Origin: Actinomycetota bacterium
GTDB taxonomy: Bacteria > Actinomycetota > CADDZG01 > WHSQ01
Reading direction: 5' to 3'
NCBI GenBank assembly: GCA_013694625.1
Contig: JACDCD010000090.1
Location: forward strand, 1-63,382
Length of the DNA: 63,382 nt
In this document: piece by piece, positions 1 to 63,382 of the stretch
How positions within the stretch are numbered: the stretch's first letter is position 1
Layout: each line of letters opens with the position of its first letter
Notes under the pieces: generated by a model
Database searches by the model: none
What the model was told of the DNA's origin: nothing
Seen by the model: the letters and a program-made list of their open reading frames with translations, nothing else
Program-made: the position numbers and the translations under genes

Positions 1-242
1 TCCTTTGCCCGGCCCTCGGGTTGTTCATCCGTGACCCCGTTTCCTCCGGCGCCTTGGGAGGGTGCCATTCGGATTGGTTCGGCGCGCTCTGGTCGTGTGG
101 TCATCCACAACACCAACCCAGCGCCCACCAGCAGCGCCAGCAGCAGTAAGAATGCCCTCACGGGGGACACGGGCGCGCCCCCATCTGGGCCCGTGGCCGA
201 TCCGTCCGTGCCCGTAACCGCCGAGTTGTCGGAATGCCCCAT
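1..242 (-). CDS. small single-pass membrane protein, 3' part missing
   Basis: On the minus strand an open frame starts at ATG (242-240), 8 codons after an in-frame TAG, and runs off the left edge (80 codons visible). About 27 polar, Gly/Asp/Ser-rich residues are followed by one hydrophobic helix (VRAFLLLLALLVGAGLVLW) and a charged, Gly-rich stretch, which suggests an N-out or N-in single-span membrane protein. No family recognised. It lies 209 nt downstream of csaA on the same strand; in that gap TTGCCT-17 nt-TAGAAG is a weak promoter candidate and nothing else is obvious. Codon use is like its neighbours. The real length and function cannot be judged from this window. Confidence 0.55.
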   Translation of the reverse strand, partial: MGHSDNSAVTGTDGSATGPDGGAPVSPVRAFLLLLALLVGAGLVLWMTTRPERAEPIRMAPSQGAGGNGVTDEQPEGRAK

Positions 243-451
243 GTCTTCGTCCGCCTGTTTCGCCTAGCCCCACGCACTTCTACCCCATGTGGACGGGTCA
301 GGCAAGAGGCGCGGTTCACAGCGACCCACAAGGACCTCGCTCGGAGCTCACCTTTGGGGCGGAATGGTCGTCCCACAGCCATTTCGCCCTGGAGAATGAC
401 CCGGGATTATCCGGAGCGCCGCAACTCCCCAGTAGCCCAACGACTGAGGTG

Positions 452-832
452 CTAGGCGATCGGCGCGCCGGGGGCCAGGTCGGGCTCCACCCGGAGCAGC
501 CTCACGGTCCCGTCGGGCTCCATGGATCCCAGCACGAGGAACTCGCTCTTGAACCCGGCGATCCGCCTGGGCCCGAGATTGATTGCGCCTACCACCAGCC
601 GGCCCATCAGCTCGTCCCGGCTGTAGTTGGTGACCTGTGCGCTCGTCTTCAGCACGCCCACCACCGGCCCGAAGTCGACCGCCAGCTTGAGAGAGGGCTT
701 GCGAGCCTGTGGAAATTCTTCGACCTCCACAACGCGGCCCACCCGCATATCAACGGCGAAGAATCCATCAGCGCCTATGTCCTCTTTGTGAGGCAAGCCC
801 TCGGGGGCATAGGGGCGTTCGGCTGTTCCCAT
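452..832 (-). CDS. csaA: CsaA-type tRNA-binding-domain protein
   Basis: A 126-residue protein made of one tRNA_bind (OB-fold) domain like that of CsaA, a dimeric secretion-related chaperone, and the C-terminal parts of MetRS and PheRS. Visible family features are the FFAVDMRVGRVVEVEEFPQA block near the N-terminus, a KTSAQVTNY segment in the middle and GFKSEFLVLG near the C-terminus. An upstream in-frame ATG at 853 would overlap the mutM start; ATG at 832 fits the family length better and sits 7 nt after a TAGGTT box. No Shine-Dalgarno sequence is visible. The molecular role in Actinomycetota (chaperone or RNA binder) is inferred only from the family. Confidence 0.85.
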   Translation of the reverse strand: MGTAERPYAPEGLPHKEDIGADGFFAVDMRVGRVVEVEEFPQARKPSLKLAVDFGPVVGVLKTSAQVTNYSRDELMGRLVVGAINLGPRRIAGFKSEFLVLGSMEPDGTVRLLRVEPDLAPGAPIA

Positions 833-851
833 GGCTCGTAACCTATCTAAC
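833..851. promoter_or_regulatory. shared divergent promoter of csaA and mutM
   Basis: Only 19 bp separate the two divergent start codons. On the plus strand TAACCT (839-844) is exactly 7 nt before the mutM ATG; on the minus strand TAGGTT (845-840) is exactly 7 nt before the csaA ATG. The two TANNNT boxes overlap in the near-palindrome TAACCTA. Neither gene has a ribosome-binding site, so both transcripts would be leaderless. Inferred from sequence; no transcription data. Confidence 0.6.
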
Positions 852-1655
852 ATGCCGGAGCTCCCAGAAGTCGAATCGGTGCGCCGCCAGCTCGACCCGG
901 AGTTGAGCGGAAAGAGGGTGCTCGAAGTATGGGTGGATCCCCACCCGATGGTCCCTCGCCAATTTCAGCGGATCGCGGAGTTGAAGGGACGGAGGATCTC
1001 CTGTGTCGGCCGGCGCGGCAAGTTTCTGATATCGCCGTTGGATCGGGGCCTCGAACTCGTGATGCACCTCGGGATGACGGGGGTGTTTCGATTCGAGGTG
1101 AGCGATCCTTACACGCGGGCAAGCCTCACTCTCGACGACGGGCGCCGGTTGATTTTCAAGGACGTGCGTCGCTTTGGCCGGATTGCGGTGGTGGACGCTG
1201 GTCGTTACGACACCATTCCGACTCTGGCTCACCTGGGCCCCGAGCCTCTATCCGACGAGTTCGATCCCGGGCGTTTCAGCTTATGGCTGACCCGTACCGA
1301 TGCTCCGGTCAAGCCGTTTCTGCTGAGTCAGAGGCCTGTCGCCGGCGTAGGTAACATCTATGCGGACGAGGCGCTCTGGGTGGCTCGTATTCACCCTGCA
1401 TCCCGGCGTGTGGGCCCCAAGAGAGCCCGTCTTCTTCATACGGCGATCAGGGAAGTGCTCAGCGCGGCAATCGACCGTGAAGGCACCACGTTCAGCGACT
1501 ATCGGATGGTCAACGGAGAAAGCGGACGCAACGCAAGCTTTCTTTTCGCTTATGGTCGAGGTGGAGAACCATGCCCCCGTTGCAGCTATCCGCTCAGAAA
1601 GATAGTCCTGGGTGGACGTGGAACAACCTACTGCCCACGCTGCCAGCGTTACTAG
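852..1655 (+). CDS. mutM: formamidopyrimidine-DNA glycosylase (Fpg/MutM)
   Basis: Bifunctional base-excision-repair glycosylase/AP lyase removing oxidised purines such as 8-oxoG. The start at 852 is fixed by the invariant MPELPEV N-terminus, where Pro2 is the catalytic nucleophile and Glu3 is essential; an in-frame ATG seven codons upstream would destroy this. Further signs are GKFL with the conserved Lys near residue 57, the helix-two-turn-helix segment VAGVGNIYADEALW, and a C-terminal zinc finger CPRC...CPRC. The 267 residues are typical. Leaderless start from a promoter shared with csaA. The CoxL-like gene follows 11 nt after its stop. Confidence 0.95.
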   Translation: MPELPEVESVRRQLDPELSGKRVLEVWVDPHPMVPRQFQRIAELKGRRISCVGRRGKFLISPLDRGLELVMHLGMTGVFRFEVSDPYTRASLTLDDGRRLIFKDVRRFGRIAVVDAGRYDTIPTLAHLGPEPLSDEFDPGRFSLWLTRTDAPVKPFLLSQRPVAGVGNIYADEALWVARIHPASRRVGPKRARLLHTAIREVLSAAIDREGTTFSDYRMVNGESGRNASFLFAYGRGGEPCPRCSYPLRKIVLGGRGTTYCPRCQRY

Positions 1656-1666
1656 AAAGGGCAGAC

Positions 1667-3955
1667 ATGCAAGGTTCGATTCTCGGACATCCGGTTAGAC
1701 GAGTTGAGGACCCGCGCCTCATGACCGGCGCCGCCAAGTACACCGAGGACGTGTCTGTTGAGGGCGCGCTTCACGCCGTTTTCGTCCGCTCATTCATGGC
1801 CCATGCTCGCATCGGTGATATCGACTTCGGATCGGCTGTCGGGATGCCGGGAGTCGTGGGTGTGTTCGGAGCCGGTGACCTGGACCTCGGCCCTGAGAAT
1901 TCAGACGAGGTTCCGGACGTCTTCGCCCGCCCCATGTTGGCGAACGAAACGGTGCGCTTCGTCGGCGAGCCCATTGCCGTGGTGGTAGCCGACACCTTGG
2001 CCGAGGCGATGGATGCTGCGGCGCTGGTCTTAGTCGACTATGACCCTCTCCCGGTGGTCGTCGATCCGGAAGAAGCACTCGCGAGGGGTGCTCCTCTACT
2101 GTTCCCCGAACACGGGAGCAATGTTGCGGTAGAGCGGAATTTCACTTCGAGGGCACCCAGGGAAAGAGAGCCCGAGGTCGTGGTGACGGGACGTTTCTTG
2201 AATCAACGTCTCTCTGCTGTACCCATGGAGACCAACGGCGCTCTTGCCGTTCCCGATCCAGACACGGGCGGACTGAAGATGTGGATACCGTGCCAGGCGC
2301 CGCACTGGATGTCGAGAGAGATCTCCAAGGCTCTGGGTCTCGAGGAGAAGCAGGTGCATGTCGTCGCTCCGGCCGTGGGCGGCGGGTTTGGAGCGAAGAT
2401 TGCAACCTATCCCGAGCAGATCGTCGTCGCAGCCATAGCGCATCGTCTTGGACGTCCGGTTCGGTACCTCGAAGCGCGTAGCGAGAGCATGGTCGCGATG
2501 ACTCAGGGACGCGGGCAGGTACAGCATGTCCGCCTGGGCGCAACCAAGGAAGGGATGATCACCGATCTCGAAGTGACTAACATCGCGGATCAGGGCGCTT
2601 ATCCCGGTGAGGGGTCTTCTCTATCCACATTGACGAGGCAGATGGCGTCGGGGGTTTATCGAATTCCCTATATTCATTACCGGACCTTCTGTGTGGCCAC
2701 GAATACCACACCCACCTTTGCCTATCGGGGCGCAGGCCGTCCGGAGGCGGCGGCATTGATCGAGCGGGCGATGGACATGCTCGCCCAGGAGCTCCTAATG
2801 GATCCGGTCGAGCTGAGGCGAAAGAACTTCATTCCCAAAGAGGCGTTTCCCTACAAGACAGCATCACGCGCCCGATACGACATTGGGGACTACGAAGCCA
2901 CACTTGACAAGGCGCTGGAGATGGCGGGTTATGAAAAGCTCCGCAAGCAGCAGCAGGAGCGGCGCGCCGCCGGTGATGTCAAGCAACTCGGCATCGGTCT
3001 GAGCTGTTATGTCGAGCTCACAGGATTCGGCACGGACTCGAGCACCGTGGAGGTCCACGAGGATGGCAGCGTATCCGCGACAACCGGTACATCACCTCAC
3101 GGTCAGGGACACGAGACGGCGTGGGCGCAGCTCGTGTCGGCGAGGCTGAACATCCCACACGAACGAGTCCAGATCGTGCATTCTGACACCCGTCTCACTG
3201 CAAAGGGTGACGGGACCATGGGCTCTCGTTCGCTGCAGATCGGAGGCAGTGCAGTTCACGGCGCCAGCGTAGGCGTGCTGGAGAAAGCGAAACTGCTTGC
3301 CTCTCACCTGTTCGAGGTAAGCGTCGAGGACATTGTGCAGCACGATGATGGTCGTTTCGGAATCGCTGGTGTGCCGGACTCGGTGGTCGGATGGGGGGAG
3401 CTTGCCTCGGCTGCTTCGGACCCGGCTCGACTGCCCGAAGGAATGGACCCTGGTCTGTCGGCCAAAGATAAGTTTGGGTACGACGACAACACCATGAGCT
3501 ATCCCTTCGGCGCCCACATCGCAGTGGCCGAGGTCGATACCGAGACGGGCCAGGTCAAACTACTGCGACACATCGCCGTGGACGATTGTGGGCGCATCCT
3601 CAATCCGATGCTGGTCGAGGGACAGGTGCACGGAGGAGTCGCCCAGGGGGTGGCGCAAGCATTGTTCGAGGAGGTGGTCTATGACGAGGACGGCAATCCT
3701 CTCAACGCGAACCTCGCCTCCTATGACATGCCCACGGCGGCAGAGCTCATCAATTTTGAGACCGCTCATACCGAGACACCATCCCCCCTGAACCCGCTGG
3801 GCGCCAAAGGGATTGGCGAGTCGGGAACCATCGGTTCGACCCCGGCGGTCCAGAATGCGGTGATCGACGCGGTGAACCACCTCGGCGTTCGCCACATCGA
3901 CATGCCGCTCAAGCCAGAGCGGGTATGGAGGGCGATCCGGAGGACGGCTGGGTAA
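1667..3955 (+). CDS. form II CoxL-like molybdenum hydroxylase large subunit
   Basis: A 762-residue molybdopterin-binding subunit of the xanthine oxidase/aerobic CO dehydrogenase superfamily. It begins GSILGHPVRRVEDPRLMTG, typical of CoxL-type subunits, carries the MoCo-binding AVGGGFGAK segment, and has AYRGAGRPE where true (form I) CO dehydrogenase has AYRCSFR. It is therefore form II, whose substrate is uncertain; CO oxidation should not be assumed. The GAKGIGESG motif is near the C-terminus. Start chosen at 1667, with AGAAAGG before it, 11 nt after mutM. No CoxM (FAD) or CoxS (2Fe-2S) gene is adjacent, so its electron-transfer partners must be encoded elsewhere. Confidence 0.88.
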   Translation: MQGSILGHPVRRVEDPRLMTGAAKYTEDVSVEGALHAVFVRSFMAHARIGDIDFGSAVGMPGVVGVFGAGDLDLGPENSDEVPDVFARPMLANETVRFVGEPIAVVVADTLAEAMDAAALVLVDYDPLPVVVDPEEALARGAPLLFPEHGSNVAVERNFTSRAPREREPEVVVTGRFLNQRLSAVPMETNGALAVPDPDTGGLKMWIPCQAPHWMSREISKALGLEEKQVHVVAPAVGGGFGAKIATYPEQIVVAAIAHRLGRPVRYLEARSESMVAMTQGRGQVQHVRLGATKEGMITDLEVTNIADQGAYPGEGSSLSTLTRQMASGVYRIPYIHYRTFCVATNTTPTFAYRGAGRPEAAALIERAMDMLAQELLMDPVELRRKNFIPKEAFPYKTASRARYDIGDYEATLDKALEMAGYEKLRKQQQERRAAGDVKQLGIGLSCYVELTGFGTDSSTVEVHEDGSVSATTGTSPHGQGHETAWAQLVSARLNIPHERVQIVHSDTRLTAKGDGTMGSRSLQIGGSAVHGASVGVLEKAKLLASHLFEVSVEDIVQHDDGRFGIAGVPDSVVGWGELASAASDPARLPEGMDPGLSAKDKFGYDDNTMSYPFGAHIAVAEVDTETGQVKLLRHIAVDDCGRILNPMLVEGQVHGGVAQGVAQALFEEVVYDEDGNPLNANLASYDMPTAAELINFETAHTETPSPLNPLGAKGIGESGTIGSTPAVQNAVIDAVNHLGVRHIDMPLKPERVWRAIRRTAG

Positions 3956-4033
3956 GGGGTAAGAGGCATCCAAGATGATGTAGGTTCCCCGCAGTCGGGC
4001 AAGGGGCGCCCGAATGGGAGAAAAGAGATTCTG

Positions 4034-5521
4034 ATGCGGCGAGTTTCTGTGATCGTGTTTTCGCTTCTGATAGCTCTTGCGGTGCCTCTCGCCGTTCAAG
4101 CCCATAATGAGCCGCTGTCTAGGAACCGCTCACCGGCGGCAGGTTCCGCAAAGAATTTTGAGCTCGTCGGACACAACCCGTTGTTCAGGCGCGGGATGAA
4201 CGCCGCCCCTGCTATCTACAAGGACCACCTTTATGTGGGCAATCGCACCGACGGGAGTCGCGGTCATGATCGCCCGGGCGTGCTCGTTGTGGACATAAAG
4301 AACCCACGCCACCCACGAGTCGTCCACGAGATCGGTCCGCCTGACGAAGGTGTGGCAAGCCAGTCCTCGCGCGAGTTACGTGTCTGGCCCGAGAAGAAGT
4401 TGCTGATAGTGATGAACTTCACGTGCAGCACGTTCATCCACGCCTGTGCCCCGGGTGAAGAAGCGTGGAGCTTCAGGTTCTATGACCTCAGCGGCAGCCA
4501 TGCAGCGCGCCCCAAACTGATTTCGACTTACAAGTCGTCGCTCTTCCCGCACGAAATGTTTCTTTGGGAGGACCCGGTACGCGAAAAGCGAGCGCTACTC
4601 TACATCTCGACGCCGCATAGCTCTGAGAGCTTGAACGACGACACCCCCAATCTGGTCGTGACCGACATAAGTAAAGCGCGACAGGACCAGTTCGAGGAAG
4701 TTGCGACCTTTACGGCCAACCCTTTCTTCACTGCGGAGGAAATCGAGAATCAGGACGTCGCCCTGCACTCGATGGCGACATCACCAGATGGACAACGCAC
4801 CTACCTCTCCTATCTGGGAGGCGGCTTTATGGTGCTCGATACGACCGAGCTGGCAGCGAACGAAGCGAACCCGAAGGTGGAGCTGATTAGCCCGGCGCAT
4901 AACAGCCCCAGATGGCCTAATCAGACTGTGCATTCCGCAGTGAAGATGCTGGGTAGCGACTATGTTGTCACCACCGATGAGATTTACGGAGACTTGCTCG
5001 ACGACTTCGCGTTTGAAGACCATGGGTGCCCTTGGGGCTGGGCGCACATCATCGACGTTTCGGACGAAGTAAACCCGCAGCTTGTCGGCGAATACAAGAT
5101 CGACGAGAACAAAGAGTCATACTGTAGAAGCGAAGTGGGGCAAGATCCCGCAAATACCTACTTCACCAGCTACTCGGTTCACAACCCGACCGTGTTGAGC
5201 AATGTGGGCCTCTTCACATGGCACTCCGGCGGCCTGCAGGCTATGGATCTGAGCGATGCCGGCCAACCGCAAGCAGGTGGGTTCTTCTACCCGAAGCCGC
5301 TTGCCGATGTCGATACTGAGGATCCGGCGTTGAGCCAGGGCCTCAGCAAGGTCGTGATGTGGAGTTACCCGATCATCAAGGATGGGCTGATCTACGTTAT
5401 CGACGTCAGAAACGGCCTCTACATACTGCGTTACACAGGCCCGCAGCACGAGGAGATCGCAAGCGTCAACTTCTTCGAGGGCAACTCGAACCTTGGAGAC
5501 GCCGTCCGCCTCGACGGTTGA
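4034..5521 (+). CDS. secreted LVIVD-repeat beta-propeller protein
   Basis: A 495-residue protein with a Sec signal peptide (MRR, hydrophobic core to about residue 20, cleavage near VQAHN). The remainder carries repeats of the LVIVD type, for example PGVLVVDIKNPRHPRVV, GGFMVLDTTEL, AHIIDVSDEVNPQLVGEY, GLQAMDLSDAGQPQ and GLIYVIDVRNGLYILRY, consistent with an extracellular beta-propeller of unknown ligand. Several paired Cys and acidic loops suggest disulphides or metal sites. It is 78 nt downstream of the CoxL-like gene in the same direction; whether the two work together is unknown. The function of LVIVD proteins is not established. Confidence 0.75.
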   Translation: MRRVSVIVFSLLIALAVPLAVQAHNEPLSRNRSPAAGSAKNFELVGHNPLFRRGMNAAPAIYKDHLYVGNRTDGSRGHDRPGVLVVDIKNPRHPRVVHEIGPPDEGVASQSSRELRVWPEKKLLIVMNFTCSTFIHACAPGEEAWSFRFYDLSGSHAARPKLISTYKSSLFPHEMFLWEDPVREKRALLYISTPHSSESLNDDTPNLVVTDISKARQDQFEEVATFTANPFFTAEEIENQDVALHSMATSPDGQRTYLSYLGGGFMVLDTTELAANEANPKVELISPAHNSPRWPNQTVHSAVKMLGSDYVVTTDEIYGDLLDDFAFEDHGCPWGWAHIIDVSDEVNPQLVGEYKIDENKESYCRSEVGQDPANTYFTSYSVHNPTVLSNVGLFTWHSGGLQAMDLSDAGQPQAGGFFYPKPLADVDTEDPALSQGLSKVVMWSYPIIKDGLIYVIDVRNGLYILRYTGPQHEEIASVNFFEGNSNLGDAVRLDG

Positions 5522-5622
5522 ATGGAACTGACTGACCCCGGCCAATGGGCACGTCACATGCCGGTAGCGGGACCCCCGAGCAAGGCTTGGGTTGATCGTC
5601 GCCGGTCACAATGGGACATCGG

Positions 5623-6408
5623 CTATTCGGGGGTTACGTAGGAGGCCGTGAGTCCTCCGTCCACCAGAAAAGTGGTTCCGGTTACGTAGGAAGAGTCATC
5701 GCTTGCCAAGAAGAGAGCTCCGGCGACTATCTCCTCTGGGCGCGCCATCCGCCCCATCGGTACGTGGACCAGTCGCCTCTGAGCGGCGTTGTCATCGCTC
5801 TCGAAGAGGCGCAACAGAAGGGGGGTCGCCACCGGGCCCGGACAGAGCGCGTTCACGCGCACCCCTTCCTTCGCAAACTCCACCGCCAGTTCACGGCTCA
5901 TCGACAACACCGCACCCTTCGATGCGGTGTAGGAGATCTGCGAGGTCGCTGCACCCACCAGGGCCACAAAAGACGCGACGTTGATCACGGAGCCGCCGCC
6001 GCCGCGCTTGAGAAGATAGGGAATCCCAAACTTGCAGCACAGGTAGACGCCTTTGGTATTGACATCCTGGACCCGTTGCCAAGCATCCGCCTCGGTATCG
6101 AGGATCGAAGCGTCATCCTCGGGCATGATGCCGGCATTGTTGTAGAGGACGTCTATTCCCCCGTACCGTTCGGCGGTCTCGGCGTACATGGCTTGAACGC
6201 TGGCCGCATCGGTGACATCGGCCTTGAAGAAGAAAGCGTCTCCTGCCTCGGCGTCCGCCTCGGCAACGCTCTTCCTACCTGCCTCCTCGTTCATATCGGC
6301 AACGCAGACTTGCGCGCCCTCACGAGAGAACCGTAGAGCCGCCTCGCGGCCCATACCCCCGCCGGCTCCGGTGATAACGCAGACCTTGCCGTCTAGTCGC
6401 CCCATCAT
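5623..6408 (-). CDS. SDR-family NAD(P)-dependent oxidoreductase
   Basis: A classical 261-residue short-chain dehydrogenase/reductase. TGAGGGMG cofactor loop at about residues 13-20, NNAG at about 90, catalytic Ser (NVASF) near 143 and YTASK near 157, and the PG of the C-terminal lid (ALCPGPVATP). An Asp after the second beta-strand (VADMN) favours NAD(H). It is the last gene of a minus-strand operon with APC permease, Puu-type hydrolase and aldehyde dehydrogenase; its ATG overlaps the dehydrogenase stop by 4 nt (ATGA). The substrate is unknown; an alcohol or aldehyde arising from amine breakdown is an inference from context. Confidence 0.88.
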   Translation of the reverse strand: MMGRLDGKVCVITGAGGGMGREAALRFSREGAQVCVADMNEEAGRKSVAEADAEAGDAFFFKADVTDAASVQAMYAETAERYGGIDVLYNNAGIMPEDDASILDTEADAWQRVQDVNTKGVYLCCKFGIPYLLKRGGGGSVINVASFVALVGAATSQISYTASKGAVLSMSRELAVEFAKEGVRVNALCPGPVATPLLLRLFESDDNAAQRRLVHVPMGRMARPEEIVAGALFLASDDSSYVTGTTFLVDGGLTASYVTPE

Positions 6409-7757
6409 GCCTCCGTTGACATATAGACGTTCTTGACTTCACTGTAGCCATCGAGCGCATGCATTCCGAGCTCCCGCCCAAACCCGGACTGCTTGAAACC
6501 CCCGAATGGTGTGGAGACTCTGACCGAGGTGTTCGAATTGATCGAGATGACTCCGGAGTCGATGCGTCTGGTCACGCGGAGTGCCTTGGCGCCGTCCTTG
6601 CTCCACACCGATCCCGAGAGACCGTAAGGAGTGTCATTCGCAAGCTCGATCGCTTCGGCTTCGTCATGAAACGGGATTACGGCCACAACCGGCCCGAATA
6701 CCTCTTCGCGCGCAACCCTGTCGTCGTTGGACACAGGAGCCAGGATGGTCGGGGGAAACCAGTAGCCACGCCCGGATGGCGCTTCGCCCTGCCAGGCGGC
6801 CTCGCCGTCGACATAGGAGGCGACCGTATCTCGTTGCTGCGCCGAAACCAAAGGACCCATTTGGGTGCTTTCACTCTCGGGGTCGCCGACCGTTATCTTC
6901 TTCGTCTCGTTGATCAACCGGTCGACGAAAGTGTCGAACACGGAAGTCTCCACCAAGATTCGGCTGCGCGCACAACAGTCTTGCCCGGCGTTGCCGAAGA
7001 CGGCGATGGGAGCAGAGCCTGCCGCTTTGTCGAGATCCGCATCGGCAAAGACCACGTTTGCGGACTTGCCGCCCAGCTCGAGTGTCACCCGTTTAATCGT
7101 TCCGGCCGCGCCCTTCATGATGCTTCGCCCCACCTCAGTGGAGCCCGTGAAGGCAATTTTTGCGACATCCGGATGCTCGACCAACGTTTTGCCGACCACA
7201 CTTCCGGGGCCGACCACGACGTTCAGTACTCCTTCGGGAATCTCCGCTTCGAGGGCCAGGCCGGCCAGGCGCATGGCCGTAAGCGGCGTGATCTCCGCCG
7301 GCTTGAGCACGACTGTGTTGCCGCACGCAAGTGCCGGCCCCAGCTTCCAGCTTGCGATATTCATTGGAAAGTTCCACGGTGTTATCAGGCCGACTACCCC
7401 AAGCGGCTCCCGGAAGGTGAAATCGACTCCCCCCTCAACGGGAATCGTCTCACCGTAGTGCTTGTCGATCGCTCCCGCATAGAAGTGAAAGACGTCCGCC
7501 ACCATTGCCACCTCGGCGCGCGAGTCCGAGATTGGCTTCCCCACGTTGCGCGTCTCCAGCCGGGCAAGGTGCTCGGCATCGTCTTCGATCAACCCGGCAA
7601 GCCGTCGCAGCAGCCGTGCCCGATCCGAGATGGAGACGTCCCGCCACTTAGGCCATGCCGTCTTGGCCGCCTCCACTGCAGCGTTCAACTCCTCAGGGCC
7701 CGCGAGCTCGAGCTCCTCGATTGCCTCTTCCGTTGCAGGGTTGATAACGCTTTTCAT
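6405..7757 (-). CDS. NAD(P)-dependent aldehyde dehydrogenase, Puu-pathway type
   Basis: A 450-residue ALDH-superfamily enzyme: TPWNFPMNI near residue 113, Rossmann turn FTGSTEVGRS, general-base Glu in LELGGKSANVV, and the nucleophilic Cys in GNAGQDCCARSR. Most similar in pattern to gamma-Glu-aminobutyraldehyde/aminoaldehyde/betaine aldehyde dehydrogenases. The start at 7757 (ATG AAA AGC) was chosen because it makes an ATGA overlap with the upstream hydrolase gene. At 450 residues it is slightly shorter than most (about 480). Context (gamma-Glu hydrolase, permease, GS-like ligase) supports oxidation of gamma-glutamylaminobutyraldehyde or a related aldehyde, as PuuC does. Confidence 0.9.
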   Translation of the reverse strand: MKSVINPATEEAIEELELAGPEELNAAVEAAKTAWPKWRDVSISDRARLLRRLAGLIEDDAEHLARLETRNVGKPISDSRAEVAMVADVFHFYAGAIDKHYGETIPVEGGVDFTFREPLGVVGLITPWNFPMNIASWKLGPALACGNTVVLKPAEITPLTAMRLAGLALEAEIPEGVLNVVVGPGSVVGKTLVEHPDVAKIAFTGSTEVGRSIMKGAAGTIKRVTLELGGKSANVVFADADLDKAAGSAPIAVFGNAGQDCCARSRILVETSVFDTFVDRLINETKKITVGDPESESTQMGPLVSAQQRDTVASYVDGEAAWQGEAPSGRGYWFPPTILAPVSNDDRVAREEVFGPVVAVIPFHDEAEAIELANDTPYGLSGSVWSKDGAKALRVTRRIDSGVISINSNTSVRVSTPFGGFKQSGFGRELGMHALDGYSEVKNVYMSTEA

Positions 7758-8482
7758 ATCGACTCTCTCCTTGATCGAAAGACCGTCGCCTCTTGAACGA
7801 AGCAGTCGAGAAGGGCTCGGTTGGTGCTTTCCTCCGGGTGCCACAGCACTCCGACGGCAAAGTGCCGCCCGGTAGCCTCCAACCCCTCGACTGTGCCATC
7901 TTCGGCCCACCCGGTCGCACGAAGGCCCTTTCCTATCCGGCCCGGCGCCTGATGGTGGTGCGATGGGACGTTTGCTTGGGCGCCAAGCGTGTCACCCAGA
8001 AAGCTGCCGGGCTCGAGCCTCACGTCGTGACAGTGGAACGCGCCCCGTTGGATTCTGTGGTTATCCGTCCCCACTTGGTGGGGAAGATGCTGAATCAAAT
8101 CGCCTCCGTGCACGACGTTCAGCAGCTGCATTCCCCTGCAGATCCCCAGGACGGGAAGGTTCTGCTGTAATGCAAGCGCGAGGAGTGCGAGCTCGGCGCG
8201 ATCGCGCTCTTCTCGGGTGCCGGTGGTCTCGGAGTCAGGCTCCGCTCCATACGCACCGGGATCGATGTCGTTACCCCCTATGACTACGAGGCCGTCGATG
8301 GCGTCCATTGCTTCTGGAGCAGGTGCGCCGGTAGACGGCAGGATCACCGGCTGGCCGCCCGCCTCTTCCACGGCGCCGACGTAGGACGCGGGCACCAGCA
8401 CAGCCTCTTTGTCCCAAGTTCCCCACCGGGCCCTCTGTACATAAGAGGTCAGGCCAATTAGGGGCTGGGCCTCCACAGTCAC
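7754..8482 (-). CDS. puuD: class I GATase-like gamma-glutamyl hydrolase (PuuD type)
   Basis: A 242-residue peptidase C26 enzyme. The nucleophile is in LGICRGMQLLNV; catalytic His/Glu are in LWHPEES; GLVVIGGNDIDP marks the oxyanion region. PuuD hydrolyses gamma-glutamyl-GABA to GABA plus glutamate; length and motifs agree. Two GTG codons (8482, 8476) are possible starts; 8482 has GAGGGA about 10 nt upstream. The APC permease stop lies 23 nt upstream, and its own stop overlaps the ALDH start by 4 nt. The exact gamma-glutamyl substrate (GABA, ethanolamine or another amine derivative) is inferred. Confidence 0.85.
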   Translation of the reverse strand: MTVEAQPLIGLTSYVQRARWGTWDKEAVLVPASYVGAVEEAGGQPVILPSTGAPAPEAMDAIDGLVVIGGNDIDPGAYGAEPDSETTGTREERDRAELALLALALQQNLPVLGICRGMQLLNVVHGGDLIQHLPHQVGTDNHRIQRGAFHCHDVRLEPGSFLGDTLGAQANVPSHHHQAPGRIGKGLRATGWAEDGTVEGLEATGRHFAVGVLWHPEESTNRALLDCFVQEATVFRSRRESI

Positions 8483-8505
8483 GGCGCTTCGTTCCCTCGA
8501 GCCCG

Positions 8506-10062
8506 TCAGCCCGGGACTTTTGTCAGCTCCTTTTCGATGGCCTCGAGCTCCTCTGCGGTGCCCTGCACCTTCGGCCCTTTGTACCACTTGCGCGCCGAGG
8601 CCACCCACCAAACCCCTGCGAACAGCAGGACGACGAGCACGGCCACGGGCGCGTAGTTGAACGTTTCGATGGTGACAGGCGAAACCTGAGGAAGCATGAA
8701 GAGGATGGAGATGAACACGACCCAGGTGACTGCGATGACGCCGATCGGCTTACTCCATCGCCCGAGGTGCCAGGGACCGCGCTCGAATTGATCCCCGGCC
8801 TTCAGGCGAAGGTAGACGGGGATGACATAGGCGATGTAAAGGCCGATTACCGCGATGGAGGTCACGGCGAAGTAAGCAACTGGACTCCACAAGTAGGGAA
8901 AAGCCAGTACAAACGCGCCTCCCGCGGCCAGCCAGATCGAGTTGGTCGGTGTACGCGTACGGGGGTTGATCCTGTGCCACAAACGAGACCCCGGCAACGC
9001 TCCGTCTCTCGAGAAGGCGTAGATCATGCGCGAGTTGGCGGTAACCGACGACATCCCGCAGAAGAATTGGGCCCCGACGACGATCACAAGCAGGAACTCC
9101 GCAAGGGTCCGGCCTACGGCGTCGATGAAGATCTGTGCAGGTGGAACTCCAGTGGACGATTCCAAGGCGCCTCCGTAGCTCTGGATGGCGGAGGTGACCC
9201 CGATCAAGAGGATCCAGCCTGCAATTAGGGACACGAGAATTGACATCACGATGCCCCAGGGCCCGGTGGTATCAGCGTTGCGGGTCTCCTCGGTCATATG
9301 GGCCGAGGCATCGTAGCCGGTGAAGGTGTACTGAGCCAAGAGGAGCCCAAGCAGGAAAACGTAGAGGCTGGAGCCCCAACCGGTGTTGTTGACAAACTTG
9401 GTGAACACGAACGAAGCCGACTGGTGCTGATCGGGGATCAACCAAAGGGCCCCCACAATGATGAGCACCCCGATGATGTGCCAATAGACGCTGACGTCAT
9501 TGAGGAAGGCAACCAGACGCACCCCGAAGGTGTTGAGCAGCGCGTGAAGAAACAGCATGAAGCCCAGCACGGTGATGACCCAGCCCGGGCTCGTCGGAAA
9601 GCCGAAGAGCAAGTTCAACAGAGCGGTCGCGAAGAAAGCCAGACCGAAGTCGATCCCGGCGGTGACCCCGATCTGACCGATCAGGTTGAACCAACCGGTG
9701 AACCAGCTCCACGCAGGCCCGTTATTTTTGGCTAGCCTAGCCGACCAGTAGTACAGACCTCCGGCGGTTGGGTAGCTGGAGCAGACCTCCGCCATTGCGA
9801 GCCCCACTATCAGAGTCATGATTCCGACCAGCGGCCAGCCGATGTTCATCGCGATGGGCCCCCCGGTGTTCATCCCGAACAAGTAGAGGGTCAGGCAGCC
9901 GGACAGGATGGACACGATTGTGAAAGACACCGCGAAGTTCGAGAAGCCGCCCATATTGCGTAGAAGTTCCTGGGCGTAGCCCATTTCGTGCAATCTCTCG
10001 TCGTCCGTTTTCCGGGTGGCAGGAGCAGGCGCCCCCTGTTGCCCCGAGGTCTCCGTCGACAT
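8506..10062 (-). CDS. APC-family amino acid/amine permease (ACT type)
   Basis: A 518-residue integral membrane transporter with about 12 predicted helices. The segment HEMGYAQELLRNMGGFSNFA leading into the first helix is characteristic of the amino-acid/choline transporter branch of the APC superfamily (the fungal GABA and choline permeases belong here). Start chosen at ATG 10062 with AAAGGAG 7 nt upstream; an in-frame upstream ATG at 10251 would lie close to the divergent gene and adds a non-conserved extension. First gene of the minus-strand catabolic operon; probably imports the amine or GABA-like substrate. The GS-like gene is divergent across a 219-nt gap. Confidence 0.88.
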   Translation of the reverse strand: MSTETSGQQGAPAPATRKTDDERLHEMGYAQELLRNMGGFSNFAVSFTIVSILSGCLTLYLFGMNTGGPIAMNIGWPLVGIMTLIVGLAMAEVCSSYPTAGGLYYWSARLAKNNGPAWSWFTGWFNLIGQIGVTAGIDFGLAFFATALLNLLFGFPTSPGWVITVLGFMLFLHALLNTFGVRLVAFLNDVSVYWHIIGVLIIVGALWLIPDQHQSASFVFTKFVNNTGWGSSLYVFLLGLLLAQYTFTGYDASAHMTEETRNADTTGPWGIVMSILVSLIAGWILLIGVTSAIQSYGGALESSTGVPPAQIFIDAVGRTLAEFLLVIVVGAQFFCGMSSVTANSRMIYAFSRDGALPGSRLWHRINPRTRTPTNSIWLAAGGAFVLAFPYLWSPVAYFAVTSIAVIGLYIAYVIPVYLRLKAGDQFERGPWHLGRWSKPIGVIAVTWVVFISILFMLPQVSPVTIETFNYAPVAVLVVLLFAGVWWVASARKWYKGPKVQGTAEELEAIEKELTKVPG

Positions 10063-10281
10063 CGACAAGCTCCTTTCGATCCCCAACAGGTCGGTAACTG
10101 GCTCAACCCGTTTCCAAAAGGAAGGACTTGGATAGCATTGAGTTGTTCGTATTGTCGCCTCTTGCCCCACACCTTGCAAATATGGACACCAGAGCGGCGG
10201 CCTTCGGAGGCCGAATTCCTCACTCTGGATGGTCAATGGCATGATGCACACGTCTTTGTGCAGTCAAAAGGGGGTTAAGTC

Positions 10282-11658
10282 GTGGCCGGTAACGTCGATA
10301 TCCAGATACTCGAAGGGATGATCCACTCGGGCGAGATCGACACAGTCGTGTGTGTCTTTCCCGATTTGCAGGGGCGCTTCATGGGCAAGCGGGTCACAGG
10401 CCATTACTTTCTGGATGACGTTCTTGGGGCCGAGGGCATGCACGCCTGCCTCTACCTTGTGACCGTGGACATGGAGATGAAACCCCTTCCCGGCTACAAG
10501 TACGCCAACTGGGAGACCGGCTACGGCGACTTCAAGATGGCTCCCGATCTGGCGACTCTTCGGGTGATCCCCTGGTTGGACAAAACCGCGCTCGTGATCT
10601 GCGATGTGCTCTCAGAGGAAGGGGACGAGCCTGTAGAGGTCACCCCTCGTCAAATTCTCAAACGCCAGATCGAGCGGGCGGAGGCCAGAGGGTACCGTTT
10701 CATGGCGGCGTCCGAGCTCGAGTTCTATCTGTTCAAGGATTCGTTCGATGATCTCCGCTCTCGCAGCTATCGGGAGCCAAACCCACATTCCCTCTACATT
10801 CAGGACTACCACATCCTTCAGACGACGAAGGATGAGTGGATCATCCGCCAGATAAGAACTGGCATGGACGAAGCCGGCGTGCCGGTCGAATTCTCCAAAG
10901 GCGAATTTGGCGCAGGACAGAACGAGATCAACTTCCGTTACGCAGATGTTCTCGAGGTCGCCGACCGACACTCCATCTACAAGAATGGCGCCAAGGAAAT
11001 CGCCGCTCTGAACGGTGTCTCCCTCACTTTCATGGCGAAGTACAAGATGGCGGAAGCTGGCTCTTCATGCCACCTACATTCGAGCCTGTGGAATGAGGAT
11101 GGGTCGAAGTCCTTGATGTGGGACGACTCGGATCCCGACCACCTGTCGGAGACTTTCCGTCACTACCTCGGCGGTCTATTGTCGACCACAAGGGAGATGG
11201 CCTGGATGTTCGCACCTTCGGTGAACTCCTACAAGCGTTATCAGGCCGAGTCGTGGGCTCCCACGGCGATCGCGCTCGGCAAAGACAACCGCACCTGCGG
11301 CTACCGCCTGGTGGGGGAGCACCAGTCGTTCCGCATCGAGTCGAGAATTCCCGGCGCGGATGCGAATCCCTATCTCGCGTTCGCTGCCACATTGGCGGGC
11401 GGCCTTCACGGCCTGGAGAACAAGATCGAAGCGCCTCCCGTTTTCGAGGGCAACGCATATGAAGCGACCGACATCGAGCGCGTGCCCACCTCCCTGCATG
11501 AAGCAATCGACGCGTTCGAGGCCAGTGAAGTGGCGCGCGAAGCGTTCGGCGATCTGGTGTTCGGGCACCTCTTGAACACCGCCGTGCAGGAGCAGAAGAT
11601 CTTCGACAACAACGTGATCACCGACTGGGAGCTCATGCGCTATTTCGAGCGAATCTGA
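10282..11658 (+). CDS. glutamine-synthetase-like gamma-glutamyl-amine ligase (PuuA/GlnA3-4 type)
   Basis: A 458-residue GS catalytic protein. Family elements: ASELEFYLF (metal Glu), GEFGAGQNEINFRY, GSSCHLHSSLW and NSYKRYQAESWAPT; the last has SWAPT where true GlnA has SFAPT-like residues, as in gamma-glutamylputrescine/polyamine ligases. The N-terminal beta-grasp is short. These enzymes attach glutamate to putrescine, polyamines or ethanolamine using ATP. Starts with GTG at 10282 after AAAGGGGG. Divergent from the permease/hydrolase/ALDH operon, which supplies the later steps. The amine specificity cannot be read from the sequence. Confidence 0.88.
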   Translation: MAGNVDIQILEGMIHSGEIDTVVCVFPDLQGRFMGKRVTGHYFLDDVLGAEGMHACLYLVTVDMEMKPLPGYKYANWETGYGDFKMAPDLATLRVIPWLDKTALVICDVLSEEGDEPVEVTPRQILKRQIERAEARGYRFMAASELEFYLFKDSFDDLRSRSYREPNPHSLYIQDYHILQTTKDEWIIRQIRTGMDEAGVPVEFSKGEFGAGQNEINFRYADVLEVADRHSIYKNGAKEIAALNGVSLTFMAKYKMAEAGSSCHLHSSLWNEDGSKSLMWDDSDPDHLSETFRHYLGGLLSTTREMAWMFAPSVNSYKRYQAESWAPTAIALGKDNRTCGYRLVGEHQSFRIESRIPGADANPYLAFAATLAGGLHGLENKIEAPPVFEGNAYEATDIERVPTSLHEAIDAFEASEVAREAFGDLVFGHLLNTAVQEQKIFDNNVITDWELMRYFERI

Positions 11659-11678
11659 GGTGATCGTAGACTCGAGCA

Positions 11679-12413
11679 GTGAGACCGATCCTCTGCATTC
11701 GTAATCAAACCGATGCACCGCTAGGCATTGCCGCCGATGTCTTCGCCTCGGTCGGCGCGCCTTACCGGTATCTCGACGCGTGGAGGGCGGCCGACTGGCC
11801 CCGGCTCGAGGATGTCTCTGCGGTCGTGGTGCTCGGCGGGGGGATGAACGCCCAGCAATTCGACGAGCATCCCTGGTTGCGCGACATCTACGGCTTCGTC
11901 GACAAGGTACTCGAGCGCGGGGTGCCCCTATTCGGGATATGCCTCGGCGCTCAGATTCTGGCTCGCGCCCTGGGGGCGGAGGTGCGGCCGTCTCCCGTGC
12001 GCGAAATCGGTTTCCACCCCGTTGTCGCTACCGACGACGGGCGGGCCGATCCCGTCATCGACTCGTTCGCTTCGGGAATGCGGGTCTTTCAATGGCACGA
12101 GGACGCATTCGAATTGCCCGACGGCGCCAAGCTGCTGTATTCGAGCTTCGCCGTGCCATACCAGGCTTTTCGTTACGGGGACCGTGTCTACGCCACCCAA
12201 TTTCACTTCGAGGTGACACCGGAGATCATCGCGCGTTGGAGTGACGATACCGATCCCGAGGCCATGGAGAAGTACTGGGGGGTGAACCCCAAGGGCCTCC
12301 TCGACGAGGCTGCGCGCCATCTGCCCCGCCAGCAGGAGGCGGGGCGCCGGACGATGAGCTCGTTCGTGGACCTAGTGCGGTCGTTGAGCCCTGGGGTTGG
12401 GGTGAAACCCTAA
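11679..12413 (+). CDS. class I glutamine amidotransferase-like protein
   Basis: A 244-residue stand-alone GATase1 domain: VVVLGGGMN, nucleophile Cys in LFGICLGAQILARALG, and His/Glu in QFHFEVTPE. It resembles GMP-synthase-like amidotransferases found beside GS-like genes. The start is GTG at 11679, 20 nt after the GS-like stop, so the two are probably co-transcribed. Possible roles are gamma-glutamyl bond hydrolysis in the same pathway or another amidotransfer. Its 3' end overlaps the convergent lipoprotein gene by 42 nt. Confidence 0.82.
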   Translation: MRPILCIRNQTDAPLGIAADVFASVGAPYRYLDAWRAADWPRLEDVSAVVVLGGGMNAQQFDEHPWLRDIYGFVDKVLERGVPLFGICLGAQILARALGAEVRPSPVREIGFHPVVATDDGRADPVIDSFASGMRVFQWHEDAFELPDGAKLLYSSFAVPYQAFRYGDRVYATQFHFEVTPEIIARWSDDTDPEAMEKYWGVNPKGLLDEAARHLPRQQEAGRRTMSSFVDLVRSLSPGVGVKP

Positions 12414-12953
12414 CGGACACTTTTTCGAGGCCGTAGGGCCCGGCCCGCATCTGGACGGGTCCCGCAGCTCTGCCAACTTTGCACCGTCGATGACTCTTCG
12501 CCCGTCCAGCGGCTCTGCGAGAGTCACCTCGACCTCTTTCAGGAGTGCCATCTCGGGGCAGGCAACGTCTTCCTTCCCCGGAACCCGTCCCTCGAACAGG
12601 GTGACCATCACCACCCGGTGACCGACTTGCACGTCAAAGCGGTCGAGCACGTGGCAGGGCCCGACGCCACTCCACCAACGCAGCCACAGGCTGCGTCCGT
12701 CCTCGGCAAGCCTGACCATGTCCCATTCGACTGGGTGAGCGTCGGCCATTCCCGGCCGGGGCGACACGACCTCACCCCCACCTCCGTTGTCGGAACCCGT
12801 CCCTGGGGTGCTCGAGACCGGTTTATCCGGCCCGCCCCCACCGCTTCCGGAGCCGGCAGGGCTTCCCTTCGGCGCACCGCAAGCCGCCAGAGCCAGCACG
12901 ACGACCAACAAACCTGCGGCGGTTCTTGCCCGTGTGCTCAGTTTGTTTTTCAT
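12372..12953 (-). CDS. putative lipoprotein of unknown function
   Basis: A 193-residue protein with a lipoprotein signal peptide (KNKLSTRAR, hydrophobic core, lipobox LAAC with Cys about residue 25), a Gly/Ser/Pro-rich linker of about 35 residues and a C-terminal domain rich in Trp and Val (WLRWWSGVGPCHVLDRFDV) with a few Cys. No known family recognised. ATG 12953 was preferred over upstream in-frame ATG codons because it places the signal peptide at the N-terminus. Its last 42 nt overlap the convergent amidotransferase gene. Likely anchored on the outer face of the cytoplasmic membrane. Confidence 0.65.
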   Translation of the reverse strand: MKNKLSTRARTAAGLLVVVLALAACGAPKGSPAGSGSGGGGPDKPVSSTPGTGSDNGGGGEVVSPRPGMADAHPVEWDMVRLAEDGRSLWLRWWSGVGPCHVLDRFDVQVGHRVVMVTLFEGRVPGKEDVACPEMALLKEVEVTLAEPLDGRRVIDGAKLAELRDPSRCGPGPTASKKCPLGFHPNPRAQRPH

Positions 12954-13039
12954 AATCCCTTTGACGGATCCGGGGGAGCGAAAGGTTGCATGGTCTCCAT
13001 GGATTCTCATCTCGGCAGTGAGCTACGTGGACGGTCGCC

Positions 13040-14488
13040 CTATCCTTTGACGACCCCCACAGGACGGAGGCGCGCCACCGTCTTCGTGAGCCCCGCGCCC
13101 TCGCACACTTCCACCACTTCGGAGACGTCCTTATAGGCGTAGGGGGCCTCCTCGGACAGCAGCTTCGAGCTCGAGCCTGCCACCAGAATGCCCCGGGAGC
13201 TCAACTGCTCTCTCAGCGTATGGCCGTCCATGACTTTTCGCGCCCTCGTGCGACTCATCAGGCGTCCTGCACCGTGACACGTCGAGCTGAACGAGCGGGT
13301 CCGGGCCGCCTCCAGGCCGGTCAGAACATATGAAGCGGTACCCATGCTGCCTGGAACCATCACAGGTTGTCCGCATTGAGCGTAGCGATCCGGGAGCTCG
13401 GGATGATTCGGCCCGAACGCGCGTGTTGCGCCCTTTCGATGCACGCACAGATCCCGAGTGGCCCCGCCGACCTCATAGGATTCGATCTTGGCGAGATTGT
13501 GGGAGATGTCGTAGACCGTACCCAGATCTCGGGGCCCCGTGCCCAGCACCTCTCCGAACGCGGCGCGTGCCGCGTCGGCGAGCACCTGGCGGTTGGCTCT
13601 TGCGAAATTCCCTGCAGCATCCATCGCACCGAGGTATCTCTGCGCGAGGTCATGGTCGACGGGTAAACATGCGAGCTGCCGGTCTGGAACCTCGATCCCC
13701 AGCTCGCCCATGGCTCGGTCGAAGACCTTGATGTGGTCGGTGCACGCTTGATGCCCCACACCGCGCGATCCTGAATGAATCATCACGCAGACCTGCCCCT
13801 CCCACAGGCTCATCGCCTCCGCCGAGGGTGCATCGAGAATCCTCTCGACCACCTGAACCTCGAGGAAGTGGTTGCCGGCGCCCAGGCTTCCGAGCTGTCC
13901 TCCCCCTCGTTCCTTTGCGCGATCAGATACGTATTCGGACCGCGCACCGGCGAGTGTGCCGGAGTCTTCGGTCATCTCGGCGTCTTCCTCCCACCCCACG
14001 CCTCGGGACAAGGTGAAGGCCACTCCCTCCTCGAGCACCCGATCCATCTCCTGAGGGCTGCATTGCAGCTTGCCTTTGCCGCCGACCCCACGGGGAACCA
14101 TGCGGCCGAGTGACGTGACGAGGTCCGGCAGGCGCGTACGGATGTCGTTCCACGGCAACTGGCTCCGGAGCAGCCGGACGCCGCAACCGATGTCGAAGCC
14201 GACGCCGCCCGGAGAAATCGCACCACCGCTTGCGACGTCTGTGGCCGCTACGCCTCCGATGGGAAAGCCGTATCCCCGGTGGATGTCGGGCATCGCATAT
14301 GAGGCGCCGACGATCCCGGGAAGGGTAGCCACGTTGGCTACCTGCTCGATGGAGTGGTCTTCGGCCGCCTTGTTGAGCAGCGTATTCGAAGCGAAGACAA
14401 GGCCGGGAACCCGCATGCCGCCGACAAAGCCAATAGGGATCTCCCATCTGAACTCTCCTACCTTGCGCGGATGCGTTGATCTAGACAT
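13040..14488 (-). CDS. rtcB: RNA-splicing ligase RtcB
   Basis: A 482-residue GTP/Mn-dependent RNA ligase joining 2',3'-cyclic phosphate (or 3'-phosphate) to 5'-OH ends. Diagnostic features: MPDIHRGYGFPIGG, GGVGFDIGCGVRLL (Asp and Cys metal ligands), GAGNHFLEVQ, HSGSRGVGHQ, and the guanylylated His in STCHGAGR. Length is typical. ATG at 14488 overlaps the archease stop by 8 nt, indicating coupled translation. In bacteria RtcB is used for RNA repair rather than tRNA splicing; no RtcA or RtcR gene is beside it. Confidence 0.95.
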   Translation of the reverse strand: MSRSTHPRKVGEFRWEIPIGFVGGMRVPGLVFASNTLLNKAAEDHSIEQVANVATLPGIVGASYAMPDIHRGYGFPIGGVAATDVASGGAISPGGVGFDIGCGVRLLRSQLPWNDIRTRLPDLVTSLGRMVPRGVGGKGKLQCSPQEMDRVLEEGVAFTLSRGVGWEEDAEMTEDSGTLAGARSEYVSDRAKERGGGQLGSLGAGNHFLEVQVVERILDAPSAEAMSLWEGQVCVMIHSGSRGVGHQACTDHIKVFDRAMGELGIEVPDRQLACLPVDHDLAQRYLGAMDAAGNFARANRQVLADAARAAFGEVLGTGPRDLGTVYDISHNLAKIESYEVGGATRDLCVHRKGATRAFGPNHPELPDRYAQCGQPVMVPGSMGTASYVLTGLEAARTRSFSSTCHGAGRLMSRTRARKVMDGHTLREQLSSRGILVAGSSSKLLSEEAPYAYKDVSEVVEVCEGAGLTKTVARLRPVGVVKG

Positions 14489-14939
14489 CGACGTAGACCT
14501 CCGCGGTCCAACCGGTGGAGGCGGGCGCCACCTTCAACCGGTGATAAGTGATCGCTTTTACGGCGGTTCCTTCCATCTGCTCGCCGATGAGTGGCTCGAG
14601 CCAGAGCTTGCCGGTTGCGGTAAAAGCGCCTGAGCCTGGGTCGTCCGGCTCGCGCACCGCCTCTGCATGGACCCGAGCCAAGGAAGCGTCTCCGACATCT
14701 GCGAGATAGACGATCTCACCGAGCCAGTCGACGAGGAGGCCCCCGAGGTCTCGTGCACTCAGGTCGATCACGAACCGTTGTGCGCGTATTTGAGCTTCGC
14801 GCCCCGGTGCTAACGGCTTCCAGATTCCAATGATCTCCGCAAGTCCTCGGCTTGCTTGCTCGAACAGCTCCTCCAGGCTAGCGCCTTCCGCCCTGATTCC
14901 CACATCGGCTGTGTGCTCGAGAATCTCGAAGCTTCCCAT
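14481..14939 (-). CDS. archease, RtcB activator
   Basis: A 152-residue archease: starts with SFEILEHTADVGIRAEGASL and ends with AITYHRLKVAP...VYVDV, giving the metal-binding Asp (HTADVGI), the C-terminal terminal Asp and the His of the YH motif. It speeds RtcB guanylylation and turnover. First gene of a two-gene operon with rtcB (8-nt overlap). The upstream region 14940-15127 is a 188-nt divergent gap to the Asp23 operon with no clear operator. Confidence 0.93.
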   Translation of the reverse strand: MGSFEILEHTADVGIRAEGASLEELFEQASRGLAEIIGIWKPLAPGREAQIRAQRFVIDLSARDLGGLLVDWLGEIVYLADVGDASLARVHAEAVREPDDPGSGAFTATGKLWLEPLIGEQMEGTAVKAITYHRLKVAPASTGWTAEVYVDV

Positions 14940-15127
14940 GGCCTCAGGCTCACATATCTATTGGAGCAGCACCTTCATTTCCAACCTTTGCGAGTATTTT
15001 GCCGGGGAATGGTGCGCCGTGACAGTGCTCTTGGTAGGTTACGTCTGTTAGATCCAGGGGAAGGCTTTCAGAGGTTGCTGCCGGGGTGCAGTTTCTCTTT
15101 GACTTTAGAAGGAAAGGTGGGAGTGGT

Positions 15128-15577
15128 ATGAGCGGAAGCTTGGCCAGTACCTCGGCATCCGGGGGAAGTGAACTCTTAACCGAGAAGGGCAAGACCTCCA
15201 TTGCCGACTCGGTCGTAACCAAGATTGCAGGTATGGCGGCCCGTGAGGTCTCAGGGGTGCACAACATGGGCGCCGGCGGGTCACGAGCGATCGGCGGATT
15301 TGTAGAGAGGCTGCCGATGGGTGGAAGCCAGCCGAGCCCCTCTCAGGGAGTCAAGGTCGAGGTCGGCGAGCGCCAGGCTGCCGTTGATGTCGACATCGTG
15401 ACCGAGTACGGCGTTTCGATCGTCGACGTCGCACAGGCGGTGCGGGACAACATCATCGACCGTGTCGAGTCCATGAGCGGCCTGCAGGTCACCGAGGTGA
15501 ACGTGACGGTAGACGACATTTACATCGAGCAGCCCGAAGAGCCGGCTCCTCCCCCTCCCGAGCCACGGGTCCAATAG
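15128..15577 (+). CDS. Asp23/Gls24-family envelope stress protein
   Basis: A 149-residue Asp23 domain protein: an N-terminal Ser/Gly-rich tail, then KTSIADSVVTKIAGMAAREVSG, a Gly-rich loop, VDVDIVTEYGVSIVDVAQAV and GLQVTEVNVTVDDIYI, ending in a Pro/Glu tail. Asp23 proteins polymerise under the membrane and are linked to cell-envelope stress. The start at ATG 15128 has AGGTGGGAG before it; an upstream in-frame ATG at 15086 lacks conservation. First of seven genes almost without gaps; the next starts 5 nt after its stop. Confidence 0.88.
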   Translation: MSGSLASTSASGGSELLTEKGKTSIADSVVTKIAGMAAREVSGVHNMGAGGSRAIGGFVERLPMGGSQPSPSQGVKVEVGERQAAVDVDIVTEYGVSIVDVAQAVRDNIIDRVESMSGLQVTEVNVTVDDIYIEQPEEPAPPPPEPRVQ

Positions 15578-15582
15578 CGAAG

Positions 15583-16269
15583 ATGCCCGTGGACGCCGAG
15601 GTCGTCGCCTCAGTGGTTGCGGCATGCCCGTCGGTCGCTCGTCTCTATGGCGGCCGCGCTGCCGAAGTGGCCACTTACCTGCCCGGAACGCGGGTCGAGG
15701 GCGTGCGGCTTGCCGAGGATGAGCTCGAGGTGCACGTAGTGGCGGCGTGGGACGTGCCTCTGCCGCAGGTTGCGGACGAGGTTCGCAGCGCTGCAGCCCC
15801 TGTGGGTGGCGGACTTCCGGTGGCCGTCTTCATCGACGACGTCGACATCCCGCCTGCGCTTCTCGGTGCCGACGAACCTCCGGAGGACACCCTGGCGGAC
15901 CCCATGGGGCTAACGGCCCCTGCGCCGCCGGGCGCGACCGTACCCGGAGAGGTCATCCCGCCCCCGCCGGTGCCTCCCCCGGCCGGAGACGCTCTGCCCG
16001 GCGACCCGATGGATCCGCTTGGCGCAGATCCGGTGGACTCTGAAATTCAGGCCGATCTGTTGCTGTCCCAACCGGAACCGGCCACACCTTCGGCCCAGGG
16101 AGATCCCGCAGCAGATGTGCTTCCAGGTGAGATCCTCCCGGATGACCCCGTGCTCGAGGACGAGGTGCCAGGCGACGTGATACCGGGCGAGCCGGTGACG
16201 CCGCCGACGGGCTCCGGGCATCGAAGGAAGAAGCGCACCTCCAAGAAGGGCGCCGGCGGCAGCAGGTGA
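15583..16269 (+). CDS. Asp23-operon protein with acidic/Pro-rich tail
   Basis: A 228-residue protein. Residues 1-95 form an Asp23-partner-like domain (ACPSVARLYGG, ATYLPGTRVEGVR, EVHVVAAWDVPLPQVADEVR) commonly seen beside actinobacterial Asp23 genes. Residues 96-205 are low-complexity, rich in Pro/Asp/Glu with repeated PGE(I/V)-P and PGD units (for example VPGEVIPPPP, LPGEILPDDP, VPGDVIPGEP). The C-terminus is strongly basic (RRKKRTSKKG). This charge layout suggests a flexible tether with a membrane- or nucleic-acid-binding tail. The stop overlaps the next GTG by 4 nt (GTGA). Confidence 0.65.
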   Translation: MPVDAEVVASVVAACPSVARLYGGRAAEVATYLPGTRVEGVRLAEDELEVHVVAAWDVPLPQVADEVRSAAAPVGGGLPVAVFIDDVDIPPALLGADEPPEDTLADPMGLTAPAPPGATVPGEVIPPPPVPPPAGDALPGDPMDPLGADPVDSEIQADLLLSQPEPATPSAQGDPAADVLPGEILPDDPVLEDEVPGDVIPGEPVTPPTGSGHRRKKRTSKKGAGGSR

Positions 16270-16553
16270 AAGTGCAATCAGCGCACTCACCTCTGGGGGT
16301 GGGTGCCGGTGCCAACCAGAGCGAGCTCAAGGACGCTTGGCGACGGTTCGCCATGGCGCATCATCCCGACAGGGGAGGGCGCCCCGATACGTTCAGAGCA
16401 GGCGCAGAGGAGTATCGCCGCCTGGCGGGAAAGCGGTCCCGTCTTTGCGGATCAGAGGTCGTCTTCCATCACAGACCGCGAGGCATGCAGGTACCCGTTG
16501 CGTGGTGCCGGGAGCGATGGAACGCCCGGAGACGGCCAAGAAGAGTGATCTGA
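16266..16553 (+). CDS. miniature J-domain-like protein
   Basis: A 95-residue frame starting at GTG in a GTGA overlap with the previous gene. Residues 9-55 match the J-domain core: PLGVGAGANQSELKDAW (end of helix I and helix II), AMAHHPDRGG with the HPD motif needed to stimulate Hsp70, then a helix III (DTFRAGAEEYRRLAG). The rest is basic and Cys-containing with no known fold; helix I is short. It may recruit DnaK to the envelope-stress complex, or be a decaying J protein. The conserved HPD and operon position favour a real gene; the C-terminal half is uncertain. Confidence 0.5.
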   Translation: MKVQSAHSPLGVGAGANQSELKDAWRRFAMAHHPDRGGRPDTFRAGAEEYRRLAGKRSRLCGSEVVFHHRPRGMQVPVAWCRERWNARRRPRRVI

Positions 16554-16571
16554 CGTGGGAGGAGGGAATCG

Positions 16572-16754
16572 ATGAAGCCGACGGTTGCCGGACTTTTTGT
16601 GGGTTTGATTCTGGGACTCGCTCTGGTACTGGTGGGTTTCGGCGAGATGCTCGTAGTGGCGCTCTTTGGCGCGGCGGGTTTCGTCGTCATGAAGGTGGTC
16701 GAGGGTGAGCTCGACGTGTCGCAGTACATCGGCGGCGGGTCAAGCCGGCGATGA
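16572..16754 (+). CDS. DUF2273 small membrane protein
   Basis: A 60-residue protein with two closely spaced hydrophobic helices (VAGLFVGLILGLALVLVGF and MLVVALFGAAGFVVMKVV) and a short polar tail, the pattern of DUF2273 proteins encoded beside Asp23 genes in Firmicutes and Actinomycetota. GGGAGGGAATCG precedes the ATG. Its stop overlaps the next ATG (ATGA). Probably helps anchor Asp23 at the membrane; the exact role is unknown. Confidence 0.8.
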   Translation: MKPTVAGLFVGLILGLALVLVGFGEMLVVALFGAAGFVVMKVVEGELDVSQYIGGGSSRR

Positions 16755-17689
16755 GCCGGCGCGGGGATTTCGACCCCGATGAGTTCGAGACCAAGGAAAT
16801 CACCGTAGCGGGAGATACCCCGGCCGAGGGTGATGACCCTGGCGTCTCGGACGCCGACTCGACCGAGGGTGATGACTCCGGCGTCTCGGACGACGACTCG
16901 ACCCAACTGGAGGAGATTCCGGTGGTTGAGGAGTCTTCGATCCGGGAGGATCCCTTGGGCGAGACCGCAGCGGCCGCATGGGCCGCCGGCGCGACTCCTC
17001 CACCCGACATGATCCCGGTTGATCAGGGCGGCGAGCCCAGGGCGGAAGCAAGCTCCGAGGCGCCCGAGGATGGCGGAGGGTTGCAGCCTTTCGTGCCCGA
17101 CGAGGATCCGCATGCCTCCGAACCGGCAGGGCCCCAGGGACCGTTTGCGCCGGTCGCCGAGACCCGCGCTTCGTCTCGGGAGACAAACGTGTGGGAGGAA
17201 GACGAGGTCCGCCTTCCTGGGACGGAAGACCCGCTGGTGACCCCCGGTCACGTCGAAGCGGCTCCAGAAAACTCCTCCGCCGAGACAACCGAAAATTCTG
17301 ACCCCTCAAGCGGTCTATTGATTACCGAGCGCGGGCACACGATCATCATGCCAAACGTGGTCGAGAAGATAGCCGGTCGCGCTGCGGCAGAGGTTGATGG
17401 CGTCGGAGGCGTTCAGTCGTCAGGGCTGGGTCGTTTTGCGGACCTGTTTTCGGGGAGCGACAAAAGAGAGACCCAGGCGCACGCCGAGGTGGACCGGGCC
17501 TCTACGGCCGTGGATCTTGTCGTCAGCGTGAGATACCCAGAGCCGGTTGGTGCGGTCGCAAACCGTGTCAGGCAGCACGTGGTCAAACGCCTCCATGAGT
17601 TGACGGGTCTGCAGGTCGGCGAGGTAAACGTCACCATTCCCGAGCTCGTGGTTCCGAGTGCGCCGCCCGCGCGGCCGAGAGTTATTTAG
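16751..17689 (+). CDS. second Asp23-family protein with long acidic N-terminal region
   Basis: A 312-residue protein. Residues 1-185 are disordered and highly acidic, with a near-repeat (EGDDPGVSDADST / EGDDSGVSDDDST). Residues 190-305 are an Asp23 domain: LLITERGHTIIMPNVVEKI, GRAAAEVDGVGGVQSSG, TAVDLVVSVRYPEPVGAVA and LTGLQVGEVNVTIPELVV. It may co-polymerise with the first Asp23 protein. ATG overlaps the DUF2273 stop by 4 nt. The acidic extension is larger than in typical Asp23 proteins. Confidence 0.82.
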   Translation: MSRRGDFDPDEFETKEITVAGDTPAEGDDPGVSDADSTEGDDSGVSDDDSTQLEEIPVVEESSIREDPLGETAAAAWAAGATPPPDMIPVDQGGEPRAEASSEAPEDGGGLQPFVPDEDPHASEPAGPQGPFAPVAETRASSRETNVWEEDEVRLPGTEDPLVTPGHVEAAPENSSAETTENSDPSSGLLITERGHTIIMPNVVEKIAGRAAAEVDGVGGVQSSGLGRFADLFSGSDKRETQAHAEVDRASTAVDLVVSVRYPEPVGAVANRVRQHVVKRLHELTGLQVGEVNVTIPELVVPSAPPARPRVI

Positions 17690-17699
17690 GAGGAGAAGG

Positions 17700-18233
17700 T
17701 TGCGCATCTTCGGACGAATAGTTGCCGCGCTGCTGGCCCTTGCCCTGCTAATTGGCGCGCTGCTCGTGGTTCTCGAGATACTGCTCGCAGGGCTGGGGCA
17801 ACCCCCGTTGGTCATCCCTTACACGACCTGGTACCAGGGGGCGATGCAGAATCCGTGGAGTAACCCCGCAATCCGGCTGTTGTGCATCGGCCTCATTGTG
17901 GCCGGCTTCGTCCTGCTCTATCTGTCTCTGGCCGCCCGGCGCCCGCTGGGATTCCCACTGAAGAGCTCGGATGACTCGGTTGATGCGCTCGTCAAACGCA
18001 AGAGCCTCGAGGGCTCACTGGGCAGAAGCGCCATGAGCGTCGAAGGCATTTCGGGGGCACGCGTGAGGATCAAGAAGGCGGGGACTGCGCAGGTGTCGGC
18101 GACGACGAACCGCCGCGTCGAAGGGGACCTCAAAGAACGGGTTCAGTCCACCGTTGCTTCGAGGCTTGCCTCCCTCGACCTTGCTTCGCCCACCGACGTG
18201 GTCGTCAACCTCAGGACCAGGGGGACCCAATGA
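17700..18233 (+). CDS. DUF6286-type membrane anchor of the Asp23 operon
   Basis: A 177-residue membrane protein with two helices (about residues 6-29 and 60-83) and a C-terminal cytoplasmic domain ending SPTDVVVNLRTRG, the pattern of the actinobacterial DUF6286 proteins next to Asp23. The start is TTG at 17700, supported by AGGAGG 6 nt upstream directly after the preceding stop. A longer frame from 17658 would overlap the previous gene by 30 nt. The C-terminal domain resembles the Asp23-like alpha/beta unit and probably contacts it. Confidence 0.72.
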   Translation: MRIFGRIVAALLALALLIGALLVVLEILLAGLGQPPLVIPYTTWYQGAMQNPWSNPAIRLLCIGLIVAGFVLLYLSLAARRPLGFPLKSSDDSVDALVKRKSLEGSLGRSAMSVEGISGARVRIKKAGTAQVSATTNRRVEGDLKERVQSTVASRLASLDLASPTDVVVNLRTRGTQ

Positions 18234-18814
18234 GCAGCACTCCGGACGCACTCAACCGCACGGTCTTCACACTGCTGGGAATCCTTTTGATCGCAGCGGG
18301 GGCGTACGGCGTGGCGCGAGGGTATGGCGCCTTCGGCAGCACCCAGGCTGAGGAACCGCTCCTCACAGGTGGGATCACCGGCTTCTTCGGCCGCATCGAC
18401 GACTGGTTCTGGCCTGTGGTGGCTCTGGTCGCGTTGATCCTTGCCTATCCTGCCTACAGGTGGCTCAAAGCGCAGCTGACGCCGACGTCGTCGGTGTCCG
18501 ATTTGGACCTGACTCGCGACCCCGCCGAGGGCAGGACGACATTGCGGGCGTCCGGCTTGACCTCCGCCCTGTCCGACGACATAGAGCGGGATCCGGCGGT
18601 GCACTCCGCCCACGTTCGCATGTTGGAGGACGGAGGCAGGCCAGAGGTCGACGTCGACCTCGACGTGTCCGAAGATGCCACTCTGGGTGAGGTGCGCCGT
18701 CGCATAGAGACCGAGGTCCTGGGGCGCTTCTCGTCGGCGCTGGAATCGGACTCCGTCAAGGGACACCTCAGGATCGGCTTGGTGCCGCGTCCTCAGGGAC
18801 GCACCCTCCAGTAA
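18230..18814 (+). CDS. AmaP-like alkaline-shock membrane anchor
   Basis: A 194-residue protein with two N-terminal membrane helices (about residues 11-31 and 56-79) separated by a short loop, then a soluble domain (DLTRDPAEGRTTLRASGLTS, PEVDVDLDVSEDATLGEVRR) as in AmaP-type Asp23 anchors. ATG overlaps the previous stop by 4 nt. Last gene of the operon; the structured repeat block and a terminator follow at once. The assignment rests on topology and context more than on specific motifs. Confidence 0.65.
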   Translation: MSSTPDALNRTVFTLLGILLIAAGAYGVARGYGAFGSTQAEEPLLTGGITGFFGRIDDWFWPVVALVALILAYPAYRWLKAQLTPTSSVSDLDLTRDPAEGRTTLRASGLTSALSDDIERDPAVHSAHVRMLEDGGRPEVDVDLDVSEDATLGEVRRRIETEVLGRFSSALESDSVKGHLRIGLVPRPQGRTLQ

Positions 18815-18815
18815 C

Positions 18816-18881
18816 CTGTTGCGGAAAACACGTCTCTTCAGGTCACGCAGGCTTTAAGTGACCTTCCAGAGACGTGTTTCC
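18816..18881. repeat. structured repeat module A (hairpin)
   Basis: Begins with repeat unit R1 (18816-18847). The arm GGAAAACACGTCTCT (from 18823) pairs with AGAGACGTGTTTCC (ending 18881) apart from one extra A; the inner arm AGGTCAC pairs with GTGACCT, closing the 11-nt loop GCAGGCTTTAA. Module B (19039-19103) has the same design with a T-A to G-C covariation in the inner stem. It lies immediately after the last gene of the Asp23 operon. Confidence 0.85.
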
Positions 18882-18942
18882 TCACAGTAGGGAAAAGGCC
18901 AACCCCCCAAACCCCAAACAACCTCCGGACCTCCTGGGGCAC

Positions 18943-19069
18943 GTGCTGCGGGAGCCCGTTTCCTCAGGCCACGCTGTTGCGGAAACACGTCTCTTCATCA
19001 GGTCACGTGCTGCGGGAGCCCGTCTCCCTCAGGGCACGCTGTTGCGGAAACACGTCTCTTCAGGGCACG
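18943..19069. repeat. tandem array of four about 31-nt units, two alternating variants
   Basis: Units R2 (18943-18973), R3 (18974-19007), R4 (19008-19038) and R5 (19039-19069) lie back to back without spacers. R2 and R4 carry TGCTGCGGGAGCCCGT; R3 and R5 (and R1 at 18816-18847) carry TGTTGCGGAAACACGT; all end in TCAGG(G/T/C)CACG. The alternation implies duplication of a two-unit block of about 64 nt. No spacers, so this is not CRISPR. Confidence 0.85.
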
Positions 19070-19103
19070 CAGGCTTTAAGTGCCCCTCCAGAGACGTCTT
19101 TCC
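19039..19103. repeat. structured repeat module B (hairpin)
   Basis: Unit R5 forms the left arm: GGAAACACGTCTCT (19046-19059) pairs with AGAGACGTCTTTCC (19090-19103), and GGGCAC (19063-19068) pairs with GTGCCC (19080-19085) around the same GCAGGCTTTAA loop as module A. The conserved loop with compensatory change in the stem suggests selection on RNA or cruciform structure. Confidence 0.85.
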
Positions 19104-19108
19104 TCACA

Positions 19109-19162
19109 TTAGGGGAAAATCAAGTCCCCCTAACCACCTTGAGTGGGGGGAAGACCCCCCAC
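19109..19162. repeat. two further short hairpins downstream of module B
   Basis: TTAGGGG (19109-19115) pairs with CCCCTAA (19127-19133); GTGGGGGG (19143-19150) pairs with CCCCCCAC (19155-19162) around an AAGA tetraloop. A degenerate version of the first (TAGGG, AAAA, then a C run) follows module A as well. Together with module B and the terminator they form a chain of four hairpins. Confidence 0.7.
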
Positions 19163-19188
19163 CACACACACCCGCACCTCACGGAAAG

Positions 19189-19221
19189 AAGAATCCGCCC
19201 GGTTTGGCCGGGCGGATTCTT
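19189..19221. terminator. strong bidirectional terminator hairpin
   Basis: AAGAATCCGCCCGG (19189-19202), loop TTTGG, then the perfect complement CCGGGCGGATTCTT (19208-19221): a 14-bp stem with A-rich and T-rich flanks. It separates the Asp23 operon and its repeats from the convergent gene ending at 19254. Confidence 0.85.
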
Positions 19222-19253
19222 TGTGCTGGTCTGACTGTGCGTGGGGGGCTGGC

Positions 19254-20018
19254 TTAGCTTGCGCGGGTTGCGCCGTCGCCTGCGCTCTGGGCCTGGGTCT
19301 TACCCTCTTGCGCCCGCTCCTGGATCCGCTCCTGGGAGCCGGCTGCCTCCTCCTTTACATTGCTGCTCTCTTGCTCGGTGCGGTGGGCGGCACGCTGCCA
19401 GTATTCCTGCATCGTCGAGATGCCGCCGCCCCCGACAGCCACAACGGCGCTGCCTGCCACGATCGCAAGAATGGCATAGAAGAGGCCATTGACGATTTCC
19501 GGAGCGATCTCGAGCTGGTTCAGCGCAGCAAAGGCGGTTATCACGAGGATTGCAGCGCTAGCCACTATGGCCAATGTGCGTCCGTAGGACAGGCCCCCCA
19601 GTGACGCCTCGACGATCTCCTTGACCGCCGCCGCAATTGCAGCGCCGATCACGACAATCACGATGGCCACGAACAGCTTGGGCAGGTAGGCGATGACGCT
19701 CGCTGTCAGGGTGCTGATCGGGTTCGGGCCGAAAACGCCGAAAGCTAGTTGCAGCACGAACAGAAACAGGGCGTAGAAGACAATCCTGCCCAGGATTCCC
19801 GAAGCGTCGTATTGCGATTTGGCAAGAGCTTTGCCTACTCCGCCGCGTTCGACGGCCCTGTCGAAGCCGATGCGCTCGAGGACCTTGTCCAGCACCTTCG
19901 CCACCGCTTTGGCGACGAAATAGCCAATGACAAGGATCAGCAGGAATCCGACCAGCTTCGGCAGGAACGTCGCTACCGACGAAAACGCGTCGCCTAACCC
20001 ATCTGTGAACTCGTCCAT
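19254..20018 (-). CDS. membrane protein with TM_helix repeats (mechanosensitive-channel-related)
   Basis: A 254-residue protein. Two similar hydrophobic repeats, FLPKLVGFLLILVIGYFVAK (residues 18-37) and YLPKLFVAIVIVVIGAAIAA (about 109-128), are each followed by a charged amphipathic stretch: the conserved TM_helix repeat of small-conductance channel-related proteins. A third and fourth hydrophobic segment follow. The last 55 residues are a charged Glu/Gln/Lys-rich tail, probably cytoplasmic. No MscS beta-domain is present. AGGAGAAGCG precedes the ATG. A role in osmotic protection is only suggested by the family. Confidence 0.72.
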   Translation of the reverse strand: MDEFTDGLGDAFSSVATFLPKLVGFLLILVIGYFVAKAVAKVLDKVLERIGFDRAVERGGVGKALAKSQYDASGILGRIVFYALFLFVLQLAFGVFGPNPISTLTASVIAYLPKLFVAIVIVVIGAAIAAAVKEIVEASLGGLSYGRTLAIVASAAILVITAFAALNQLEIAPEIVNGLFYAILAIVAGSAVVAVGGGGISTMQEYWQRAAHRTEQESSNVKEEAAGSQERIQERAQEGKTQAQSAGDGATRAS

Positions 20019-20343
20019 TCGCTTCTCCTCCGATAAAGGGATAACTCTTCCAACCTAGCCAACTACCCGCCGCAGCCAACCCGGAAACCTTCGTCAATCC
20101 AACCCCAGCTCGCCGGCCTCAAGTAGGATTTTGCCGCGACACCACTTTGGATGTCGGTAAGCGTCCAATGGTTACCGAGTTCCGTGCCGGGCTCGGTTCG
20201 TTCGTGTTCGGCCGGGGTGCGGGTGTTCCGGACGAAGAAATGGGGTGTGAGCTCTGCCTCCTCGAAGAGGGTCGAATCGAGTCATCCGATCTCACATAGA
20301 TCCGGCGCAAACATGGAGCGCCCGCCGGTCGGCGCGCCGACGG
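20019..20343. other. divergent intergenic region, 325 nt
   Basis: Lies between the TM_helix-repeat gene (minus) and phospholipase C (plus). On the minus strand TTGGCT-16 nt-TAGGTT, about 45 nt before the RBS of the membrane protein, is a weak promoter candidate. At 20327-20340 there is a perfect palindrome GTCGGCGCGCCGAC. Short open frames here have no coding signs. No RNA gene seen. Confidence 0.35.
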
Positions 20344-21813
20344 ATGCTGGCGCGCCGGAGGCGCTCCGCGCTTGTCCTCGCCATGCTGGTCGTGGCATCC
20401 GCAGGTGTCTGGTTTGCCGTTCGGGATTCCGGAGCGGACCCAACGGCCGCTTCCGGCCAGCCGGCCGGGCCGGCGGAGGGGGAGGAGGCTGCTTCGCCTG
20501 CCCCCGATAAGGAGGACGACGAAGGTGGGGCAGCGCCGGCCGGGGGGCCCGGCGACATACCCATCAAGCACATCGTTTTCATCATCAAAGAGAACCGTAC
20601 TTTTGACAACTATTTTGGCCGGTACGCCGGCGCAAACGGAGCTACGACGGGCAAGACCTCGACCGGAGAGACCGTCGATCTCTCGGTGGCGACCGATGTC
20701 TTCGAGCCCGATCTCGGCCATGCGTTCCTGGATGGTGTCAAGTCGATCAACGGCGGCAAGATGGATGGCTTCGACCAGGTGACCAACGGCGAGACGATGA
20801 ACGGCTACTCGGCCTTCACCCGGATGGGGATTCCCAACTACTGGGCCTATGCCGACGAGTTCGTCCTGGGTGACAACCTGTTCACTTCGATGTACGGCCC
20901 CACCTTTCCCGCCCACCTCTATACCGTCGCAGCCCAGGCGGGAAGAGTCGTGGGCAACAAGGATCAGACCAGTACCGAAGGCGGCTACTGCGACGATATC
21001 AATGAGACCGTCCTCCGCTTTCAGAAGCTCTCGCGAAAGGAGAAGCGGGAGATCATGGAGGCCGAGGAGGACAACGATGCGGACACGATTGTCCAGTACT
21101 GGGAACACGTGCGGGCCTGCTTCAACTTCGAGGTGTTGCCCGACAAGCTGGACAAGGAGGGGATCGGCTGGCACTACTACGCCGACGAGGGGTCGTGGAT
21201 GAACGCGATGCTGGCGATCAAGCACATGCGCTTTTCACCGCATTGGGGCAAAGAGATAACCGGTGAAGAGGACTTTCCCGAGGACATCGCCAAGGAACGG
21301 CTGGCGCCGGTGACATGGGTGGTTCCGGGCCCCGGGGTGAACGAGCATCCCGGCGGACCGAGCGTGTGCGTGGGGGAGAACTGGACGGTTTCGGTCGTCA
21401 ACCAGATCATGCGGTCGAAGTATTGGAAGGACACGGCGATCTTCCTCACATGGGACGACTTCGGAGGTTTCTACGATCACGTTCCCCCACCCCATTACGA
21501 CGAGATGGGACTTGGGCCGCGAGCCCCCTTGTTGATCATCTCCCCGTGGGCAAAGGAGGGATACGTCGACAGCACCGAGTACGAGTTCTCGTCGGTACTC
21601 AAGTTCATCGAGACGGTGCACGGCCTCGATTGCATGACCATGCGGGATTGTCAGGCCAGCAACATGATGAACGCATTCGACTTCGAACAGGACGCGCCCC
21701 CGGGCGACCGCAAACTGATTCTCGACGAAAGGGACTGCACGGGATTACCTGCCAATGTGGCCCAGGAGTACGATCGTCGCGGCGAAAACGCCTTCCGGGC
21801 CCTGGGAGACTGA
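20344..21813 (+). CDS. secreted phospholipase C/acid phosphatase-type phosphoesterase
   Basis: A 489-residue member of the phosphoesterase (bacterial PLC/AcpA) family. The N-terminus is an Arg-rich start plus hydrophobic helix (residues 8-26), a signal peptide or anchor, then a 50-residue Ala/Pro/Glu linker. The domain opens with [17 protein letters not shown] (catalytic metal-binding Glu-Asn), followed by [30 protein letters not shown] and [16 protein letters not shown], all classic PLC motifs. Likely cleaves phosphatidylcholine or other phosphate esters outside the cell. The start ATG 20344 has a poor RBS, so the N-terminus is uncertain. Confidence 0.88.
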
Positions 21814-21872
21814 TCCGCCCTCTCTCTCCCCCTTCCTGTTTGTTCTGTCACCCACTCGAGGAAAGAAACGCT

Positions 21873-22451
21873 CTAGGGCTTGGGCGGAAGCTCCAACTTC
21901 TGGCCGGCCCGGATCTGGCCCTGGGCGGTGATGTTGTTTGCCCTTGCGATCAGGCCGACCAGGGAAGCGTCACCGTAGAAGTCCCCGGCAATGGAGTTGA
22001 GGCTGTCGCCATCCTGTACGACATAGGTCCGAGCGGATCCCGGCTGATCCTGGGGAGCCTGTGCCCCCTCGGCCGGGGCCTCTCTGCCTGCAGCCGGGGC
22101 GTCTTCTCCCTCATTTCCATCCGGAGGCTGAGCCTGTGGCTCGCCGGTCTCATCGGCGCCCTGAGGAACGGGACGGGCGTTTTCGGGTGCCGTTGTCTCT
22201 TCCAGGCGAGTCTCGAGCTGGGTAATTCGTTCCTGGGCGGCAGCGAGCTCGGTCTGTGCCTGTCCCAACTCTTCGACGGGAACCCCCTGCGGCCCTGTGG
22301 CGCGCCCGATCAGGTAGGCGATGATGATCGTGGCCGCCAAAGCAGCTACACGTCCCCAGAGCACTTTGACCGGAGGGCTGGTGCGATCCCATTCGACGGG
22401 CCGCCGCTGCACCTCTTTGGTTTCGTGAGGTTGCCTAGCGGATTGGCTCAT
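21873..22451 (-). CDS. membrane-anchored LysM-domain protein
   Basis: A 192-residue protein: polar N-terminus, one membrane helix (about residues 31-48, VLWGRVAALAATIIIAYLIG), a coiled coil of about 25 residues (AQTELAAAQERITQLETRLEE), a Pro/Glu/Ala-rich linker, and a C-terminal LysM domain (TYVVQDGDSLNSIAGDFYG, then LIARANNI and GQIRAGQKLELPP). LysM binds peptidoglycan GlcNAc, so the protein probably spans membrane to wall. It lies convergent to phospholipase C and upstream of nothing obviously related; the 187-nt gap to the M28 gene holds no clear feature. Confidence 0.85.
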   Translation of the reverse strand: MSQSARQPHETKEVQRRPVEWDRTSPPVKVLWGRVAALAATIIIAYLIGRATGPQGVPVEELGQAQTELAAAQERITQLETRLEETTAPENARPVPQGADETGEPQAQPPDGNEGEDAPAAGREAPAEGAQAPQDQPGSARTYVVQDGDSLNSIAGDFYGDASLVGLIARANNITAQGQIRAGQKLELPPKP

Positions 22452-22638
22452 AGCGGCCCTTCATCTCGAACCCCTCTCCATAATCCTGGTCTCTGCCGGC
22501 GCCCCTCTTATCGAACGCTCGCCGCCTCTGTCGACATTAGCCCCATTGCGTCTGCGCTCCCGGCGTTTGGGACAATTCCTTTTCGCGGGCCGTAGGCGGC
22601 GAGGAATGCCTCGAAGGCCCGCAGTCCGATGGCTGCCT

Positions 22639-23616
22639 CTAGCCGCGGGAGCGCCAGCGCTGCACCAGCCTCTGGTCCACATCCGCAACGAACGCCCTCA
22701 TTGCCCGCCCTGTCCTACGCAGGTCACCCGGGATGAGATTTTGCGGGAGGTCGGATGAGGAGTGGTAGTCGGGTTCCTCTCCGCTGTACAGGAAGGTGGC
22801 GGGGATTCCGGCGCGCTCGAATGGCCCATGATCTGAACAGTCGCAGAAGGTGATGTACCGGAGGCCGATGTTCGTTTTGGCCGAGATGATCCGAAAGAGA
22901 TTCCGGGCCGCAACCGGGGGGCCGATTCCCGAAGTCCCGGTGAGGAGCGGACGTCCGTCGGCGATCATGTCGATCGAAACCATGCCCGCCAGTCTGCGAC
23001 GGCCCCGTGCGCCGAGCCGTTCCACGAACTCGCGCGATCCGACATGGTGACGGCCGTCGGCGCCGTATTCCTCTGAGCCGAAGGCGACAAGCTTTACCCA
23101 GCGCGATGGTTCCCGGGCAGCGATGAGCCGGGCGATCTCCAGTAGCACGGCCACTCCCGAGGCGTTGTCGTTGGCTCCGGGTGATCCCGGCACCGTGTCC
23201 ATGTGTGCTCCCAGCACGATTCCGTACCTGGCGCTCGCCGGCCACTTCGCCACGACGTTCCTCGATCGATCGTCGTCCACGGGGAAGCTGTTCACATCGG
23301 TCCTGTAGCCCATCGAGCGGAAGCGAGCGGCTACGTATCGCGCAGCCTTCCTTTCTCCTGAATGGGCGCGCACTCTGGTGCCGATGCGTCCGGCGAGACG
23401 GCGCACATGCGACATGGCGTGCTCGAGAGAGAAGCGCTCCAGGCGTCCGGAGGAGGACGTGCCTGAAGCCCAAGACGGCTCAACTCCAAGAGCTTGCGGA
23501 GCGCGCGCATGGGAGGCGGTAGGTGCGGACTCTGTTACGAGCGAGCTTGCGAGTGCGGCTCCCGAGATCAGGACGCTGACGGCGACGACGACGATTGGCA
23601 AGCGCGCGCCTATCAC
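22639..23616 (-). CDS. exported M28-family metallopeptidase
   Basis: A 325-residue zinc aminopeptidase-type protein. The N-terminal hydrophobic segment (RLPIVVVAVSVLISGAALASS) is a signal peptide or anchor. M28 metal ligands: His and Asp in GAHMDTVPGSPGANDNASG, Glu pair in AFGSEEYGADG, Asp in VSIDMIADG and His in DYHSSSDLPQN. The likely start is GTG at 23616, 7 nt after TACCCT on the minus strand, with no Shine-Dalgarno sequence. Divergent from the ABC1 kinase with only 23 bp between starts. Probably releases amino acids from peptides outside the membrane. Confidence 0.88.
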   Translation of the reverse strand: MIGARLPIVVVAVSVLISGAALASSLVTESAPTASHARAPQALGVEPSWASGTSSSGRLERFSLEHAMSHVRRLAGRIGTRVRAHSGERKAARYVAARFRSMGYRTDVNSFPVDDDRSRNVVAKWPASARYGIVLGAHMDTVPGSPGANDNASGVAVLLEIARLIAAREPSRWVKLVAFGSEEYGADGRHHVGSREFVERLGARGRRRLAGMVSIDMIADGRPLLTGTSGIGPPVAARNLFRIISAKTNIGLRYITFCDCSDHGPFERAGIPATFLYSGEEPDYHSSSDLPQNLIPGDLRRTGRAMRAFVADVDQRLVQRWRSRG

Positions 23617-23639
23617 ACGAACTAGGGTACAGATAAATA
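23617..23639. promoter_or_regulatory. shared divergent promoter of M28 peptidase and ABC1 kinase
   Basis: The gap between the two start codons is 23 bp. TACCCT (minus strand, 23629-23624) is 7 nt before the GTG of the peptidase; TAGGGT (plus, 23623-23628) is 11 nt before the ATG of the kinase. Both boxes overlap in TAGGGTA, as at 839-845. Neither gene has a ribosome-binding site. This predicts a leaderless and a near-leaderless transcript. Confidence 0.5.
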
Positions 23640-25079
23640 ATGGCAAACGAACGCAAACGCAAAGATCCCTTGCCCACCGGGCTGTTTCAGCGAAGCGCCC
23701 GGCTTGCGGGCCAAACGAGCCGATCCGCCGCCCGATTCGTCGGGACACGGATGAAATCCTTCGCCGATCCCGAGCGCGCTCAGGAATTCCTCGACGACTT
23801 CCACCAGCAAACAGCGGAGCAGCTGGTGGACATGCTGGGCGAGATGAAGGGTGCTGCGATGAAGCTTGGACAAATCGCTTCGTTCTACGAATTCTCAGGC
23901 CCCGATGAGACGATGTCGACCTACCGAGACAAGCTAACGATGTTGCAGAATTCGGCGCCTCCTATGGATCCTGCCGCATCGAAGGCCGTGATCGAGCAGG
24001 AGTTCGGGAAGCCGGTTGAAAAGGTTTTCGCCACCTTCGAAGAGCAACCGGTGGCGTCGGCTTCCATCGGCCAGGTACACCGGGCGACCCTCTTCTCCGG
24101 CGAGACGGTTGCCGTAAAAGTGCAGTATCCGGGCGTCGACGAGGCGGTACGGGCAGACCTCAAGAATCTGTCGGCCATGATGAAGCTTTCGGTCGCCGTT
24201 GCCCCCAACGTCGATCCGAAGGAAGTGACCGACGAGGTTCGCGCTCGTGTGCTCGAGGAGCTCGATTACCGCAGAGAGGCGGCCAGCCAGCAGAGGTTCA
24301 CCGAGCTCTTCAAAGGTCATCCCTTTGTCGTGATCCCCAAGGTCTATCCAGACCTCTGTCGCAAGCGGGTGATCACCCAGGAGTTCATCGAAGGAAAGCC
24401 TTTCAACTCGGCGTTTGACTGGTCACAGACCAGGAAAGATGTGCTGGCGGAGGTTCTCTTCCGTTTCTTCTATGGAAGCCTGAACCGCTTCAGGTTGTTC
24501 TCTGCCGATCCGCATCCCGGTAACTACCTATTGCTCCCCCGCGGCAAGGTGGCGTTTCTGGATTTCGGGTTGGTTCGGGAGGTCGATGGGCAGTCTCTGG
24601 ATCTTCTGCACGAAATCGTGTGGGCGCTCATCGACGACGACAAGGGACGCGCTCGTCAGGCACTCGAGCGCATGGGCATCCTGACCCGCAACACGCCGGA
24701 GATCGACGCCATCTGGGGTCATCTCAAGACCATTAACCGCCTTGTGCTCGAGGATCGTGATCTCACAGTCGATCCTCCGCTGGTTCAGGAGATGACCGCT
24801 GCGGGCATGGATCCTCGGTCTCCTGCCTTTCAGACTCTCCGCAAGGTAGGGCTTCCGGGTGTGGTTGTGACGCTCAATCGGATGTCCTTCGGGGTCGTGT
24901 CCCTCCTTGGCCGCCTCGGGGCCACGGCGAACTGGCACCGGATCGCACGCGAGGTGTGGTTCGGGGAGGCGTCGAGCACCCGCCTGGGCAAGCAGGAGGA
25001 ACGGTGGCTGAAGAAGGCCCATCCCGAGTTGGCGTCCGGCCCCGAAACTGCGTCAGAGACCGTGGCGCCCGGCACGTAG
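23640..25079 (+). CDS. ABC1/UbiB-family atypical kinase
   Basis: A 479-residue ADCK/UbiB-type protein kinase-like protein. Family marks: KLGQIASF (KxGQ motif), the Ala-rich nucleotide loop SASIGQVHRA, VAVKVQYPG with the active Lys, the catalytic loop FSADPHPGNYLL and metal-binding FLDFGLV. UbiB proteins support isoprenoid-quinone or lipid metabolism by an incompletely known ATPase activity. In an actinobacterium menaquinone rather than ubiquinone would be the relevant lipid. ATG 23640 has no RBS and sits just after the divergent promoter. Confidence 0.9.
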   Translation: MANERKRKDPLPTGLFQRSARLAGQTSRSAARFVGTRMKSFADPERAQEFLDDFHQQTAEQLVDMLGEMKGAAMKLGQIASFYEFSGPDETMSTYRDKLTMLQNSAPPMDPAASKAVIEQEFGKPVEKVFATFEEQPVASASIGQVHRATLFSGETVAVKVQYPGVDEAVRADLKNLSAMMKLSVAVAPNVDPKEVTDEVRARVLEELDYRREAASQQRFTELFKGHPFVVIPKVYPDLCRKRVITQEFIEGKPFNSAFDWSQTRKDVLAEVLFRFFYGSLNRFRLFSADPHPGNYLLLPRGKVAFLDFGLVREVDGQSLDLLHEIVWALIDDDKGRARQALERMGILTRNTPEIDAIWGHLKTINRLVLEDRDLTVDPPLVQEMTAAGMDPRSPAFQTLRKVGLPGVVVTLNRMSFGVVSLLGRLGATANWHRIAREVWFGEASSTRLGKQEERWLKKAHPELASGPETASETVAPGT

Positions 25080-25126
25080 GACCGAGGCGGAGGCCGCGCC
25101 CATGCTGTGACCAGCCCGGGGCGGCT

Positions 25127-26827
25127 CTAGGTGGGGTTGGTGACGGCCCCCCGGGAGGCCGAGGACACCGACGCTGCGTACTTGGCGAAGACGCCCTTTT
25201 TGTGGCGATGGGGGGGCGCCGTCCAGTCGGCGAGGCGCTTGGCGATGGCCTCGTCGGTCAACTTGACCCGCAGCTCGCGCGCGCCGACATCTATCTCGAT
25301 GATGTCGCCCTCGGCGATCGCCGCCAACGGTCCGCCGTGCGCAGCCTCAGGTGAGATGTGGCCGACCATCAACCCCCGGGTGGCTCCGCTGAAGCGCCCA
25401 TCGGTGATGAGAGCAACCGACTCGCCCATACCCTCACCGACGATGGCTGCGGTGACGTGCAGCATCTCCCGCATCCCCGGCCCCCCTGCAGGACCTTCGT
25501 AGCGAATGACGACCACGTCTCCTTCTTCCAGGACGCCGTTCTTGACCGCCTGGAAACAGTCCTCCTCGGAGTCGAAGAGGCGAGCGGGGCCTCGATGGAA
25601 CTGGCGTTCATGCCCGGCTAACTTCACAACGCAGCCTTCCGGGGCGAGATTTCCCCGGAGTATTGCCAGTCCGCCCCATGGCTTGATCGGGCTTTCGATG
25701 GGCACCACGACCTTCTGCATGTGCGCTTCCTCGGCCGATGCTGCGATCTCGCCGATCGTTCTCCCGTCGACGGTGATGGAGTCGGTGTGGAGGAGCCCTT
25801 TCTTTGCGAGCTCACGTGCGATGAGCGCCACCCCGCCGGCGCGATAGAGGTCGGTAGCTACATAGTCACCGCCGGGCTTGAGGTTGGCAATGGTGGGAGT
25901 ACGGGCCGCAATGCGGTCGAAGTCGTCGATCGAGAGCTCCAGCCCGGCCTCCTCGGCTATGGCAAGCAGGTGGAGGACGCCGTTGGTCGAGCCTCCGGTG
26001 GCGGCGATTGAGGTGATCGCGTTCTCGAGAGCCTCGCGCGTGACGATATCTAAGGGCCGCACGTTGTCCTTTACCAGCTCGAGCGCCAGGCGTCCGGCCT
26101 TCTCGGCGGCAGCGCGCTTGCCGGGCGCCGTCCCCGGGATGCCGTCCAAACTCGCGGGCCCAATCCCGAGGAAGTCAACGGCAGCCGCCATCGTGTTGGC
26201 CGTGAACTGCCCGCCGCATGCGCCGGCGCCCGGGCACGCGACGTCCTCGAGGCTGTGGAGGTCGGCGGCCGACAGCTTGCCCGCTGAATGCTGACCCACC
26301 GCCTCGAAGACGTCCTGGATCGTCACGTCGCGACCGCGCCACTTGCCCGGCGCGATCGAACCACTGTAGAGCACGAGGCCTGGAATATTCATGCGGCAGA
26401 GAGCCATGACCGCCGCTGGAATGGTCTTGTCACATCCAACCAGGCACACGATGCCGTCGAACATGTGGCCCCGGGTAACGAGCTCGATCGAATCGGCAAT
26501 AACCTCGCGGCTGATGAGCGAGGCGCGCATGCCCTCTGTGCCCATGGACACACCGTCGGCCACTGCGATCGTGTTGAACTCCATTGGCGTGCCGCCGGAG
26601 GAGCGAATCCCCCCTTTGACCTGTGTGGCGAGATTGCGCTGGTTGAAGTTGCACGGCATCGTTTCGATCCACGCCGTGGCGACGCCGATGATCGGCTTGG
26701 CCAGGTCCTCGTCGGTGTAGCCGACGGCTTTGAGCATTGCGCGCGCCGGCGCTCGATCCGGCCCGTCGGTCAGGGCCGAGCTGACCCGTTTGGCCGGGTC
26801 GGACTCTCGTCCGTAGGGATCGGTCAT
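25127..26827 (-). CDS. ilvD: dihydroxy-acid dehydratase
   Basis: A 566-residue IlvD/EDD enzyme converting 2,3-dihydroxy-isovalerate or -methylvalerate to 2-keto acids in Val/Ile synthesis. Fe-S ligands: Cys in [17 protein letters not shown] and [28 protein letters not shown] and [11 protein letters not shown] are also typical. The canonical DHAD N-terminus ([17 protein letters not shown]) argues against a sugar-acid dehydratase. It is 11 kb from ilvBNC and lies 81 nt downstream of the sugar lactonase on the same strand, so shared transcription is possible. The ilv operon at 38 kb has no ilvD. Confidence 0.94.
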
Positions 26828-26908
26828 GCCCGCAGACTACCGAACTTGCAGCGGCCGGGTCCCACGCTTCGGCGCGCCGAGTGTGTGGGGAGTGTGCATT
26901 CACAAATA

Positions 26909-27754
26909 TCATCCTCTAGGGCCGAGGCGATAGACATCTGTGGCGACTCCGCCGAACAGGGCGTCGACATCATCCTGAGATCTGCCCTCGAGTGCCTCGA
27001 GGCTCGCCCTGTGGACGGCCCCGAGGCTGCCCGCCTGCATGCACACCGGCCAATCGCTGCCCCACATGAGCCGGTCGACACCAAAGCACTCAAGCGCCCA
27101 TTCGATATAGGGCTTGAGATCGCCGGCCGTCCACCCCTGATGGTCGGCTTCGGTCACCAACCCGGAGAACTTGGCGTGAACGCGCGGGTGCGATGCTGCG
27201 GCGGCAAGCTGTTCGGCCCAGGGCTCCCATCTCCGGTCCCTGATTGGTGGTTTGGCCAGATGGTCAAGGACGATCGTGAGGTTCGGCAGCCGGCCTGCGA
27301 TCTTCGGCACGTCTGTCAGATGGTTGGGCCAGGCTGCCGGGACTTCGAATACCAAACCTCTCATCGCCAGCAGCCCGAGCGATTTGGTGACCGAGGATTG
27401 GAGAACCCAATGTGGGTCCGGTTCATCGTGAAGCAGGTGACGGATGCCCCGGAGCCTCGCCTCGTCCGCATAACCCTCCAGTGCCCGGGCGGCTGCGTCC
27501 GGATCGATGAGCGGGATCCAACCCACGACCGCGGCGATCCAAGGGTGCCGCCTTGCCCTATCGAGCATGGCGTTGGTCTCTTCCAGGGAGTCGGCGGCCT
27601 GGACCAGAATCGTCTTGTCGATGGCCTCACCGTCGAGCTCCGGCTTCAGGTCGTCCGGCTCGAAGTTGCGGTAGAGGACGGCATCGTCGGGAGAGATCCA
27701 TGGGTAGTCCACCTGCTGCAGATCCCAGAAGTGCTGATGAGCGTCTACCCGCAA
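26909..27754 (-). CDS. amidohydrolase-family sugar lactonase (L-fucono/L-rhamnonolactonase type)
   Basis: A 281-residue COG3618-type amidohydrolase: DAHQHFWD at the N-terminus (metal His pair), VVGWIPL, GIRHLLHDEPDPHW, LDHLAKPP and the late MWGSDWP with catalytic Asp. Members hydrolyse L-fucono- or L-rhamnono-lactones and related sugar lactones. The TTG start at 27754 was chosen because the DAHQHFW motif normally lies within the first few residues; the preceding sequence is very G-rich. Divergent from an SDR, a kinase and a sugar transporter. The actual sugar is not known. Confidence 0.85.
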   Translation of the reverse strand: MRVDAHQHFWDLQQVDYPWISPDDAVLYRNFEPDDLKPELDGEAIDKTILVQAADSLEETNAMLDRARRHPWIAAVVGWIPLIDPDAAARALEGYADEARLRGIRHLLHDEPDPHWVLQSSVTKSLGLLAMRGLVFEVPAAWPNHLTDVPKIAGRLPNLTIVLDHLAKPPIRDRRWEPWAEQLAAAASHPRVHAKFSGLVTEADHQGWTAGDLKPYIEWALECFGVDRLMWGSDWPVCMQAGSLGAVHRASLEALEGRSQDDVDALFGGVATDVYRLGPRG

Positions 27755-27848
27755 GCCCCCACTGCCCCCTCTACCCCGCTTCGTCGGGCACGTGGCGCGG
27801 GGCAACCGAGGGTGCCCGGCGCGCCGAAGCCCTAGACTACGTCGACTG

Positions 27849-28586
27849 ATGAAAGTCGCGCTTGTCACGGGGGCCGCAAAGGGCATAGGTCGAGCGATAA
27901 CTCAGGCGTTCGCGGACGACGGCTGGAAGGTCGTTGCAGTAGACCGCGAAGCGGGGACGCTCGAGGAGCTGGCCCAACGCCATGGTGACTCCCTGGTAGT
28001 GATAGCCGACGACATAAGCGGGCGAGCCGCGAACCAGAGGGTCGTCGCCTCTGCGCTGGAACACTTCGGTCGTCTCGATGCTGCTGTCGGGAATGCCGGC
28101 ATCAATCTCGAAAAGAGCATCGACGAGACGACCGAGGAGGAGATCGACGGGTTGATCGCCGTCAATATCAAAGCCTTGATCTATCTTGCACAGGCCGTAC
28201 ACGGGCCGCTTGCCGAAACTGCGGGCAGTTTCACGGTGGTGGCTTCAAAGACCGGGCTCGTGGCGCAACTCGGCACACCGGTGTACAACGCGACCAAAGG
28301 AGCCGCAGTGCAGCTTGCTCGCGGCCTGGCGCTCGACTGGGCGCGAGAGAATGTGCGGGTCAACGCGCTCTGTCCCGGAATAGTCGACACTCCGATGCTC
28401 GATCGCTTCATCGACTCCGCTCCCGATCCGAAGCAAGCCCGAAGGGAATTCGCCCAGCAGCAGCCACTTGGCCGGCTCGCTAGCCCCGAAGAGTGCGCCT
28501 CGGTGGCGCTGTTCCTATCCTCGCCGGCCGCCTCTTTCGTGACGGGTGTAGCGCTGCCGGTGGATGGAGGCTTCACCGCCCAATAA
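27849..28586 (+). CDS. SDR-family sugar or sugar-acid dehydrogenase
   Basis: A 245-residue classical SDR: TGAAKGIG at residues 8-15, VDRE after beta-2 (favours NAD), GNAGIN, Ser in VVASKTG, YNATK catalytic Tyr/Lys, and CPGIVDTP. Next to a lactonase and an FGGY kinase, it could oxidise the sugar to its lactone or a 2-keto-3-deoxy acid downstream. The ATG at 27849 lies 10 nt after TAGACT (27833-27838), suggesting a near-leaderless transcript. A GGCGCGCC palindrome lies in the 94-nt divergent gap. Confidence 0.88.
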   Translation: MKVALVTGAAKGIGRAITQAFADDGWKVVAVDREAGTLEELAQRHGDSLVVIADDISGRAANQRVVASALEHFGRLDAAVGNAGINLEKSIDETTEEEIDGLIAVNIKALIYLAQAVHGPLAETAGSFTVVASKTGLVAQLGTPVYNATKGAAVQLARGLALDWARENVRVNALCPGIVDTPMLDRFIDSAPDPKQARREFAQQQPLGRLASPEECASVALFLSSPAASFVTGVALPVDGGFTAQ

Positions 28587-28673
28587 GGAAAACTGTAGTC
28601 TTGCCGCCGAGCTAAGAAGGGGGTTTGCGACGACAGTGCCGGAACGACGCGCTCGGCGCGCCGAGGATCCTGG

Positions 28674-30176
28674 ATGGATGGCATGAACGGGTTGTTGCTG
28701 GGGGTTGACATCGGGACGGCAACGTCGAAGGGAACGCTCGCCCGCCCTGATGGCTCTGTGTGCGCCACGGCAGAGCGCCCACACGGCGTCTCACGACCCC
28801 ACCCGGGTTGGGTCGAGCAGGACGCGGACGGTGTCTGGTGGGAAGACTTCTGCGATCTTTGCCGCGAGCTCGTGCCCAAGGCCGATGATGACATTGCGGG
28901 TGTTTGTTGCAGTGGACTCGGTCCCTGCGTCGTTGCAGCAGACGTCAACGGGCATCCCCTCCGTCCGGCCATTCTCTATGGCGTCGACACGAGGGCGGCG
29001 ACCGAGATCCAGGAGTTGACCGTACTTCTGGGTGCCGAAGAGATACTCGCCCGCTGTGGTTCACCGCTGACGAGTCAAGCTGTTGGCCCCAAGCTCGCCT
29101 GGCTGCGCGCCAACGAGCCGGAGGTCTGGGACAGGACAATGTATGTGTTCATGGCCAGCTCCTACCTCGTGTACAGGCTCACGGGTGAGTACATCCTCGA
29201 TCACCACTCGGCCAGTCAGAGTGACCCGCTCTATGAGCTGGCCGCAAACGAATGGATCGAGGACTGGGCATCCGAGGTTGCACCCGGGCTGAGGCTGCCA
29301 CGACTGTTGTGGCCCGGAGAGATAGCGGGGTCGGTGTCGCGTCTCGCCGCCGACACGACCGGTTTGGCTCCGGGCACGCCCGTTGCGGCAGGGACGATCG
29401 ATACATGGGCCGAGGCGGCGAGTGTGGGTGTCCGCAACGCTGGAGACATGATGTTGATGTACGGGACGACGATGTTCCTTGTCGAGGTCTTGAGCCAGGC
29501 TCGCCCCGACCATCGCCTGTGGTCGACCGTGAGCCTGTTTGCCGGGACACACAACCTGGCCGGCGGGATGGCGGCGTCGGGAGCCCTCACGAGCTGGTTC
29601 AAAGACGTCGTCGGTCTCTCTTATGAGACGTTGATCCAGGAGGCCGCGGAGTCCTCTTCCGGCTCCAACGGACTAGTCGTGCTTCCCTACTTTGCGGGTG
29701 AGCGGGCGCCGTTGTTTGACACAAGGGCCCGGGGCGTTATATGCGGCCTGAACCTAGGGCACACGCGCGGCGATCTTTACAGGGCCCTCTTGGAGGGCAC
29801 TGCTTTCGGAGTGCAGCACATCCTTGAAGTCATGAGCGAGGCCGGGGGGACCGGCCGGCGCATTGTGGCTGTAGGGGGTGGCACCAAAGGCGGGCTGTGG
29901 ACCGAGATAGTTTCAAACGTTATCGAAATGCCACAGGACCTGCCTGAGGTGGGGATCGGCGCCAGCTATGGTGACGCTTTTCTTGCGGCCGTAGCAACTG
30001 GGCTCGCCGAACCAGGGGACGAGTGGAATTCCGTTGCCCACAGGGTGGAACCCAACTCGGAGCATCGAGATGTCTACGATGAGCTTTACGCCACGTACAG
30101 GGAGTTGTACCCGGCTACACGCGAGCATCTCCATGCTTTGGCCGACATGCAAGGGGGTCGTTATGTCACCAAATGA
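28674..30176 (+). CDS. FGGY-family carbohydrate kinase
   Basis: A 500-residue sugar kinase with two ASKHA domains: LLLGVDIGTATSKGTLA (phosphate 1) at the N-terminus, GTIDTWAEAASVG and MLMYGTTMF in the middle, and AVGGGTKGGLWTEIVSNV (adenosine motif) late. Family members phosphorylate xylulose, fuculose, ribulose and similar. GAGGATCC before ATG serves as RBS. It continues the SDR direction 87 nt downstream; that gap holds the 14-bp palindrome CTCGGCGCGCCGAG (28653-28666). Its 3' end overlaps the broken transporter ATPase start by 14 nt. The frame is intact. Confidence 0.9.
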   Translation: MDGMNGLLLGVDIGTATSKGTLARPDGSVCATAERPHGVSRPHPGWVEQDADGVWWEDFCDLCRELVPKADDDIAGVCCSGLGPCVVAADVNGHPLRPAILYGVDTRAATEIQELTVLLGAEEILARCGSPLTSQAVGPKLAWLRANEPEVWDRTMYVFMASSYLVYRLTGEYILDHHSASQSDPLYELAANEWIEDWASEVAPGLRLPRLLWPGEIAGSVSRLAADTTGLAPGTPVAAGTIDTWAEAASVGVRNAGDMMLMYGTTMFLVEVLSQARPDHRLWSTVSLFAGTHNLAGGMAASGALTSWFKDVVGLSYETLIQEAAESSSGSNGLVVLPYFAGERAPLFDTRARGVICGLNLGHTRGDLYRALLEGTAFGVQHILEVMSEAGGTGRRIVAVGGGTKGGLWTEIVSNVIEMPQDLPEVGIGASYGDAFLAAVATGLAEPGDEWNSVAHRVEPNSEHRDVYDELYATYRELYPATREHLHALADMQGGRYVTK

Positions 30177-31668
30177 TGCGGACCCGATCGTGCAGTTGAG
30201 GGGACTATCCAAGAGGTTCCCCGGCGCCGTTGCCGTAAAGAGTGTCGACCTTGACATCTATCCCGGAGAGGTGCATGTCATAGCCGGAGAAAATGGCGCG
30301 GGCAAGTCAACTCTCATGAAGCTCATGTCGCAGGTGGAGCGCCCGAATGAAGGCGAGGTCAAGATCGCCGGGCAGGTTGTGAAGTATCAGGGCCCTGCTC
30401 ACGCTCAAAGACTCGGGGTCGCCATGGTGTATCAGGAGTTCGCTCTCGCCCCTGACTTGAGCGTCGCTGAAAACCTTTCGCTTGGTAGAGAGCCCGGTAA
30501 CCGGGGCATCATCGCTCGAGGCGAAGAGAACGCCAACGCCGAAGAGTTGTTGAAGCGTGTTCATCTCGACGTCGAGCCCAAGCGGAAGGTGTCGCAATTA
30601 TCGGTGGCCGAGCAGCAGCGGGTCGAGATAGCCAAGGCGCTTGCCATCAACGCAAAGGTTCTGATCATGGACGAGCCGACGTCCACGCTCACCGGAAAGG
30701 AGATCGATGAGCTGTTCGAGATCATCGAGAAGCTCAAGTCCGATGGCATTGCGATTGTGTACATCACCCACAAGCTCGACGAGATATTTCGCATCGCCGA
30801 CCGCATTACAGTCATGCGTGACGCCGAGGTGGTTGACACATTGTCTGTGGACGACCTCGATGAGGACAAGCTGATCAATCTCATGGTCGGGCGTGAGGTC
30901 GAGAACCTGTATCCCAAGCCTGAGGTCGAGATCGGTGAGGTGGTGTTGGAGGTCGAAGCCATATCGCGCGCCGGCGTCCTGCACGAATGCTCTTTTGAAC
31001 TGCGTAAGGGGTAGATCTTGGGCTTTGCAGGGGTTGTCGGGGCCGGTCGCACCGAGCTGGCGCGGGCGATCTGCGGGGCAGATCCCAAGGACCCGGGCAC
31101 CGTCAGGCTCAACGGCAAGGAAGCCAGAATCAACTCGCCAAAGGCTGCGATCGACGCGGAGATCGTGTACCTGACCGAGGATCGGAAGGGAGAGGGACTC
31201 GCCATGGAGCTACCGATTGCCCAGAACATCACCCTTGCGAAGCTGCCGCTGAAAAGGCGAATGATCAACCTGTCGGGGGAACGTCAGACGGCGGAAACCC
31301 GCAGCGAGGAGCTCGGAATCAAATCATCGGTCCGACGTCAGGTGCAGCTTCTTTCGGGCGGCAACCAGCAGAAAGTGGTCGTCGCGAAATGGCTCGAGAC
31401 GGGAGCCCAGATCCTGTTTTTCGATGAGCCTGCGCGCGGTATCGACGTGAGAGCGAAGGCTCAGATATTCGAGCTGATGGGTGACCTGGCGAGAGAGGGC
31501 AAGGGAATCGTATTGATCTCTTCATACTTGCCCGAGCTCTTGAACATGTGCGATCGCATTGTGGTGATGCGAGAAGGTCGCATAGCTGGAATTCTGGAGC
31601 GCCAGGACTTCAATGAAGAGCGCATCATCGGATTGGCAACCGGAGCCGAGGGGGTTGATGCAGCATGA
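30163..31668 (+). pseudogene. sugar ABC transporter ATPase (RbsA type), interrupted by TAG
   Basis: An approximately 501-codon two-domain ATPase in one frame. The first ATPase domain is complete: Walker A GENGAGKSTLMKL, signature LSVAEQQRVEIAKAL, Walker B VLIMDEPTSTL. After FELRKG the frame meets TAG (31012-31014), then resumes ILGFAGVVGAGRTELARAI, where relatives read KGEILGFAG, so GAG became TAG. The second domain is intact (LLSGGNQQKVVVAKWL, FFDEPARGID). Starts ATG 30163 after AAGGGGGTC. The C-terminal half could at best be made by re-initiation at TTG 31018. Part of a transporter with damage in all three genes. Confidence 0.88.
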
Positions 31669-32684
31669 GCGTCGCGGTAAAGGGTGACCGGAACGATACC
31701 GAGAAGCCCAAAGCTGGTGGAGTGATGGAGGGCCGCTTCGGTGGTGTGCTCTCCCAGGTTTCCGCAGCAGGCGCGCTCATCGTTGTCTTTATTTTCCTGA
31801 CGTTTGCGTCACCTGTGTTCTTGACTGCGACGAACCTTTTCAACGTGGCCACCCAGACGGCCGTGGTAGCGATCATCGCCATAGGCATGACGTTCGTCAT
31901 CATCACCGCCGGCATCGATCTGTCGGTTGGATCGGTCGCTGCTCTTGCCGGCGTGCTAGGCGTGCAGCTGATGGTCTATTACGGGGTTCCCTGACCCCGC
32001 GCCGTCTTACTGGGTACGCTGGCGGGCGGCCTGATCGGACTGTTGAACGGCTTCCTGATCACGGTGGCGGGCATGGCTCCATTCATCGCAACGCTGGGGA
32101 TGCTGTCGGTGGCGCGTGGCCTCGTCTACATCATCACGAACGCCGTCTCAGTGTTCGGCGCGCCGAACTCCTTCAAGGTCCTTGGACAGGGGACCATCTT
32201 CAGTTTTCCCGTCCCGCTTATCTTTTTGATTATCATCGCCGTCGGGGGCCACTTCCTACTGAGCCGGACGCGCCTCGGCCGCTACTCTTACGCCATCGGT
32301 TCCAACCCCGAGGCGGCGCGCCTGTCCGGGATTCCGGTGAAGCGTTATCTCATACGCGTCTAAGTCCTGCAAGGCTTGCTTACGGGTTTTGCCGGCATGA
32401 TTGCCGCGTCGCGCGTAGCCTCGGGGCAGCCGAACTTCGGGTTGGGATTGGAGCTTGATGTGATCGCCGCCTGCGTCGTCGGCGGTGCCAGCCTGTTCGG
32501 CGGCCAGGGAACCATCATCGGCACCTTGCTCGGTGCGTTCCTCATTGCTTTGTTGCGCAACGGCTCCATCCTGTTGGGAATCAGCTCATTCAGCCAGAGC
32601 ATCATCATCGGCGTGGTCATCTGGGTGGCTGTTTTCTACGACCAATTCCAGCGCCGGCGCCTTGCGGCCGCCCAGGGACAATAA
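31665..32684 (+). pseudogene. sugar ABC transporter permease (RbsC type), two in-frame stops
   Basis: A 339-codon permease frame starting at ATG 31665 (ATGA overlap with the ATPase). TGA at 31992-31994 follows VYYGVP where relatives have VPWP, a Trp codon TGG changed to TGA. TAA at 32361-32363 follows KRYLIRV, before LQGLLTGFAGMIAASR, probably a Tyr codon lost. On either side the coding is excellent: TFVIITAGIDLSVGSVAAL, IGLLNGFLITVAGMAPFI, CVVGGASLFGGQGTIIG. Three different stop codons across the transporter rule out a recoded genetic code. No functional permease can be expected. Confidence 0.9.
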
Positions 32685-32696
32685 GGGGGCGCCGCT

Positions 32697-33711
32697 ATGA
32701 AGAGAGCGGTGATGGCCGCAGCGTTGGTTCTGATCACTGCCTGTGGGCAGATCGAAGTGTCGGGCGGCCTGCAAGGGGGCGATCCGCAGAAGAGCGATGG
32801 GGGCCCGATCGAGCTCGCCGTCATCCCCAAATCGGTAGGGCTCAACTTCTGGGAGCAGGTCCGAATCGGCGCCGAATGCGCGGTATCCAAGCAGGAGAAC
32901 GTGACCATGCAGTGGGACGGCGTGACGACGGAGGTTGACGTGACCGGCCAATTCAACCTGCTTCAGAACGTTATTACCCAAGGTGTGGACGGGCTTGTGT
33001 ATGCGGCGCTGGATGCTGCGGTGATGACACAGATATCCCAGCTGGCGCTCGAACAGGGCATCGAGGTCACCAACATCGATTCGGGCACCGACCCTCAGCT
33101 CAAGCAGGTGCCTTTTGTATGCGACCGACAACATAGCTGCGGCCAGGAAGGTAGCTGATCTGCTCGCGGAGGAGATCGGGCCCAAAGGGGGTGAGGTTGC
33201 GTTCCTGCCCTTCCAGCCGGGGAGCGGCACGAACGACGATCGGGCCAAGGGGTTCAAGCAGGGTCTCAAAGAGCACCCCGAATTGAAGCTCGTGGACGAA
33301 CAGACGACTCAGAGCGACTACAACATCGCGCTGAACGTAACGGAGAACATCCTTACTGCCCATCCGGGCCTCGACGGCATCTTTGCGGCGAACGAGGGAG
33401 GGGTTCTCGGTGCAGCAGAGGCCGTGCGGCGCGCAGACAAGGCCGGTGACATTGCGATGATCGGATGGGACGCATCACCGGACGAGATTGCGGCTGTCAA
33501 AGAGGGCGTCGTCAGCGTGCTCGTGACCCAGAACCCGTTCAAGATGGGCTACGAGGGTGTCAACGCCGCACTTCAGCTCATCCGCACAGGGAAGACCCCA
33601 AAGAGCGAGGAAACGGGCACCTACTACATCACCAAGGACAATGTAAACGACCCCAAGATCAAATCGGTGTACGACCCGAGCTGTCAGGATCCCCCGCTGT
33701 TCGACGATTGA
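32697..33711 (+). pseudogene. sugar ABC transporter substrate-binding protein (RbsB type), frameshifted
   Basis: A periplasmic-binding-protein-like lipoprotein: signal with lipobox LITAC, then AVIPKSVGLNFWEQVRIGAE. Frame 1 breaks after KQVPF near 33115 and the rest continues in the next frame as YATDNIAAARKVADLLAEE through IAMIGWDASPDE to the end at 33711. The span of 1015 nt is 3n+1, so one base was gained, most simply one T in the TTTT run at 33114-33117. Both parts have good codon use, so the damage is recent. Confidence 0.88.
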
Positions 33712-33789
33712 AGGGCCGGACCATAAATGTGAGAACGTAGGTCGGGATAGTCGCACGCCCGAGATCTGATCGGCCGCTAAGACCAAGCT

Positions 33790-34572
33790 TTAGAGTCGAC
33801 CCGCCGCGACTATTCGCTGCAGGAACTGCTGGGTGCGCGGTCGTTGAGGCGCTGTGAATATCTCTTCCGGCCGGCCTTCCTCGATGATCACTCCCGCGTC
33901 GAGGAAGCACACACGGTCGGCGGTGTCACGCGCGAAGCCCATCTCATGGGTGGCGATAACCATCGTCATGCCGCCCAGGGCGAGCTCTTTGACCAAGCCC
34001 AGTACCTCCGCAACGAGCTCGGGGTCGAGTGCGCTCGTGACCTCATCGAGGAGCATGATCTCGGGGTTCATCGCAAGTGCACGTGCTATCGCAACCCGCT
34101 GTTGCTGTCCGCCCGAGAGCCGGTCCGGATATTCATCCTTCTTTTCCGCAAGCCCGATACGGTCCAGAAGCTCGGCCGCCCGCGCCCCTGCCTCAGATGG
34201 GGACATCTGCAGGACGCGTCGCGGGCCCAGGGTGATGTTCTGGAGGACGGTCATGTGGGGGAACAGATTGAACGCCTGAAATACGATTCCGATGCGGCGC
34301 CTCACCTGGTTGACGTCGACGCCTGGGATCGTGATGTCGTGTCCCTCGACGAAGATGCTCCCCGAGTCCACAGGTTCAAGCAGATTTATGCACTTGAGCA
34401 GAGTCGACTTACCCGAGCCGGATGCCCCGATGAGGCAGATGACCTCGAGCGGGGCTACCTGAACGCTCATGCCATTGAGCACCCGGTTGGCGCCGAAGGA
34501 CTTGTAGACGTTCTCGATACGCAGGGCCGGCTCGTCGGTTGTGGACGTCCGAAGCGGGGTGTCTGCCGTCAT
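33790..34572 (-). CDS. polar amino acid ABC transporter ATP-binding protein
   Basis: A 260-residue GlnQ-like ATPase: Walker [15 protein letters not shown]-loop [12 protein letters not shown], signature [15 protein letters not shown], Walker [14 protein letters not shown], and H-loop ATHEM. Last of a three-gene minus-strand operon (binding protein, permease, ATPase); ATG overlaps the permease stop by 4 nt. All motifs are complete, in contrast to the neighbouring broken sugar transporter. Substrate probably a polar amino acid or opine; not determinable. Confidence 0.93.
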
Positions 34573-35468
34573 ACGATGGCTCCTGCGGCCCGGCGGCGCC
34601 GGTCCCGAGCGATCAGTTGATCGGTGAAACGTGCGAGAGGAATCGTCAAGAGCACGAATAGCCCTGCAGCGATGACATAGCTAGAGTAGTTGAATTGCTC
34701 CGCTGCATAGATCTGCGCCGCACGCGCCGCCTCTACCGATCCCAGCACCGAGACGAGAGCGGTGTCTTTCTGCAGGCCGATGAAGTCGTTCAACAGTGGC
34801 GGAATGACCCGGCGGATGGCCTGGGGGAGTACTACGAAACGCAGCGATTGCCAGCGCGATAGACCAAGGGAGCGCGCGGCCGCGACCTGGCTTTCGTGAA
34901 TGGAGTCGATCCCGGCTCTGTACACCTCGGCGACATAAGCGGAGTACACGAGCACCAGGGAAGCGATGCCGTAGGTGACGTCGGATCGGCTGGAGAAGAA
35001 GCGTAGACCCAACCCCGGGACACCGAATCCGAGCATGTACAGGACGAGGATCAGCGGCACTCCCCGAAAGAGATCTGTATACGCAACGGCAACTGCTCTA
35101 AAAGGAAAAAAGACGGGGCCGGGGATGCCACGCACGATCGCGACGATGAGCGCAAGCACGAGAATGAAGGCCTCGGCGATCATGAATATCTTCACGTTCA
35201 AGAGCAAGGCTTCGAACACGGAGGGAGAGGTTTGGGTCCCGAAGAAAGCCTGCCTCAGATGGACGGGATCCAAGAAGCGCTCTTGCACGATCGAGGCCCC
35301 CGGCGCCAAGGCAATCGCCGCAAAAAGCACAACAAAGAAGACAATCGTGCTGGCACTGGAGACTAGAACCGCTCGTCCACCGAGCATACGAGAGCCACGT
35401 GAGGGCGGCGGAGAAGCACCAGGTAAGCCGAGGGGATCGAGCCCGCCTTGTGGGGCGCCCGTCGTCAC
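34569..35468 (-). CDS. polar amino acid ABC transporter permease
   Basis: A 299-residue HisMQ-type permease. A Gly/Pro-rich N-terminal tail precedes about six membrane helices; the EAA-like loop [25 protein letters not shown] contacts the ATPase. [15 protein letters not shown] is a family hallmark. Only one permease is encoded, so it likely homodimerises. Starts GTG at 35468, 55 nt after the binding-protein gene, with GGGAC-like sequence upstream but no strong RBS. The basic C-terminus (RDRRRR) is cytoplasmic. Confidence 0.9.
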
Positions 35469-35523
35469 CAGGTTCTGTCCCAGCCGGCGCCGCCATCGCG
35501 GGAACGTGACAACAGAATGAAGA

Positions 35524-36363
35524 CTAGTCCTTCAGGATGGGGACGCCCAGATAGTCTTGCAGCCACTTGTCCTGCAGCTTCTTCAGCGTTCCATCCTTCT
35601 TCAAATCCGAGAGCACCTGGTTGACGCAATCGACGAGCGGGCTTCCCTTCTCGAAAACCATTCCGAACTGCTCGTTGGTCGGATACTGTCCAACCACAAC
35701 CGAGCCTGGGATTTCGAAGTCTCGAAGGTAAACTGTGGTCACCACATCGGTGACGAGCCCATCCAACTGGCCGCTTTCGAGTGCGGACTTGACGTCGTTG
35801 GTTGTATCGAAGATCTTAGGCTCGCTTGTGGGCTGGATAACCGAGTTGATGAAACCAAAGCTCGTAGTGCCGACCTGAGTGCCCAACTGAGCATCCTTCA
35901 GATCGGCGACACTGTCCGCCTCGGTGATGGTGCTGTCCTTGGCCGCCAGCAGGCCCTGGTTGTTGTCGAAGTACCCGTCTGAGAAAGCGACCGCCTGCCT
36001 TCGTTCGGGCGTGATCGAAATCTGGTTGATGTCGAAATCGTAGTCTTTGGCCCCCGGTGCGAAGGACTTGTTGAACGGCTCGACCACCCACTTGACCGGG
36101 ACGCCGAGGCCCTTTGCGACGGCCGTGGCGAGAGCCCCCTCGTATCCGCTGTAACGCTTTGGGTTGCCCTCGAACCAAGGTGGGAAAGCGGGCCTGTCGG
36201 TGGCGACCGTCAGGACGCCATCCTCCATGAGCGGGGGATTTGATGTGTCGCAGCCCGCCGCAGAGCCGCTACCTCCTCCGTTGCCGGACGTGGGGGTGTC
36301 CTCCTCGGCGCAGGCGGCCAGAAGGAGCGTCAAGATGATCAATCCGGTGGCGACCCTGCGCAT
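35524..36363 (-). CDS. amino acid ABC transporter substrate-binding lipoprotein
   Basis: A 279-residue SBP family 3 protein. The signal peptide ends in lipobox LLAAC (Cys near residue 18) followed by a Gly/Ser linker. Domain landmarks are GVLTVATDRPAFPPWFEG, SGYEGALATAVAKGLGV, DFDINQISITPERRQAVAFS and the final LKKLQDKWLQDYLG. First gene of its operon, and its start faces the RTX gene across a 232-nt gap that has no clear operator. GAGGACGAGGAACC precedes ATG. Binds a polar amino acid; identity unknown. Confidence 0.92.
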   Translation of the reverse strand: MRRVATGLIILTLLLAACAEEDTPTSGNGGGSGSAAGCDTSNPPLMEDGVLTVATDRPAFPPWFEGNPKRYSGYEGALATAVAKGLGVPVKWVVEPFNKSFAPGAKDYDFDINQISITPERRQAVAFSDGYFDNNQGLLAAKDSTITEADSVADLKDAQLGTQVGTTSFGFINSVIQPTSEPKIFDTTNDVKSALESGQLDGLVTDVVTTVYLRDFEIPGSVVVGQYPTNEQFGMVFEKGSPLVDCVNQVLSDLKKDGTLKKLQDKWLQDYLGVPILKD

Positions 36364-36595
36364 GGTTCCTCGTCCTCTCGTGCTCTCGAGCGATTTCGTC
36401 TAAAGCGAGCGGATGTCCGCTCCGATTGGACTCTAGCCGCCTCGATGGAGGGCGACCCGCAACTTCCCCCGGTCGAGGCCGTTCTAGGTAGAGGACATCC
36501 TCCACCAGAAAGGTGACGAACGGGTGATATCCGGATGGAAGGAAATGGACGGTATCGAAGGCCAGTGGAGGATCGACGGAGATGGAGGTAGTCGT

Positions 36596-37357
36596 ATGAG
36601 TAGATTTCGACCGACCGGGCTTGTGGTCATTGCGGTCATCGCCCTTACGGGCGCGTTGGTGGTGGGGCTGACGGGCGCCCAGGCTGCGGGCAAGAAGAAA
36701 TGCCTGGGCAAGAGGGCCACGATTGTCGGCACCCGGGGAGGCAACGAGATCGAAGGAACCGGGCGTGTCGATGTGATCGTCGGGCGCGGCGGCGACGATC
36801 GAATCGTCGGCCGTCGGGGCAATGACCTGATCTGTGGCAACGGCGGGAACGACAACATCATCGGGGACAGAGGCAACGACCGCATCAAGGGCGGCAAAGG
36901 CCTGGACATCCTTAGAGGTATGCAGGGCAAAGACACCATGAAGGGCGGCAAGGCCGAGGACCATCTTTCCGGCATCAGCGGTTCGGACCGGCTCTTCGGT
37001 GGCCCCGGGAATGACACCGTGAGCGGGCAGAAGGGGTTGGACTTCCTCTACGGGGGCCCCGGTCCGGACATAGTCATCGGCGGGATCGGCACCTCCACAG
37101 ACGTCCTCAAGGGCGGCAGAGGGAACGATGACATCGAGGGTCAGTCTGGAGATGACCGGGCCTATGGCGGCGCCGGAGCCGACCTCATCACCGGAGAGTT
37201 GGACAACGACGAGCTCCGGGGCGGTGAGGGTGACGACGACATCCGCGGCGGTGACGGGGACGACTTCCTGGATGGCGGCCCCCAGACGGACTTCCTGGGT
37301 GGAGGCGAAGGCGAGGACGAGTGCATCAACGGTGAAAGCACGAGCCTCTGTGAGTAA
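36596..37357 (+). CDS. secreted RTX (haemolysin-type calcium-binding) repeat protein
   Basis: A 253-residue protein. Signal peptide with core LVVIAVIALTGALVVGL and likely cleavage near AQAAG. From residue 45 to 245 it consists of Gly/Asp-rich nonapeptide RTX repeats (GGxGxDxxx), for example GRGGDDRIVG, GNGGNDNIIG, GGPGNDTVSG and GGEGDDDIRG, forming a calcium-binding parallel beta-roll. A Cys pair flanks the domain. ATG 36596 has GGAGGT upstream. No type I secretion genes are nearby; in a monoderm Sec export suffices. No enzymatic domain is attached, so its role is unknown. Confidence 0.85.
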   Translation: MSRFRPTGLVVIAVIALTGALVVGLTGAQAAGKKKCLGKRATIVGTRGGNEIEGTGRVDVIVGRGGDDRIVGRRGNDLICGNGGNDNIIGDRGNDRIKGGKGLDILRGMQGKDTMKGGKAEDHLSGISGSDRLFGGPGNDTVSGQKGLDFLYGGPGPDIVIGGIGTSTDVLKGGRGNDDIEGQSGDDRAYGGAGADLITGELDNDELRGGEGDDDIRGGDGDDFLDGGPQTDFLGGGEGEDECINGESTSLCE

Positions 37358-37402
37358 CAGTAGCGCTGCTGCAAGGCCTCTCGCCCGAGGATAATGTTTC
37401 GA

Positions 37403-37437
37403 AAGGCGGGCACCCCGATTCCGGGGGTGCCCGCCTT
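37403..37437 (+). terminator. terminator after the RTX gene
   Basis: AAGGCGGGCACCCC (37403-37416) pairs perfectly with GGGGTGCCCGCCTT (37424-37437) around a short loop, followed by CTTCG. It isolates the RTX gene from the ilv promoter that starts 16 nt later. Confidence 0.8.
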
Positions 37438-37452
37438 CTTCGCATGGATCGA

Positions 37453-37480
37453 TTGACAGAAGTCAATCCTTGCCTATACT
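37453..37480 (+). promoter_or_regulatory. promoter of the ilv-leu operon
   Basis: TTGACA (37453-37458), 16-nt spacer, TATACT (37475-37480): a near-consensus primary-sigma promoter. The start of transcription should be near 37487, giving a leader of about 265 nt that holds the leader peptide and terminator before the first structural gene. Confidence 0.8.
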
Positions 37481-37550
37481 TTCGCCACCGTGCCTCTGCA
37501 ATGTCGCCGAGGTCGTTGACAACCTGAGATCCACGACCGAGACGGGACCG

Positions 37551-37625
37551 ATGACCATTCCCAGCAGGAGCGACACGAGAGCAGAGGAACGCATCTTCCT
37601 GCTCAACCTCGTACTTATTACCTAG
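37551..37625 (+). CDS. ilv operon leader peptide
   Basis: A 24-residue frame from ATG 37551 to TAG 37623-37625. Its C-terminal half is IFLLNLVLIT, with Ile, Leu, Leu, Leu, Val, Leu, Ile as sensing codons directly before the stop. This is the layout of transcription attenuation peptides for branched-chain amino acids: ribosome stalling on these codons when charged Leu/Val/Ile tRNA is scarce alters folding of the RNA behind it. GGGACC before ATG is a weak RBS. It lies between a good promoter and an intrinsic terminator upstream of ilvB. Confidence 0.8.
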   Translation: MTIPSRSDTRAEERIFLLNLVLIT

Positions 37626-37696
37626 CGCGCATCGAATCGACCCTCAGGGGCCGATCGGTGTGCGCTAACCCTCCGTGGAGCACGGGGGGTTTTTTT
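37623..37696 (+). terminator. ilv attenuator: hairpin and intrinsic terminator
   Basis: A first hairpin pairs TAGCGCGCA (37623-37631) with TGTGCGCTA (37659-37667), starting in the leader stop codon. Next, CCCTCCGTG (37669-37677), loop GAG, CACGGGGGG (37681-37689) and seven T (37690-37696) form a classical terminator. The two stems do not overlap, so the antiterminator conformation is not resolved by eye. Readthrough is needed to express ilvB and the genes behind it. Confidence 0.78.
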
Positions 37697-37752
37697 GTTG
37701 GCCCGATGTGACGGGAAGCCGCCACACAGAAGGATCAAGGAGGCAGAGGGAA

Positions 37753-38040
37753 GTGAGACTCGAGATCAGAAACGGCGACTGGTTCGGCACTGCGGAATGG
37801 TGCGGTCCCGGAGAGGTGGCGCTGGACATCCCCGATCCCGGCCGGAGGGAGTGGTTCCAGCGCTACTTCCAGTCCGAGAATGCCTTCCTGACGGGTGCGG
37901 TGGACGGCGCGGAGCTGTCGGTTGAGCGGCCCGACTCCTCGCAGGAGGCGTTCATTCGGGCGGCCTATCAGCTCGCCCGTTACTCCTACGAGGTGAGCCG
38001 AGAATCCAGCGGCACCCGGAGTCAGGCGAGGGCGTCGTGA
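37753..38040 (+). CDS. hypothetical small protein between attenuator and ilvB
   Basis: A 95-residue protein starting GTG at 37753 with AGGAGGCAGAGGGA upstream. It has a mixed acidic/aromatic sequence ([58 protein letters not shown]) with no membrane helix or known motif. Good codon use and RBS support a real gene; it lies after the terminator and 34 nt before ilvB, so it would be under the same attenuation control. Function unknown; a regulatory or structural partner of the pathway is only a guess. Confidence 0.6.
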
Positions 38041-38074
38041 AGCGAGTCCGGGTTCGGACCAGAAAGCCTCGCCC

Positions 38075-39847
38075 ATGACGGTGACAGGCGCCCAATCTCT
38101 GCTGAAGTCCCTCGAGTGCGCCGGCACGGAGGTGATCTTCGGCATCCCCGGAGGCGCCATCCTGCCCGCCTACGACCCGATTCTCGATTCCCCGATCAGG
38201 CACATTCTTATGCGTCACGAGCAGGGTGCCGGCCACGCTGCCGAAGGTTATGCGCACGTCACCGGACGGGTGGGGGTATGCATGGCGACGTCGGGGCCCG
38301 GCGCGACCAATCTTGTAACTCCCATCGCCGATGCGTACATGGACTCGATTCCAATGGTGGCGATAACCGGACAGGTGCCGCGTGCCGCTATAGGTGGTGA
38401 TGCCTTCCAGGAAGCCGACATCATCGGGATCACCATGCCGATCACCAAACACTCGATAAAGGTGATGGACCCCGACCACATCCCGGTGGCGGTCGCAGAG
38501 GCGTTTCATATTGCCTCGACAGGCAGGCCCGGCCCGGTGCTGATCGACGTCCCCAAAGATGTTCTCACCTCCGAGACGGGCTTCTCCTGGCCGTCCACGG
38601 TTACGATCCCGGGCTACCGGCCGAACACGGAGCCGCATCTCCGGCAGATCAGGGCCGCGGCAGAGCTAATCCGGCGCGCCGAACGACCCGTCTTCTACGT
38701 CGGCGGAGGCGTGCTCAAGGGACGCGCTGCCGCCGAACTGAAAACCCTTGTGGAAACAGTCGGCGCGCCGGTCGTGACCACACTGATGGCGCGCGGCGCC
38801 TTTCCCGATGACCATCCATTGCACATGGGGATGCCGGGAATGCACGGAGGGTATGCAGCGGTGACGGCACTGCAGCGCTCTGACCTGCTGGTGGCGCTCG
38901 GCGTGCGTTTCGATGATCGGGTTACCGGCCAGTTGGCGTCATTTGCCCCCGGAGCGAAAATCATTCACGCCGACATCGATCCGGCGGAGATCGGCAAAAA
39001 CCGGGCCGTCGACGTGCCGATCGTGGGGCAGTCGAAGCCGGTCATTGTTCAGCTATCACGTGCGGTTGCCGAAGGCCCACGTTCAGATCACTCCCGATGG
39101 GTTGCCGAGGTCCAAGGATGGCACGACGAGTATCCGTTCGCGTTCGACCAGGAGACCGACGGTGCGCTGAAGCCGCAGCACGTCGTCAAACGCTTCGATG
39201 CGGCCCTGGGAGGCGACGGCATCGTCGTCACCGGTGTCGGACAGCACCAGATGTGGGCCTCTCAACTGATGCGCTTCAACCAGCCGAACTCATGGGCGAC
39301 ATCCGGAGGCGCCGGGACGATGGGCTTCGCCGTCCCGGCCGCTCTGGGAGCAAAGGTGGGACGCCCCCAAGACCCAGTGGTCGCAATCGACGGCGACGGA
39401 TGCTTTCAGATGACGGCGCAGGAGCTCGTCACGGCGGCCGTCGAGCGAATCCCGTTCGTCGTTGCGATCCTCAACAACCAGTCCCTCGGGATGGTCCGCC
39501 AGTGGCAGGAGCTCTTCTACGACGAGCGTTATTCGAACGTCCATTTCCACCCAGAGATACCCGATTTCGTGAAGCTCGCGGAGTCCTGCGGAGCAATCGG
39601 CCTGCGCGCAACCTCGGCCGACGAGGTCGATGCCGTCATCGACAAGGCGCTTGGAGTCGACGACCGTCCCTGCGTCATCGACTTCGTGGTGGACCCGGAT
39701 GAGATGTGCTTTCCCATGGTTCCGGCCGGAGCTTCAAACGACGACATCATCGTCGCGCCGGGGGTGACTCCCGGGTCGAGGAGATCGACGCAGCACCATC
39801 CGGTGCCGGCTCCGCTCCACCGGCCCGAGTTTGTTCCAAGCGCATGA
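38075..39847 (+). CDS. ilvB: acetolactate synthase large subunit
   Basis: A 590-residue ThDP enzyme (AHAS) making acetolactate or acetohydroxybutyrate. [13 protein letters not shown], catalytic Glu in [17 protein letters not shown]-binding middle domain, [11 protein letters not shown], and the ThDP motif [29 protein letters not shown]. The last 30 residues are a non-conserved Pro/Arg tail. The start ATG at 38075 has a poor RBS (AGAAAG). First enzyme of the operon; its stop overlaps the ilvN ATG by 4 nt. Confidence 0.95.
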
Positions 39848-40386
39848 GCCTTTCCACTCACACTCTGTCTGTGCTGGTTGCGAACGAACCGGGAGTGCTC
39901 GCCCGCATTTCAGGTATGTTCTCGAGGCGGGGGTTCAACATAGAGTCCCTTGCAGTCGGCCCGACCGACGATCCAACCATTTCGCGCATGACCATCGTAG
40001 TACCGGTCGATGGCAAGTCCCTCGAGCAGATCAGCAAGCAGCTTCACAAGCTGATACATGTGCTTCGCATCGTCGAGCTGCCGCATGATGGCGCAGTCGA
40101 ACGCGAGCTCGCGCTCATCAAGGTTGGCGTGGGAGCCGGGCGGCGCGCCGAGGTACTCGAGATAGCGGAGATATTTCACTGCAAGATCATTGACGTCGAT
40201 GCAACCGCACTCGTGATCGAGGCGACCGGGCCTCCCGAGAAGGTCGGCAGCCTGGAGAAGCTCCTGGAGCCCTATGGTGTCGTCGAAATGGCAAGAACGG
40301 GGCGAGTGGCGCTGGGGCGAGGGTCGGGAAGCCTCAAGTCACCGGCGCTTCGTCCCGTTCCGGTCCCGAACTACGCAGCTAATTAA
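39844..40386 (+). CDS. ilvN: acetolactate synthase regulatory subunit
   Basis: A 180-residue small subunit with an N-terminal ACT domain ([33 protein letters not shown]) that binds valine for feedback inhibition, and the C-terminal AHAS activation domain ([40 protein letters not shown]). ATGA overlap with ilvB gives stoichiometric synthesis. A 12-nt gap leads to ilvC. Confidence 0.95.
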
Positions 40387-40398
40387 CAGGAGGTAGCT

Positions 40399-41388
40399 AT
40401 GCCACCGAAGGTCTACTACGACGCAGACTCACCGTTGGAGGCTCTGTCAGGCAAAGCCGTGGCGGTTCTCGGTTACGGCTCTCAGGGCCGTGCTCATGCG
40501 TTGAACTTGAAAGATTCCGGAGTGGACGTCATCGTCGGTCTCCGAAAGGATTCGCCTACCTGGGGAACCGTGGAGGCCGACGGCGCCCAGGTTGCAACTG
40601 TGGGAGAGGCATGTTCGTCGGCGGATGTCGTCGTCATGCTCGTTCCCGATCAGCATCAGGCGTCGGTCTATAAAGATTTTGTCGAGCCCAACTCGAAGCC
40701 GGGTAGCGCGCTTCTCTTCGCACACGGATTCAACATTCACTTCGGACAGATCCGCCCGCCGGGTGAGACCGATGTGGTGATGGTCGCGCCAAAGGGCCCG
40801 GGTCCGCTCGTACGCCGCACGTACGAACAGGGGAGCGGCGTGCCGGCGCTGCTTGCGATCCACCAGGATCCATCCGGTTCGGCACACCAAGTGGGCCTTG
40901 GGTATGCCAACGGGATCGGCGCTACGCGAGCCGGCGTGCTCGAGACGACGTTTGCCGAAGAGACCGAAACCGACCTGTTCGGTGAGCAAGCCGTCCTCTG
41001 TGGGGGGGCATCACGCCTTGTCCAGGCGGGATTCGAAACGCTGGTCAAGGCCGGTTACCAACCTGAGATCGCCTACTTCGAGTGCCTGCACGAGCTCAAG
41101 CTGATCGTTGATCTTCTATACGAAGGCGGCTTCAGCGGGATGCGCAACGCGATATCGGACACGGCGGAATACGGAGACCTCACACGGGGCGAGAAGGTCA
41201 TCAGCCCAGACGTCGAAGTCGCCATGCAAAAGATACTCGACGACATTCGCTCGGGCAGCTTCGCACGCGAGTGGGTTCTCGAAAACAAGGCAGGGACTCC
41301 GGTTCTGGATGCGAACCGCCGCAGGCAGGCGGAGCACCCGATCGAAGAAGTCGGAGCCCGTTTGAGGGAGATGATGTCGTGGCTGTAA
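40399..41388 (+). CDS. ilvC: ketol-acid reductoisomerase (class I)
   Basis: A 329-residue KARI. Rossmann motif [29 protein letters not shown], metal-binding Glu/Asp residues in [18 protein letters not shown] and the knotted C-terminal domain ([30 protein letters not shown]). Residues after beta-2 (GLRKDSPTW) match the short NADPH loop of class I enzymes. AGGAGGTAGCT precedes ATG, the strongest RBS of the operon. Its last 10 nt overlap the leuA start. Confidence 0.95.
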
Positions 41389-42992
41389 CGAGCGGAGAGG
41401 GTGATGTAGGTCCGGGCGGCGACGCCCGGGTAAAGATCTTCGACACGACTTTGAGAGACGGCGAGCAGTCGCCGGGGATTTCACTGAATCTCAGGGAGAA
41501 GGTCGAGATCGCAGAGCAGCTAGCGCGCCTGGGTGTCGATGTCATCGAGGCAGGCTTCCCGATAGCCTCCCAGGGAGAGACTGAAGCTGTGCAGGCGATT
41601 GCCAAATCCGTCACGGGTCCGGTGGTCGCCGGACTCGCGCGCTGCGACCCACGCGACATCGATTGCGCGGCCGAGGCTCTCGCTGTTGCGTCACGTCCGC
41701 GTATTCATACCTTCATCGCCACCAGCGAGATCCACATGAAAGCGAAGTTGAAGCTTACTCCTGCCCAAGTGCTGTCTGCCGTGAAGGAGAGCTGTGGGCG
41801 GGCGCGCAGGCACGTCAACGATGTTGAGTTCTCGTGTGAGGACGCCACTCGTTCAGACCCTGAATTTCTCGTTGAGGTCTTCGGCGCCGCAGCGCGTGCC
41901 GGTGCTACGACACTCAACCTGCCCGATACCGTCGGTTATGCGCTGCCCGAGGAATTTGCTGCGCTGCTCACCTACCTTCGATCTGAAGTGGGCCGCGAAG
42001 TGACCTGGAGCGTGCATACCCATGATGACCTCGGGCTTGCGGTAGCCAACGCCATGGCGGGGATATCCGCCGGCGCACGTCAGGTGGAGGTCGCAGTCAA
42101 CGGAATCGGGGAGCGTGCGGGCAACTGCTCGCTGGAAGAGATCGTGATGGCGCTTCGTACGAGGAGATCGGCGAGCCGAAGCGACACCGCGATAGCCACC
42201 AAAGAGATAGCGCGCACGTCCCGTCTGGTGTCTATGCTGACCGGCTATCCGGTTCCTCCCAACAAAGCCATTGTCGGCGCCAATGCGTTCGCCCACGAAG
42301 CGGGCATCCATCAACACGGTGTCATGATGGACCGGACCACGTACGAGATCATGGACCCGGTCGATGTTGGGCTCGAAGGGTCCCGCATCGTTCTGGGCAA
42401 GCATTCGGGGAGGCATGCGTTCGTCAAGGCGCTCGAGGACCTCGGACTCTCTTTGAACAAAGAAGAGATGGCCCGGGCGTTCACGCGCTTCAAGGCGATG
42501 GCCGACCGCAAGATCCGCATCACCGATGTAGACCTCGAAGCGATAGTGGTCGACGAGCTCGCATCCGATGAAGACGACTACGAGCTCGTGTCGATTCAGG
42601 TGGCAGGGGGGACGCATCTGTCGCCCACAGCTACCGTGCGCCTGAGACGAGGCGACGAGATGATAGACGAGTCGGCAATCGGAGACGGGATGATCGACGC
42701 CGCCTGTGGAGCGATCCAGCGCGCCGCCGGAATTGACGCACGCCTCGAATCGTTCACTGTTTCGAGCGTGACGGGCGGGATCGACGCCTTGGGCGACGTG
42801 ACCATCGTCCTGGCGACCCAGGGGGATGGAGGTGACCGGCCCGAACGGCGGGCCACGGGCAGAGGCGTCTCCACCGATGTGGTCGAGGCTTCGGCCCGGG
42901 CCTACCTGTCTGCCGCGAACCGGCTCATCCGGATCACGACTTCGATTGCGCCCACTTCGTCCCCCTCCTCCGTTTACCCTTCCTCCCCGTGA
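41379..42992 (+). CDS. leuA: 2-isopropylmalate synthase
   Basis: A 537-residue enzyme. Catalytic TIM barrel: [17 protein letters not shown] (metal Asp, Arg), [23 protein letters not shown] (metal His pair), [17 protein letters not shown], and [11 protein letters not shown] in the linker. C-terminal LeuA_dimer regulatory domain about residues 390-500, ending in a disordered Ser/Pro tail. GTG 41379 was selected for GAGGGAG 8 nt upstream; it overlaps ilvC. The HxH metal site and length favour LeuA over citramalate synthase, though the latter cannot be fully excluded. The stop overlaps leuB by 4 nt. Confidence 0.9.
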
Positions 42993-43864
42993 AGGCCCGA
43001 GTTGCGGTTCTTCCCGGGGACGGGATAGGGCCGGAGGTAATCGAGGCGGCGCTTCCCGTGCTCGGTGCAGGGCACAGCCTGGTGACGATCGAAGCCGGCG
43101 CGGAGCGCTACCTCGCCACCGGGGAGTTGCTCACCGAGGCGGACATGGAGGCCATTTCAGAGTCCGATGCGTTGTTGATGGGCGCTGTAGGTGACCCACG
43201 GGTGCCCGACGGAATCCTCGAGCGGGGGATCGTGATTCGGCTCCGGCAAGAGCTTGACCTCTACGTGAACCTTAGACCCTTCCGGGAGTTGGGTCTCCTT
43301 TTCGTCCGGGAGAACACCGAGGGCCCCTACTCGGGTGAGGGGGGACGTGACGGTGACCGTGCCATCGAGGTCAACGTCAACACGAGGCGTTCCGTGGAGC
43401 GATGCCTTAGGTATGCCTTCGAGGTGGCGCAGGCGCGCTCGGCGCGCCTGACCCTCGTGCACAAGACCAATGTCCTGGTTCACGCAGGCGCTCTGTGGCG
43501 GGAGATCACCGATGAGTTGGCGGCCGAATTCCCCGGCGTTCCCGTCGGCTACGAGCACGCTGACGCTGCCGCCTACCATCTCGTCACCGAACCGGGCAGG
43601 TTCGATGTCATCGTGACCGACAACCTTTTTGGTGACCTGCTTTCGGACCTGGCCGCCGGGCTGGGGGGAGGGCTCGGACGGGCCGCCAGCGCGAATCTCC
43701 ATCCCGACCCCATTACCCGGCCGACCCGGTGCCTTGGGTTGTTCGAGCCCGTCCACGGCACCGCGCCCGACATCGCGGGCCGGGGACTCGCAGATCCGAG
43801 CGCCGCGATCACAGCGGCACACATGTTGCTCGACGCACTCAGTCAGGAGCCGGCCACCACATGA
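42989..43864 (+). CDS. leuB: 3-isopropylmalate dehydrogenase, shortened
   Basis: A 291-residue beta-decarboxylating dehydrogenase. VAVLPGDGIGPEV, RLRQELDLYVNLRP, FVRENTEGPYSG (active Tyr), LVHKTNVL (active Lys), VTDNLFGDLLSDLAA (metal Asp) and FEPVHGTAPDIAGRG (NAD site) are all present. Compared with typical actinobacterial LeuB (about 336 residues as I recall them), roughly 15-17 residues are missing between NLRP and FVREN, and about 40 C-terminal residues are absent. The frame is intact and starts GTG in a GTGA overlap. Activity is plausible but not certain. Confidence 0.85.
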   Translation: MKARVAVLPGDGIGPEVIEAALPVLGAGHSLVTIEAGAERYLATGELLTEADMEAISESDALLMGAVGDPRVPDGILERGIVIRLRQELDLYVNLRPFRELGLLFVRENTEGPYSGEGGRDGDRAIEVNVNTRRSVERCLRYAFEVAQARSARLTLVHKTNVLVHAGALWREITDELAAEFPGVPVGYEHADAAAYHLVTEPGRFDVIVTDNLFGDLLSDLAAGLGGGLGRAASANLHPDPITRPTRCLGLFEPVHGTAPDIAGRGLADPSAAITAAHMLLDALSQEPATT

Positions 43865-44283
43865 TGACCAAGAGTCCCTATTTCGACGTCTGCAGCTACA
43901 AAGTTGTAAGCGAGAGAACGCACGCCAAGGCGACGCGCGTCCAGGCCATGGTCGAGGTGCGCATCGGAAACAACTGCGTCCGTCGCTCGGCGATGGGAAT
44001 CGGGCCGGTGCACGCCCTCGACCTCGCACTCAGAGAATGCCTCGAGTCCTCGTTTCCCGAGCTCGAGGGAGTTCGCCTCTCGGATTACCAGGTCTCGGTC
44101 GTCGATGCGGGACAGGGGACGGGAGCCCAGGTTCGCGTTTTGATTCAGGCCTCCGACGGCGATCGACGTTGGGACGCCGGGTGCGTGGGGGGCAACGTGG
44201 TGGATGCCTCCTTCGAGGCGTTGTGCTCGACGCTTGTGATGGGCATCATGCACGGCCGTTCGCAAAAACAACGCTCGGCCTAG
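43861..44283 (+). CDS. free-standing LeuA/CimA-type allosteric (LeuA_dimer) domain
   Basis: A 140-residue protein equal to the regulatory domain of isopropylmalate/citramalate synthases without the catalytic barrel: YKVVSERTHAKATRVQAMVEV, GIGPVHALDLALRECL, RLSDYQVSVVDAGQGTGAQV, then a CimA-like block SDGDRRWDAGCVGGNVVDAS. The ATG is in an ATGA overlap with leuB. LeuA in the same operon keeps its own copy of this domain. It might form hetero-oligomers with LeuA or a CimA and modulate feedback, or sense Leu/Ile independently. Inference only. Confidence 0.78.
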   Translation: MMTKSPYFDVCSYKVVSERTHAKATRVQAMVEVRIGNNCVRRSAMGIGPVHALDLALRECLESSFPELEGVRLSDYQVSVVDAGQGTGAQVRVLIQASDGDRRWDAGCVGGNVVDASFEALCSTLVMGIMHGRSQKQRSA

Positions 44284-44295
44284 GCTGAGCATCGT

Positions 44296-45126
44296 ATGGA
44301 CCGGCGGCTGGTCGCCTATCAGGGAGAGCCCGGCGCGTACTCGGAAGAGGGCGCGCAGACGCTCTTTCCCGCTGCCGAACTGCGTCCGTTGTCGTCAATC
44401 CGCAAGGTGTTCGAGGCGGTCGAGGTTGGCCGGATCGACTTCGGGCTCGTCCCGATTGACAATTCGCAGGCCGGGAGCATCAATGAGACGTACGACCTCT
44501 TCCTCCGCCACGGGCTTCACCTCGTGGGCGAAACCGTCGTCCGGGTCGACCATTGCCTGATTGCCTTGCCCGGTACCGCGATCGACGACCTGGCGGAAGT
44601 CATCTCGCACCCCCAGGCCATCGCCCAGTGCGAGGAATTCCTGAATGCGCTGGATGTCCGGATACGCGCCGAATACGACACCGCCGGGGCGGGCAAGCGG
44701 ATCGTCGACGAGAAGCTCGAGGCCACCGGCGCGATCGCATCGGCGCGCGCAGCGGAGCTCTACGGCTTGACGGTCCTTCAGGAGCGCATCCAGACCTACC
44801 CGGACAACTACACGCGTTTCGGCGCGCTCTCGCGTCACCCCGACCCCCTGAGCGAGCCCAACAAATCGTCTCTCGTGTTCGGTGTGGGACATGTGGCCGG
44901 CTCGCTCTACCGCTGTCTCGGCGCCTTTGCCGAGCGTCACCTCAGCCTCCGTAAGCTCGAGTCACGCCCTCGTGCCGGGCGCCCCTGGGAGTACGTGCTC
45001 TATGCGGACGTCGAGGCGCCCGCCGACGCGCCGGCGATGCTCGAGGCGCTTTCTGAGCTGAGCGAGCACGCCACCTTCACGCGGCTGCTCGGCACCTACG
45101 CCTCGGCGCTGGCGCAGGGCCGTTGA
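44296..45126 (+). CDS. pheA: prephenate dehydratase
   Basis: A 276-residue enzyme converting prephenate to phenylpyruvate. Catalytic domain with AYQGEPGAYSEEGA, VPIDNSQAGSINETYDL, HPQAIAQCEEFL and NYTRF (catalytic Thr); a C-terminal ACT domain (SLVFGVGHVAGSLYRCLGAF, LRKLESRP) binds Phe for feedback. TAGGCT (44281-44286), overlapping the preceding stop codon, is 9 nt before ATG, so it may have its own promoter while also sitting at the end of the ilv-leu operon. Monofunctional: no chorismate mutase domain. Confidence 0.94.
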   Translation: MDRRLVAYQGEPGAYSEEGAQTLFPAAELRPLSSIRKVFEAVEVGRIDFGLVPIDNSQAGSINETYDLFLRHGLHLVGETVVRVDHCLIALPGTAIDDLAEVISHPQAIAQCEEFLNALDVRIRAEYDTAGAGKRIVDEKLEATGAIASARAAELYGLTVLQERIQTYPDNYTRFGALSRHPDPLSEPNKSSLVFGVGHVAGSLYRCLGAFAERHLSLRKLESRPRAGRPWEYVLYADVEAPADAPAMLEALSELSEHATFTRLLGTYASALAQGR

Positions 45127-45127
45127 A

Positions 45128-45182
45128 CCCGCCGAATGGGTGGTGGGTGTTAACTATGCACATTGGTCACCCACTCGGCGGG
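45128..45182. terminator. bidirectional terminator between pheA and the IscA-like gene
   Basis: CCCGCCGA-A-TGGGTG (45128-45142) pairs with CACCCA-C-TCGGCGGG (45168-45182), a 14-bp stem with one A.C mismatch and a 25-nt loop. It begins right after the pheA stop and includes the stop codon of the convergent gene (45167-45169). The loop is long for a classical terminator and no T run is present. Confidence 0.5.
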
Positions 45183-45466
45183 GGTTCCGGCCGCACGACG
45201 ATGATTTCGTGCTGCGGCTCCACGGCCACCACCGGGTTGGGCATCGCCCGCTCGATCTCCGGGTCGACGAAGAGCCGGATTCCACCCTCTTGAACCACTG
45301 CCTCACCCTCGAGGGGGCCCTCGGCGAGCTCGACCTGGATGTCCATGCCCCCGCCCAGCCCTAGAGCTCCGCGCAGCCGCACCCCTCCGCTGACCGGGTC
45401 GATGCCCCCCATCTCCAGCGAACGTGTGAGCACCTGCACGGCCTCTTCGGTCACGGTGATTGTCAC
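45167..45466 (-). CDS. IscA/HesB-like fold protein without cysteines
   Basis: A 99-residue protein resembling A-type Fe-S carriers: VTITVTEEAVQVLTRSLEMG at the start, GVRLRGALGLGGGMDIQVEL in the middle (family: GLRVGVKGGGCSGFxYxL), and IRLFVDPEIE (family: VxVDPxS). All three Cys ligands are absent, the protein has no Cys at all, and the C-terminus continues VVRPEPPPSG. It therefore probably cannot carry Fe-S clusters by the usual site. GTG 45466 was chosen for GGGAGGT 6 nt upstream; a TTG start at 45508 is possible. Confidence 0.65.
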   Translation of the reverse strand: MTITVTEEAVQVLTRSLEMGGIDPVSGGVRLRGALGLGGGMDIQVELAEGPLEGEAVVQEGGIRLFVDPEIERAMPNPVVAVEPQHEIIVVRPEPPPSG

Positions 45467-45535
45467 GTTGGAACCTCCCACAGCAATAGATTCTTCCGGG
45501 GCCGCCAAGGCAGAACCCTAGAGGAAGGACGCCAG

Positions 45536-45934
45536 GTGGACGACCCGGTACGAGCGTTTCTCGAGGCCAATCACGGGGCCATCATGACCACCCTGAAGAA
45601 GGACGGCTCACCTCACGTTGCCCGGGTCGTGATCGGTCTCGTCGAGGGGAAGCTGTGGAGCTCCGGCACCCGGAAGAGGGTGCGAACCGCCCACGTCAGG
45701 AGAGATCCGAGGGCGACACTGTGCGTCTTGTCGGAGGACAACCCGTGGGCCTGGCTGGGGCTGGAGACCACCGTAACTATCCTGGAGGGGCCCGAGGCCG
45801 TGGATCAAAACCTCGCCTTGTATCGCGCCCTCGCCGGCGAACCCGAGGGCCTGGACGAATACCGGCGCGCCATGACAGCCGAGGAACGGCTGGTCTACGA
45901 GTTCACGATCCACAAGGCCTACGGCATGCACTGA
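45536..45934 (+). CDS. PPOX-class (FMN/F420-binding split-barrel) protein
   Basis: A 132-residue split beta-barrel protein of the pyridoxamine-phosphate-oxidase-like family. Typical elements are FLEANHGAIMTTLKKDGSPHV near the N-terminus, KLWSSGTRKRVRTAHVRRDPRATLCV (phosphate-binding basic patch), and an acidic C-terminal helix. In Actinomycetota many such proteins use F420 to reduce biliverdin-like or unknown substrates. GTG 45536 follows AGGAAGG. It lies alone, 134 nt ahead of the signalling gene. Confidence 0.8.
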   Translation: MDDPVRAFLEANHGAIMTTLKKDGSPHVARVVIGLVEGKLWSSGTRKRVRTAHVRRDPRATLCVLSEDNPWAWLGLETTVTILEGPEAVDQNLALYRALAGEPEGLDEYRRAMTAEERLVYEFTIHKAYGMH

Positions 45935-46068
45935 AGGCAGGAGGGTTGGCATGCTTCCGGCTGGGTATACCGGATCGATTCGTGTATGACTGCCTTTCTG
46001 ATCAGTTTCCCTCAGCTGACGGGCCTCAAGTGCGAGCCCCGTATTGCCGACTCCAAGGGAGGAGAGAA

Positions 46069-49000
46069 GTGGACAACCACGGGGTGAGGCTATTGAGGCC
46101 CGAGAAGCTCGAGCAGATTCCCGCCCCCGCGCCTGCTGCCCCAGTCGGGCTCCCCTCGCAAAGATCAATAGAACCCACCGTCGAGTCCTACCGGCGCTTG
46201 GCCGATGTGTTTCATGACGTGCTCTCCGAGCAACGAGTAGACCTGGTCCTCGAGCGCATAGCCGACACGCTGGCCGAGCTCATCCCCTACGACACACTCA
46301 CGATCTACGAAGCCGATGAGAGAAAGCGAGTCCTCAATGCGGTGACGGCGCGCGATCCTCACATCGAGCACATCCTCAAAGAGACCGGCATCCCCTTCGG
46401 CGAGGGTATTACCGGGTGGGCGGTCGAGCACGGCGAGGCGGCCCTGGTCAACGACTCTGCCCATGACCCTCGAGCCATTCCCATCCCGGGTACCCCTCAG
46501 GATGAACATGAAGCATGCATCACGGTTCCGCTGATCACGAGGGACTCGGTGAAGGGCGCGCTGAATATCTATCGAATCGGCGTGGCCAATGTTTTCTCCC
46601 CCGAGGAGTTCGAACTGGCGAAGCGATTTGGTGACGCTGCCGCACTGGCACTCGACAATGCCCAAGTGCGTGCCTCTCTCGAACACCAAGCTCAGACGGA
46701 CTCACTCACCGGTCTCTACAACCACCGGTTCTTCCACGAGAGGGTGCGCTCGGAGTTGACCCGGGCTAACAGGGTGGGGGATTCATTGGTGGTCTTGATG
46801 CTCGACATCGATGACTTCAAGGCCGTGAACGATATCCACGGGCATTCGGTTGGTGATCAGATTCTTGTCGCTCTGGCCGAGATGGTGGCGGCTGCGGTGA
46901 GGGGCTCCGATGTCGTGTGCCGCATCGGCGGCGAGGAGTTCGCCGTGATCATGCCTTCTTGTGAGGTCGGTGACGCCCTCGGCTTCGCGTCGCGTCTGAC
47001 ACAGGAGCTTGCCGCCCGGACCTTTGATCCGGCGGATCGAATCACTCTCTCCATAGGAATAGCCCAGGGGCCTGCCGCGGCGGCCCACCCCAGAGAGCTC
47101 GTGGCGTTTGCCGAAACCGCAATGATGGTCGCAAAGGCCGACGGCAAGAACAGGGCCGTTGTGTTTGGCGAGGATTCCTCCCAACGGCCCAGTGGTGCTG
47201 AACGCAAGGACAGGGATGTTCGATCACTGGCCCACATGAAGATGCTGCAGAGCCTTGCAGGCAAGCTGAATCGCCTGAACGATGTCCACCAGATCGGTAC
47301 CACCATAGTCAACGAGCTTCGCACTTTCATCGATTACGACGTCTGTAGGGTCTACGTCGTCGAAGGAGATGAGTGCATCGCCGTAGCAGCCAACCACCTG
47401 ACCGAGGGTGAAGGACTCGAGGAGCTCACCCACCGGGTAGGGGAAGGAATCACCGGTTCGACGACTCTAAATGCCAGACCGCTCCTGATTCCGAATTCTC
47501 AGGAATGCGAGTTTGCGTGCCCTGTTACCGAGATCGATCAGGTGCCGCAATCGGTGGTGGCAGTGCCGCTACGCTATGGCCCTCGGGTTGTCGGTGTGAT
47601 CGTTGTGACGAAGCTGAGTATCGGAGCGCTCGACGAAGATGATCTGCGTCTGCTCGAGGTGCTTGCCGGACACGCCTCCGTCGCAATCGAAAACGCGCAG
47701 TTGTATGAGATGCAGCGCCGAGAGGCCGGCCAGGCCAAAGCATTGCTCGAGTTCGCCCAATCAATGCTTGTGGCGCCATCTCTTGACGTCATCGGTGGGA
47801 ACGCAGTTCGCATGGCGGCAACCCTGTTAGGGGCCAAGCAGAGCTCCTTGTGGCTGCTCGATCAGAACGCGTGTGATTATTACATTGAAGCCCATTACGG
47901 TTACGAGGGCGACCCCGGACTCGAAGCAGAGATAGACGTCCGGCTGGACAGAGCCACTGCCTTACAGGTGTTCCAAGGTCAGGAAGCCGAGTTCGTATCG
48001 GAGCCTCAGTCCTCCCACCCTCCTGCCGGGATGCCGAGGCCTTTGAGAATCATGGATTGGTCATCGAGTGGGGCTGGCGCGTCGACGTCACCCGGTGTCG
48101 TGGTGGCGCTGCAACTGCCATCCCAACCTGTCGCCGGTTGGTTGATGGTGAGGCATCCGGGAGTCCCTGGATGGGACTTCAGTCAGGAACGGCTTCGACT
48201 ACTTGCGGGCGTTGCGCAGCAGGCCTCCCTGGCGATAGAGAAACTGCATCTCCTTCAGCAGCAAACCGCAAGCACCGAGAGAGCGAGCGCTCTGCTGAGA
48301 TTCAGCTTTGACATGTCTACGAGCGAATCGCTGAATGATGTTATCGCTCACACTGTGGAGCACACAGCGGAGATCCTCGAATGCCCGAAGACGTCGCTGT
48401 GGCTCGAGGATCCGGAGACGGGGGGCGCTGTAGCTCAAGCCGTGTGGGGATACGCGGTTCACGAGTTGACCACGGGCACTCGGGCCAATCGTGTGCTCAT
48501 GCACAGACTGTTGCTCGGCGAGGGGCCGTACGTCATGCATCCAGAAGACTATGCACAACTTGGCAGGCCTGGGCAGTTGCCGGGTGATTGCCTTGTCGCA
48601 CTAGCGCCTCTAAAGATGGAAAGGGGGCGGTTGGGGTGCGTGATGGCGGTTGCCCCCAACAACAAGGGTTTTGAGTTCTCGGAGCAGAAGCTTCGGCTGA
48701 TGGCAAGCCTGGCTTACCAAGCCCAGATTGCAATAGCCAAGGAGCTGGGTCTGCAGACTATCGAGGAGTCCTTTAGAGCGACGGTCGAGGCGCTCGCAAA
48801 CGCCCTCGAGGCCAAAGATGCCTATACATCATCACACGCCCGCTGGATCGCAAGCGTCGCGGTCGAGGTGGGTGAGGAGCTGGGACTGGGGGATGAATCC
48901 CTGAAGAACCTCGAGCTGGGGGCCCTTTTCCACGACATCGGAAAGATCGGTGTGCCGTCGACCATCCTGTCCAAGCCCGGGCCCCTTTCAGAACCCGAGC

Positions 49001-49344
49001 GGCTGATTGTCCACAAGCATCCTGAGATCGGCGAGAGAATACTCAGCCCTGTTGAACGCCTTGGTTCGGTGTGCGTCATCGTCAAGCACTGCCATGAGCG
49101 CTACGACGGCATGGGTTATCCGGACCGGCTGGCCGGGGACGATGTACCCATCGAGTCACGCATCATCCTTGTCTGCGACAGTTTCCACGCAATGACCACG
49201 GACCGCCCCTACCGTGCGCGTATGTCGATGGAGGAGGCGTTCCATCGCCTGCAGGCGGCTGCAGGCTCACAAGTGGATCCCAAGGTCGTGGACGCGTTCC
49301 TGCGTGTCATCGAGGAACGGCCGGAGCCCGGCCGAACTCCCTGA
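46069..49344 (+). CDS. GAF-GGDEF-GAF-GAF-GAF-HD-GYP cyclic-di-GMP protein
   Basis: A 1091-residue cytoplasmic sensor with both c-di-GMP synthase and hydrolase domains. GAF1 about residues 55-205; GGDEF about 207-365 with DSLTGLYNHRFF, active GGEEF near 284 and an RGSD inhibitory I-site five residues before; GAF2 about 400-547, GAF3 about 557-724, GAF4 about 740-890; HD-GYP about 904-1087 with FHDIGKIGVP and CHERYDGMGYP complete. GTG 46069 was selected for GGGAGGAGAGAA upstream; longer frames overlap the PPOX gene. Both catalytic domains look active, so the output depends on which GAF ligand is bound. No membrane segment. Confidence 0.88.
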   Translation: MDNHGVRLLRPEKLEQIPAPAPAAPVGLPSQRSIEPTVESYRRLADVFHDVLSEQRVDLVLERIADTLAELIPYDTLTIYEADERKRVLNAVTARDPHIEHILKETGIPFGEGITGWAVEHGEAALVNDSAHDPRAIPIPGTPQDEHEACITVPLITRDSVKGALNIYRIGVANVFSPEEFELAKRFGDAAALALDNAQVRASLEHQAQTDSLTGLYNHRFFHERVRSELTRANRVGDSLVVLMLDIDDFKAVNDIHGHSVGDQILVALAEMVAAAVRGSDVVCRIGGEEFAVIMPSCEVGDALGFASRLTQELAARTFDPADRITLSIGIAQGPAAAAHPRELVAFAETAMMVAKADGKNRAVVFGEDSSQRPSGAERKDRDVRSLAHMKMLQSLAGKLNRLNDVHQIGTTIVNELRTFIDYDVCRVYVVEGDECIAVAANHLTEGEGLEELTHRVGEGITGSTTLNARPLLIPNSQECEFACPVTEIDQVPQSVVAVPLRYGPRVVGVIVVTKLSIGALDEDDLRLLEVLAGHASVAIENAQLYEMQRREAGQAKALLEFAQSMLVAPSLDVIGGNAVRMAATLLGAKQSSLWLLDQNACDYYIEAHYGYEGDPGLEAEIDVRLDRATALQVFQGQEAEFVSEPQSSHPPAGMPRPLRIMDWSSSGAGASTSPGVVVALQLPSQPVAGWLMVRHPGVPGWDFSQERLRLLAGVAQQASLAIEKLHLLQQQTASTERASALLRFSFDMSTSESLNDVIAHTVEHTAEILECPKTSLWLEDPETGGAVAQAVWGYAVHELTTGTRANRVLMHRLLLGEGPYVMHPEDYAQLGRPGQLPGDCLVALAPLKMERGRLGCVMAVAPNNKGFEFSEQKLRLMASLAYQAQIAIAKELGLQTIEESFRATVEALANALEAKDAYTSSHARWIASVAVEVGEELGLGDESLKNLELGALFHDIGKIGVPSTILSKPGPLSEPERLIVHKHPEIGERILSPVERLGSVCVIVKHCHERYDGMGYPDRLAGDDVPIESRIILVCDSFHAMTTDRPYRARMSMEEAFHRLQAAAGSQVDPKVVDAFLRVIEERPEPGRTP

Positions 49345-49397
49345 TCGAAGGCCGCACCGGCCGGCCCGCAATGGGTTGCTGGTCTCCGCTTCCGGTG

Positions 49398-49895
49398 CTA
49401 AACCGCCTTGAACTGCTCGAAGGGGTTCTTGCAGGACGAGCAGTGATAGATCGCCCTGCACGGCGTCGGGCCGAACACGCTTTGGTTGTTGGTGTCCGTG
49501 CTCCCACAGAAGGGGCAAACCGCCTCGGTTGGAAGCCCGATTTCGGTTATCAGAACGGGTCCTTCGCCGGTGGGGGGAGCGAGCCCGAAGCCCCTTAATT
49601 TCTCGCGCCCCTCGGGTGTGATTCGGTCGGTTGTCCACGGCGGATCGAAGGATACCGTAACCTCGACCTCCTCGACCCCCGGTATCGAGGACACCGCGGC
49701 CCGCACGTCCTGCTCGATGACCCCGATTGCCGGGCACCCGGTGAAGGTAGGCAATACGACGACCCGGGCCCGTCCGGCGTTGCCTTCGGCTGAAAAGATC
49801 ATCCCCATCTCGACCACCGAAACGGCCGGGATCTCCGGATCGGCGACGGTCTGGAGGGCCGCCCAGACAACCTCAGCCGTCGCCTCGGTCACCAT
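49398..49895 (-). CDS. paaD: phenylacetyl-CoA epoxidase accessory subunit PaaD
   Basis: A 165-residue protein: MIP18/DUF59 domain (TVADPEIPAVSVVEMGMIF, TFTGCPAIGVIEQDVRAAV) and C-terminal zinc/Fe-S ribbon (CPFCGSTDTNNQ, then HCSSCKNPFEQFKAV). PaaD assists Fe-centre maturation of the PaaABCE monooxygenase. ATG 49895 overlaps the paaC stop by 7 nt. Last gene of the operon as seen here; paaE is not found in the window. Confidence 0.92.
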   Translation of the reverse strand: MVTEATAEVVWAALQTVADPEIPAVSVVEMGMIFSAEGNAGRARVVVLPTFTGCPAIGVIEQDVRAAVSSIPGVEEVEVTVSFDPPWTTDRITPEGREKLRGFGLAPPTGEGPVLITEIGLPTEAVCPFCGSTDTNNQSVFGPTPCRAIYHCSSCKNPFEQFKAV

Positions 49896-50722
49896 GTCGC
49901 TTTCGGATCGGCCCGATAGGTACGGGTCATGTCCGCCCACAACGAGGAAAAGTCATGTGAGTGATGACCGCTGCGGCCTCCCAATCCGGCCGGCGCAATG
50001 GCCTCGCCGGGGGCGCTCTGATCTCCGGCGATCAGGTCCCCTGAAGACGAGGCCACGAACTCGGCGCGCCATCCGCCCGGCGACACCTCGGCGGGCAGAC
50101 CGAGGCCGTCGAGAGCATCGACGGCCTCGCTCACGAAACGCCGGCCGAGCTCCTCGGAAGAAACCGTGAGCCACCCCTCACTGATGGCCGCGGCCTCGCG
50201 CTCGAACGGTTCGAACAATCCTGCAGTGGCGCTCAAGACGGTCGTTGCAGCCCGGGACAACTTGCTGCGGCCCTCCATCGGGCCGTGTGCGATCCGTTCC
50301 ATCCACATGTCGGCGTGGATGAGGTGATAGCGTTCCTCCCTGCGGATCTTGGTCGCCAGATGCCGGAGATCGTCGTGCTCCGACTCCTCGAGAGCGGTCA
50401 GGCGTAGGCAATCCGCACGGTCGTAGAGCCATTGACGCGTGATCGTGTAGGCCCAATCCGAGTTGGGCCGTTCACATAGGACGGCATGGCGATACTCACC
50501 GGCGCTGCGCCCAAGCGCTATCGCGTCGCGAGTCAGTCCTGTCAATGTCGACGCAAGCGAGTAGTACGCAGCCGCATGACCGATCTCATCCTGGGCGATG
50601 GAAGAGAACGCAACGTCCTCTTCGATGTAGGGAGCGAACCCCGTCCACTCGGCATGGCGATGACCGAGTATGAGCTCGTCGTCGCCCAACGCCGTCACCA
50701 TGGCGACCAGCGACTCGCTCAC
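49889..50722 (-). CDS. paaC: phenylacetyl-CoA epoxidase subunit PaaC
   Basis: A 277-residue ferritin-like structural subunit: DDELILGHRHAEWTGFAP, IAQDEIGHAAAYYSL, NSDWAYTITRQWLYD and EERYHLIHADMWMERI are family segments. PaaC pairs with PaaA and is structurally similar but does not bind the catalytic di-iron centre. GTG start in a GTGA overlap with paaB. Confidence 0.92.
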   Translation of the reverse strand: MSESLVAMVTALGDDELILGHRHAEWTGFAPYIEEDVAFSSIAQDEIGHAAAYYSLASTLTGLTRDAIALGRSAGEYRHAVLCERPNSDWAYTITRQWLYDRADCLRLTALEESEHDDLRHLATKIRREERYHLIHADMWMERIAHGPMEGRSKLSRAATTVLSATAGLFEPFEREAAAISEGWLTVSSEELGRRFVSEAVDALDGLGLPAEVSPGGWRAEFVASSSGDLIAGDQSAPGEAIAPAGLGGRSGHHSHDFSSLWADMTRTYRADPKATW

Positions 50723-51006
50723 GGATGTCCTGCGCGCCGGCGCGCCAACTCGCGCTTCTGAACCACGTCACGATATGCGTGGGCGAAGCGATAGGACTTG
50801 TCGGCAGCGGGTTCGGGCAACGCCTCATCCGACCAGGAGTGGATCTCGCTGCGCCTGGTCACCCACAGGTATTGGCCCTCCTTCCGCCTCAAGTAGCACT
50901 CTTTGGCCATCAGCATGGCCATCTCTGAGTCGGGTGCTGTGACGGTCCCACAATGCTCGAAGGGTTGTTTGTGCCCCGAGCGCCGAAATACCTCGTAGAC
51001 CTCCAC
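50719..51006 (-). CDS. paaB: phenylacetyl-CoA epoxidase subunit PaaB
   Basis: A 95-residue protein: VEVYEVFRRSGHKQPFEHCG at the N-terminus, AMLMAKECYLRRKEGQYLWV and a C-terminal DKSYRFAHAYRDV. PaaB bridges heterodimers of the complex. The start GTG 51006 gives the usual length; 5 nt after the paaA stop with AGGTGG-like sequence at the paaA end. Confidence 0.92.
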   Translation of the reverse strand: MEVYEVFRRSGHKQPFEHCGTVTAPDSEMAMLMAKECYLRRKEGQYLWVTRRSEIHSWSDEALPEPAADKSYRFAHAYRDVVQKRELARRRAGHP

Positions 51007-51011
51007 GGGTC

Positions 51012-51929
51012 TCAGACCACCTGAGTCGAGGGCTCGGCCAGGGCCTGCCTCACCCACGCATGTTGTTCATAGGTCCGGCGACGAAGTTCCAGGCGACGTG
51101 CGGTCTCGGGCCCTTGGTTGCGCTTTATCGCGTCCAGAGGCGCCCAATCGATGGCGTCTTCCCGCAGAACCCAGTGCCCCCCGGATTCGTATGGCACCGG
51201 TACAGGGAAGGTGAAGGCGAGCTCGAGGACTTTGGGGACGTAGCGATCGAGGAATTCGGCCCGCAGGTCTTCGTTGGTCCGGGTCTTGACCTTCCATCGC
51301 AGCAAGAGGTCCTTGTCGACGTTGCTCTTGGGGCCGAAGAAGTGGACGATAGGGAGCCACCATCGGTCGAGTGCATCCTGGAACATCGCGCGTTGCTTGT
51401 CGGTGCCGGATGCCAGCTCGAGAGTGATGTCTTCGCCGTGACGCAAATGGAGCTGCTCTTCGGCGCAGATCCGCTTTAGCACACGCGTGTAGGGCGCGTA
51501 GGAGGATTCGAGCAATGCAGCCTGCGTCACGAGCGCCGCGCCATCGATTAACCATCCGATGACCGCAACATCGCCCCAGTGGCGCGTGGGGTAGTGAAAA
51601 ACGTTGTGGAACTTCGATCGCCCGTTGACGAGGTCCAGGTACATCGTCTCCCGGCTCTTCCCCAGATCCTCGGCGATGCGGTAGAGAAGTTGCGAGTGAC
51701 CAACCTCGTCCTGGACCTTTGCAGTGAGCGACATCTTCCGCAGCAGCGACGGAGCATGCGGTATCTGCTCCCGTTCGGGGATCGCACCCATCATCTCGGA
51801 GTTGGCGTGCATCTCTATGAACTTGAGGACCCCGGCACGGTAGTCGTCGGGCATCCAGTCGGTGGCCTCCACCTTGCCACCTGCCCCCACGTAGCCTCTG
51901 AAGCCGTTGACTCTCTGGTCGTAGGTCAT
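51012..51929 (-). CDS. paaA: phenylacetyl-CoA epoxidase catalytic subunit PaaA
   Basis: A 305-residue di-iron subunit that epoxidises the ring of phenylacetyl-CoA: EMHANSEMMGAIPE, AKVQDEVGHSQLLYRIAED (Glu-His ligands), CAEEQLHLRHGE (second Glu-His set) and LDRWWLPIVHFFGP. ATG at 51929 has an ATGA overlap with the TetR gene, so repressor and oxygenase form one transcript. PaaE reductase, PaaG, PaaZ and PaaK are absent from the window and must lie elsewhere. Confidence 0.95.
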   Translation of the reverse strand: MTYDQRVNGFRGYVGAGGKVEATDWMPDDYRAGVLKFIEMHANSEMMGAIPEREQIPHAPSLLRKMSLTAKVQDEVGHSQLLYRIAEDLGKSRETMYLDLVNGRSKFHNVFHYPTRHWGDVAVIGWLIDGAALVTQAALLESSYAPYTRVLKRICAEEQLHLRHGEDITLELASGTDKQRAMFQDALDRWWLPIVHFFGPKSNVDKDLLLRWKVKTRTNEDLRAEFLDRYVPKVLELAFTFPVPVPYESGGHWVLREDAIDWAPLDAIKRNQGPETARRLELRRRTYEQHAWVRQALAEPSTQVV

Positions 51930-52483
51930 GCTGGGCCCTCCTTTGCGAGTCCATTCAAGATGAGGTCGAAGAGTTCCGCCCCGATAGCCGAAGCGCTCAG
52001 AGCGCCGTCCGGGTGGTACCACGTATAGATCCAGTTGCCGGCGGATAACACCAGACGGCCGGCCATGGCTACGTTGACCCCGGGGTCGAACTCACCCGCT
52101 GCGACGCCGTCGGAGATGATTCTGCGCACCACGGTTTCGTAAAGGTCCCGCTTGGCCTGGATCTGGGCCCGGGGGACGGGTGAGAGGTAACGCCACTCAT
52201 TGAGGAACACCGTCGAGGCTTCGAGATGTTGCGCGGCGGTGCTCACGTGCCCCACGAGCAGCGCCCGCAGCCGCGCAGCGGCCGGTTCGCCGGACGAGGC
52301 GGCGTGCCGGGCCATCCCAAGAAAGCGCTCCGCACCCTGGTTCACCACGTCGAAGAGCAGCTCCTCCTTGGATCCGATATGGGCGTAGAGGGAACCGCGC
52401 TGAAGGCCCAGGGCCTGACCGAGATGTTGCATGGAGGTGCCGTGGTAGCCCCTCTCCGAAAAGAGCCGGGCGGCTGCATCCAC
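51926..52483 (-). CDS. TetR-family regulator of the paa operon
   Basis: A 185-residue regulator: helix-turn-helix in AARLFSERGYHGTSMQHLGQALGL...SLYAHIGSKEELLFDVV, then an all-helical ligand domain. First gene of the paa operon (ATGA overlap with paaA), consistent with autorepression as in Thermus PaaR, which responds to phenylacetyl-CoA. GTG 52483 is the best start seen, but TetR proteins usually have about ten more residues before AARLF, and the frame remains open upstream (RRAELV). No good start codon is visible there; the true N-terminus is uncertain. Confidence 0.85.
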   Translation of the reverse strand: MDAAARLFSERGYHGTSMQHLGQALGLQRGSLYAHIGSKEELLFDVVNQGAERFLGMARHAASSGEPAAARLRALLVGHVSTAAQHLEASTVFLNEWRYLSPVPRAQIQAKRDLYETVVRRIISDGVAAGEFDPGVNVAMAGRLVLSAGNWIYTWYHPDGALSASAIGAELFDLILNGLAKEGPA

Positions 52484-52616
52484 GAGCTCGGCGCGCCGGG
52501 GACTGTGGTCGGGGCCCGCCTCCTCCGGCGCGCTCCGGTCCGTGCGGGGGTGGCCCGGAACCAGCCGGCCGGGTGCCGCGGGGGTCTCGAGGATGCGGGG
52601 CAGGGCGGGCCTCCAA

Positions 52617-52642
52617 ACAAACGGTCGTTTGTCGCGAGCTTA
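52617..52642 (-). promoter_or_regulatory. palindromic operator and promoter of the paa operon
   Basis: ACAAACG-GT-CGTTTGT (52617-52632) is a perfect 7-2-7 palindrome fitting CNAACGNNCGTTNG, the consensus I recall for Thermus PaaR sites. On the minus strand it starts 4 nt after TAAGCT (52642-52637), preceded by TG as an extended -10 element, so binding would cover the start of transcription. It lies about 135 nt before the annotated TetR start. Confidence 0.75.
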
Positions 52643-52677
52643 ACACCGAGGCCGGCGGTGCACGATCGGGCGTCGCC

Positions 52678-52683
52678 TATTCT
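52678..52683 (+). promoter_or_regulatory. -10 box of a leaderless nth transcript
   Basis: TATTCT is followed by 6 nt (GCGGAG) and the nth ATG, the spacing expected for a transcript beginning at the start codon. A -35 box is not evident. Confidence 0.5.
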
Positions 52684-52689
52684 GCGGAG

Positions 52690-53400
52690 ATGCCTGTGGG
52701 GCGGGACGGGGACCGGACGGAGCGAGCGCGCGCGGTCATCAGGCGCCTGGCGCGCACCTACCCGGACGCCTCGATCGCTCTCGTCTTCTCGAACCCCTTC
52801 GAGCTGTTGGTTGCGACCATGTTGTCGGCGCAATCCACCGACACCAAGGTCAATGAAGTCACTGCCACCCTGTTCTCCAAGTACCGGCGCCCTGACGACT
52901 TCCTCGCTGTTCCCGAGGACGAGCTGAAGGACGACATCCACCCTACGGGCTTCTTCAACCAGAAGGCCCGGGCACTGAGGGCGATGTCGCACAGGCTGCT
53001 CGAGAACTTCGATGGCGAGGTGCCGAGCGCCATCGCCGACCTCGTGACCCTTCCGGGGGTGGCCCGCAAGACCGCGAACATCGTCCAGGCGAACGCCTAT
53101 CCCCAGGTGGCGAGGAGAGATCGGGACGCCGGAATAGCCGTCGACACCCATGTCGGAAGGCTCGCCGTCCGGCTGGGCCTGACCGACCACGGATCCAAAG
53201 ACGCCGACAAGATCGAACATGACCTCATGGGTTCGATAGCCAAAAAGGATCGGTTGAGGGCAACCAACCTTTTCATCGAGCATGGGCGACGTATCTGTAC
53301 CGCCAAGCGGCCCTTGTGCGGAGACTGTGCGATCGAGCGCCTGTGCCCGTCAAGCCAGAGGGCCGGGCTGATCGACCGGTACCGGCTGGCTCGTGGGTAA
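52690..53400 (+). CDS. nth: endonuclease III
   Basis: A 236-residue DNA glycosylase/AP lyase for oxidised pyrimidines. [20 protein letters not shown], HhH motif [12 protein letters not shown] with catalytic Lys, Asp in [15 protein letters not shown], and C-terminal [4Fe-4S] ligands C-x6-C-x2-C-x5-C ([17 protein letters not shown]). ATG 52690 is 6 nt after TATTCT; upstream in-frame starts would enter the paa operator. With mutM it makes a second base-excision-repair enzyme in the window. ispH follows after 26 nt. Confidence 0.95.
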
Positions 53401-53414
53401 GGGAGAGCGGCACG

Positions 53415-53420
53415 TACGAT
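53415..53420 (+). promoter_or_regulatory. -10 box of a leaderless ispH transcript
   Basis: TACGAT is followed by GAGGTG and then GTG at 53427, again exactly 6 nt, so ispH may be transcribed separately from nth and translated without a leader. The alternative GTG at 53424 would leave 3 nt. Confidence 0.4.
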
Positions 53421-53426
53421 GAGGTG

Positions 53427-54365
53427 GTGAAGAAAGTCATTCTGGCCGCGCCGCGCGGCTACTGTGCAGGCGTCGATCGGGCGGTGAAGATCGTGGAGCG
53501 GGCGCTCGACACCCTGGGCGCGCCGGTATACGTGCGCAAGGAGATCGTGCACAACCGCCATGTCGTCGAGGAGCTCGCCAAGCGGGGGGCGGTCTTCGTG
53601 GACTCCGAAGCCGAGATTCCCGACGGCTCTGTGTGCATCTTCTCGGCGCACGGCGTCTCGCCGGCGGTGCGGCAACGTGCCGAGGAGAAGAACCTCCAAG
53701 TCATCGACGCCACCTGCCCTCTCGTTACGAAGGTGCACCTCGAAGCCAAGCGATTTGCCCGCGCCGGGCGCAAAATAGTGCTCGTGGGCCATGCCGGCCA
53801 CGAAGAGATCGAAGGCACCTTCGGCGAGGCGCCCCAGAACACCGTGGTGGTCGAGGATGCGGCTGAGATAGACAAGCTGAAGCTCGATCCCGACGAGTCG
53901 GTCGCCTATCTGACGCAGACGACTCTTTCGGTCGACGACACGCTCGGCGTGGTCGAAGGATTGCGTGAGCGCTTCTCCAACATCGCCGGTCCCCGCTCGG
54001 ACGACATCTGTTACGCAACGCAGAATCGTCAGGTGGCCGTTAAAGCGATTGCACCGCACGCCGAAGTCGTGCTCATTGTCGGAGCGCGCAACTCGAGCAA
54101 CTCCAACCGCCTTGTCGAAGTGGCCAAGGTGGCAGGCACCGACGCCTACCTCGTCCCCGATGAGTCAGAGCTCGATCCCGGATGGCTGGAGGGACGCAAT
54201 ACCGTGGGGGTATCGTCCGGCGCAAGCGCTCCCGAGGTGCTGGTCGATCGCCTCCTCGAGCGGCTGGCAACCCTCGGTTACACAGACGTCGAAACGCGCG
54301 AGGTAACGACCGAGGACGTGACCTTCTCGCTTCCTCCGTGGCTCCGCGAGGACCGTCCCGCATGA
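53427..54365 (+). CDS. ispH: 4-hydroxy-3-methylbut-2-enyl diphosphate reductase (IspH/LytB)
   Basis: A 312-residue [4Fe-4S] enzyme making IPP and DMAPP in the last step of the MEP pathway. [14 protein letters not shown] (Cys ligand), [12 protein letters not shown] (substrate His), [11 protein letters not shown] (second Cys), [36 protein letters not shown] (third Cys) and [11 protein letters not shown] are all present. GTG codons at 53424 and 53427 compete; both give [10 protein letters not shown]. Convergent with the pterin dehydratase gene. Confidence 0.96.
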
Positions 54366-54381
54366 AGCCGCCGAGGCGCCT

Positions 54382-54666
54382 CTACACGATCGACTGCTCG
54401 ATGTCGCCGGCGAAATCGAAGTCGAGCGGCGTGAGGCCCCCCTCCGAGTGAGTGGAGAGGGATAGCGCCACCTTGTTGTAGCGAATATCGATGTCGGGAT
54501 GGTGGTCGTAGCGCTCGGCCATCTTGGCGACATCGGTCACGAACTTGATGGCCGAGGGAAAGTCGTCCCACTCGAACACCTTGACGATGTGATTGTTGTC
54601 GCGCTCCCAGTCGCCCAGCTCGTCCAGGCGCTGCTCGATTTCTTCTTCGTCCAGCAGGTCCGGCAA
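54382..54666 (-). CDS. 4a-hydroxytetrahydrobiopterin dehydratase
   Basis: A 94-residue pterin-4a-carbinolamine dehydratase (PCD/DCoH): GDWERDNNHIVKVFEWDDFP, FVTDVAKMAERYDHHPDIDI (substrate His pair), LSLSTHSEGGLTPLDFDFA. The TTG start at 54666 has GGAGGT 4 nt upstream and gives MPDLLDEEEIEQRL, the usual N-terminus; longer starts at 54672 or 54741 are less convincing. No aromatic amino acid hydroxylase is nearby; in such bacteria it may serve molybdopterin or another pterin enzyme. Confidence 0.88.
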   Translation of the reverse strand: MPDLLDEEEIEQRLDELGDWERDNNHIVKVFEWDDFPSAIKFVTDVAKMAERYDHHPDIDIRYNKVALSLSTHSEGGLTPLDFDFAGDIEQSIV

Positions 54667-54823
54667 GTTCACCTCCGAGGTTCGGCTCGCGGCGACGATA
54701 CCCTCTCCGGCGGCCAAGTGAGCCCTTCTCCGTCGCCCCACGCCCCATACCTATCATCGTCCCCCGGTGCCCCGAGCCACCCCGGGTCAGCCGGAGCGGC
54801 GCGCCGGAGGGACAATAGGGACT

Positions 54824-55714
54824 GTGACGACATCAGGGCAGGCAGAGACACCGTCCACGCCGGCGGAGCTGGTCCGGGAGTGTTGGGCAGATCGCTCCGA
54901 GCGCGGCAAGCTGGCGGTCACGGGACCTCAGCGGGCCTGGTTTCTTCATCAGGTGCTGACGCAGGCCTTCGAGGGCATGGCTCCCGGCGAGGCCAGGGAC
55001 ACGGCGATGATCACCTCACACGGGCGTATGACGGGCTACCTCGAGACCGTTGCCACCGACGAGGCCATCATGTGCCACTTCGAGCCAGAGCTCAGAGAGA
55101 GCCTGCCCGAGACCATGGCCCGCTACGTCTTCGCAACCCAGGTCGAGATCAACGACGTCACCGACGATTGGGGCCTCATATTGACGGTGGGGGACCGGGC
55201 TCTCCAGGCGGCGCGCCGGGAGTGTCCCGGCGCCCTGGTGCACCCCACCCGATCGTTCGGAGTCATCGCCTCCTATCTCTGGTTGCCCCGCACTGAGGTG
55301 GCTGCGCTCCTCGAAGCGTTGCGCCGCTCCGGAGTAGTCGAGGGGGTAGAGGTCGAGCTGGAGGCCCTCAGGATCACGGAGGGGATGGCGCGATGGGGCC
55401 GCGATATGGGCCCCAAGACCATTCCCCAGGAGGCGGGCATCGAAGATCGAGCGGTGCATTTCGACAAGGGGTGTTATCTGGGGCAAGAGGCGATGGCCAA
55501 GATCAATTTCCGCGGCAAGGTGAACCGGAAGCTGTTCCGGCTTCAGTCCGCCGGGACGCTGCGGCCCGGCGCCGAGGTCATGTCGGCTGACGGCAAGGTC
55601 GGCACGGTGACCAGCGCAGTCGGCGGGCGCGCACTTGCCCTGCTGCGGTACACCGTGAAGCCGGGCTCCGAGGTCCGTGTCGAGGACGTGCCGGCGTCGG
55701 TCACCCTGGTATAA
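54824..55714 (+). CDS. ygfZ: folate-binding protein YgfZ
   Basis: A 296-residue GcvT-like protein that helps Fe-S cluster assembly or repair. N-terminal RGKLAVTGPQRAWFLHQVLT, IMCHFEPELRESLPE, and the diagnostic FDKGCYLGQEAMAKINFRGK with the conserved Cys. GTG 54824 was chosen; an in-frame GTG at 54767 adds unconserved residues. It sits among Fe-S enzymes (nth, ispH), divergent from the PCD gene. The MBL gene follows after 36 nt. Confidence 0.9.
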   Translation: MTTSGQAETPSTPAELVRECWADRSERGKLAVTGPQRAWFLHQVLTQAFEGMAPGEARDTAMITSHGRMTGYLETVATDEAIMCHFEPELRESLPETMARYVFATQVEINDVTDDWGLILTVGDRALQAARRECPGALVHPTRSFGVIASYLWLPRTEVAALLEALRRSGVVEGVEVELEALRITEGMARWGRDMGPKTIPQEAGIEDRAVHFDKGCYLGQEAMAKINFRGKVNRKLFRLQSAGTLRPGAEVMSADGKVGTVTSAVGGRALALLRYTVKPGSEVRVEDVPASVTLV

Positions 55715-55750
55715 GACGGGTTCTGTTTACTCACCTACCAGGAGGCTGTT

Positions 55751-56347
55751 GTGGCGCACCATTACGAAGGCGACGATCTGATCATCAGGAAGATCGAGGT
55801 CGGGAACATGGGCAACAACGTCTACGTTCTCGAAGATCCGGACACCCACGAGGCGCTGATTGTCGACGGGTGCTTCGAGGCCGACACGATTCTGTCGGCC
55901 GTCGGAGACGCCCGGGTCGTGGGTATCGTGCAGACGCACGGGCATCCGGATCACATCCAGGCGCTCGCCGACCTCAAGGACAAGCTCGGCGTGCCGGTTC
56001 ACGCTCATCCGGGTGACAACTACCCGGTGGAGATCGAGAATAGGCTGTCCGACGGCGATTCGGTTCCGTTCGGCACCAAGGAGGCGAAGGTGCTGCACAC
56101 CCCCGGACATACTCCGGGCGGCACCAGCTTTCTGGTTGGGCGGCACCTGATCGCGGGAGACACGCTCTTCCCCGGCGGGCCCGGAAAGACCGAGAACAAG
56201 CAGGATTTCGACCAGATCATCGGTTCGCTCGAGACCAAGCTGTTCACCCTTCCCGATGACACCCCCGTGTATTCGGGTCACGGCGACGACACGACGATCG
56301 GCGCCGAGAAGCCGCATTTGGAGGAGTGGGCCGCCCGAGGCTGGTAG
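55751..56347 (+). CDS. metallo-beta-lactamase-fold hydrolase
   Basis: A 198-residue MBL hydrolase of the glyoxalase II-like type: THGHPDHIQALADL (metal His and Asp), HTPGHTPGGTSFLV (His), AGDTLFPGGPG (bridging Asp) and a C-terminal SGHGDDTTIG (last His). GTG start after GGAGGCTGTT. The substrate could be a thioester such as S-lactoyl-thiol; it cannot be determined. Confidence 0.88.
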   Translation: MAHHYEGDDLIIRKIEVGNMGNNVYVLEDPDTHEALIVDGCFEADTILSAVGDARVVGIVQTHGHPDHIQALADLKDKLGVPVHAHPGDNYPVEIENRLSDGDSVPFGTKEAKVLHTPGHTPGGTSFLVGRHLIAGDTLFPGGPGKTENKQDFDQIIGSLETKLFTLPDDTPVYSGHGDDTTIGAEKPHLEEWAARGW

Positions 56348-56456
56348 CCCGGAGCGATACTCCGCTGTGATCTTTCCGGCGGAGGTTCGCACGAAGCCGG
56401 CTCGCCGCCCACAGGGTCCACGGCGACCCGAGGCATAAATTCCCGGGCACCGAACA

Positions 56457-58040
56457 ATGAAAGATATGACAGAACCAGCACCCACACTTCGGGAGACCAA
56501 CCCCACCGAGCACGGCGCGTCCGGAAGGGATGCTCGTCTGGCCGGGGCGCTTGCCACCGCGGTTGTGCTGGCCGCCCTCTGGGCGGTCTCCGGATGGGTG
56601 ACGGCGGTGGGGTTCCTGCCCACGCAGGTCGCGACCAAGATCATCCGCTCGGTTCCGGGCGACCTCGCTACCTTCTTCATCGAGTCGGTTGGACACCTGG
56701 CCCGGCCGCTTCTCGTGGCCGGCGTGCTGGCCGGCGCCGTTCTGCTCGGCGCCGAGACGCTGGCTCGCACCGCCCGAGACGGGCGCCTCCGGCCGTTCCT
56801 GGCCGGCGTGGTGCTGGCGGCGATCGGCTGGTTGGCTCTGCTGCCCACCTCGTCGGGGGGACTTGCGACCCAGGGGGCCCTGCTCTCGACCCTGGCGCTC
56901 GTGGTTGCCGCACTCCTCTATGCGCGGATCGCCGAGGCCGTAGCCGCGGGGCGAAGCGCCGCCCCCCACACCCATGACCCAGGCCGGCGCCGGACGCTCA
57001 GGATGGGAGCCGGTTCGGCCCTCGCACTCGCGTTGACGGGCGGCGTCGCCGGATACTTCGCGCGCAAGCTCGGCGGGCCCAACCGGGCCATCGCGCTGGT
57101 CGAGCCGCTCGTTCCGGCGCCCCTTCCCGAGCGTTCCGGGTTCCCTCAGATTCCCGGCCTGACCCCAGAGATCACAACGGCCGGCAAGCATTACGTTGTG
57201 GACATCAACCTCGTGCAACCTTCGGTCGAGGCGGAAGGTTGGAACCTCAAGCTGACGGGTGAAGTCGAGAGTCCACTCTCTCTGTCGTTCTCCGAGTTGG
57301 GGCAGGGCTTCGAGGTTGTCGAGGAGTACTCGGTGCTCACGTGCATCTCGAACGAGGTCGGTGGCGACCTGGTCGGCAGCTCGTTGTGGGGTGGAGTGCG
57401 GTTGAGGGATCTGCTCGACGCCGCCGGCCCCCTCCCGGGCGCCCTCGACGTGGTATTCCGGGCAGCCGACGGGTACAGCGATTCGATCACCCTCGAAACG
57501 GCGCGGAGCCCCAGTGTTCTCCTGGCGTTCGCCCAGAACCGCCGGCCGCTCACCCAGGAGCACGGCTTCCCCTGCCGCGTCAGGGTCCCTTCGACCTACG
57601 GCATGAAGAACGTCAAGTGGGTCGAGTCGATCGAGGTGGTGGCCCGGGACTACAAGGGCTACTGGATGGAGCGGGGATGGTCCGATCTCGCGCTGGTCAG
57701 AACCCAATCCCGCATCGACGTCGCAGGCGATTCGGATGCGGCCGTGGCCGGCGACGCGACCTGGATCGCGGGCGTCGCGTGGGCCGGCGACCGCGGGGTG
57801 GACAAGGTCGAGGTCTCCACCGACGGCGGCCGCACCTGGCACGACGCGCAGTTGAAGGAGCCGATCAGCCCGCTCACCTGGCGCCAGTGGGCCTACCGCT
57901 GGACCCCGGAGGAGCCGGGGACCACCTCGGTGGTCTGCCGGGCCACCGACGGACTGGGCGAGGTCCAGACGAAACGCCTCGCCGCCCCCCATCCTGCAGG
58001 AGCGACCGGGTACCACCTGCGAGAGGTGACCGTCGCGTAG
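56457..58040 (+). CDS. membrane-anchored molybdopterin oxidoreductase (sulfite oxidase type)
   Basis: A 527-residue protein. Residues 28-165 hold about four membrane helices; around 180-205 a short Arg-rich twin-arginine-like segment (GRRRTLRMGAG) and another hydrophobic helix lie before the soluble part. Residues 235-410 are the oxidoreductase molybdopterin domain, with the Mo-ligating Cys in SVLTCISNEVGG (near 296) and RVRVPSTYGMKNVKWVE. Residues 430-525 are the Mo-co dimerisation domain (AWAGDRGVDKVEVSTDGGRTW). It resembles sulfite oxidase/nitrate reductase-like proteins; the haem partner and substrate are unknown. Confidence 0.87.
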   Translation: MKDMTEPAPTLRETNPTEHGASGRDARLAGALATAVVLAALWAVSGWVTAVGFLPTQVATKIIRSVPGDLATFFIESVGHLARPLLVAGVLAGAVLLGAETLARTARDGRLRPFLAGVVLAAIGWLALLPTSSGGLATQGALLSTLALVVAALLYARIAEAVAAGRSAAPHTHDPGRRRTLRMGAGSALALALTGGVAGYFARKLGGPNRAIALVEPLVPAPLPERSGFPQIPGLTPEITTAGKHYVVDINLVQPSVEAEGWNLKLTGEVESPLSLSFSELGQGFEVVEEYSVLTCISNEVGGDLVGSSLWGGVRLRDLLDAAGPLPGALDVVFRAADGYSDSITLETARSPSVLLAFAQNRRPLTQEHGFPCRVRVPSTYGMKNVKWVESIEVVARDYKGYWMERGWSDLALVRTQSRIDVAGDSDAAVAGDATWIAGVAWAGDRGVDKVEVSTDGGRTWHDAQLKEPISPLTWRQWAYRWTPEEPGTTSVVCRATDGLGEVQTKRLAAPHPAGATGYHLREVTVA

Positions 58041-58079
58041 TGTGTCTCGGTCGCATGAGGCCCACTTCCGCCACCCGGG

Positions 58080-59123
58080 GTGCCATTGTCAGTTGAGTTG
58101 ACCAACGCGAGCCTCGCAGAGCTTCTGGGGCTCGAAGCGGACGCCGCCGAAGGACATCGCAAGCGCGCCCTCGGACGCGCCTCGAGCGCTGCCCTTCTGT
58201 GGGCCGAGGAGGCCTCCGGGTTGGCAACGCAGGGACGCTCGTTGACCGAGCTCGAGGCGGTCGGCCCGGGCATCGAGCGCCGCCTGTCGCAGTGGCTCGA
58301 CCATCCCCCGGAGGTCCCGGAGCCACCCCCGGCGCGCCGGGGGTTCAACACCTTCGCAGCCGCCAGCACCGAGGTGGCGTCGCACGCCACATGGCGTAGG
58401 GAGCTCAAAGCCGACCTCCAGATGCACACCACCTGGAGCGACGGGAGCTCGACGCTCGCCGAGATGGCGGCCGCCTGTGCCGCGCGCGGTCTGACCTACA
58501 TCGCGATCACCGACCACTCCGGGGGCTTGCGTGTTCCCCGTGGCATGGACTCCGAACAACTCGCCGAGCAGGGGCGCACCATCGACAAAATGAACGACGG
58601 CTTGGATGCCTCGGGGGACTTTCGGGTCCTTCGCGCCATCGAGATGAATATCGACGGCGAAGGTCAGGGCGACATGGACCCGGAGGTGCTTCCCGGGCTC
58701 GATCTGGTGCTGGGGTCCTTTCACAGTGCGCTGCGCGTGCCCGAGGACTCGACACAGCGTTATCTCACGACGCTGCGCAACCCGCACATCGATGTGATCG
58801 GGCACCCTCGCGGGCGACGCTATAGTCGTCGCCGCGGGTTGAACGCGGATTGGGAACGGGTGTTCGCGGAGGCCGCCTCTTTGGGAAAGGCCGTGGAGAT
58901 CAACTCGCATCCTCACCGGCAGGACCTGAGTGATGAACTGCTGCCCATCGCCAACGCGTCCGGCGTGATGTTCACAATTGGGACGGATGCACATGACCCC
59001 ACCGAGTTGCGCTTCGTCGACATGGCGTTGGCTTCGGCCATGAAAGCGGGAATCGAGCGCGCACGCATCTTGAACTACCGCACCTGCGCCGAGCTGCAGT
59101 CGTGGGTGGCGTCCCACCGTTGA
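58080..59123 (+). CDS. PHP-domain phosphoesterase (PolX-like)
   Basis: A 347-residue protein: an N-terminal helical part with a helix-hairpin-helix-like segment (LTELEAVGPGIERRLSQWL), then a PHP domain from about 108: KADLQMHTTWSDGSS (metal His pair), YIAITDHSGGLRV, EMNIDGEGQGDMD, GSFHSALRV, DVIGHPRGRRY, INSHPHRQDLS and TDAHDPTELRFVD. This is the pattern of the PHP domain of bacterial PolX, without the polymerase. GTG at 58080 is assumed; TTG 58086 is possible. Its 3' end lies just before the GH31 gene. Confidence 0.85.
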   Translation: MPLSVELTNASLAELLGLEADAAEGHRKRALGRASSAALLWAEEASGLATQGRSLTELEAVGPGIERRLSQWLDHPPEVPEPPPARRGFNTFAAASTEVASHATWRRELKADLQMHTTWSDGSSTLAEMAAACAARGLTYIAITDHSGGLRVPRGMDSEQLAEQGRTIDKMNDGLDASGDFRVLRAIEMNIDGEGQGDMDPEVLPGLDLVLGSFHSALRVPEDSTQRYLTTLRNPHIDVIGHPRGRRYSRRRGLNADWERVFAEAASLGKAVEINSHPHRQDLSDELLPIANASGVMFTIGTDAHDPTELRFVDMALASAMKAGIERARILNYRTCAELQSWVASHR

Positions 59124-59146
59124 GCTCGTACGATGCGGTCCATCCG

Positions 59147-59182
59147 GCCAACGAAGAGAGCCATGCCAACGAAGAGAGCCAT
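59147..59182. repeat. 18-bp perfect tandem duplication before the GH31 gene
   Basis: GCCAACGAAGAGAGCCAT occurs at 59147-59164 and again at 59165-59182, immediately before the GTG start at 59186. Each copy carries GAAGAGAG, so the duplication doubles a weak ribosome-binding-like sequence. Read in the GH31 frame it adds six codons (ANEESH). Confidence 0.9.
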
Positions 59183-59185
59183 TGT

Positions 59186-61612
59186 GTGAGCCCTAGCTCC
59201 GACCACGACTACGTTCCCGTAGGGAGTGCGGATCTCGAGGCGCAGACGGACTCCGGGGCGCTGTTCCGGAGTAGCTCGACGAGGGTCGAGGTGACTGCAC
59301 TTGCACCAGACCTCTGGCGCGTTGGCATGTTTGCGCACGGCCGGACACCGGACTACTCGACCGAGGCGATAGCCCGAGCCCAGTGGGATTCGGTGCCCCT
59401 CGAATTCACCGGAGGGGACCAGGCCGTCACGCTCTCAGCCGGGTCGAGCACCGCCACAGTGGCACTGGATCCACTGCGCATACACTTCTCCGACGGTGCC
59501 GCCCGCACGTTTGCGGCCGATGATCCTGCTAGGGGAATGGGAACGGTTGCAGGATCGACGGGCGATCCGTGGACGGCCCCGGTGGGTCCCGCGGTGCGCT
59601 TGTACAAGCAACACGCTGCAGCGGAGTGTTACTTCGGCTGCGGGGAGCGGACCAGTGGGCTCGAGAAGACCGATTCACATCAGACCTTCTGGAACATCGA
59701 CCCTCCGATAGGTCACACTGCAAGCCTCAGCAACCTGTACACGTCGATCCCATTTTTGTTCGTACTTCAAGACGGCAAGGCGTGGGGTCTGTTGCTCGAC
59801 AACACGCATCGTGTCGAATTCGACCTCGCCCGCGACGATCCAACCACCGCCTGTTTTAGCGCGGACGGTGGTGATCTCATCTACTACGTGTTCTGCGGCC
59901 CCTCACCGCGCGCGGTGTTGGGCCGGTACACCGAGTTGACGGGGCGAACGCCGATGCCGCCGTTGTGGTCACTCGGCTACCAACAGAGCAAGTACTCATA
60001 CATGGATGCCGGCGAGTTGCAGGCCATTGCACGCTCCTTCCGGGCACGGGATATACCGTGCGACACCCTCTACCTGGACATCGATTATATGGACGGCTAC
60101 CGGGTCTTCACATGGGACCGCGAACGTTTTCCCGATCCATCGAAGCTTCTCTCGGAGTTGGCCGAGGACGGCTTTCATGTCGTTACGATCATCGATCCCG
60201 GGGTCAAGGTAGACGAGGACTATTCCGTCTACGTGGAGGGACGCCGCGCCGATTTGTTCTGCAAGACCTTGAATGGCGACGAGTACCACAATGTGGTGTG
60301 GCCGGGCATGTGCGCATGGCCCGATTTTACGAGCTCGGATGCGCGCTCATGGTGGGGGGACAACCATCGGACGCTGATCGACGCAGGTGTCGCAGGCATC
60401 TGGTGTGACATGAACGAGCCGTGTGTGTTCGTCCCCCTGCAGGAGACTTTCCCCGACGATGTCGTTCACAACGGAGACGGCGATTCGAAGGTGCATGCGC
60501 AGATACACAACACCTATGGATCGCTCATGGCTCGCGCCACCCGTGAAGGGCTCGAACGACTGCAGCCGGAGCGGCGCCCGTTCGTGATCACCCGGGCAGG
60601 CTATGCGGGCTTGCAGCGCCACGCACTGCAGTGGACCGGAGACAACTCGGCCTGGTGGGAGCACCTGTCGATGAGCATGCCGCAGCTGCAGAATCTCGGG
60701 CTAAGCGGTGTCGCCTGGGCAGGATCGGACATCGGTGGCCACCACGGTGACTCGAACGGAGAGCTTCTGGCGCGCTGGACCGAGATGGGCGTCTTCCAGC
60801 CGTTCTGCCGAAACCACAACGCAAAGGGTTTTCGCTCTCAAGAGCCGTGGTCTTTCGGCGAACCGTTCGAGTCCGTGTGCCGCAAGATGATCAAGCTTCG
60901 CCAGCGGCTCCTGCCCTATCTCTACAGCGCCTTCGAAGAGTGCCACCGCACCGGGGCACCGATCCTCCGGCCGCTGTTGTTCGAGTATCCCGAGGACGAG
61001 ACCACCTACACGATGGACGACGAGTTTCTCGTTGGCGACGCACTGCTCGTCGCTCCCATCACCAAACCGGGCGTCGAGCACAGACACGTCTATCTTCCGC
61101 AGGGAGCTTGGTGGCATTTGTGGAGCGGCGAGCGCTTCTCGGGCCCGGCCCACATTCTGGTGCACGCCCCTCTTGGCTCACCGGCACTTTTCGTGGCGGC
61201 GAACAAGGCGGTGGCGATGTGGCCCGAGATGAACTATGTCGGTGAAGGTGCGACCGATCCCCTCACGGTGATGGCGTTCGTGGACGAGGGCCGCGGCGAA
61301 GCCGTCCTCTATGAAGACGCCGGCGAGGGGTACGCCCATCGGGATGGGGACTATGCCCGCACCCAAATAGTCTGCGAGGGCTCGGCCGAGACGGTGTCTG
61401 TGAGCGTCGGTGAGCGTGAGGGCGCCTTCACACCCGCTCGATCGCAGATGTGCCTCGAGTTGAGGGGACTCGGCGCGCCACCCGAGGTGGTCGAGCTCGA
61501 CGATCGCGCCGTCGCCCACGCCTGGGACCCGGCCACCGACACGCTGAAGGTGGCGCTGGATGACGATGCCTCGGGCCACAGGTTGACCGTCAAACGGAGT
61601 GGGGCGGAGTGA
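59186..61612 (+). CDS. GH31-family alpha-glucosidase-type glycoside hydrolase
   Basis: An 808-residue GH31 enzyme. N-terminal beta-sandwich, then a TIM barrel with PPLWSLGYQQSKYSYMD, LYLDIDYMDGYRVFTWD, catalytic nucleophile Asp in GIWCDMNEP (near residue 407), acid/base Asp in WTGDNSAWW (near 485), GSDIGGHHGD and FCRNHNAKGFRSQEPW, followed by two C-terminal beta-domains (DDEFLVGDALLVAPI). No signal peptide, so it is cytoplasmic and likely acts on imported or storage alpha-glucans. GTG 59186 was chosen; the frame is open further upstream through the 18-bp duplication to overlap the PHP gene. Confidence 0.93.
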   Translation: MSPSSDHDYVPVGSADLEAQTDSGALFRSSSTRVEVTALAPDLWRVGMFAHGRTPDYSTEAIARAQWDSVPLEFTGGDQAVTLSAGSSTATVALDPLRIHFSDGAARTFAADDPARGMGTVAGSTGDPWTAPVGPAVRLYKQHAAAECYFGCGERTSGLEKTDSHQTFWNIDPPIGHTASLSNLYTSIPFLFVLQDGKAWGLLLDNTHRVEFDLARDDPTTACFSADGGDLIYYVFCGPSPRAVLGRYTELTGRTPMPPLWSLGYQQSKYSYMDAGELQAIARSFRARDIPCDTLYLDIDYMDGYRVFTWDRERFPDPSKLLSELAEDGFHVVTIIDPGVKVDEDYSVYVEGRRADLFCKTLNGDEYHNVVWPGMCAWPDFTSSDARSWWGDNHRTLIDAGVAGIWCDMNEPCVFVPLQETFPDDVVHNGDGDSKVHAQIHNTYGSLMARATREGLERLQPERRPFVITRAGYAGLQRHALQWTGDNSAWWEHLSMSMPQLQNLGLSGVAWAGSDIGGHHGDSNGELLARWTEMGVFQPFCRNHNAKGFRSQEPWSFGEPFESVCRKMIKLRQRLLPYLYSAFEECHRTGAPILRPLLFEYPEDETTYTMDDEFLVGDALLVAPITKPGVEHRHVYLPQGAWWHLWSGERFSGPAHILVHAPLGSPALFVAANKAVAMWPEMNYVGEGATDPLTVMAFVDEGRGEAVLYEDAGEGYAHRDGDYARTQIVCEGSAETVSVSVGEREGAFTPARSQMCLELRGLGAPPEVVELDDRAVAHAWDPATDTLKVALDDDASGHRLTVKRSGAE

Positions 61613-62379
61613 GCAAGCTCCTCGAACGGGCCCTTATGGTCGAGTGCGACGGGCTGCAGCTGGCCGGAGGAGCCTGGATTCCTCCCGAGCCAAGGGCGAC
61701 GGTGGTCCTGTTGCACGGGATGCCCTCCCAGATGCCCCCGGCTCCGGGCTCGGTCGACTATCCGGGGCTGGCGCGCCGATGGGCCGAGCGCGGTTGGGCC
61801 GCACTGTGGGCCGATATGAGAAGCGTGCGCGGCTCCCAGGGTTTCTTCTCGATCGAGGGCTGGGTCCGGGATGCGCTCGCATGGCTGGGAGCGGCGCAGG
61901 CACTGAGCCCGGGCAAACCGTTGGCGGTCATCGCAACCTCGGCCGGGGGGCCGGTCGCCGCCGAGGCCATCCGGCGGGGCGGTCCGGCGGATGCGCTTGT
62001 TCTGCTCGCCGCGCCGGCCGGATGGGAGGAGTTTGCAGACGATGCCCACGATGGGGCGCGCCGGGTGTTGTTCGGGAGCGGACTGGCGCTCGGCCCGGGT
62101 GTGCTAGAGGACCCTACGATGTGGGCGGCGGAGTTCGACGGGGTGACGACGGAGCGCTCGATCGAAGAGGTAGGCATCCCGACTCTCGTGGTTCACGGGA
62201 CCGCAGACACCGTCGTCCCGGTCAGCCACGCTCACCGCATCGCGGCGCACGCTCCGCGCGCCGAGCTAACCATCCTCGAAGGCGCCGAGCACAACCTCCG
62301 CCACGACCCGGCCGTGATGGACCAGGTCGCTCGCTGGCTCGAACAGGCCCTCCGGCTCGCCGCCGCCGAGGCCTCATGA
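61609..62379 (+). CDS. alpha/beta hydrolase
   Basis: A 256-residue serine hydrolase: VVLLHGMPSQMP (oxyanion), nucleophile Ser in VIATSAGGPVAA (ATSAG instead of the usual GxSxG), acid Asp in VVHGTADTVVPV and His in GAEHNLRHD. GTG in a GTGA overlap with the GH31 stop and an ATGA overlap into the next gene, so these three are one operon. Substrate unknown (ester, peptide or lipid). Confidence 0.85.
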   Translation: MSKLLERALMVECDGLQLAGGAWIPPEPRATVVLLHGMPSQMPPAPGSVDYPGLARRWAERGWAALWADMRSVRGSQGFFSIEGWVRDALAWLGAAQALSPGKPLAVIATSAGGPVAAEAIRRGGPADALVLLAAPAGWEEFADDAHDGARRVLFGSGLALGPGVLEDPTMWAAEFDGVTTERSIEEVGIPTLVVHGTADTVVPVSHAHRIAAHAPRAELTILEGAEHNLRHDPAVMDQVARWLEQALRLAAAEAS

Positions 62380-62627
62380 CGGCCTGGGTGACGGGCATTG
62401 TGGTGGCGGGTGTGAGTCTTGTCCTCCTGACCGGCGTCACCAAGGGCTTCGACACCGTGTCCCTGCCGATCCTGGGGGGCATCGTGGCCCTCGGGGCGCT
62501 GGCGATCGCCGTGGCCCGGCGCGCCGGCAGCGGGACCGTCGGGCCCGGCCGCTGTGCGGGCTGCGGCGGCCTCGTCTCACCCAACGCCCCGGTCTGCAAA
62601 CACTGCGGGGCGGCCACAGCCCCCTAG
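62376..62627 (+). CDS. small membrane protein with C-terminal zinc ribbon
   Basis: An 83-residue protein: two hydrophobic helices (WVTGIVVAGVSLVLLTGV and LPILGGIVALGALAIAVA) and a C-terminal CAGCGGLVSPNAPVCKHCG with the CxxC...CxxC arrangement of a zinc ribbon. ATG lies in an ATGA overlap with the hydrolase. Function unknown. The 149-nt region after it (62628-62776) shows nothing recognisable. Confidence 0.7.
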   Translation: MTAWVTGIVVAGVSLVLLTGVTKGFDTVSLPILGGIVALGALAIAVARRAGSGTVGPGRCAGCGGLVSPNAPVCKHCGAATAP

Positions 62628-62776
62628 CCGGAACCGAAACCGCCGTTCAGTGCACTCCGGAGCCCGCTCTTCGGGCTCGCTGGTGCAACGAACCCAAGGT
62701 GCTGCTCGCTGGGCGGTCCCGAACCCCGGCCGGCCCTGTGGCTCGACGACCGCCCGGGCGTCGCCGTCACCCAGAA

Positions 62777-63382
<606 letters not shown>

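Follow-up and report, generated by a model that had tools for sequence, protein, structure and literature searches.

What is the structured block that lies directly behind an Asp23-family operon in the stretch of actinobacterial DNA analysed here (63,382 nt, contig C162, hereafter the window)? A sequence-only reading of the window had described this block (18816-19221) as self-similar with covarying hairpins and had offered three explanations, namely a 3' UTR regulatory RNA, an mRNA stabiliser for the envelope-stress operon and a REP-like element. We found that it belongs to a new, genus-restricted small dispersed palindromic repeat, which is not a dedicated Asp23 regulator.

The block consists of two full copies and leftover half-copies of a dispersed, self-complementary DNA repeat (Table 1). 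It folds far more strongly than shuffled sequences (z -6.5, 0 of 100 shuffles), and a 12-mer of the outer arm occurs five times in the window, compared to an expectation of 0.11. The two hairpin modules and their common 11-nt loop are present within a few bases of where the sequence-only reading had placed them. Copy 1, the core of which starts 7 nt past the TAA stop codon, is composed of the outer stem AAACACGTCTCT, the inner stem GGTCAC/GTGACC and the loop GCAGGCTTTAA; copy 2 has the same loop and the inner stem GGGCAC/GTGCCC, confirming the reported exchange of a T-A for a G-C pair. The outer stems of both modules are of subfamily A, and that of copy 2 has one mismatch. The likeness continues beyond the cores in an 88-nt direct repeat (D1, 18826-18913 and 19048-19135), and the first 29 nt of the tail behind copy 1 recur imperfectly 3' of copy 2. 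In between, we could trace the array of four alternating left-arm units (31-33 nt each), of which the fourth (19040-19070) is at the same time the left arm of copy 2. The two further hairpins and the 14-bp terminator announced by the same reading were found as well; the 14-bp stem is, however, a separate feature outside the repeat, located between convergent operons and with an equivalent stem in the corresponding locus of a sister species (L072).

Table 1 Features of the structured block and its surroundings in the window.
Feature	Position	Strand	Basis
Asp23-family operon, upstream of the structured block	15086-18814	+	Pfam matches, ORFs
Asp23 gene	15086-15577	+	PF03780, E 6e-30
DUF2273-like gene	16572-16754	+	PF10031, sub-threshold
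Asp23 gene	16751-17689	+	PF03780, E 7e-19
DUF6286 gene	17700-18233	+	PF19803
Final ORF of the operon	18230-18814	+	ORF list
Full hairpin copy 1 (module 1), subfamily A	18821-18884	+	R1 match, 78.3 bits
3' tail (CAGTAGGGAAAAGGCC...) and spacer	18885-18942	+	Direct repeat D1
Solitary left arm, subfamily B form (GTGCTGCGGGAGCCCGTTTCCTCAGGCCACGC)	18943-18974	+	31/32 nt identical to left arm of the C153 copy
Solitary left arm, subfamily A form	18975-19006	+	Direct repeat family D2; sequence
Solitary left arm, subfamily B form	19007-19039	+	Direct repeat family D3; sequence
Full hairpin copy 2 (module 2), subfamily A outer stem	19043-19106	+	R1 match, 80.8 bits
Small predicted hairpin TAGGGG...CCCCCTA in the 3' tail	19110-19132	+	MFE fold
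Predicted hairpin GTGGGGGG AAGA CCCCCCAC	19143-19162	+	MFE fold
14-bp perfect stem, terminator-like	19189-19221 (arms 19189-19202/19208-19221)	.	Inverted repeat I4
Convergent gene, mechanosensitive-channel TM-helix protein	19254-20018	-	PF05552, E 1.3e-24

The sequence-only reading had suggested a search for further copies, and these turned up both in the window's own genome and in the sister species. Employing a covariance model of 64 nt and 20 pairs (R1), we found 18 full copies, spread over 15 loci, in the own genome (G000, 2.7 Mb) and four copies in the sole other genome of the same genus (G007, the metagenome-assembled genome MGR_bin333, to which we assigned locus L072 on the basis of identical coordinates). 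Both counts are lower bounds, since one sister contig (C308, L086) stops inside a hairpin loop, behind an orthologous carbohydrate-kinase gene; annotators should be aware that draft assemblies break at such hairpins. Searches that used the block or the loop pattern as query likewise yielded further copies on many contigs of the own genome. In the order's 14 other genomes R1 detected no copy, nor did it in the remainder of the class, and across 297 genomes of the phylum it gave a single further match, weak and in another family (G106, E 6e-4), which we took as chance. A degenerate loop-plus-stem pattern had no match in GTDB r220 and IMG/VR; this pattern barred C at one inner-stem position and hence overlooks sister copies carrying GACCAC or GGCCAT, so that more weight goes to the model searches. 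Among the genomes searched, the repeat is thus confined to one actinobacterial genus. One of the sister copies has to be read with care: the flank of the copy on contig C76 (L068) matches the end of contig C53 of the own genome (L121, C53:1-512) at 100% identity over 512 nt, while other orthologs of the two species are mostly 79-94% alike, which suggests a cross-binned contig or a very recent transfer, so that this copy may be a cross-binned piece. Rfam gave no match in the window and none up to E 1 in seven loci, in line with the earlier claim of no named family; the repeat is undescribed in Rfam and has no match in the literature compared.

Each element spans about 65-75 nt plus a purine-rich tail, with the 64 nt of the model as its core. 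A full copy forms a two-part hairpin with an outer stem of 12-14 bp and an inner stem of 5-6 bp, separated by small asymmetric internal loops, the left one with 3 nt (TCA or TCC) and the right one with 4 nt. Common to the copies are the 11-nt terminal loop GCARGCTTTAA (GCARGCTTTAAG) and the CAC/GTG end of the inner stem, whereas the outer stems differ; the loop is nearly invariant, with most of its columns unchanged while the stems vary. The suggested check for covariation was run on an ungapped alignment of 17 copies, one of which lacks a loop base. Standard pairs make up 94% of the stem positions and 14 of the 20 pairs are altered on both sides, with a covariation score of 0.606 compared to 0.247 after shuffling (0 of 500 shuffles reached 0.606) and at most 0.235 in controls with slid partners. 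Since the copies represent about five stem classes, these figures reflect fewer independent events than alignment cells. Compensatory change between copies is therefore real, but does it indicate selection for structure, as the sequence-only reading had concluded? Arm-to-arm repair of imperfect palindromes is a known mutational process, and since either selection or such repair can keep stems paired, covariation between paralogs is no proof of an RNA function. The mismatches are mixed (13 G.T, 9 A.C and 9 others) and thus give no clear RNA-specific signature. Two hairpins could be compared as complete orthologous pairs with the sister species (C12/C311 and C153/C291, the only two available), and both stems contain uncompensated differences; selection for an RNA can consequently not be derived from the covariation. 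A dispersed DNA repeat, too, can display strong covariation around a conserved loop, a pattern normally taken as proof of a structured RNA.

It is the orthologous sites that decide between the RNA and the DNA-repeat reading. At the Asp23 operon, the sister gene ends with CTCCAGTAA and continues with GAGGGAAAGCTCC... straight into the common terminator: GAGGGAAAGC directly follows the stop codon, then comes the same terminator, and the hairpin is absent. This contradicts a regulator, be it an RNA or an attenuator, that serves the Asp23 envelope-stress operon alone, and an operon-specific role as offered among the options of the sequence-only reading is not supported. Two copies and an array directly 3' of the operon would suit such a regulator, but the syntenic sister operon does without hairpins and other copies stand behind rplI, pth, ligD, the gene of a PTS EIIA protein, that of a lytic transglycosylase and others, so that we give this explanation practically no credence.

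Placing the joined flanks of 12 own loci in the sister genome extended this picture. Besides the window locus, the sister plainly lacks the hairpin at C146, C7, C152, C157, C161 and C188, and it appears to be absent at C75 and C180 too, where the alignment is poorer; three hairpins are common to both species (C153/C291, C12/C311 and C159/C308). Hairpins thus come and go between sister species. Most hairpin-free sister sites retain a purine-rich motif resembling the tail of the repeat, which elsewhere was found in only 7 of 178 sampled 3' regions; some of the 'empty' sites may hence be hairpin deletions and not targets that were never occupied. The motif either belongs to the repeat or is a selective target. 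Its rarity also led us to reject the idea of a general purine-rich 3' UTR motif serving as insertion target. At the sister site of C188, sequences like both element ends surround CGGGCCC, and that of C146 keeps TGCTCC. Relics in the own genome, one with the right end only (C157:13429) and one hairpin with a deleted interior (C161:11031-11097), likewise suggest that hairpins get lost. In the aligned junctions, no target-site duplication is cleanly readable and only C162 has a possible CAGTA repeat; movement of the element is something we infer from these comparisons and did not see.

Relative to genes, the copies show a placement bias. Twelve of the 15 loci lie in sense orientation 3' of a gene, whereas intergenic positions and orientations drawn at random would give 41% (binomial P 0.002), and at five of the 15 the core starts no more than 20 nt from the stop codon, compared to 4% expected (P 3e-4). 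These statistics rest on gene calls from a home-made caller, with the gene at C153, cut by the contig start, read by eye, and on a 402-kb sample of stretches picked partly for holding copies. With left-arm arrays included in the element, nine blocks start about 10 nt or less from a stop codon; since this edge was set by eye after the sequences had been seen, the figure carries no weight as a test. No copy is located inside a predicted gene, with C180b abutting or slightly overlapping the end of a convergent gene call. Of the three other loci, C53 and C146 are antisense 3' and C188 is flanked by divergent genes. The neighbouring genes code for peptidyl-tRNA hydrolase (pth), a lytic transglycosylase, an ATP-dependent DNA ligase (LigD), ribosomal protein L9 (rplI), an FtsX permease, MaoC, PTS EIIA, TauE, RuvB and a carbohydrate kinase; they have no function in common, which ruled out a regulon. 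As a side observation, of the 12 host genes at sense loci 11 stop with TAG or TAA, while TGA accounts for 55% of the stop codons in the sample; the sister genes at C152 and C180, which have no hairpin, stop with TGA.

The sense 3' bias and the closeness to stop codons, together with the strong fold, the conserved loop and the covarying stems, are what one would expect of a functional 3' UTR RNA acting as terminator, as barrier to 3'-5' exonucleases or as brake on translation termination and kept by selection on RNA structure. Clustered hairpins are reported to be able to terminate transcription, and they resemble the present ones in lying close behind stop codons (PMC8355165); they are defined by transcript ends, whereas the element described here is a repeat family with a conserved loop. 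Purging of insertions elsewhere would produce the same placement bias, three loci are antisense or divergent, and the sister lacks the hairpin at most of the orthologous genes. The uncompensated changes in the shared copies and the mismatches beyond G.T also speak against selection on an RNA, and we consider this reading unlikely. An intrinsic terminator within the modules was rejected, as no U-run follows and the stem is succeeded by CCTCACAGTAGGG. A terminator scan found none at the hairpins, but was limited to loops of 3-8 nt, which excludes the 11-nt loop, and it missed the stem at 19189-19221 too.

The REP-like reading fared better: with 18 copies at 15 loci, the element is extragenic, palindromic, mostly 3' of genes and differs in presence between sister species. 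Measured against the general definition of REPs as short, extragenic, palindromic sequences in multiple copies with a shared consensus (PMC12306157), it lies between genes, is palindromic and occurs in several copies with a common consensus, but its 64-nt core exceeds the length of, for example, 14-40 nt in E. coli (PMC12306157), and 18 copies is low for a REP family. It shares with the GTAG and CGTC superfamilies that short extragenic palindromes occur several times per genome, mostly 3' of genes, that families are lineage-restricted and vary in their stems, and that dimers and clusters exist (PMC3733652). Could it then be a REP proper that owes its mobility to a RAYT/TnpA-REP transposase? 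Four copies (C152, C23, C159 and C161) carry GTAG ahead of the hairpin foot, although there it belongs to a GAG-TAG stop-codon context, and the aligned flanks hold no consistent GTAG or CGTC tag. In contrast to CGTC-class REPs with stems of 8-9 bp and loops of 4-5 nt (PMC3733652), the repeat has a longer two-part stem and a conserved 11-nt loop, and it further differs from both superfamilies in its low copy number and left-arm-only arrays. Moreover, the Y1 transposase domain (PF01797, Y1_Tnp) is absent in G000 (98.2% complete) and in G007 (94%), while positive controls were detected, and an IS200/IS605/RAYT origin was rejected on these grounds. A REP proper is therefore very unlikely. MITEs and small mobile repeats such as ERIC, RU-1 and RU-2 are described as non-autonomous, intergenic, palindromic and polymorphic in presence, and resemble the repeat in these respects (PMC2759123, PMC2229807); here, C162 and no fewer than six further loci are occupied in one species and hairpin-free in the other. 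Compared to these elements, the present repeat is shorter, and neither a parental IS with matching ends nor a target-site duplication was recognised. When the block was searched against the whole genome, a draft assembly, the matches were hairpin copies or short fragments; a longer element with the same ends did not emerge. The repeat resembles a REP or MITE in its working and is filed in neither named superfamily.

Half-elements and arrays give hints on how the sequence multiplies. Left arms are duplicated in the window and at C7, C12, C161 and C188, and whole copies are arranged in tandem at C75, C180 and C162, which fits replication slippage at strong hairpins. The left arms of subfamily B in the window stand beside full hairpins of subfamily A, hence sequence was probably copied between loci. 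At C75, C224 and C180 (L049, L051 and L053), the interior appears by eye to be turned round with respect to a 3' flank (CTCCTCGCAA..CAAGAGACCGG) that the copy at C23 has as well. At several loci, the left-arm arrays stop just inside the loop (CACG or CACGC). Together with a loop that is more conserved than the stems, such ends would suit a replication or recombination site with its recognition sequence in the loop, comparable to rolling-circle origins. The junctions vary, though, with those at C7 and C188 reaching into the loop and that at C161 taking in the whole inner hairpin; the copies are dispersed on the chromosome and no associated replication or recombinase gene was noted, which makes such a site extremely improbable. 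We regard as distinctly unlikely a more specific scenario, in which the conserved loop, in place of an end tag, would be recognised by some enzyme that acts on single strands and differs from Y1/RAYT. The element would then spread partly as half-elements, with left arms that are severed within the loop and become inserted, time and again and between subfamilies, beside the 5' foot of existing copies just behind stop codons.

The explanation in which we have good confidence is that of a genus-restricted, non-autonomous palindromic repeat of REP/MITE-like character that undergoes gain and loss, with the block as a cluster of its copies. Such an element would be mobile or expanding. The conserved loop and internal-loop bases, combined with stems that vary yet remain paired, point towards recognition of a folded single strand, presumably by something that reads these bases in the hairpin form. 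Arm-to-arm correction (quasipalindrome repair), selection on recognition or both could keep the stems palindromic, and slippage at the strong hairpins could both generate left-arm arrays and tandem copies and delete hairpins. Effects on host operons, such as termination, translation end or mRNA decay, may occur and would be secondary and incidental. As no Y1 transposase was found in this lineage, its presence/absence pairs make movement or maintenance of repeats independent of RAYT testable.

We also came across a second family of dispersed palindromes, CCGAGTGGGTG-N-CACCCACTCGG, which is nearly always 47 nt long, with fixed ends and a variable centre. It occurs seven times in the own genome (C38:16994-17040, C70:24904-24950, C161:7580-7626 and four more; L105, L108, L114, L125, L128, L130), once in the sister and 16 times in a genome of another genus of the family (G006), compared to no occurrence in 13 others.

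What the first reader, a model, noticed from the sequence alone, without database searches (positions are those of the whole stretch)
30163..33711. Entire sugar ABC transporter recently inactivated beside intact catabolic genes
The ATPase has TAG at 31012, the permease has TGA at 31992 and TAA at 32361, and the binding protein has a one-base gain near 33114-33117. Everything between the lesions reads as excellent protein, and other genes in the window look intact. Four lesions in one 3.5-kb operon, with three different stop codons, point to relaxed selection on uptake only, while the kinase, SDR and lactonase remain open. The cell may now take up the sugar by another route or be losing the pathway.
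Basis: seen in the sequence. Interest (0 to 1): 0.72.

Follow-up and report, generated by a model that had tools for sequence, protein, structure and literature searches.

The report
Decaying sugar importer beside intact enzymes
An unnamed actinobacterium-type genome carries a sugar uptake pump whose three genes are all recently broken, and its closest sequenced relative has already deleted the same pump, so this is an ordinary case of a bacterium losing a feeding pathway, caught part-way.

Summary
A CUT2-type sugar ABC importer (ATPase 30163-31668, permease 31665-32684, binding protein 32697-33711) carries TAG at 31012, TGA at 31992, TAA at 32361 and a one-base frame change at about 33113-33118. 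The genome holds no intact copy. No other window gene that could be compared with a same-genus genome (G001) is interrupted. In G001 the flanking genes keep their order but the importer is gone: about 95 bp remain, beginning with what looks like the first codons of the ATPase. So the importer was probably ancestral, was deleted in one species and is decaying in the other. Intact relatives, downstream of a 61-62% identical kinase, occur in another class of the phylum. Kinase, SDR and lactonase are constrained between the two species (dN/dS 0.12-0.18), but the G001 lactonase has a premature stop, so loss there is not confined to uptake. Three nonsense mutations date inactivation to roughly the last 10-16% (limits 2-46%) of the lineage since the G001 split. 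Pathway loss starting at the importer fits best; another uptake route is not excluded. A well-known kind of event. Raw reads could not be examined.

The parts
30163..31668 (+). Broken ATPase gene of a CUT2-type (RbsA/AraG-like, two nucleotide-binding domains) sugar ABC importer; the stop lies just before the second Walker A motif
31012..31014 (+). Premature stop TAG in the ATPase; a glutamate in all 18 aligned homologues
31665..32684 (+). Broken permease gene (BPD_transp_2, RbsC/AraH-like)
31992..31994 (+). Premature stop TGA in the permease, at a variable position of the family
32361..32363 (+). Premature stop TAA in the permease; a tyrosine in all 20 aligned homologues
32697..33711 (+). Broken sugar-binding protein gene (Peripla_BP_4), split into ORFs 32697-33158 and 33115-33711
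33113..33118 (+). Site of the one-base frame change in the binding-protein gene; the exact base is ambiguous
28674..30176 (+). Intact FGGY-family carbohydrate kinase, overlapping the ATPase start by 14 bases; 86% identical in G001
27837..28586 (+). Intact short-chain dehydrogenase (SDR)
26909..27808 (-). Intact amidohydrolase related to L-fucono-1,5-lactonase; its G001 counterpart has a premature stop
25127..26827 (-). Intact dihydroxy-acid dehydratase IlvD, over the TIGR00110 cut-off; probably branched-chain amino acid synthesis, not part of the sugar pathway
33790..36363 (-). Intact amino-acid-type ABC transporter (ATPase, permease, SBP_bac_3), the right-hand flank conserved in G001

Best explanation
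A three-gene CUT2-type monosaccharide importer, ancestrally downstream of an FGGY kinase and beside an SDR and a fuconolactonase-like enzyme, has been inactivated in this lineage by at least four mutations and is a true pseudogene operon. Shown: the lesions, the lack of an intact copy in the assembly, the absence of the operon from the same-genus genome G001 in an otherwise identical neighbourhood, and intact homologues elsewhere in the phylum. Inferred: the importer was present in the common ancestor, was deleted in G001, and became inactive independently and recently here because the sugar no longer matters; kinase and SDR persist for now. The pathway is being dismantled with uptake lost first.
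For: Lesions. Next best permease in the own genome is only 43% identical, so no intact copy. G001 keeps the order ABC1 kinase-like gene, ilvD, lactonase, SDR, kinase, then the amino-acid transporter, with a gap of about 95 bp in place of the importer. After the kinase stop about 19 bases match the ATPase start (15 identical), reading MPTDDADPVVE against MSPNDADPIVQ. Kinase lies directly upstream of the intact ATPase-permease-binding protein in f13 genomes G250, G202 and G318; in G260 the contig ends after the ATPase; in G280 only 74 kinase residues match. Invariant residues are almost all kept, so inactivation is recent. Dating from three nonsense changes: about 10-16% of the branch since the G001 split, limits 2-46%. 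G001 lactonase is truncated by TGA about 33 codons early.
Against: No raw reads and no second strain of this species could be checked. Kinase and SDR show dN/dS of 0.12-0.15 and no significant acceleration here, which suits a pathway still in use as well as one only recently abandoned. The G001 lactonase stop is a single change in a draft genome that also has an apparent frame change in rtcB. The ATPase remnant in G001 is short.
Confidence: 0.78

Rival explanations
1. Transporter replacement: the importer is dead, but the sugar now enters by another transporter and the kinase-SDR-lactonase pathway is still used.
For: Kinase, SDR and lactonase are open and constrained. The genome has other CUT2-type permeases, including a rhamnose-type locus on contig C36 that also carries a 62% identical kinase paralogue.
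Against: G001 lost the importer too and also has a broken lactonase. No linked replacement transporter was found. Substrate overlap is not testable here.
Confidence: 0.3
2. Sequencing or assembly error: the stops and the frame change are artefacts of a draft contig.
For: Draft genome of 230 contigs. In M. smegmatis 28 of 73 resequenced interrupted genes were sequencing errors, about 4 per Mb (PMC1852416).
Against: Four lesions in 3.5 kb and none in the comparable rest of the window. The same operon is missing from a separately assembled relative. Three of the four are base substitutions, not homopolymer slips.
Confidence: 0.06
3. The interrupted genes still work, by stop-codon readthrough, recoding or assembly of split polypeptides.
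For: Possible restart codons follow the stops (TTG at 31018, 32043 and 32376).
Against: Three different stop codons plus a frame change; the two permease breaks cut the membrane domain into three pieces. Intact f13 homologues are single uninterrupted frames.
Confidence: 0.02
4. Failed horizontal transfer: the importer was acquired by this lineage alone, never became established and decayed; G001 never had it.
For: Closest homologues lie in another class (62-71%), not in the own class (50% or less). Failed transfers are a common source of prokaryotic pseudogenes (PMC522871). G013 has the kinase without the importer.
Against: ATPase start remnant in G001. The kinase-importer order is shared with f13 and the kinase is inherited together with G001 and G013. 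The 14-base overlap of kinase and ATPase looks native.
Confidence: 0.15

Closest known systems
CUT2 family monosaccharide ABC importers (RbsABC, AraFGH, AlsBAC type)
   Same: Dual-domain ATPase, BPD_transp_2 permease and Peripla_BP_4 binding protein in one operon
   Different: All three genes are interrupted; scores lie below every NCBIfam equivalog cut-off, so the substrate is not assigned
Intact kinase-importer cassette of family f13 in the same phylum (G250, G202, G318)
   Same: Same gene order kinase, ATPase, permease, binding protein; 61-62% kinase identity, 62-71% permease identity across f13
   Different: Intact in f13; in G250 and G202 the cassette lies near lactate racemase-like and LutABC-like genes, here near SDR, lactonase and ilvD
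ABC transporter pseudogenes in prokaryotes (Liu et al. 2004, PMC522871)
   Same: Premature stops and a frame change in an ABC transporter, one of the top pseudogene families in that survey
   Different: Here a whole operon is affected, and a congener shows a further stage, deletion
L-fucono-1,5-lactonase family (NF052480; PDB 4dlf group)
   Same: The neighbouring amidohydrolase matches over nearly its full length
   Different: 220 bits against a cut-off of 400, so its substrate is open

Membership tests
CUT2-type sugar ABC importer (origin of the genes) | Single ATPase polypeptide with two nucleotide-binding domains | tested here: met
   Two ABC_tran stretches in the 501-codon frame read through the stop
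CUT2-type sugar ABC importer (origin of the genes) | Permease of the BPD_transp_2 family and binding protein of the Peripla_BP_4 family in the same operon | tested here: met
Pseudogene operon | Coding frames interrupted relative to intact homologues | tested here: met
Pseudogene operon | No intact copy elsewhere in the genome | tested here: met
   Next best permease is 43% identical; the assembly is 98.2% complete, so a small doubt remains
Pseudogene operon | Lesions present in the cells and not only in the assembly | not testable with these tools
   No raw reads available
Pseudogene operon | No functional product | not testable with these tools
   Needs expression and a transport assay
Substrate-specific transporter (arabinose, ribose, allose, xylose type) | Score above an NCBIfam equivalog cut-off for one substrate | tested here: not met
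   All equivalog hits below cut-off
L-fucono-1,5-lactonase | NF052480 equivalog cut-off of 400 bits | tested here: not met
   220.3 bits

The most novel reading that the evidence does not exclude
The genus keeps a working kinase-SDR route fed from inside the cell or by a promiscuous transporter, so that loss of the dedicated importer is favoured repeatedly and independently in sister species and is not just passive decay.
Probability: 0.15. Interest if true: 0.45.

Novelty: new member of a known kind. Interest (0 to 1): 0.27.

Why it matters
It is a clean snapshot of stepwise pathway loss: one species with a freshly broken importer, a sister species with the importer deleted and one enzyme truncated, and intact versions in another class. 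It shows that the presence of catabolic genes in such a draft genome does not prove use of the sugar. The phenomenon itself is well known.

Tried and rejected
A second broken gene at 14950-16330, suggested by a minus-strand G001 frame with three stops in the window, was rejected: substitution periodicity shows intact plus-strand genes there. A faster kinase in the window lineage, suggested by branch lengths 0.107 vs 0.058, was not significant. The dN/dS of 1.57 for ORF 61599-62627 is probably a wrong-frame ORF; the overlapping frame 61609-62379 is 97% conserved in G001. No Rfam family lies in the region. IlvD as a sugar-acid dehydratase was considered and rejected because it passes the IlvD cut-off.

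Full report
Observation. The frame 30163-31668 reads as one ABC ATPase with a single TAG at 31012-31014. The frame 31665-32684 reads as one permease with TGA at 31992-31994 and TAA at 32361-32363. The binding protein is split between ORFs 32697-33158 and 33115-33711 by a one-base frame change within about 33113-33118. Pfam assigns ABC_tran twice, BPD_transp_2, and Peripla_BP_4 on both halves of the binding protein. NCBIfam's best hits for the ATPase are L-arabinose, allose, ribose and xylose type systems, all below cut-off, so the family is CUT2-type but the substrate is open.

Is it real. Homologues have sense residues at all three stops; the ATPase position is a glutamate in every aligned homologue and the second permease position a tyrosine in every one. 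At columns invariant in all the other sequences the permease departs only at the stop itself (1 of 29) and the ATPase at the stop and two more residues (3 of 60), so little decay has followed. The own genome (2.72 Mb, 230 contigs, 98.2% complete) has no intact copy; its next best permease is 43% identical. Comparison with the same-genus genome G001 over most of the window showed no interrupted window gene other than the importer. One suspicious stretch, 14950-16330, was cleared by the codon periodicity of substitutions. Concentration of all four lesions in 3.5 kb argues against random sequencing error, although raw reads could not be seen. For scale, 28 of 73 resequenced interrupted genes in M. 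smegmatis were sequencing errors, about 4 per Mb (PMC1852416).

The sister species. G001 contig C181 carries the same order: ABC1 kinase-like gene, ilvD, lactonase, SDR, kinase, then the amino-acid ABC transporter, at 77-95% protein identity. The importer is absent; about 95 bp separate the kinase stop from the converging ATPase gene of the amino-acid transporter. Similarity to the window continues past the kinase stop for about 19 bases (15 identical, my count) and ends inside the importer's ATPase start, reading MPTDDADPVVE against MSPNDADPIVQ here, with EPVVR at the same place in f13. The simplest reading is a deletion in G001 of an importer present in the common ancestor. The remnant is short, so this step is likely and not proven.

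Relatives with an intact importer. In a sample of 397 genomes of the phylum, close permeases (62-71%) occur only in family f13 of another class; the own class has 50% or less. In f13 genomes G250, G202 and G318 the intact ATPase, permease and binding protein lie directly downstream of a kinase 61-62% identical to the window's. In G260 the contig ends after the ATPase. In G280 only 74 kinase residues match upstream of an intact importer. In G033 and G061 kinase and importer are far apart. The kinase tree groups the window with G001 and then with G013 of the same family (support 0.93). G013 has the kinase near ilvD but no importer beside it.

Selection and dating. Between window and G001, dN/dS is 0.149 for the kinase, 0.121 for the SDR, 0.181 for the lactonase and 0.067 for ilvD. 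The kinase is not significantly faster in the window lineage (24 vs 14 unique changes, p = 0.14; 14 vs 12 with the majority of outgroups). Three nonsense mutations imply about 2-3% neutral divergence since inactivation, or about 10-16% of the lineage since the G001 split (extreme limits 2-46%). The estimate assumes that synonymous change is neutral. It points to inactivation after the split, and so independently of the G001 deletion.

Beyond the finding. Together with the deletion of the importer this suggests that the pathway as a whole is being lost in the genus, with the importer going first. The competing view, that another transporter now serves the pathway, is not excluded: the genome has further CUT2-type systems and a rhamnose-type locus on contig C36 with a 62% identical kinase paralogue.

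Comparison with what is known. [quoted passage not shown] The case is a good example of a familiar process and not a new kind of system.

Noticed in passing
L046:5969-5971 (G001:C181): Premature TGA in the lactonase of the same-genus genome, about 33 codons before the normal end.
   Followed up: yes
window 13040-14488 and G001:C181 about 18380-19830: RtcB RNA ligase is intact in the window, beside archease, but changes frame in G001; either a real lesion or an assembly error there.
   Followed up: partly
G014:C47:1022-1945; G002:C44:1660-3111: A CUT2 permease and an FGGY kinase in other genomes of the same family each hold one in-frame TGA; sugar-uptake genes may decay more widely in this family.
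   Followed up: no
L047 (G000:C36) 1-12204: A complete-looking L-rhamnose-type locus (kinase, ABC importer with two permeases, isomerase, aldolase/dehydrogenase fusion) that also carries a kinase 62% identical to the window's.
   Followed up: partly
window 36524-37357: Protein with nine RTX-type calcium-binding nonapeptide repeat matches (HemolysinCabind), conserved at 81% in G001.
   Followed up: no
window 61599-62627: ORF with dN/dS of 1.57 against G001, probably a wrong reading frame over the gene at 61609-62379.
   Followed up: partly
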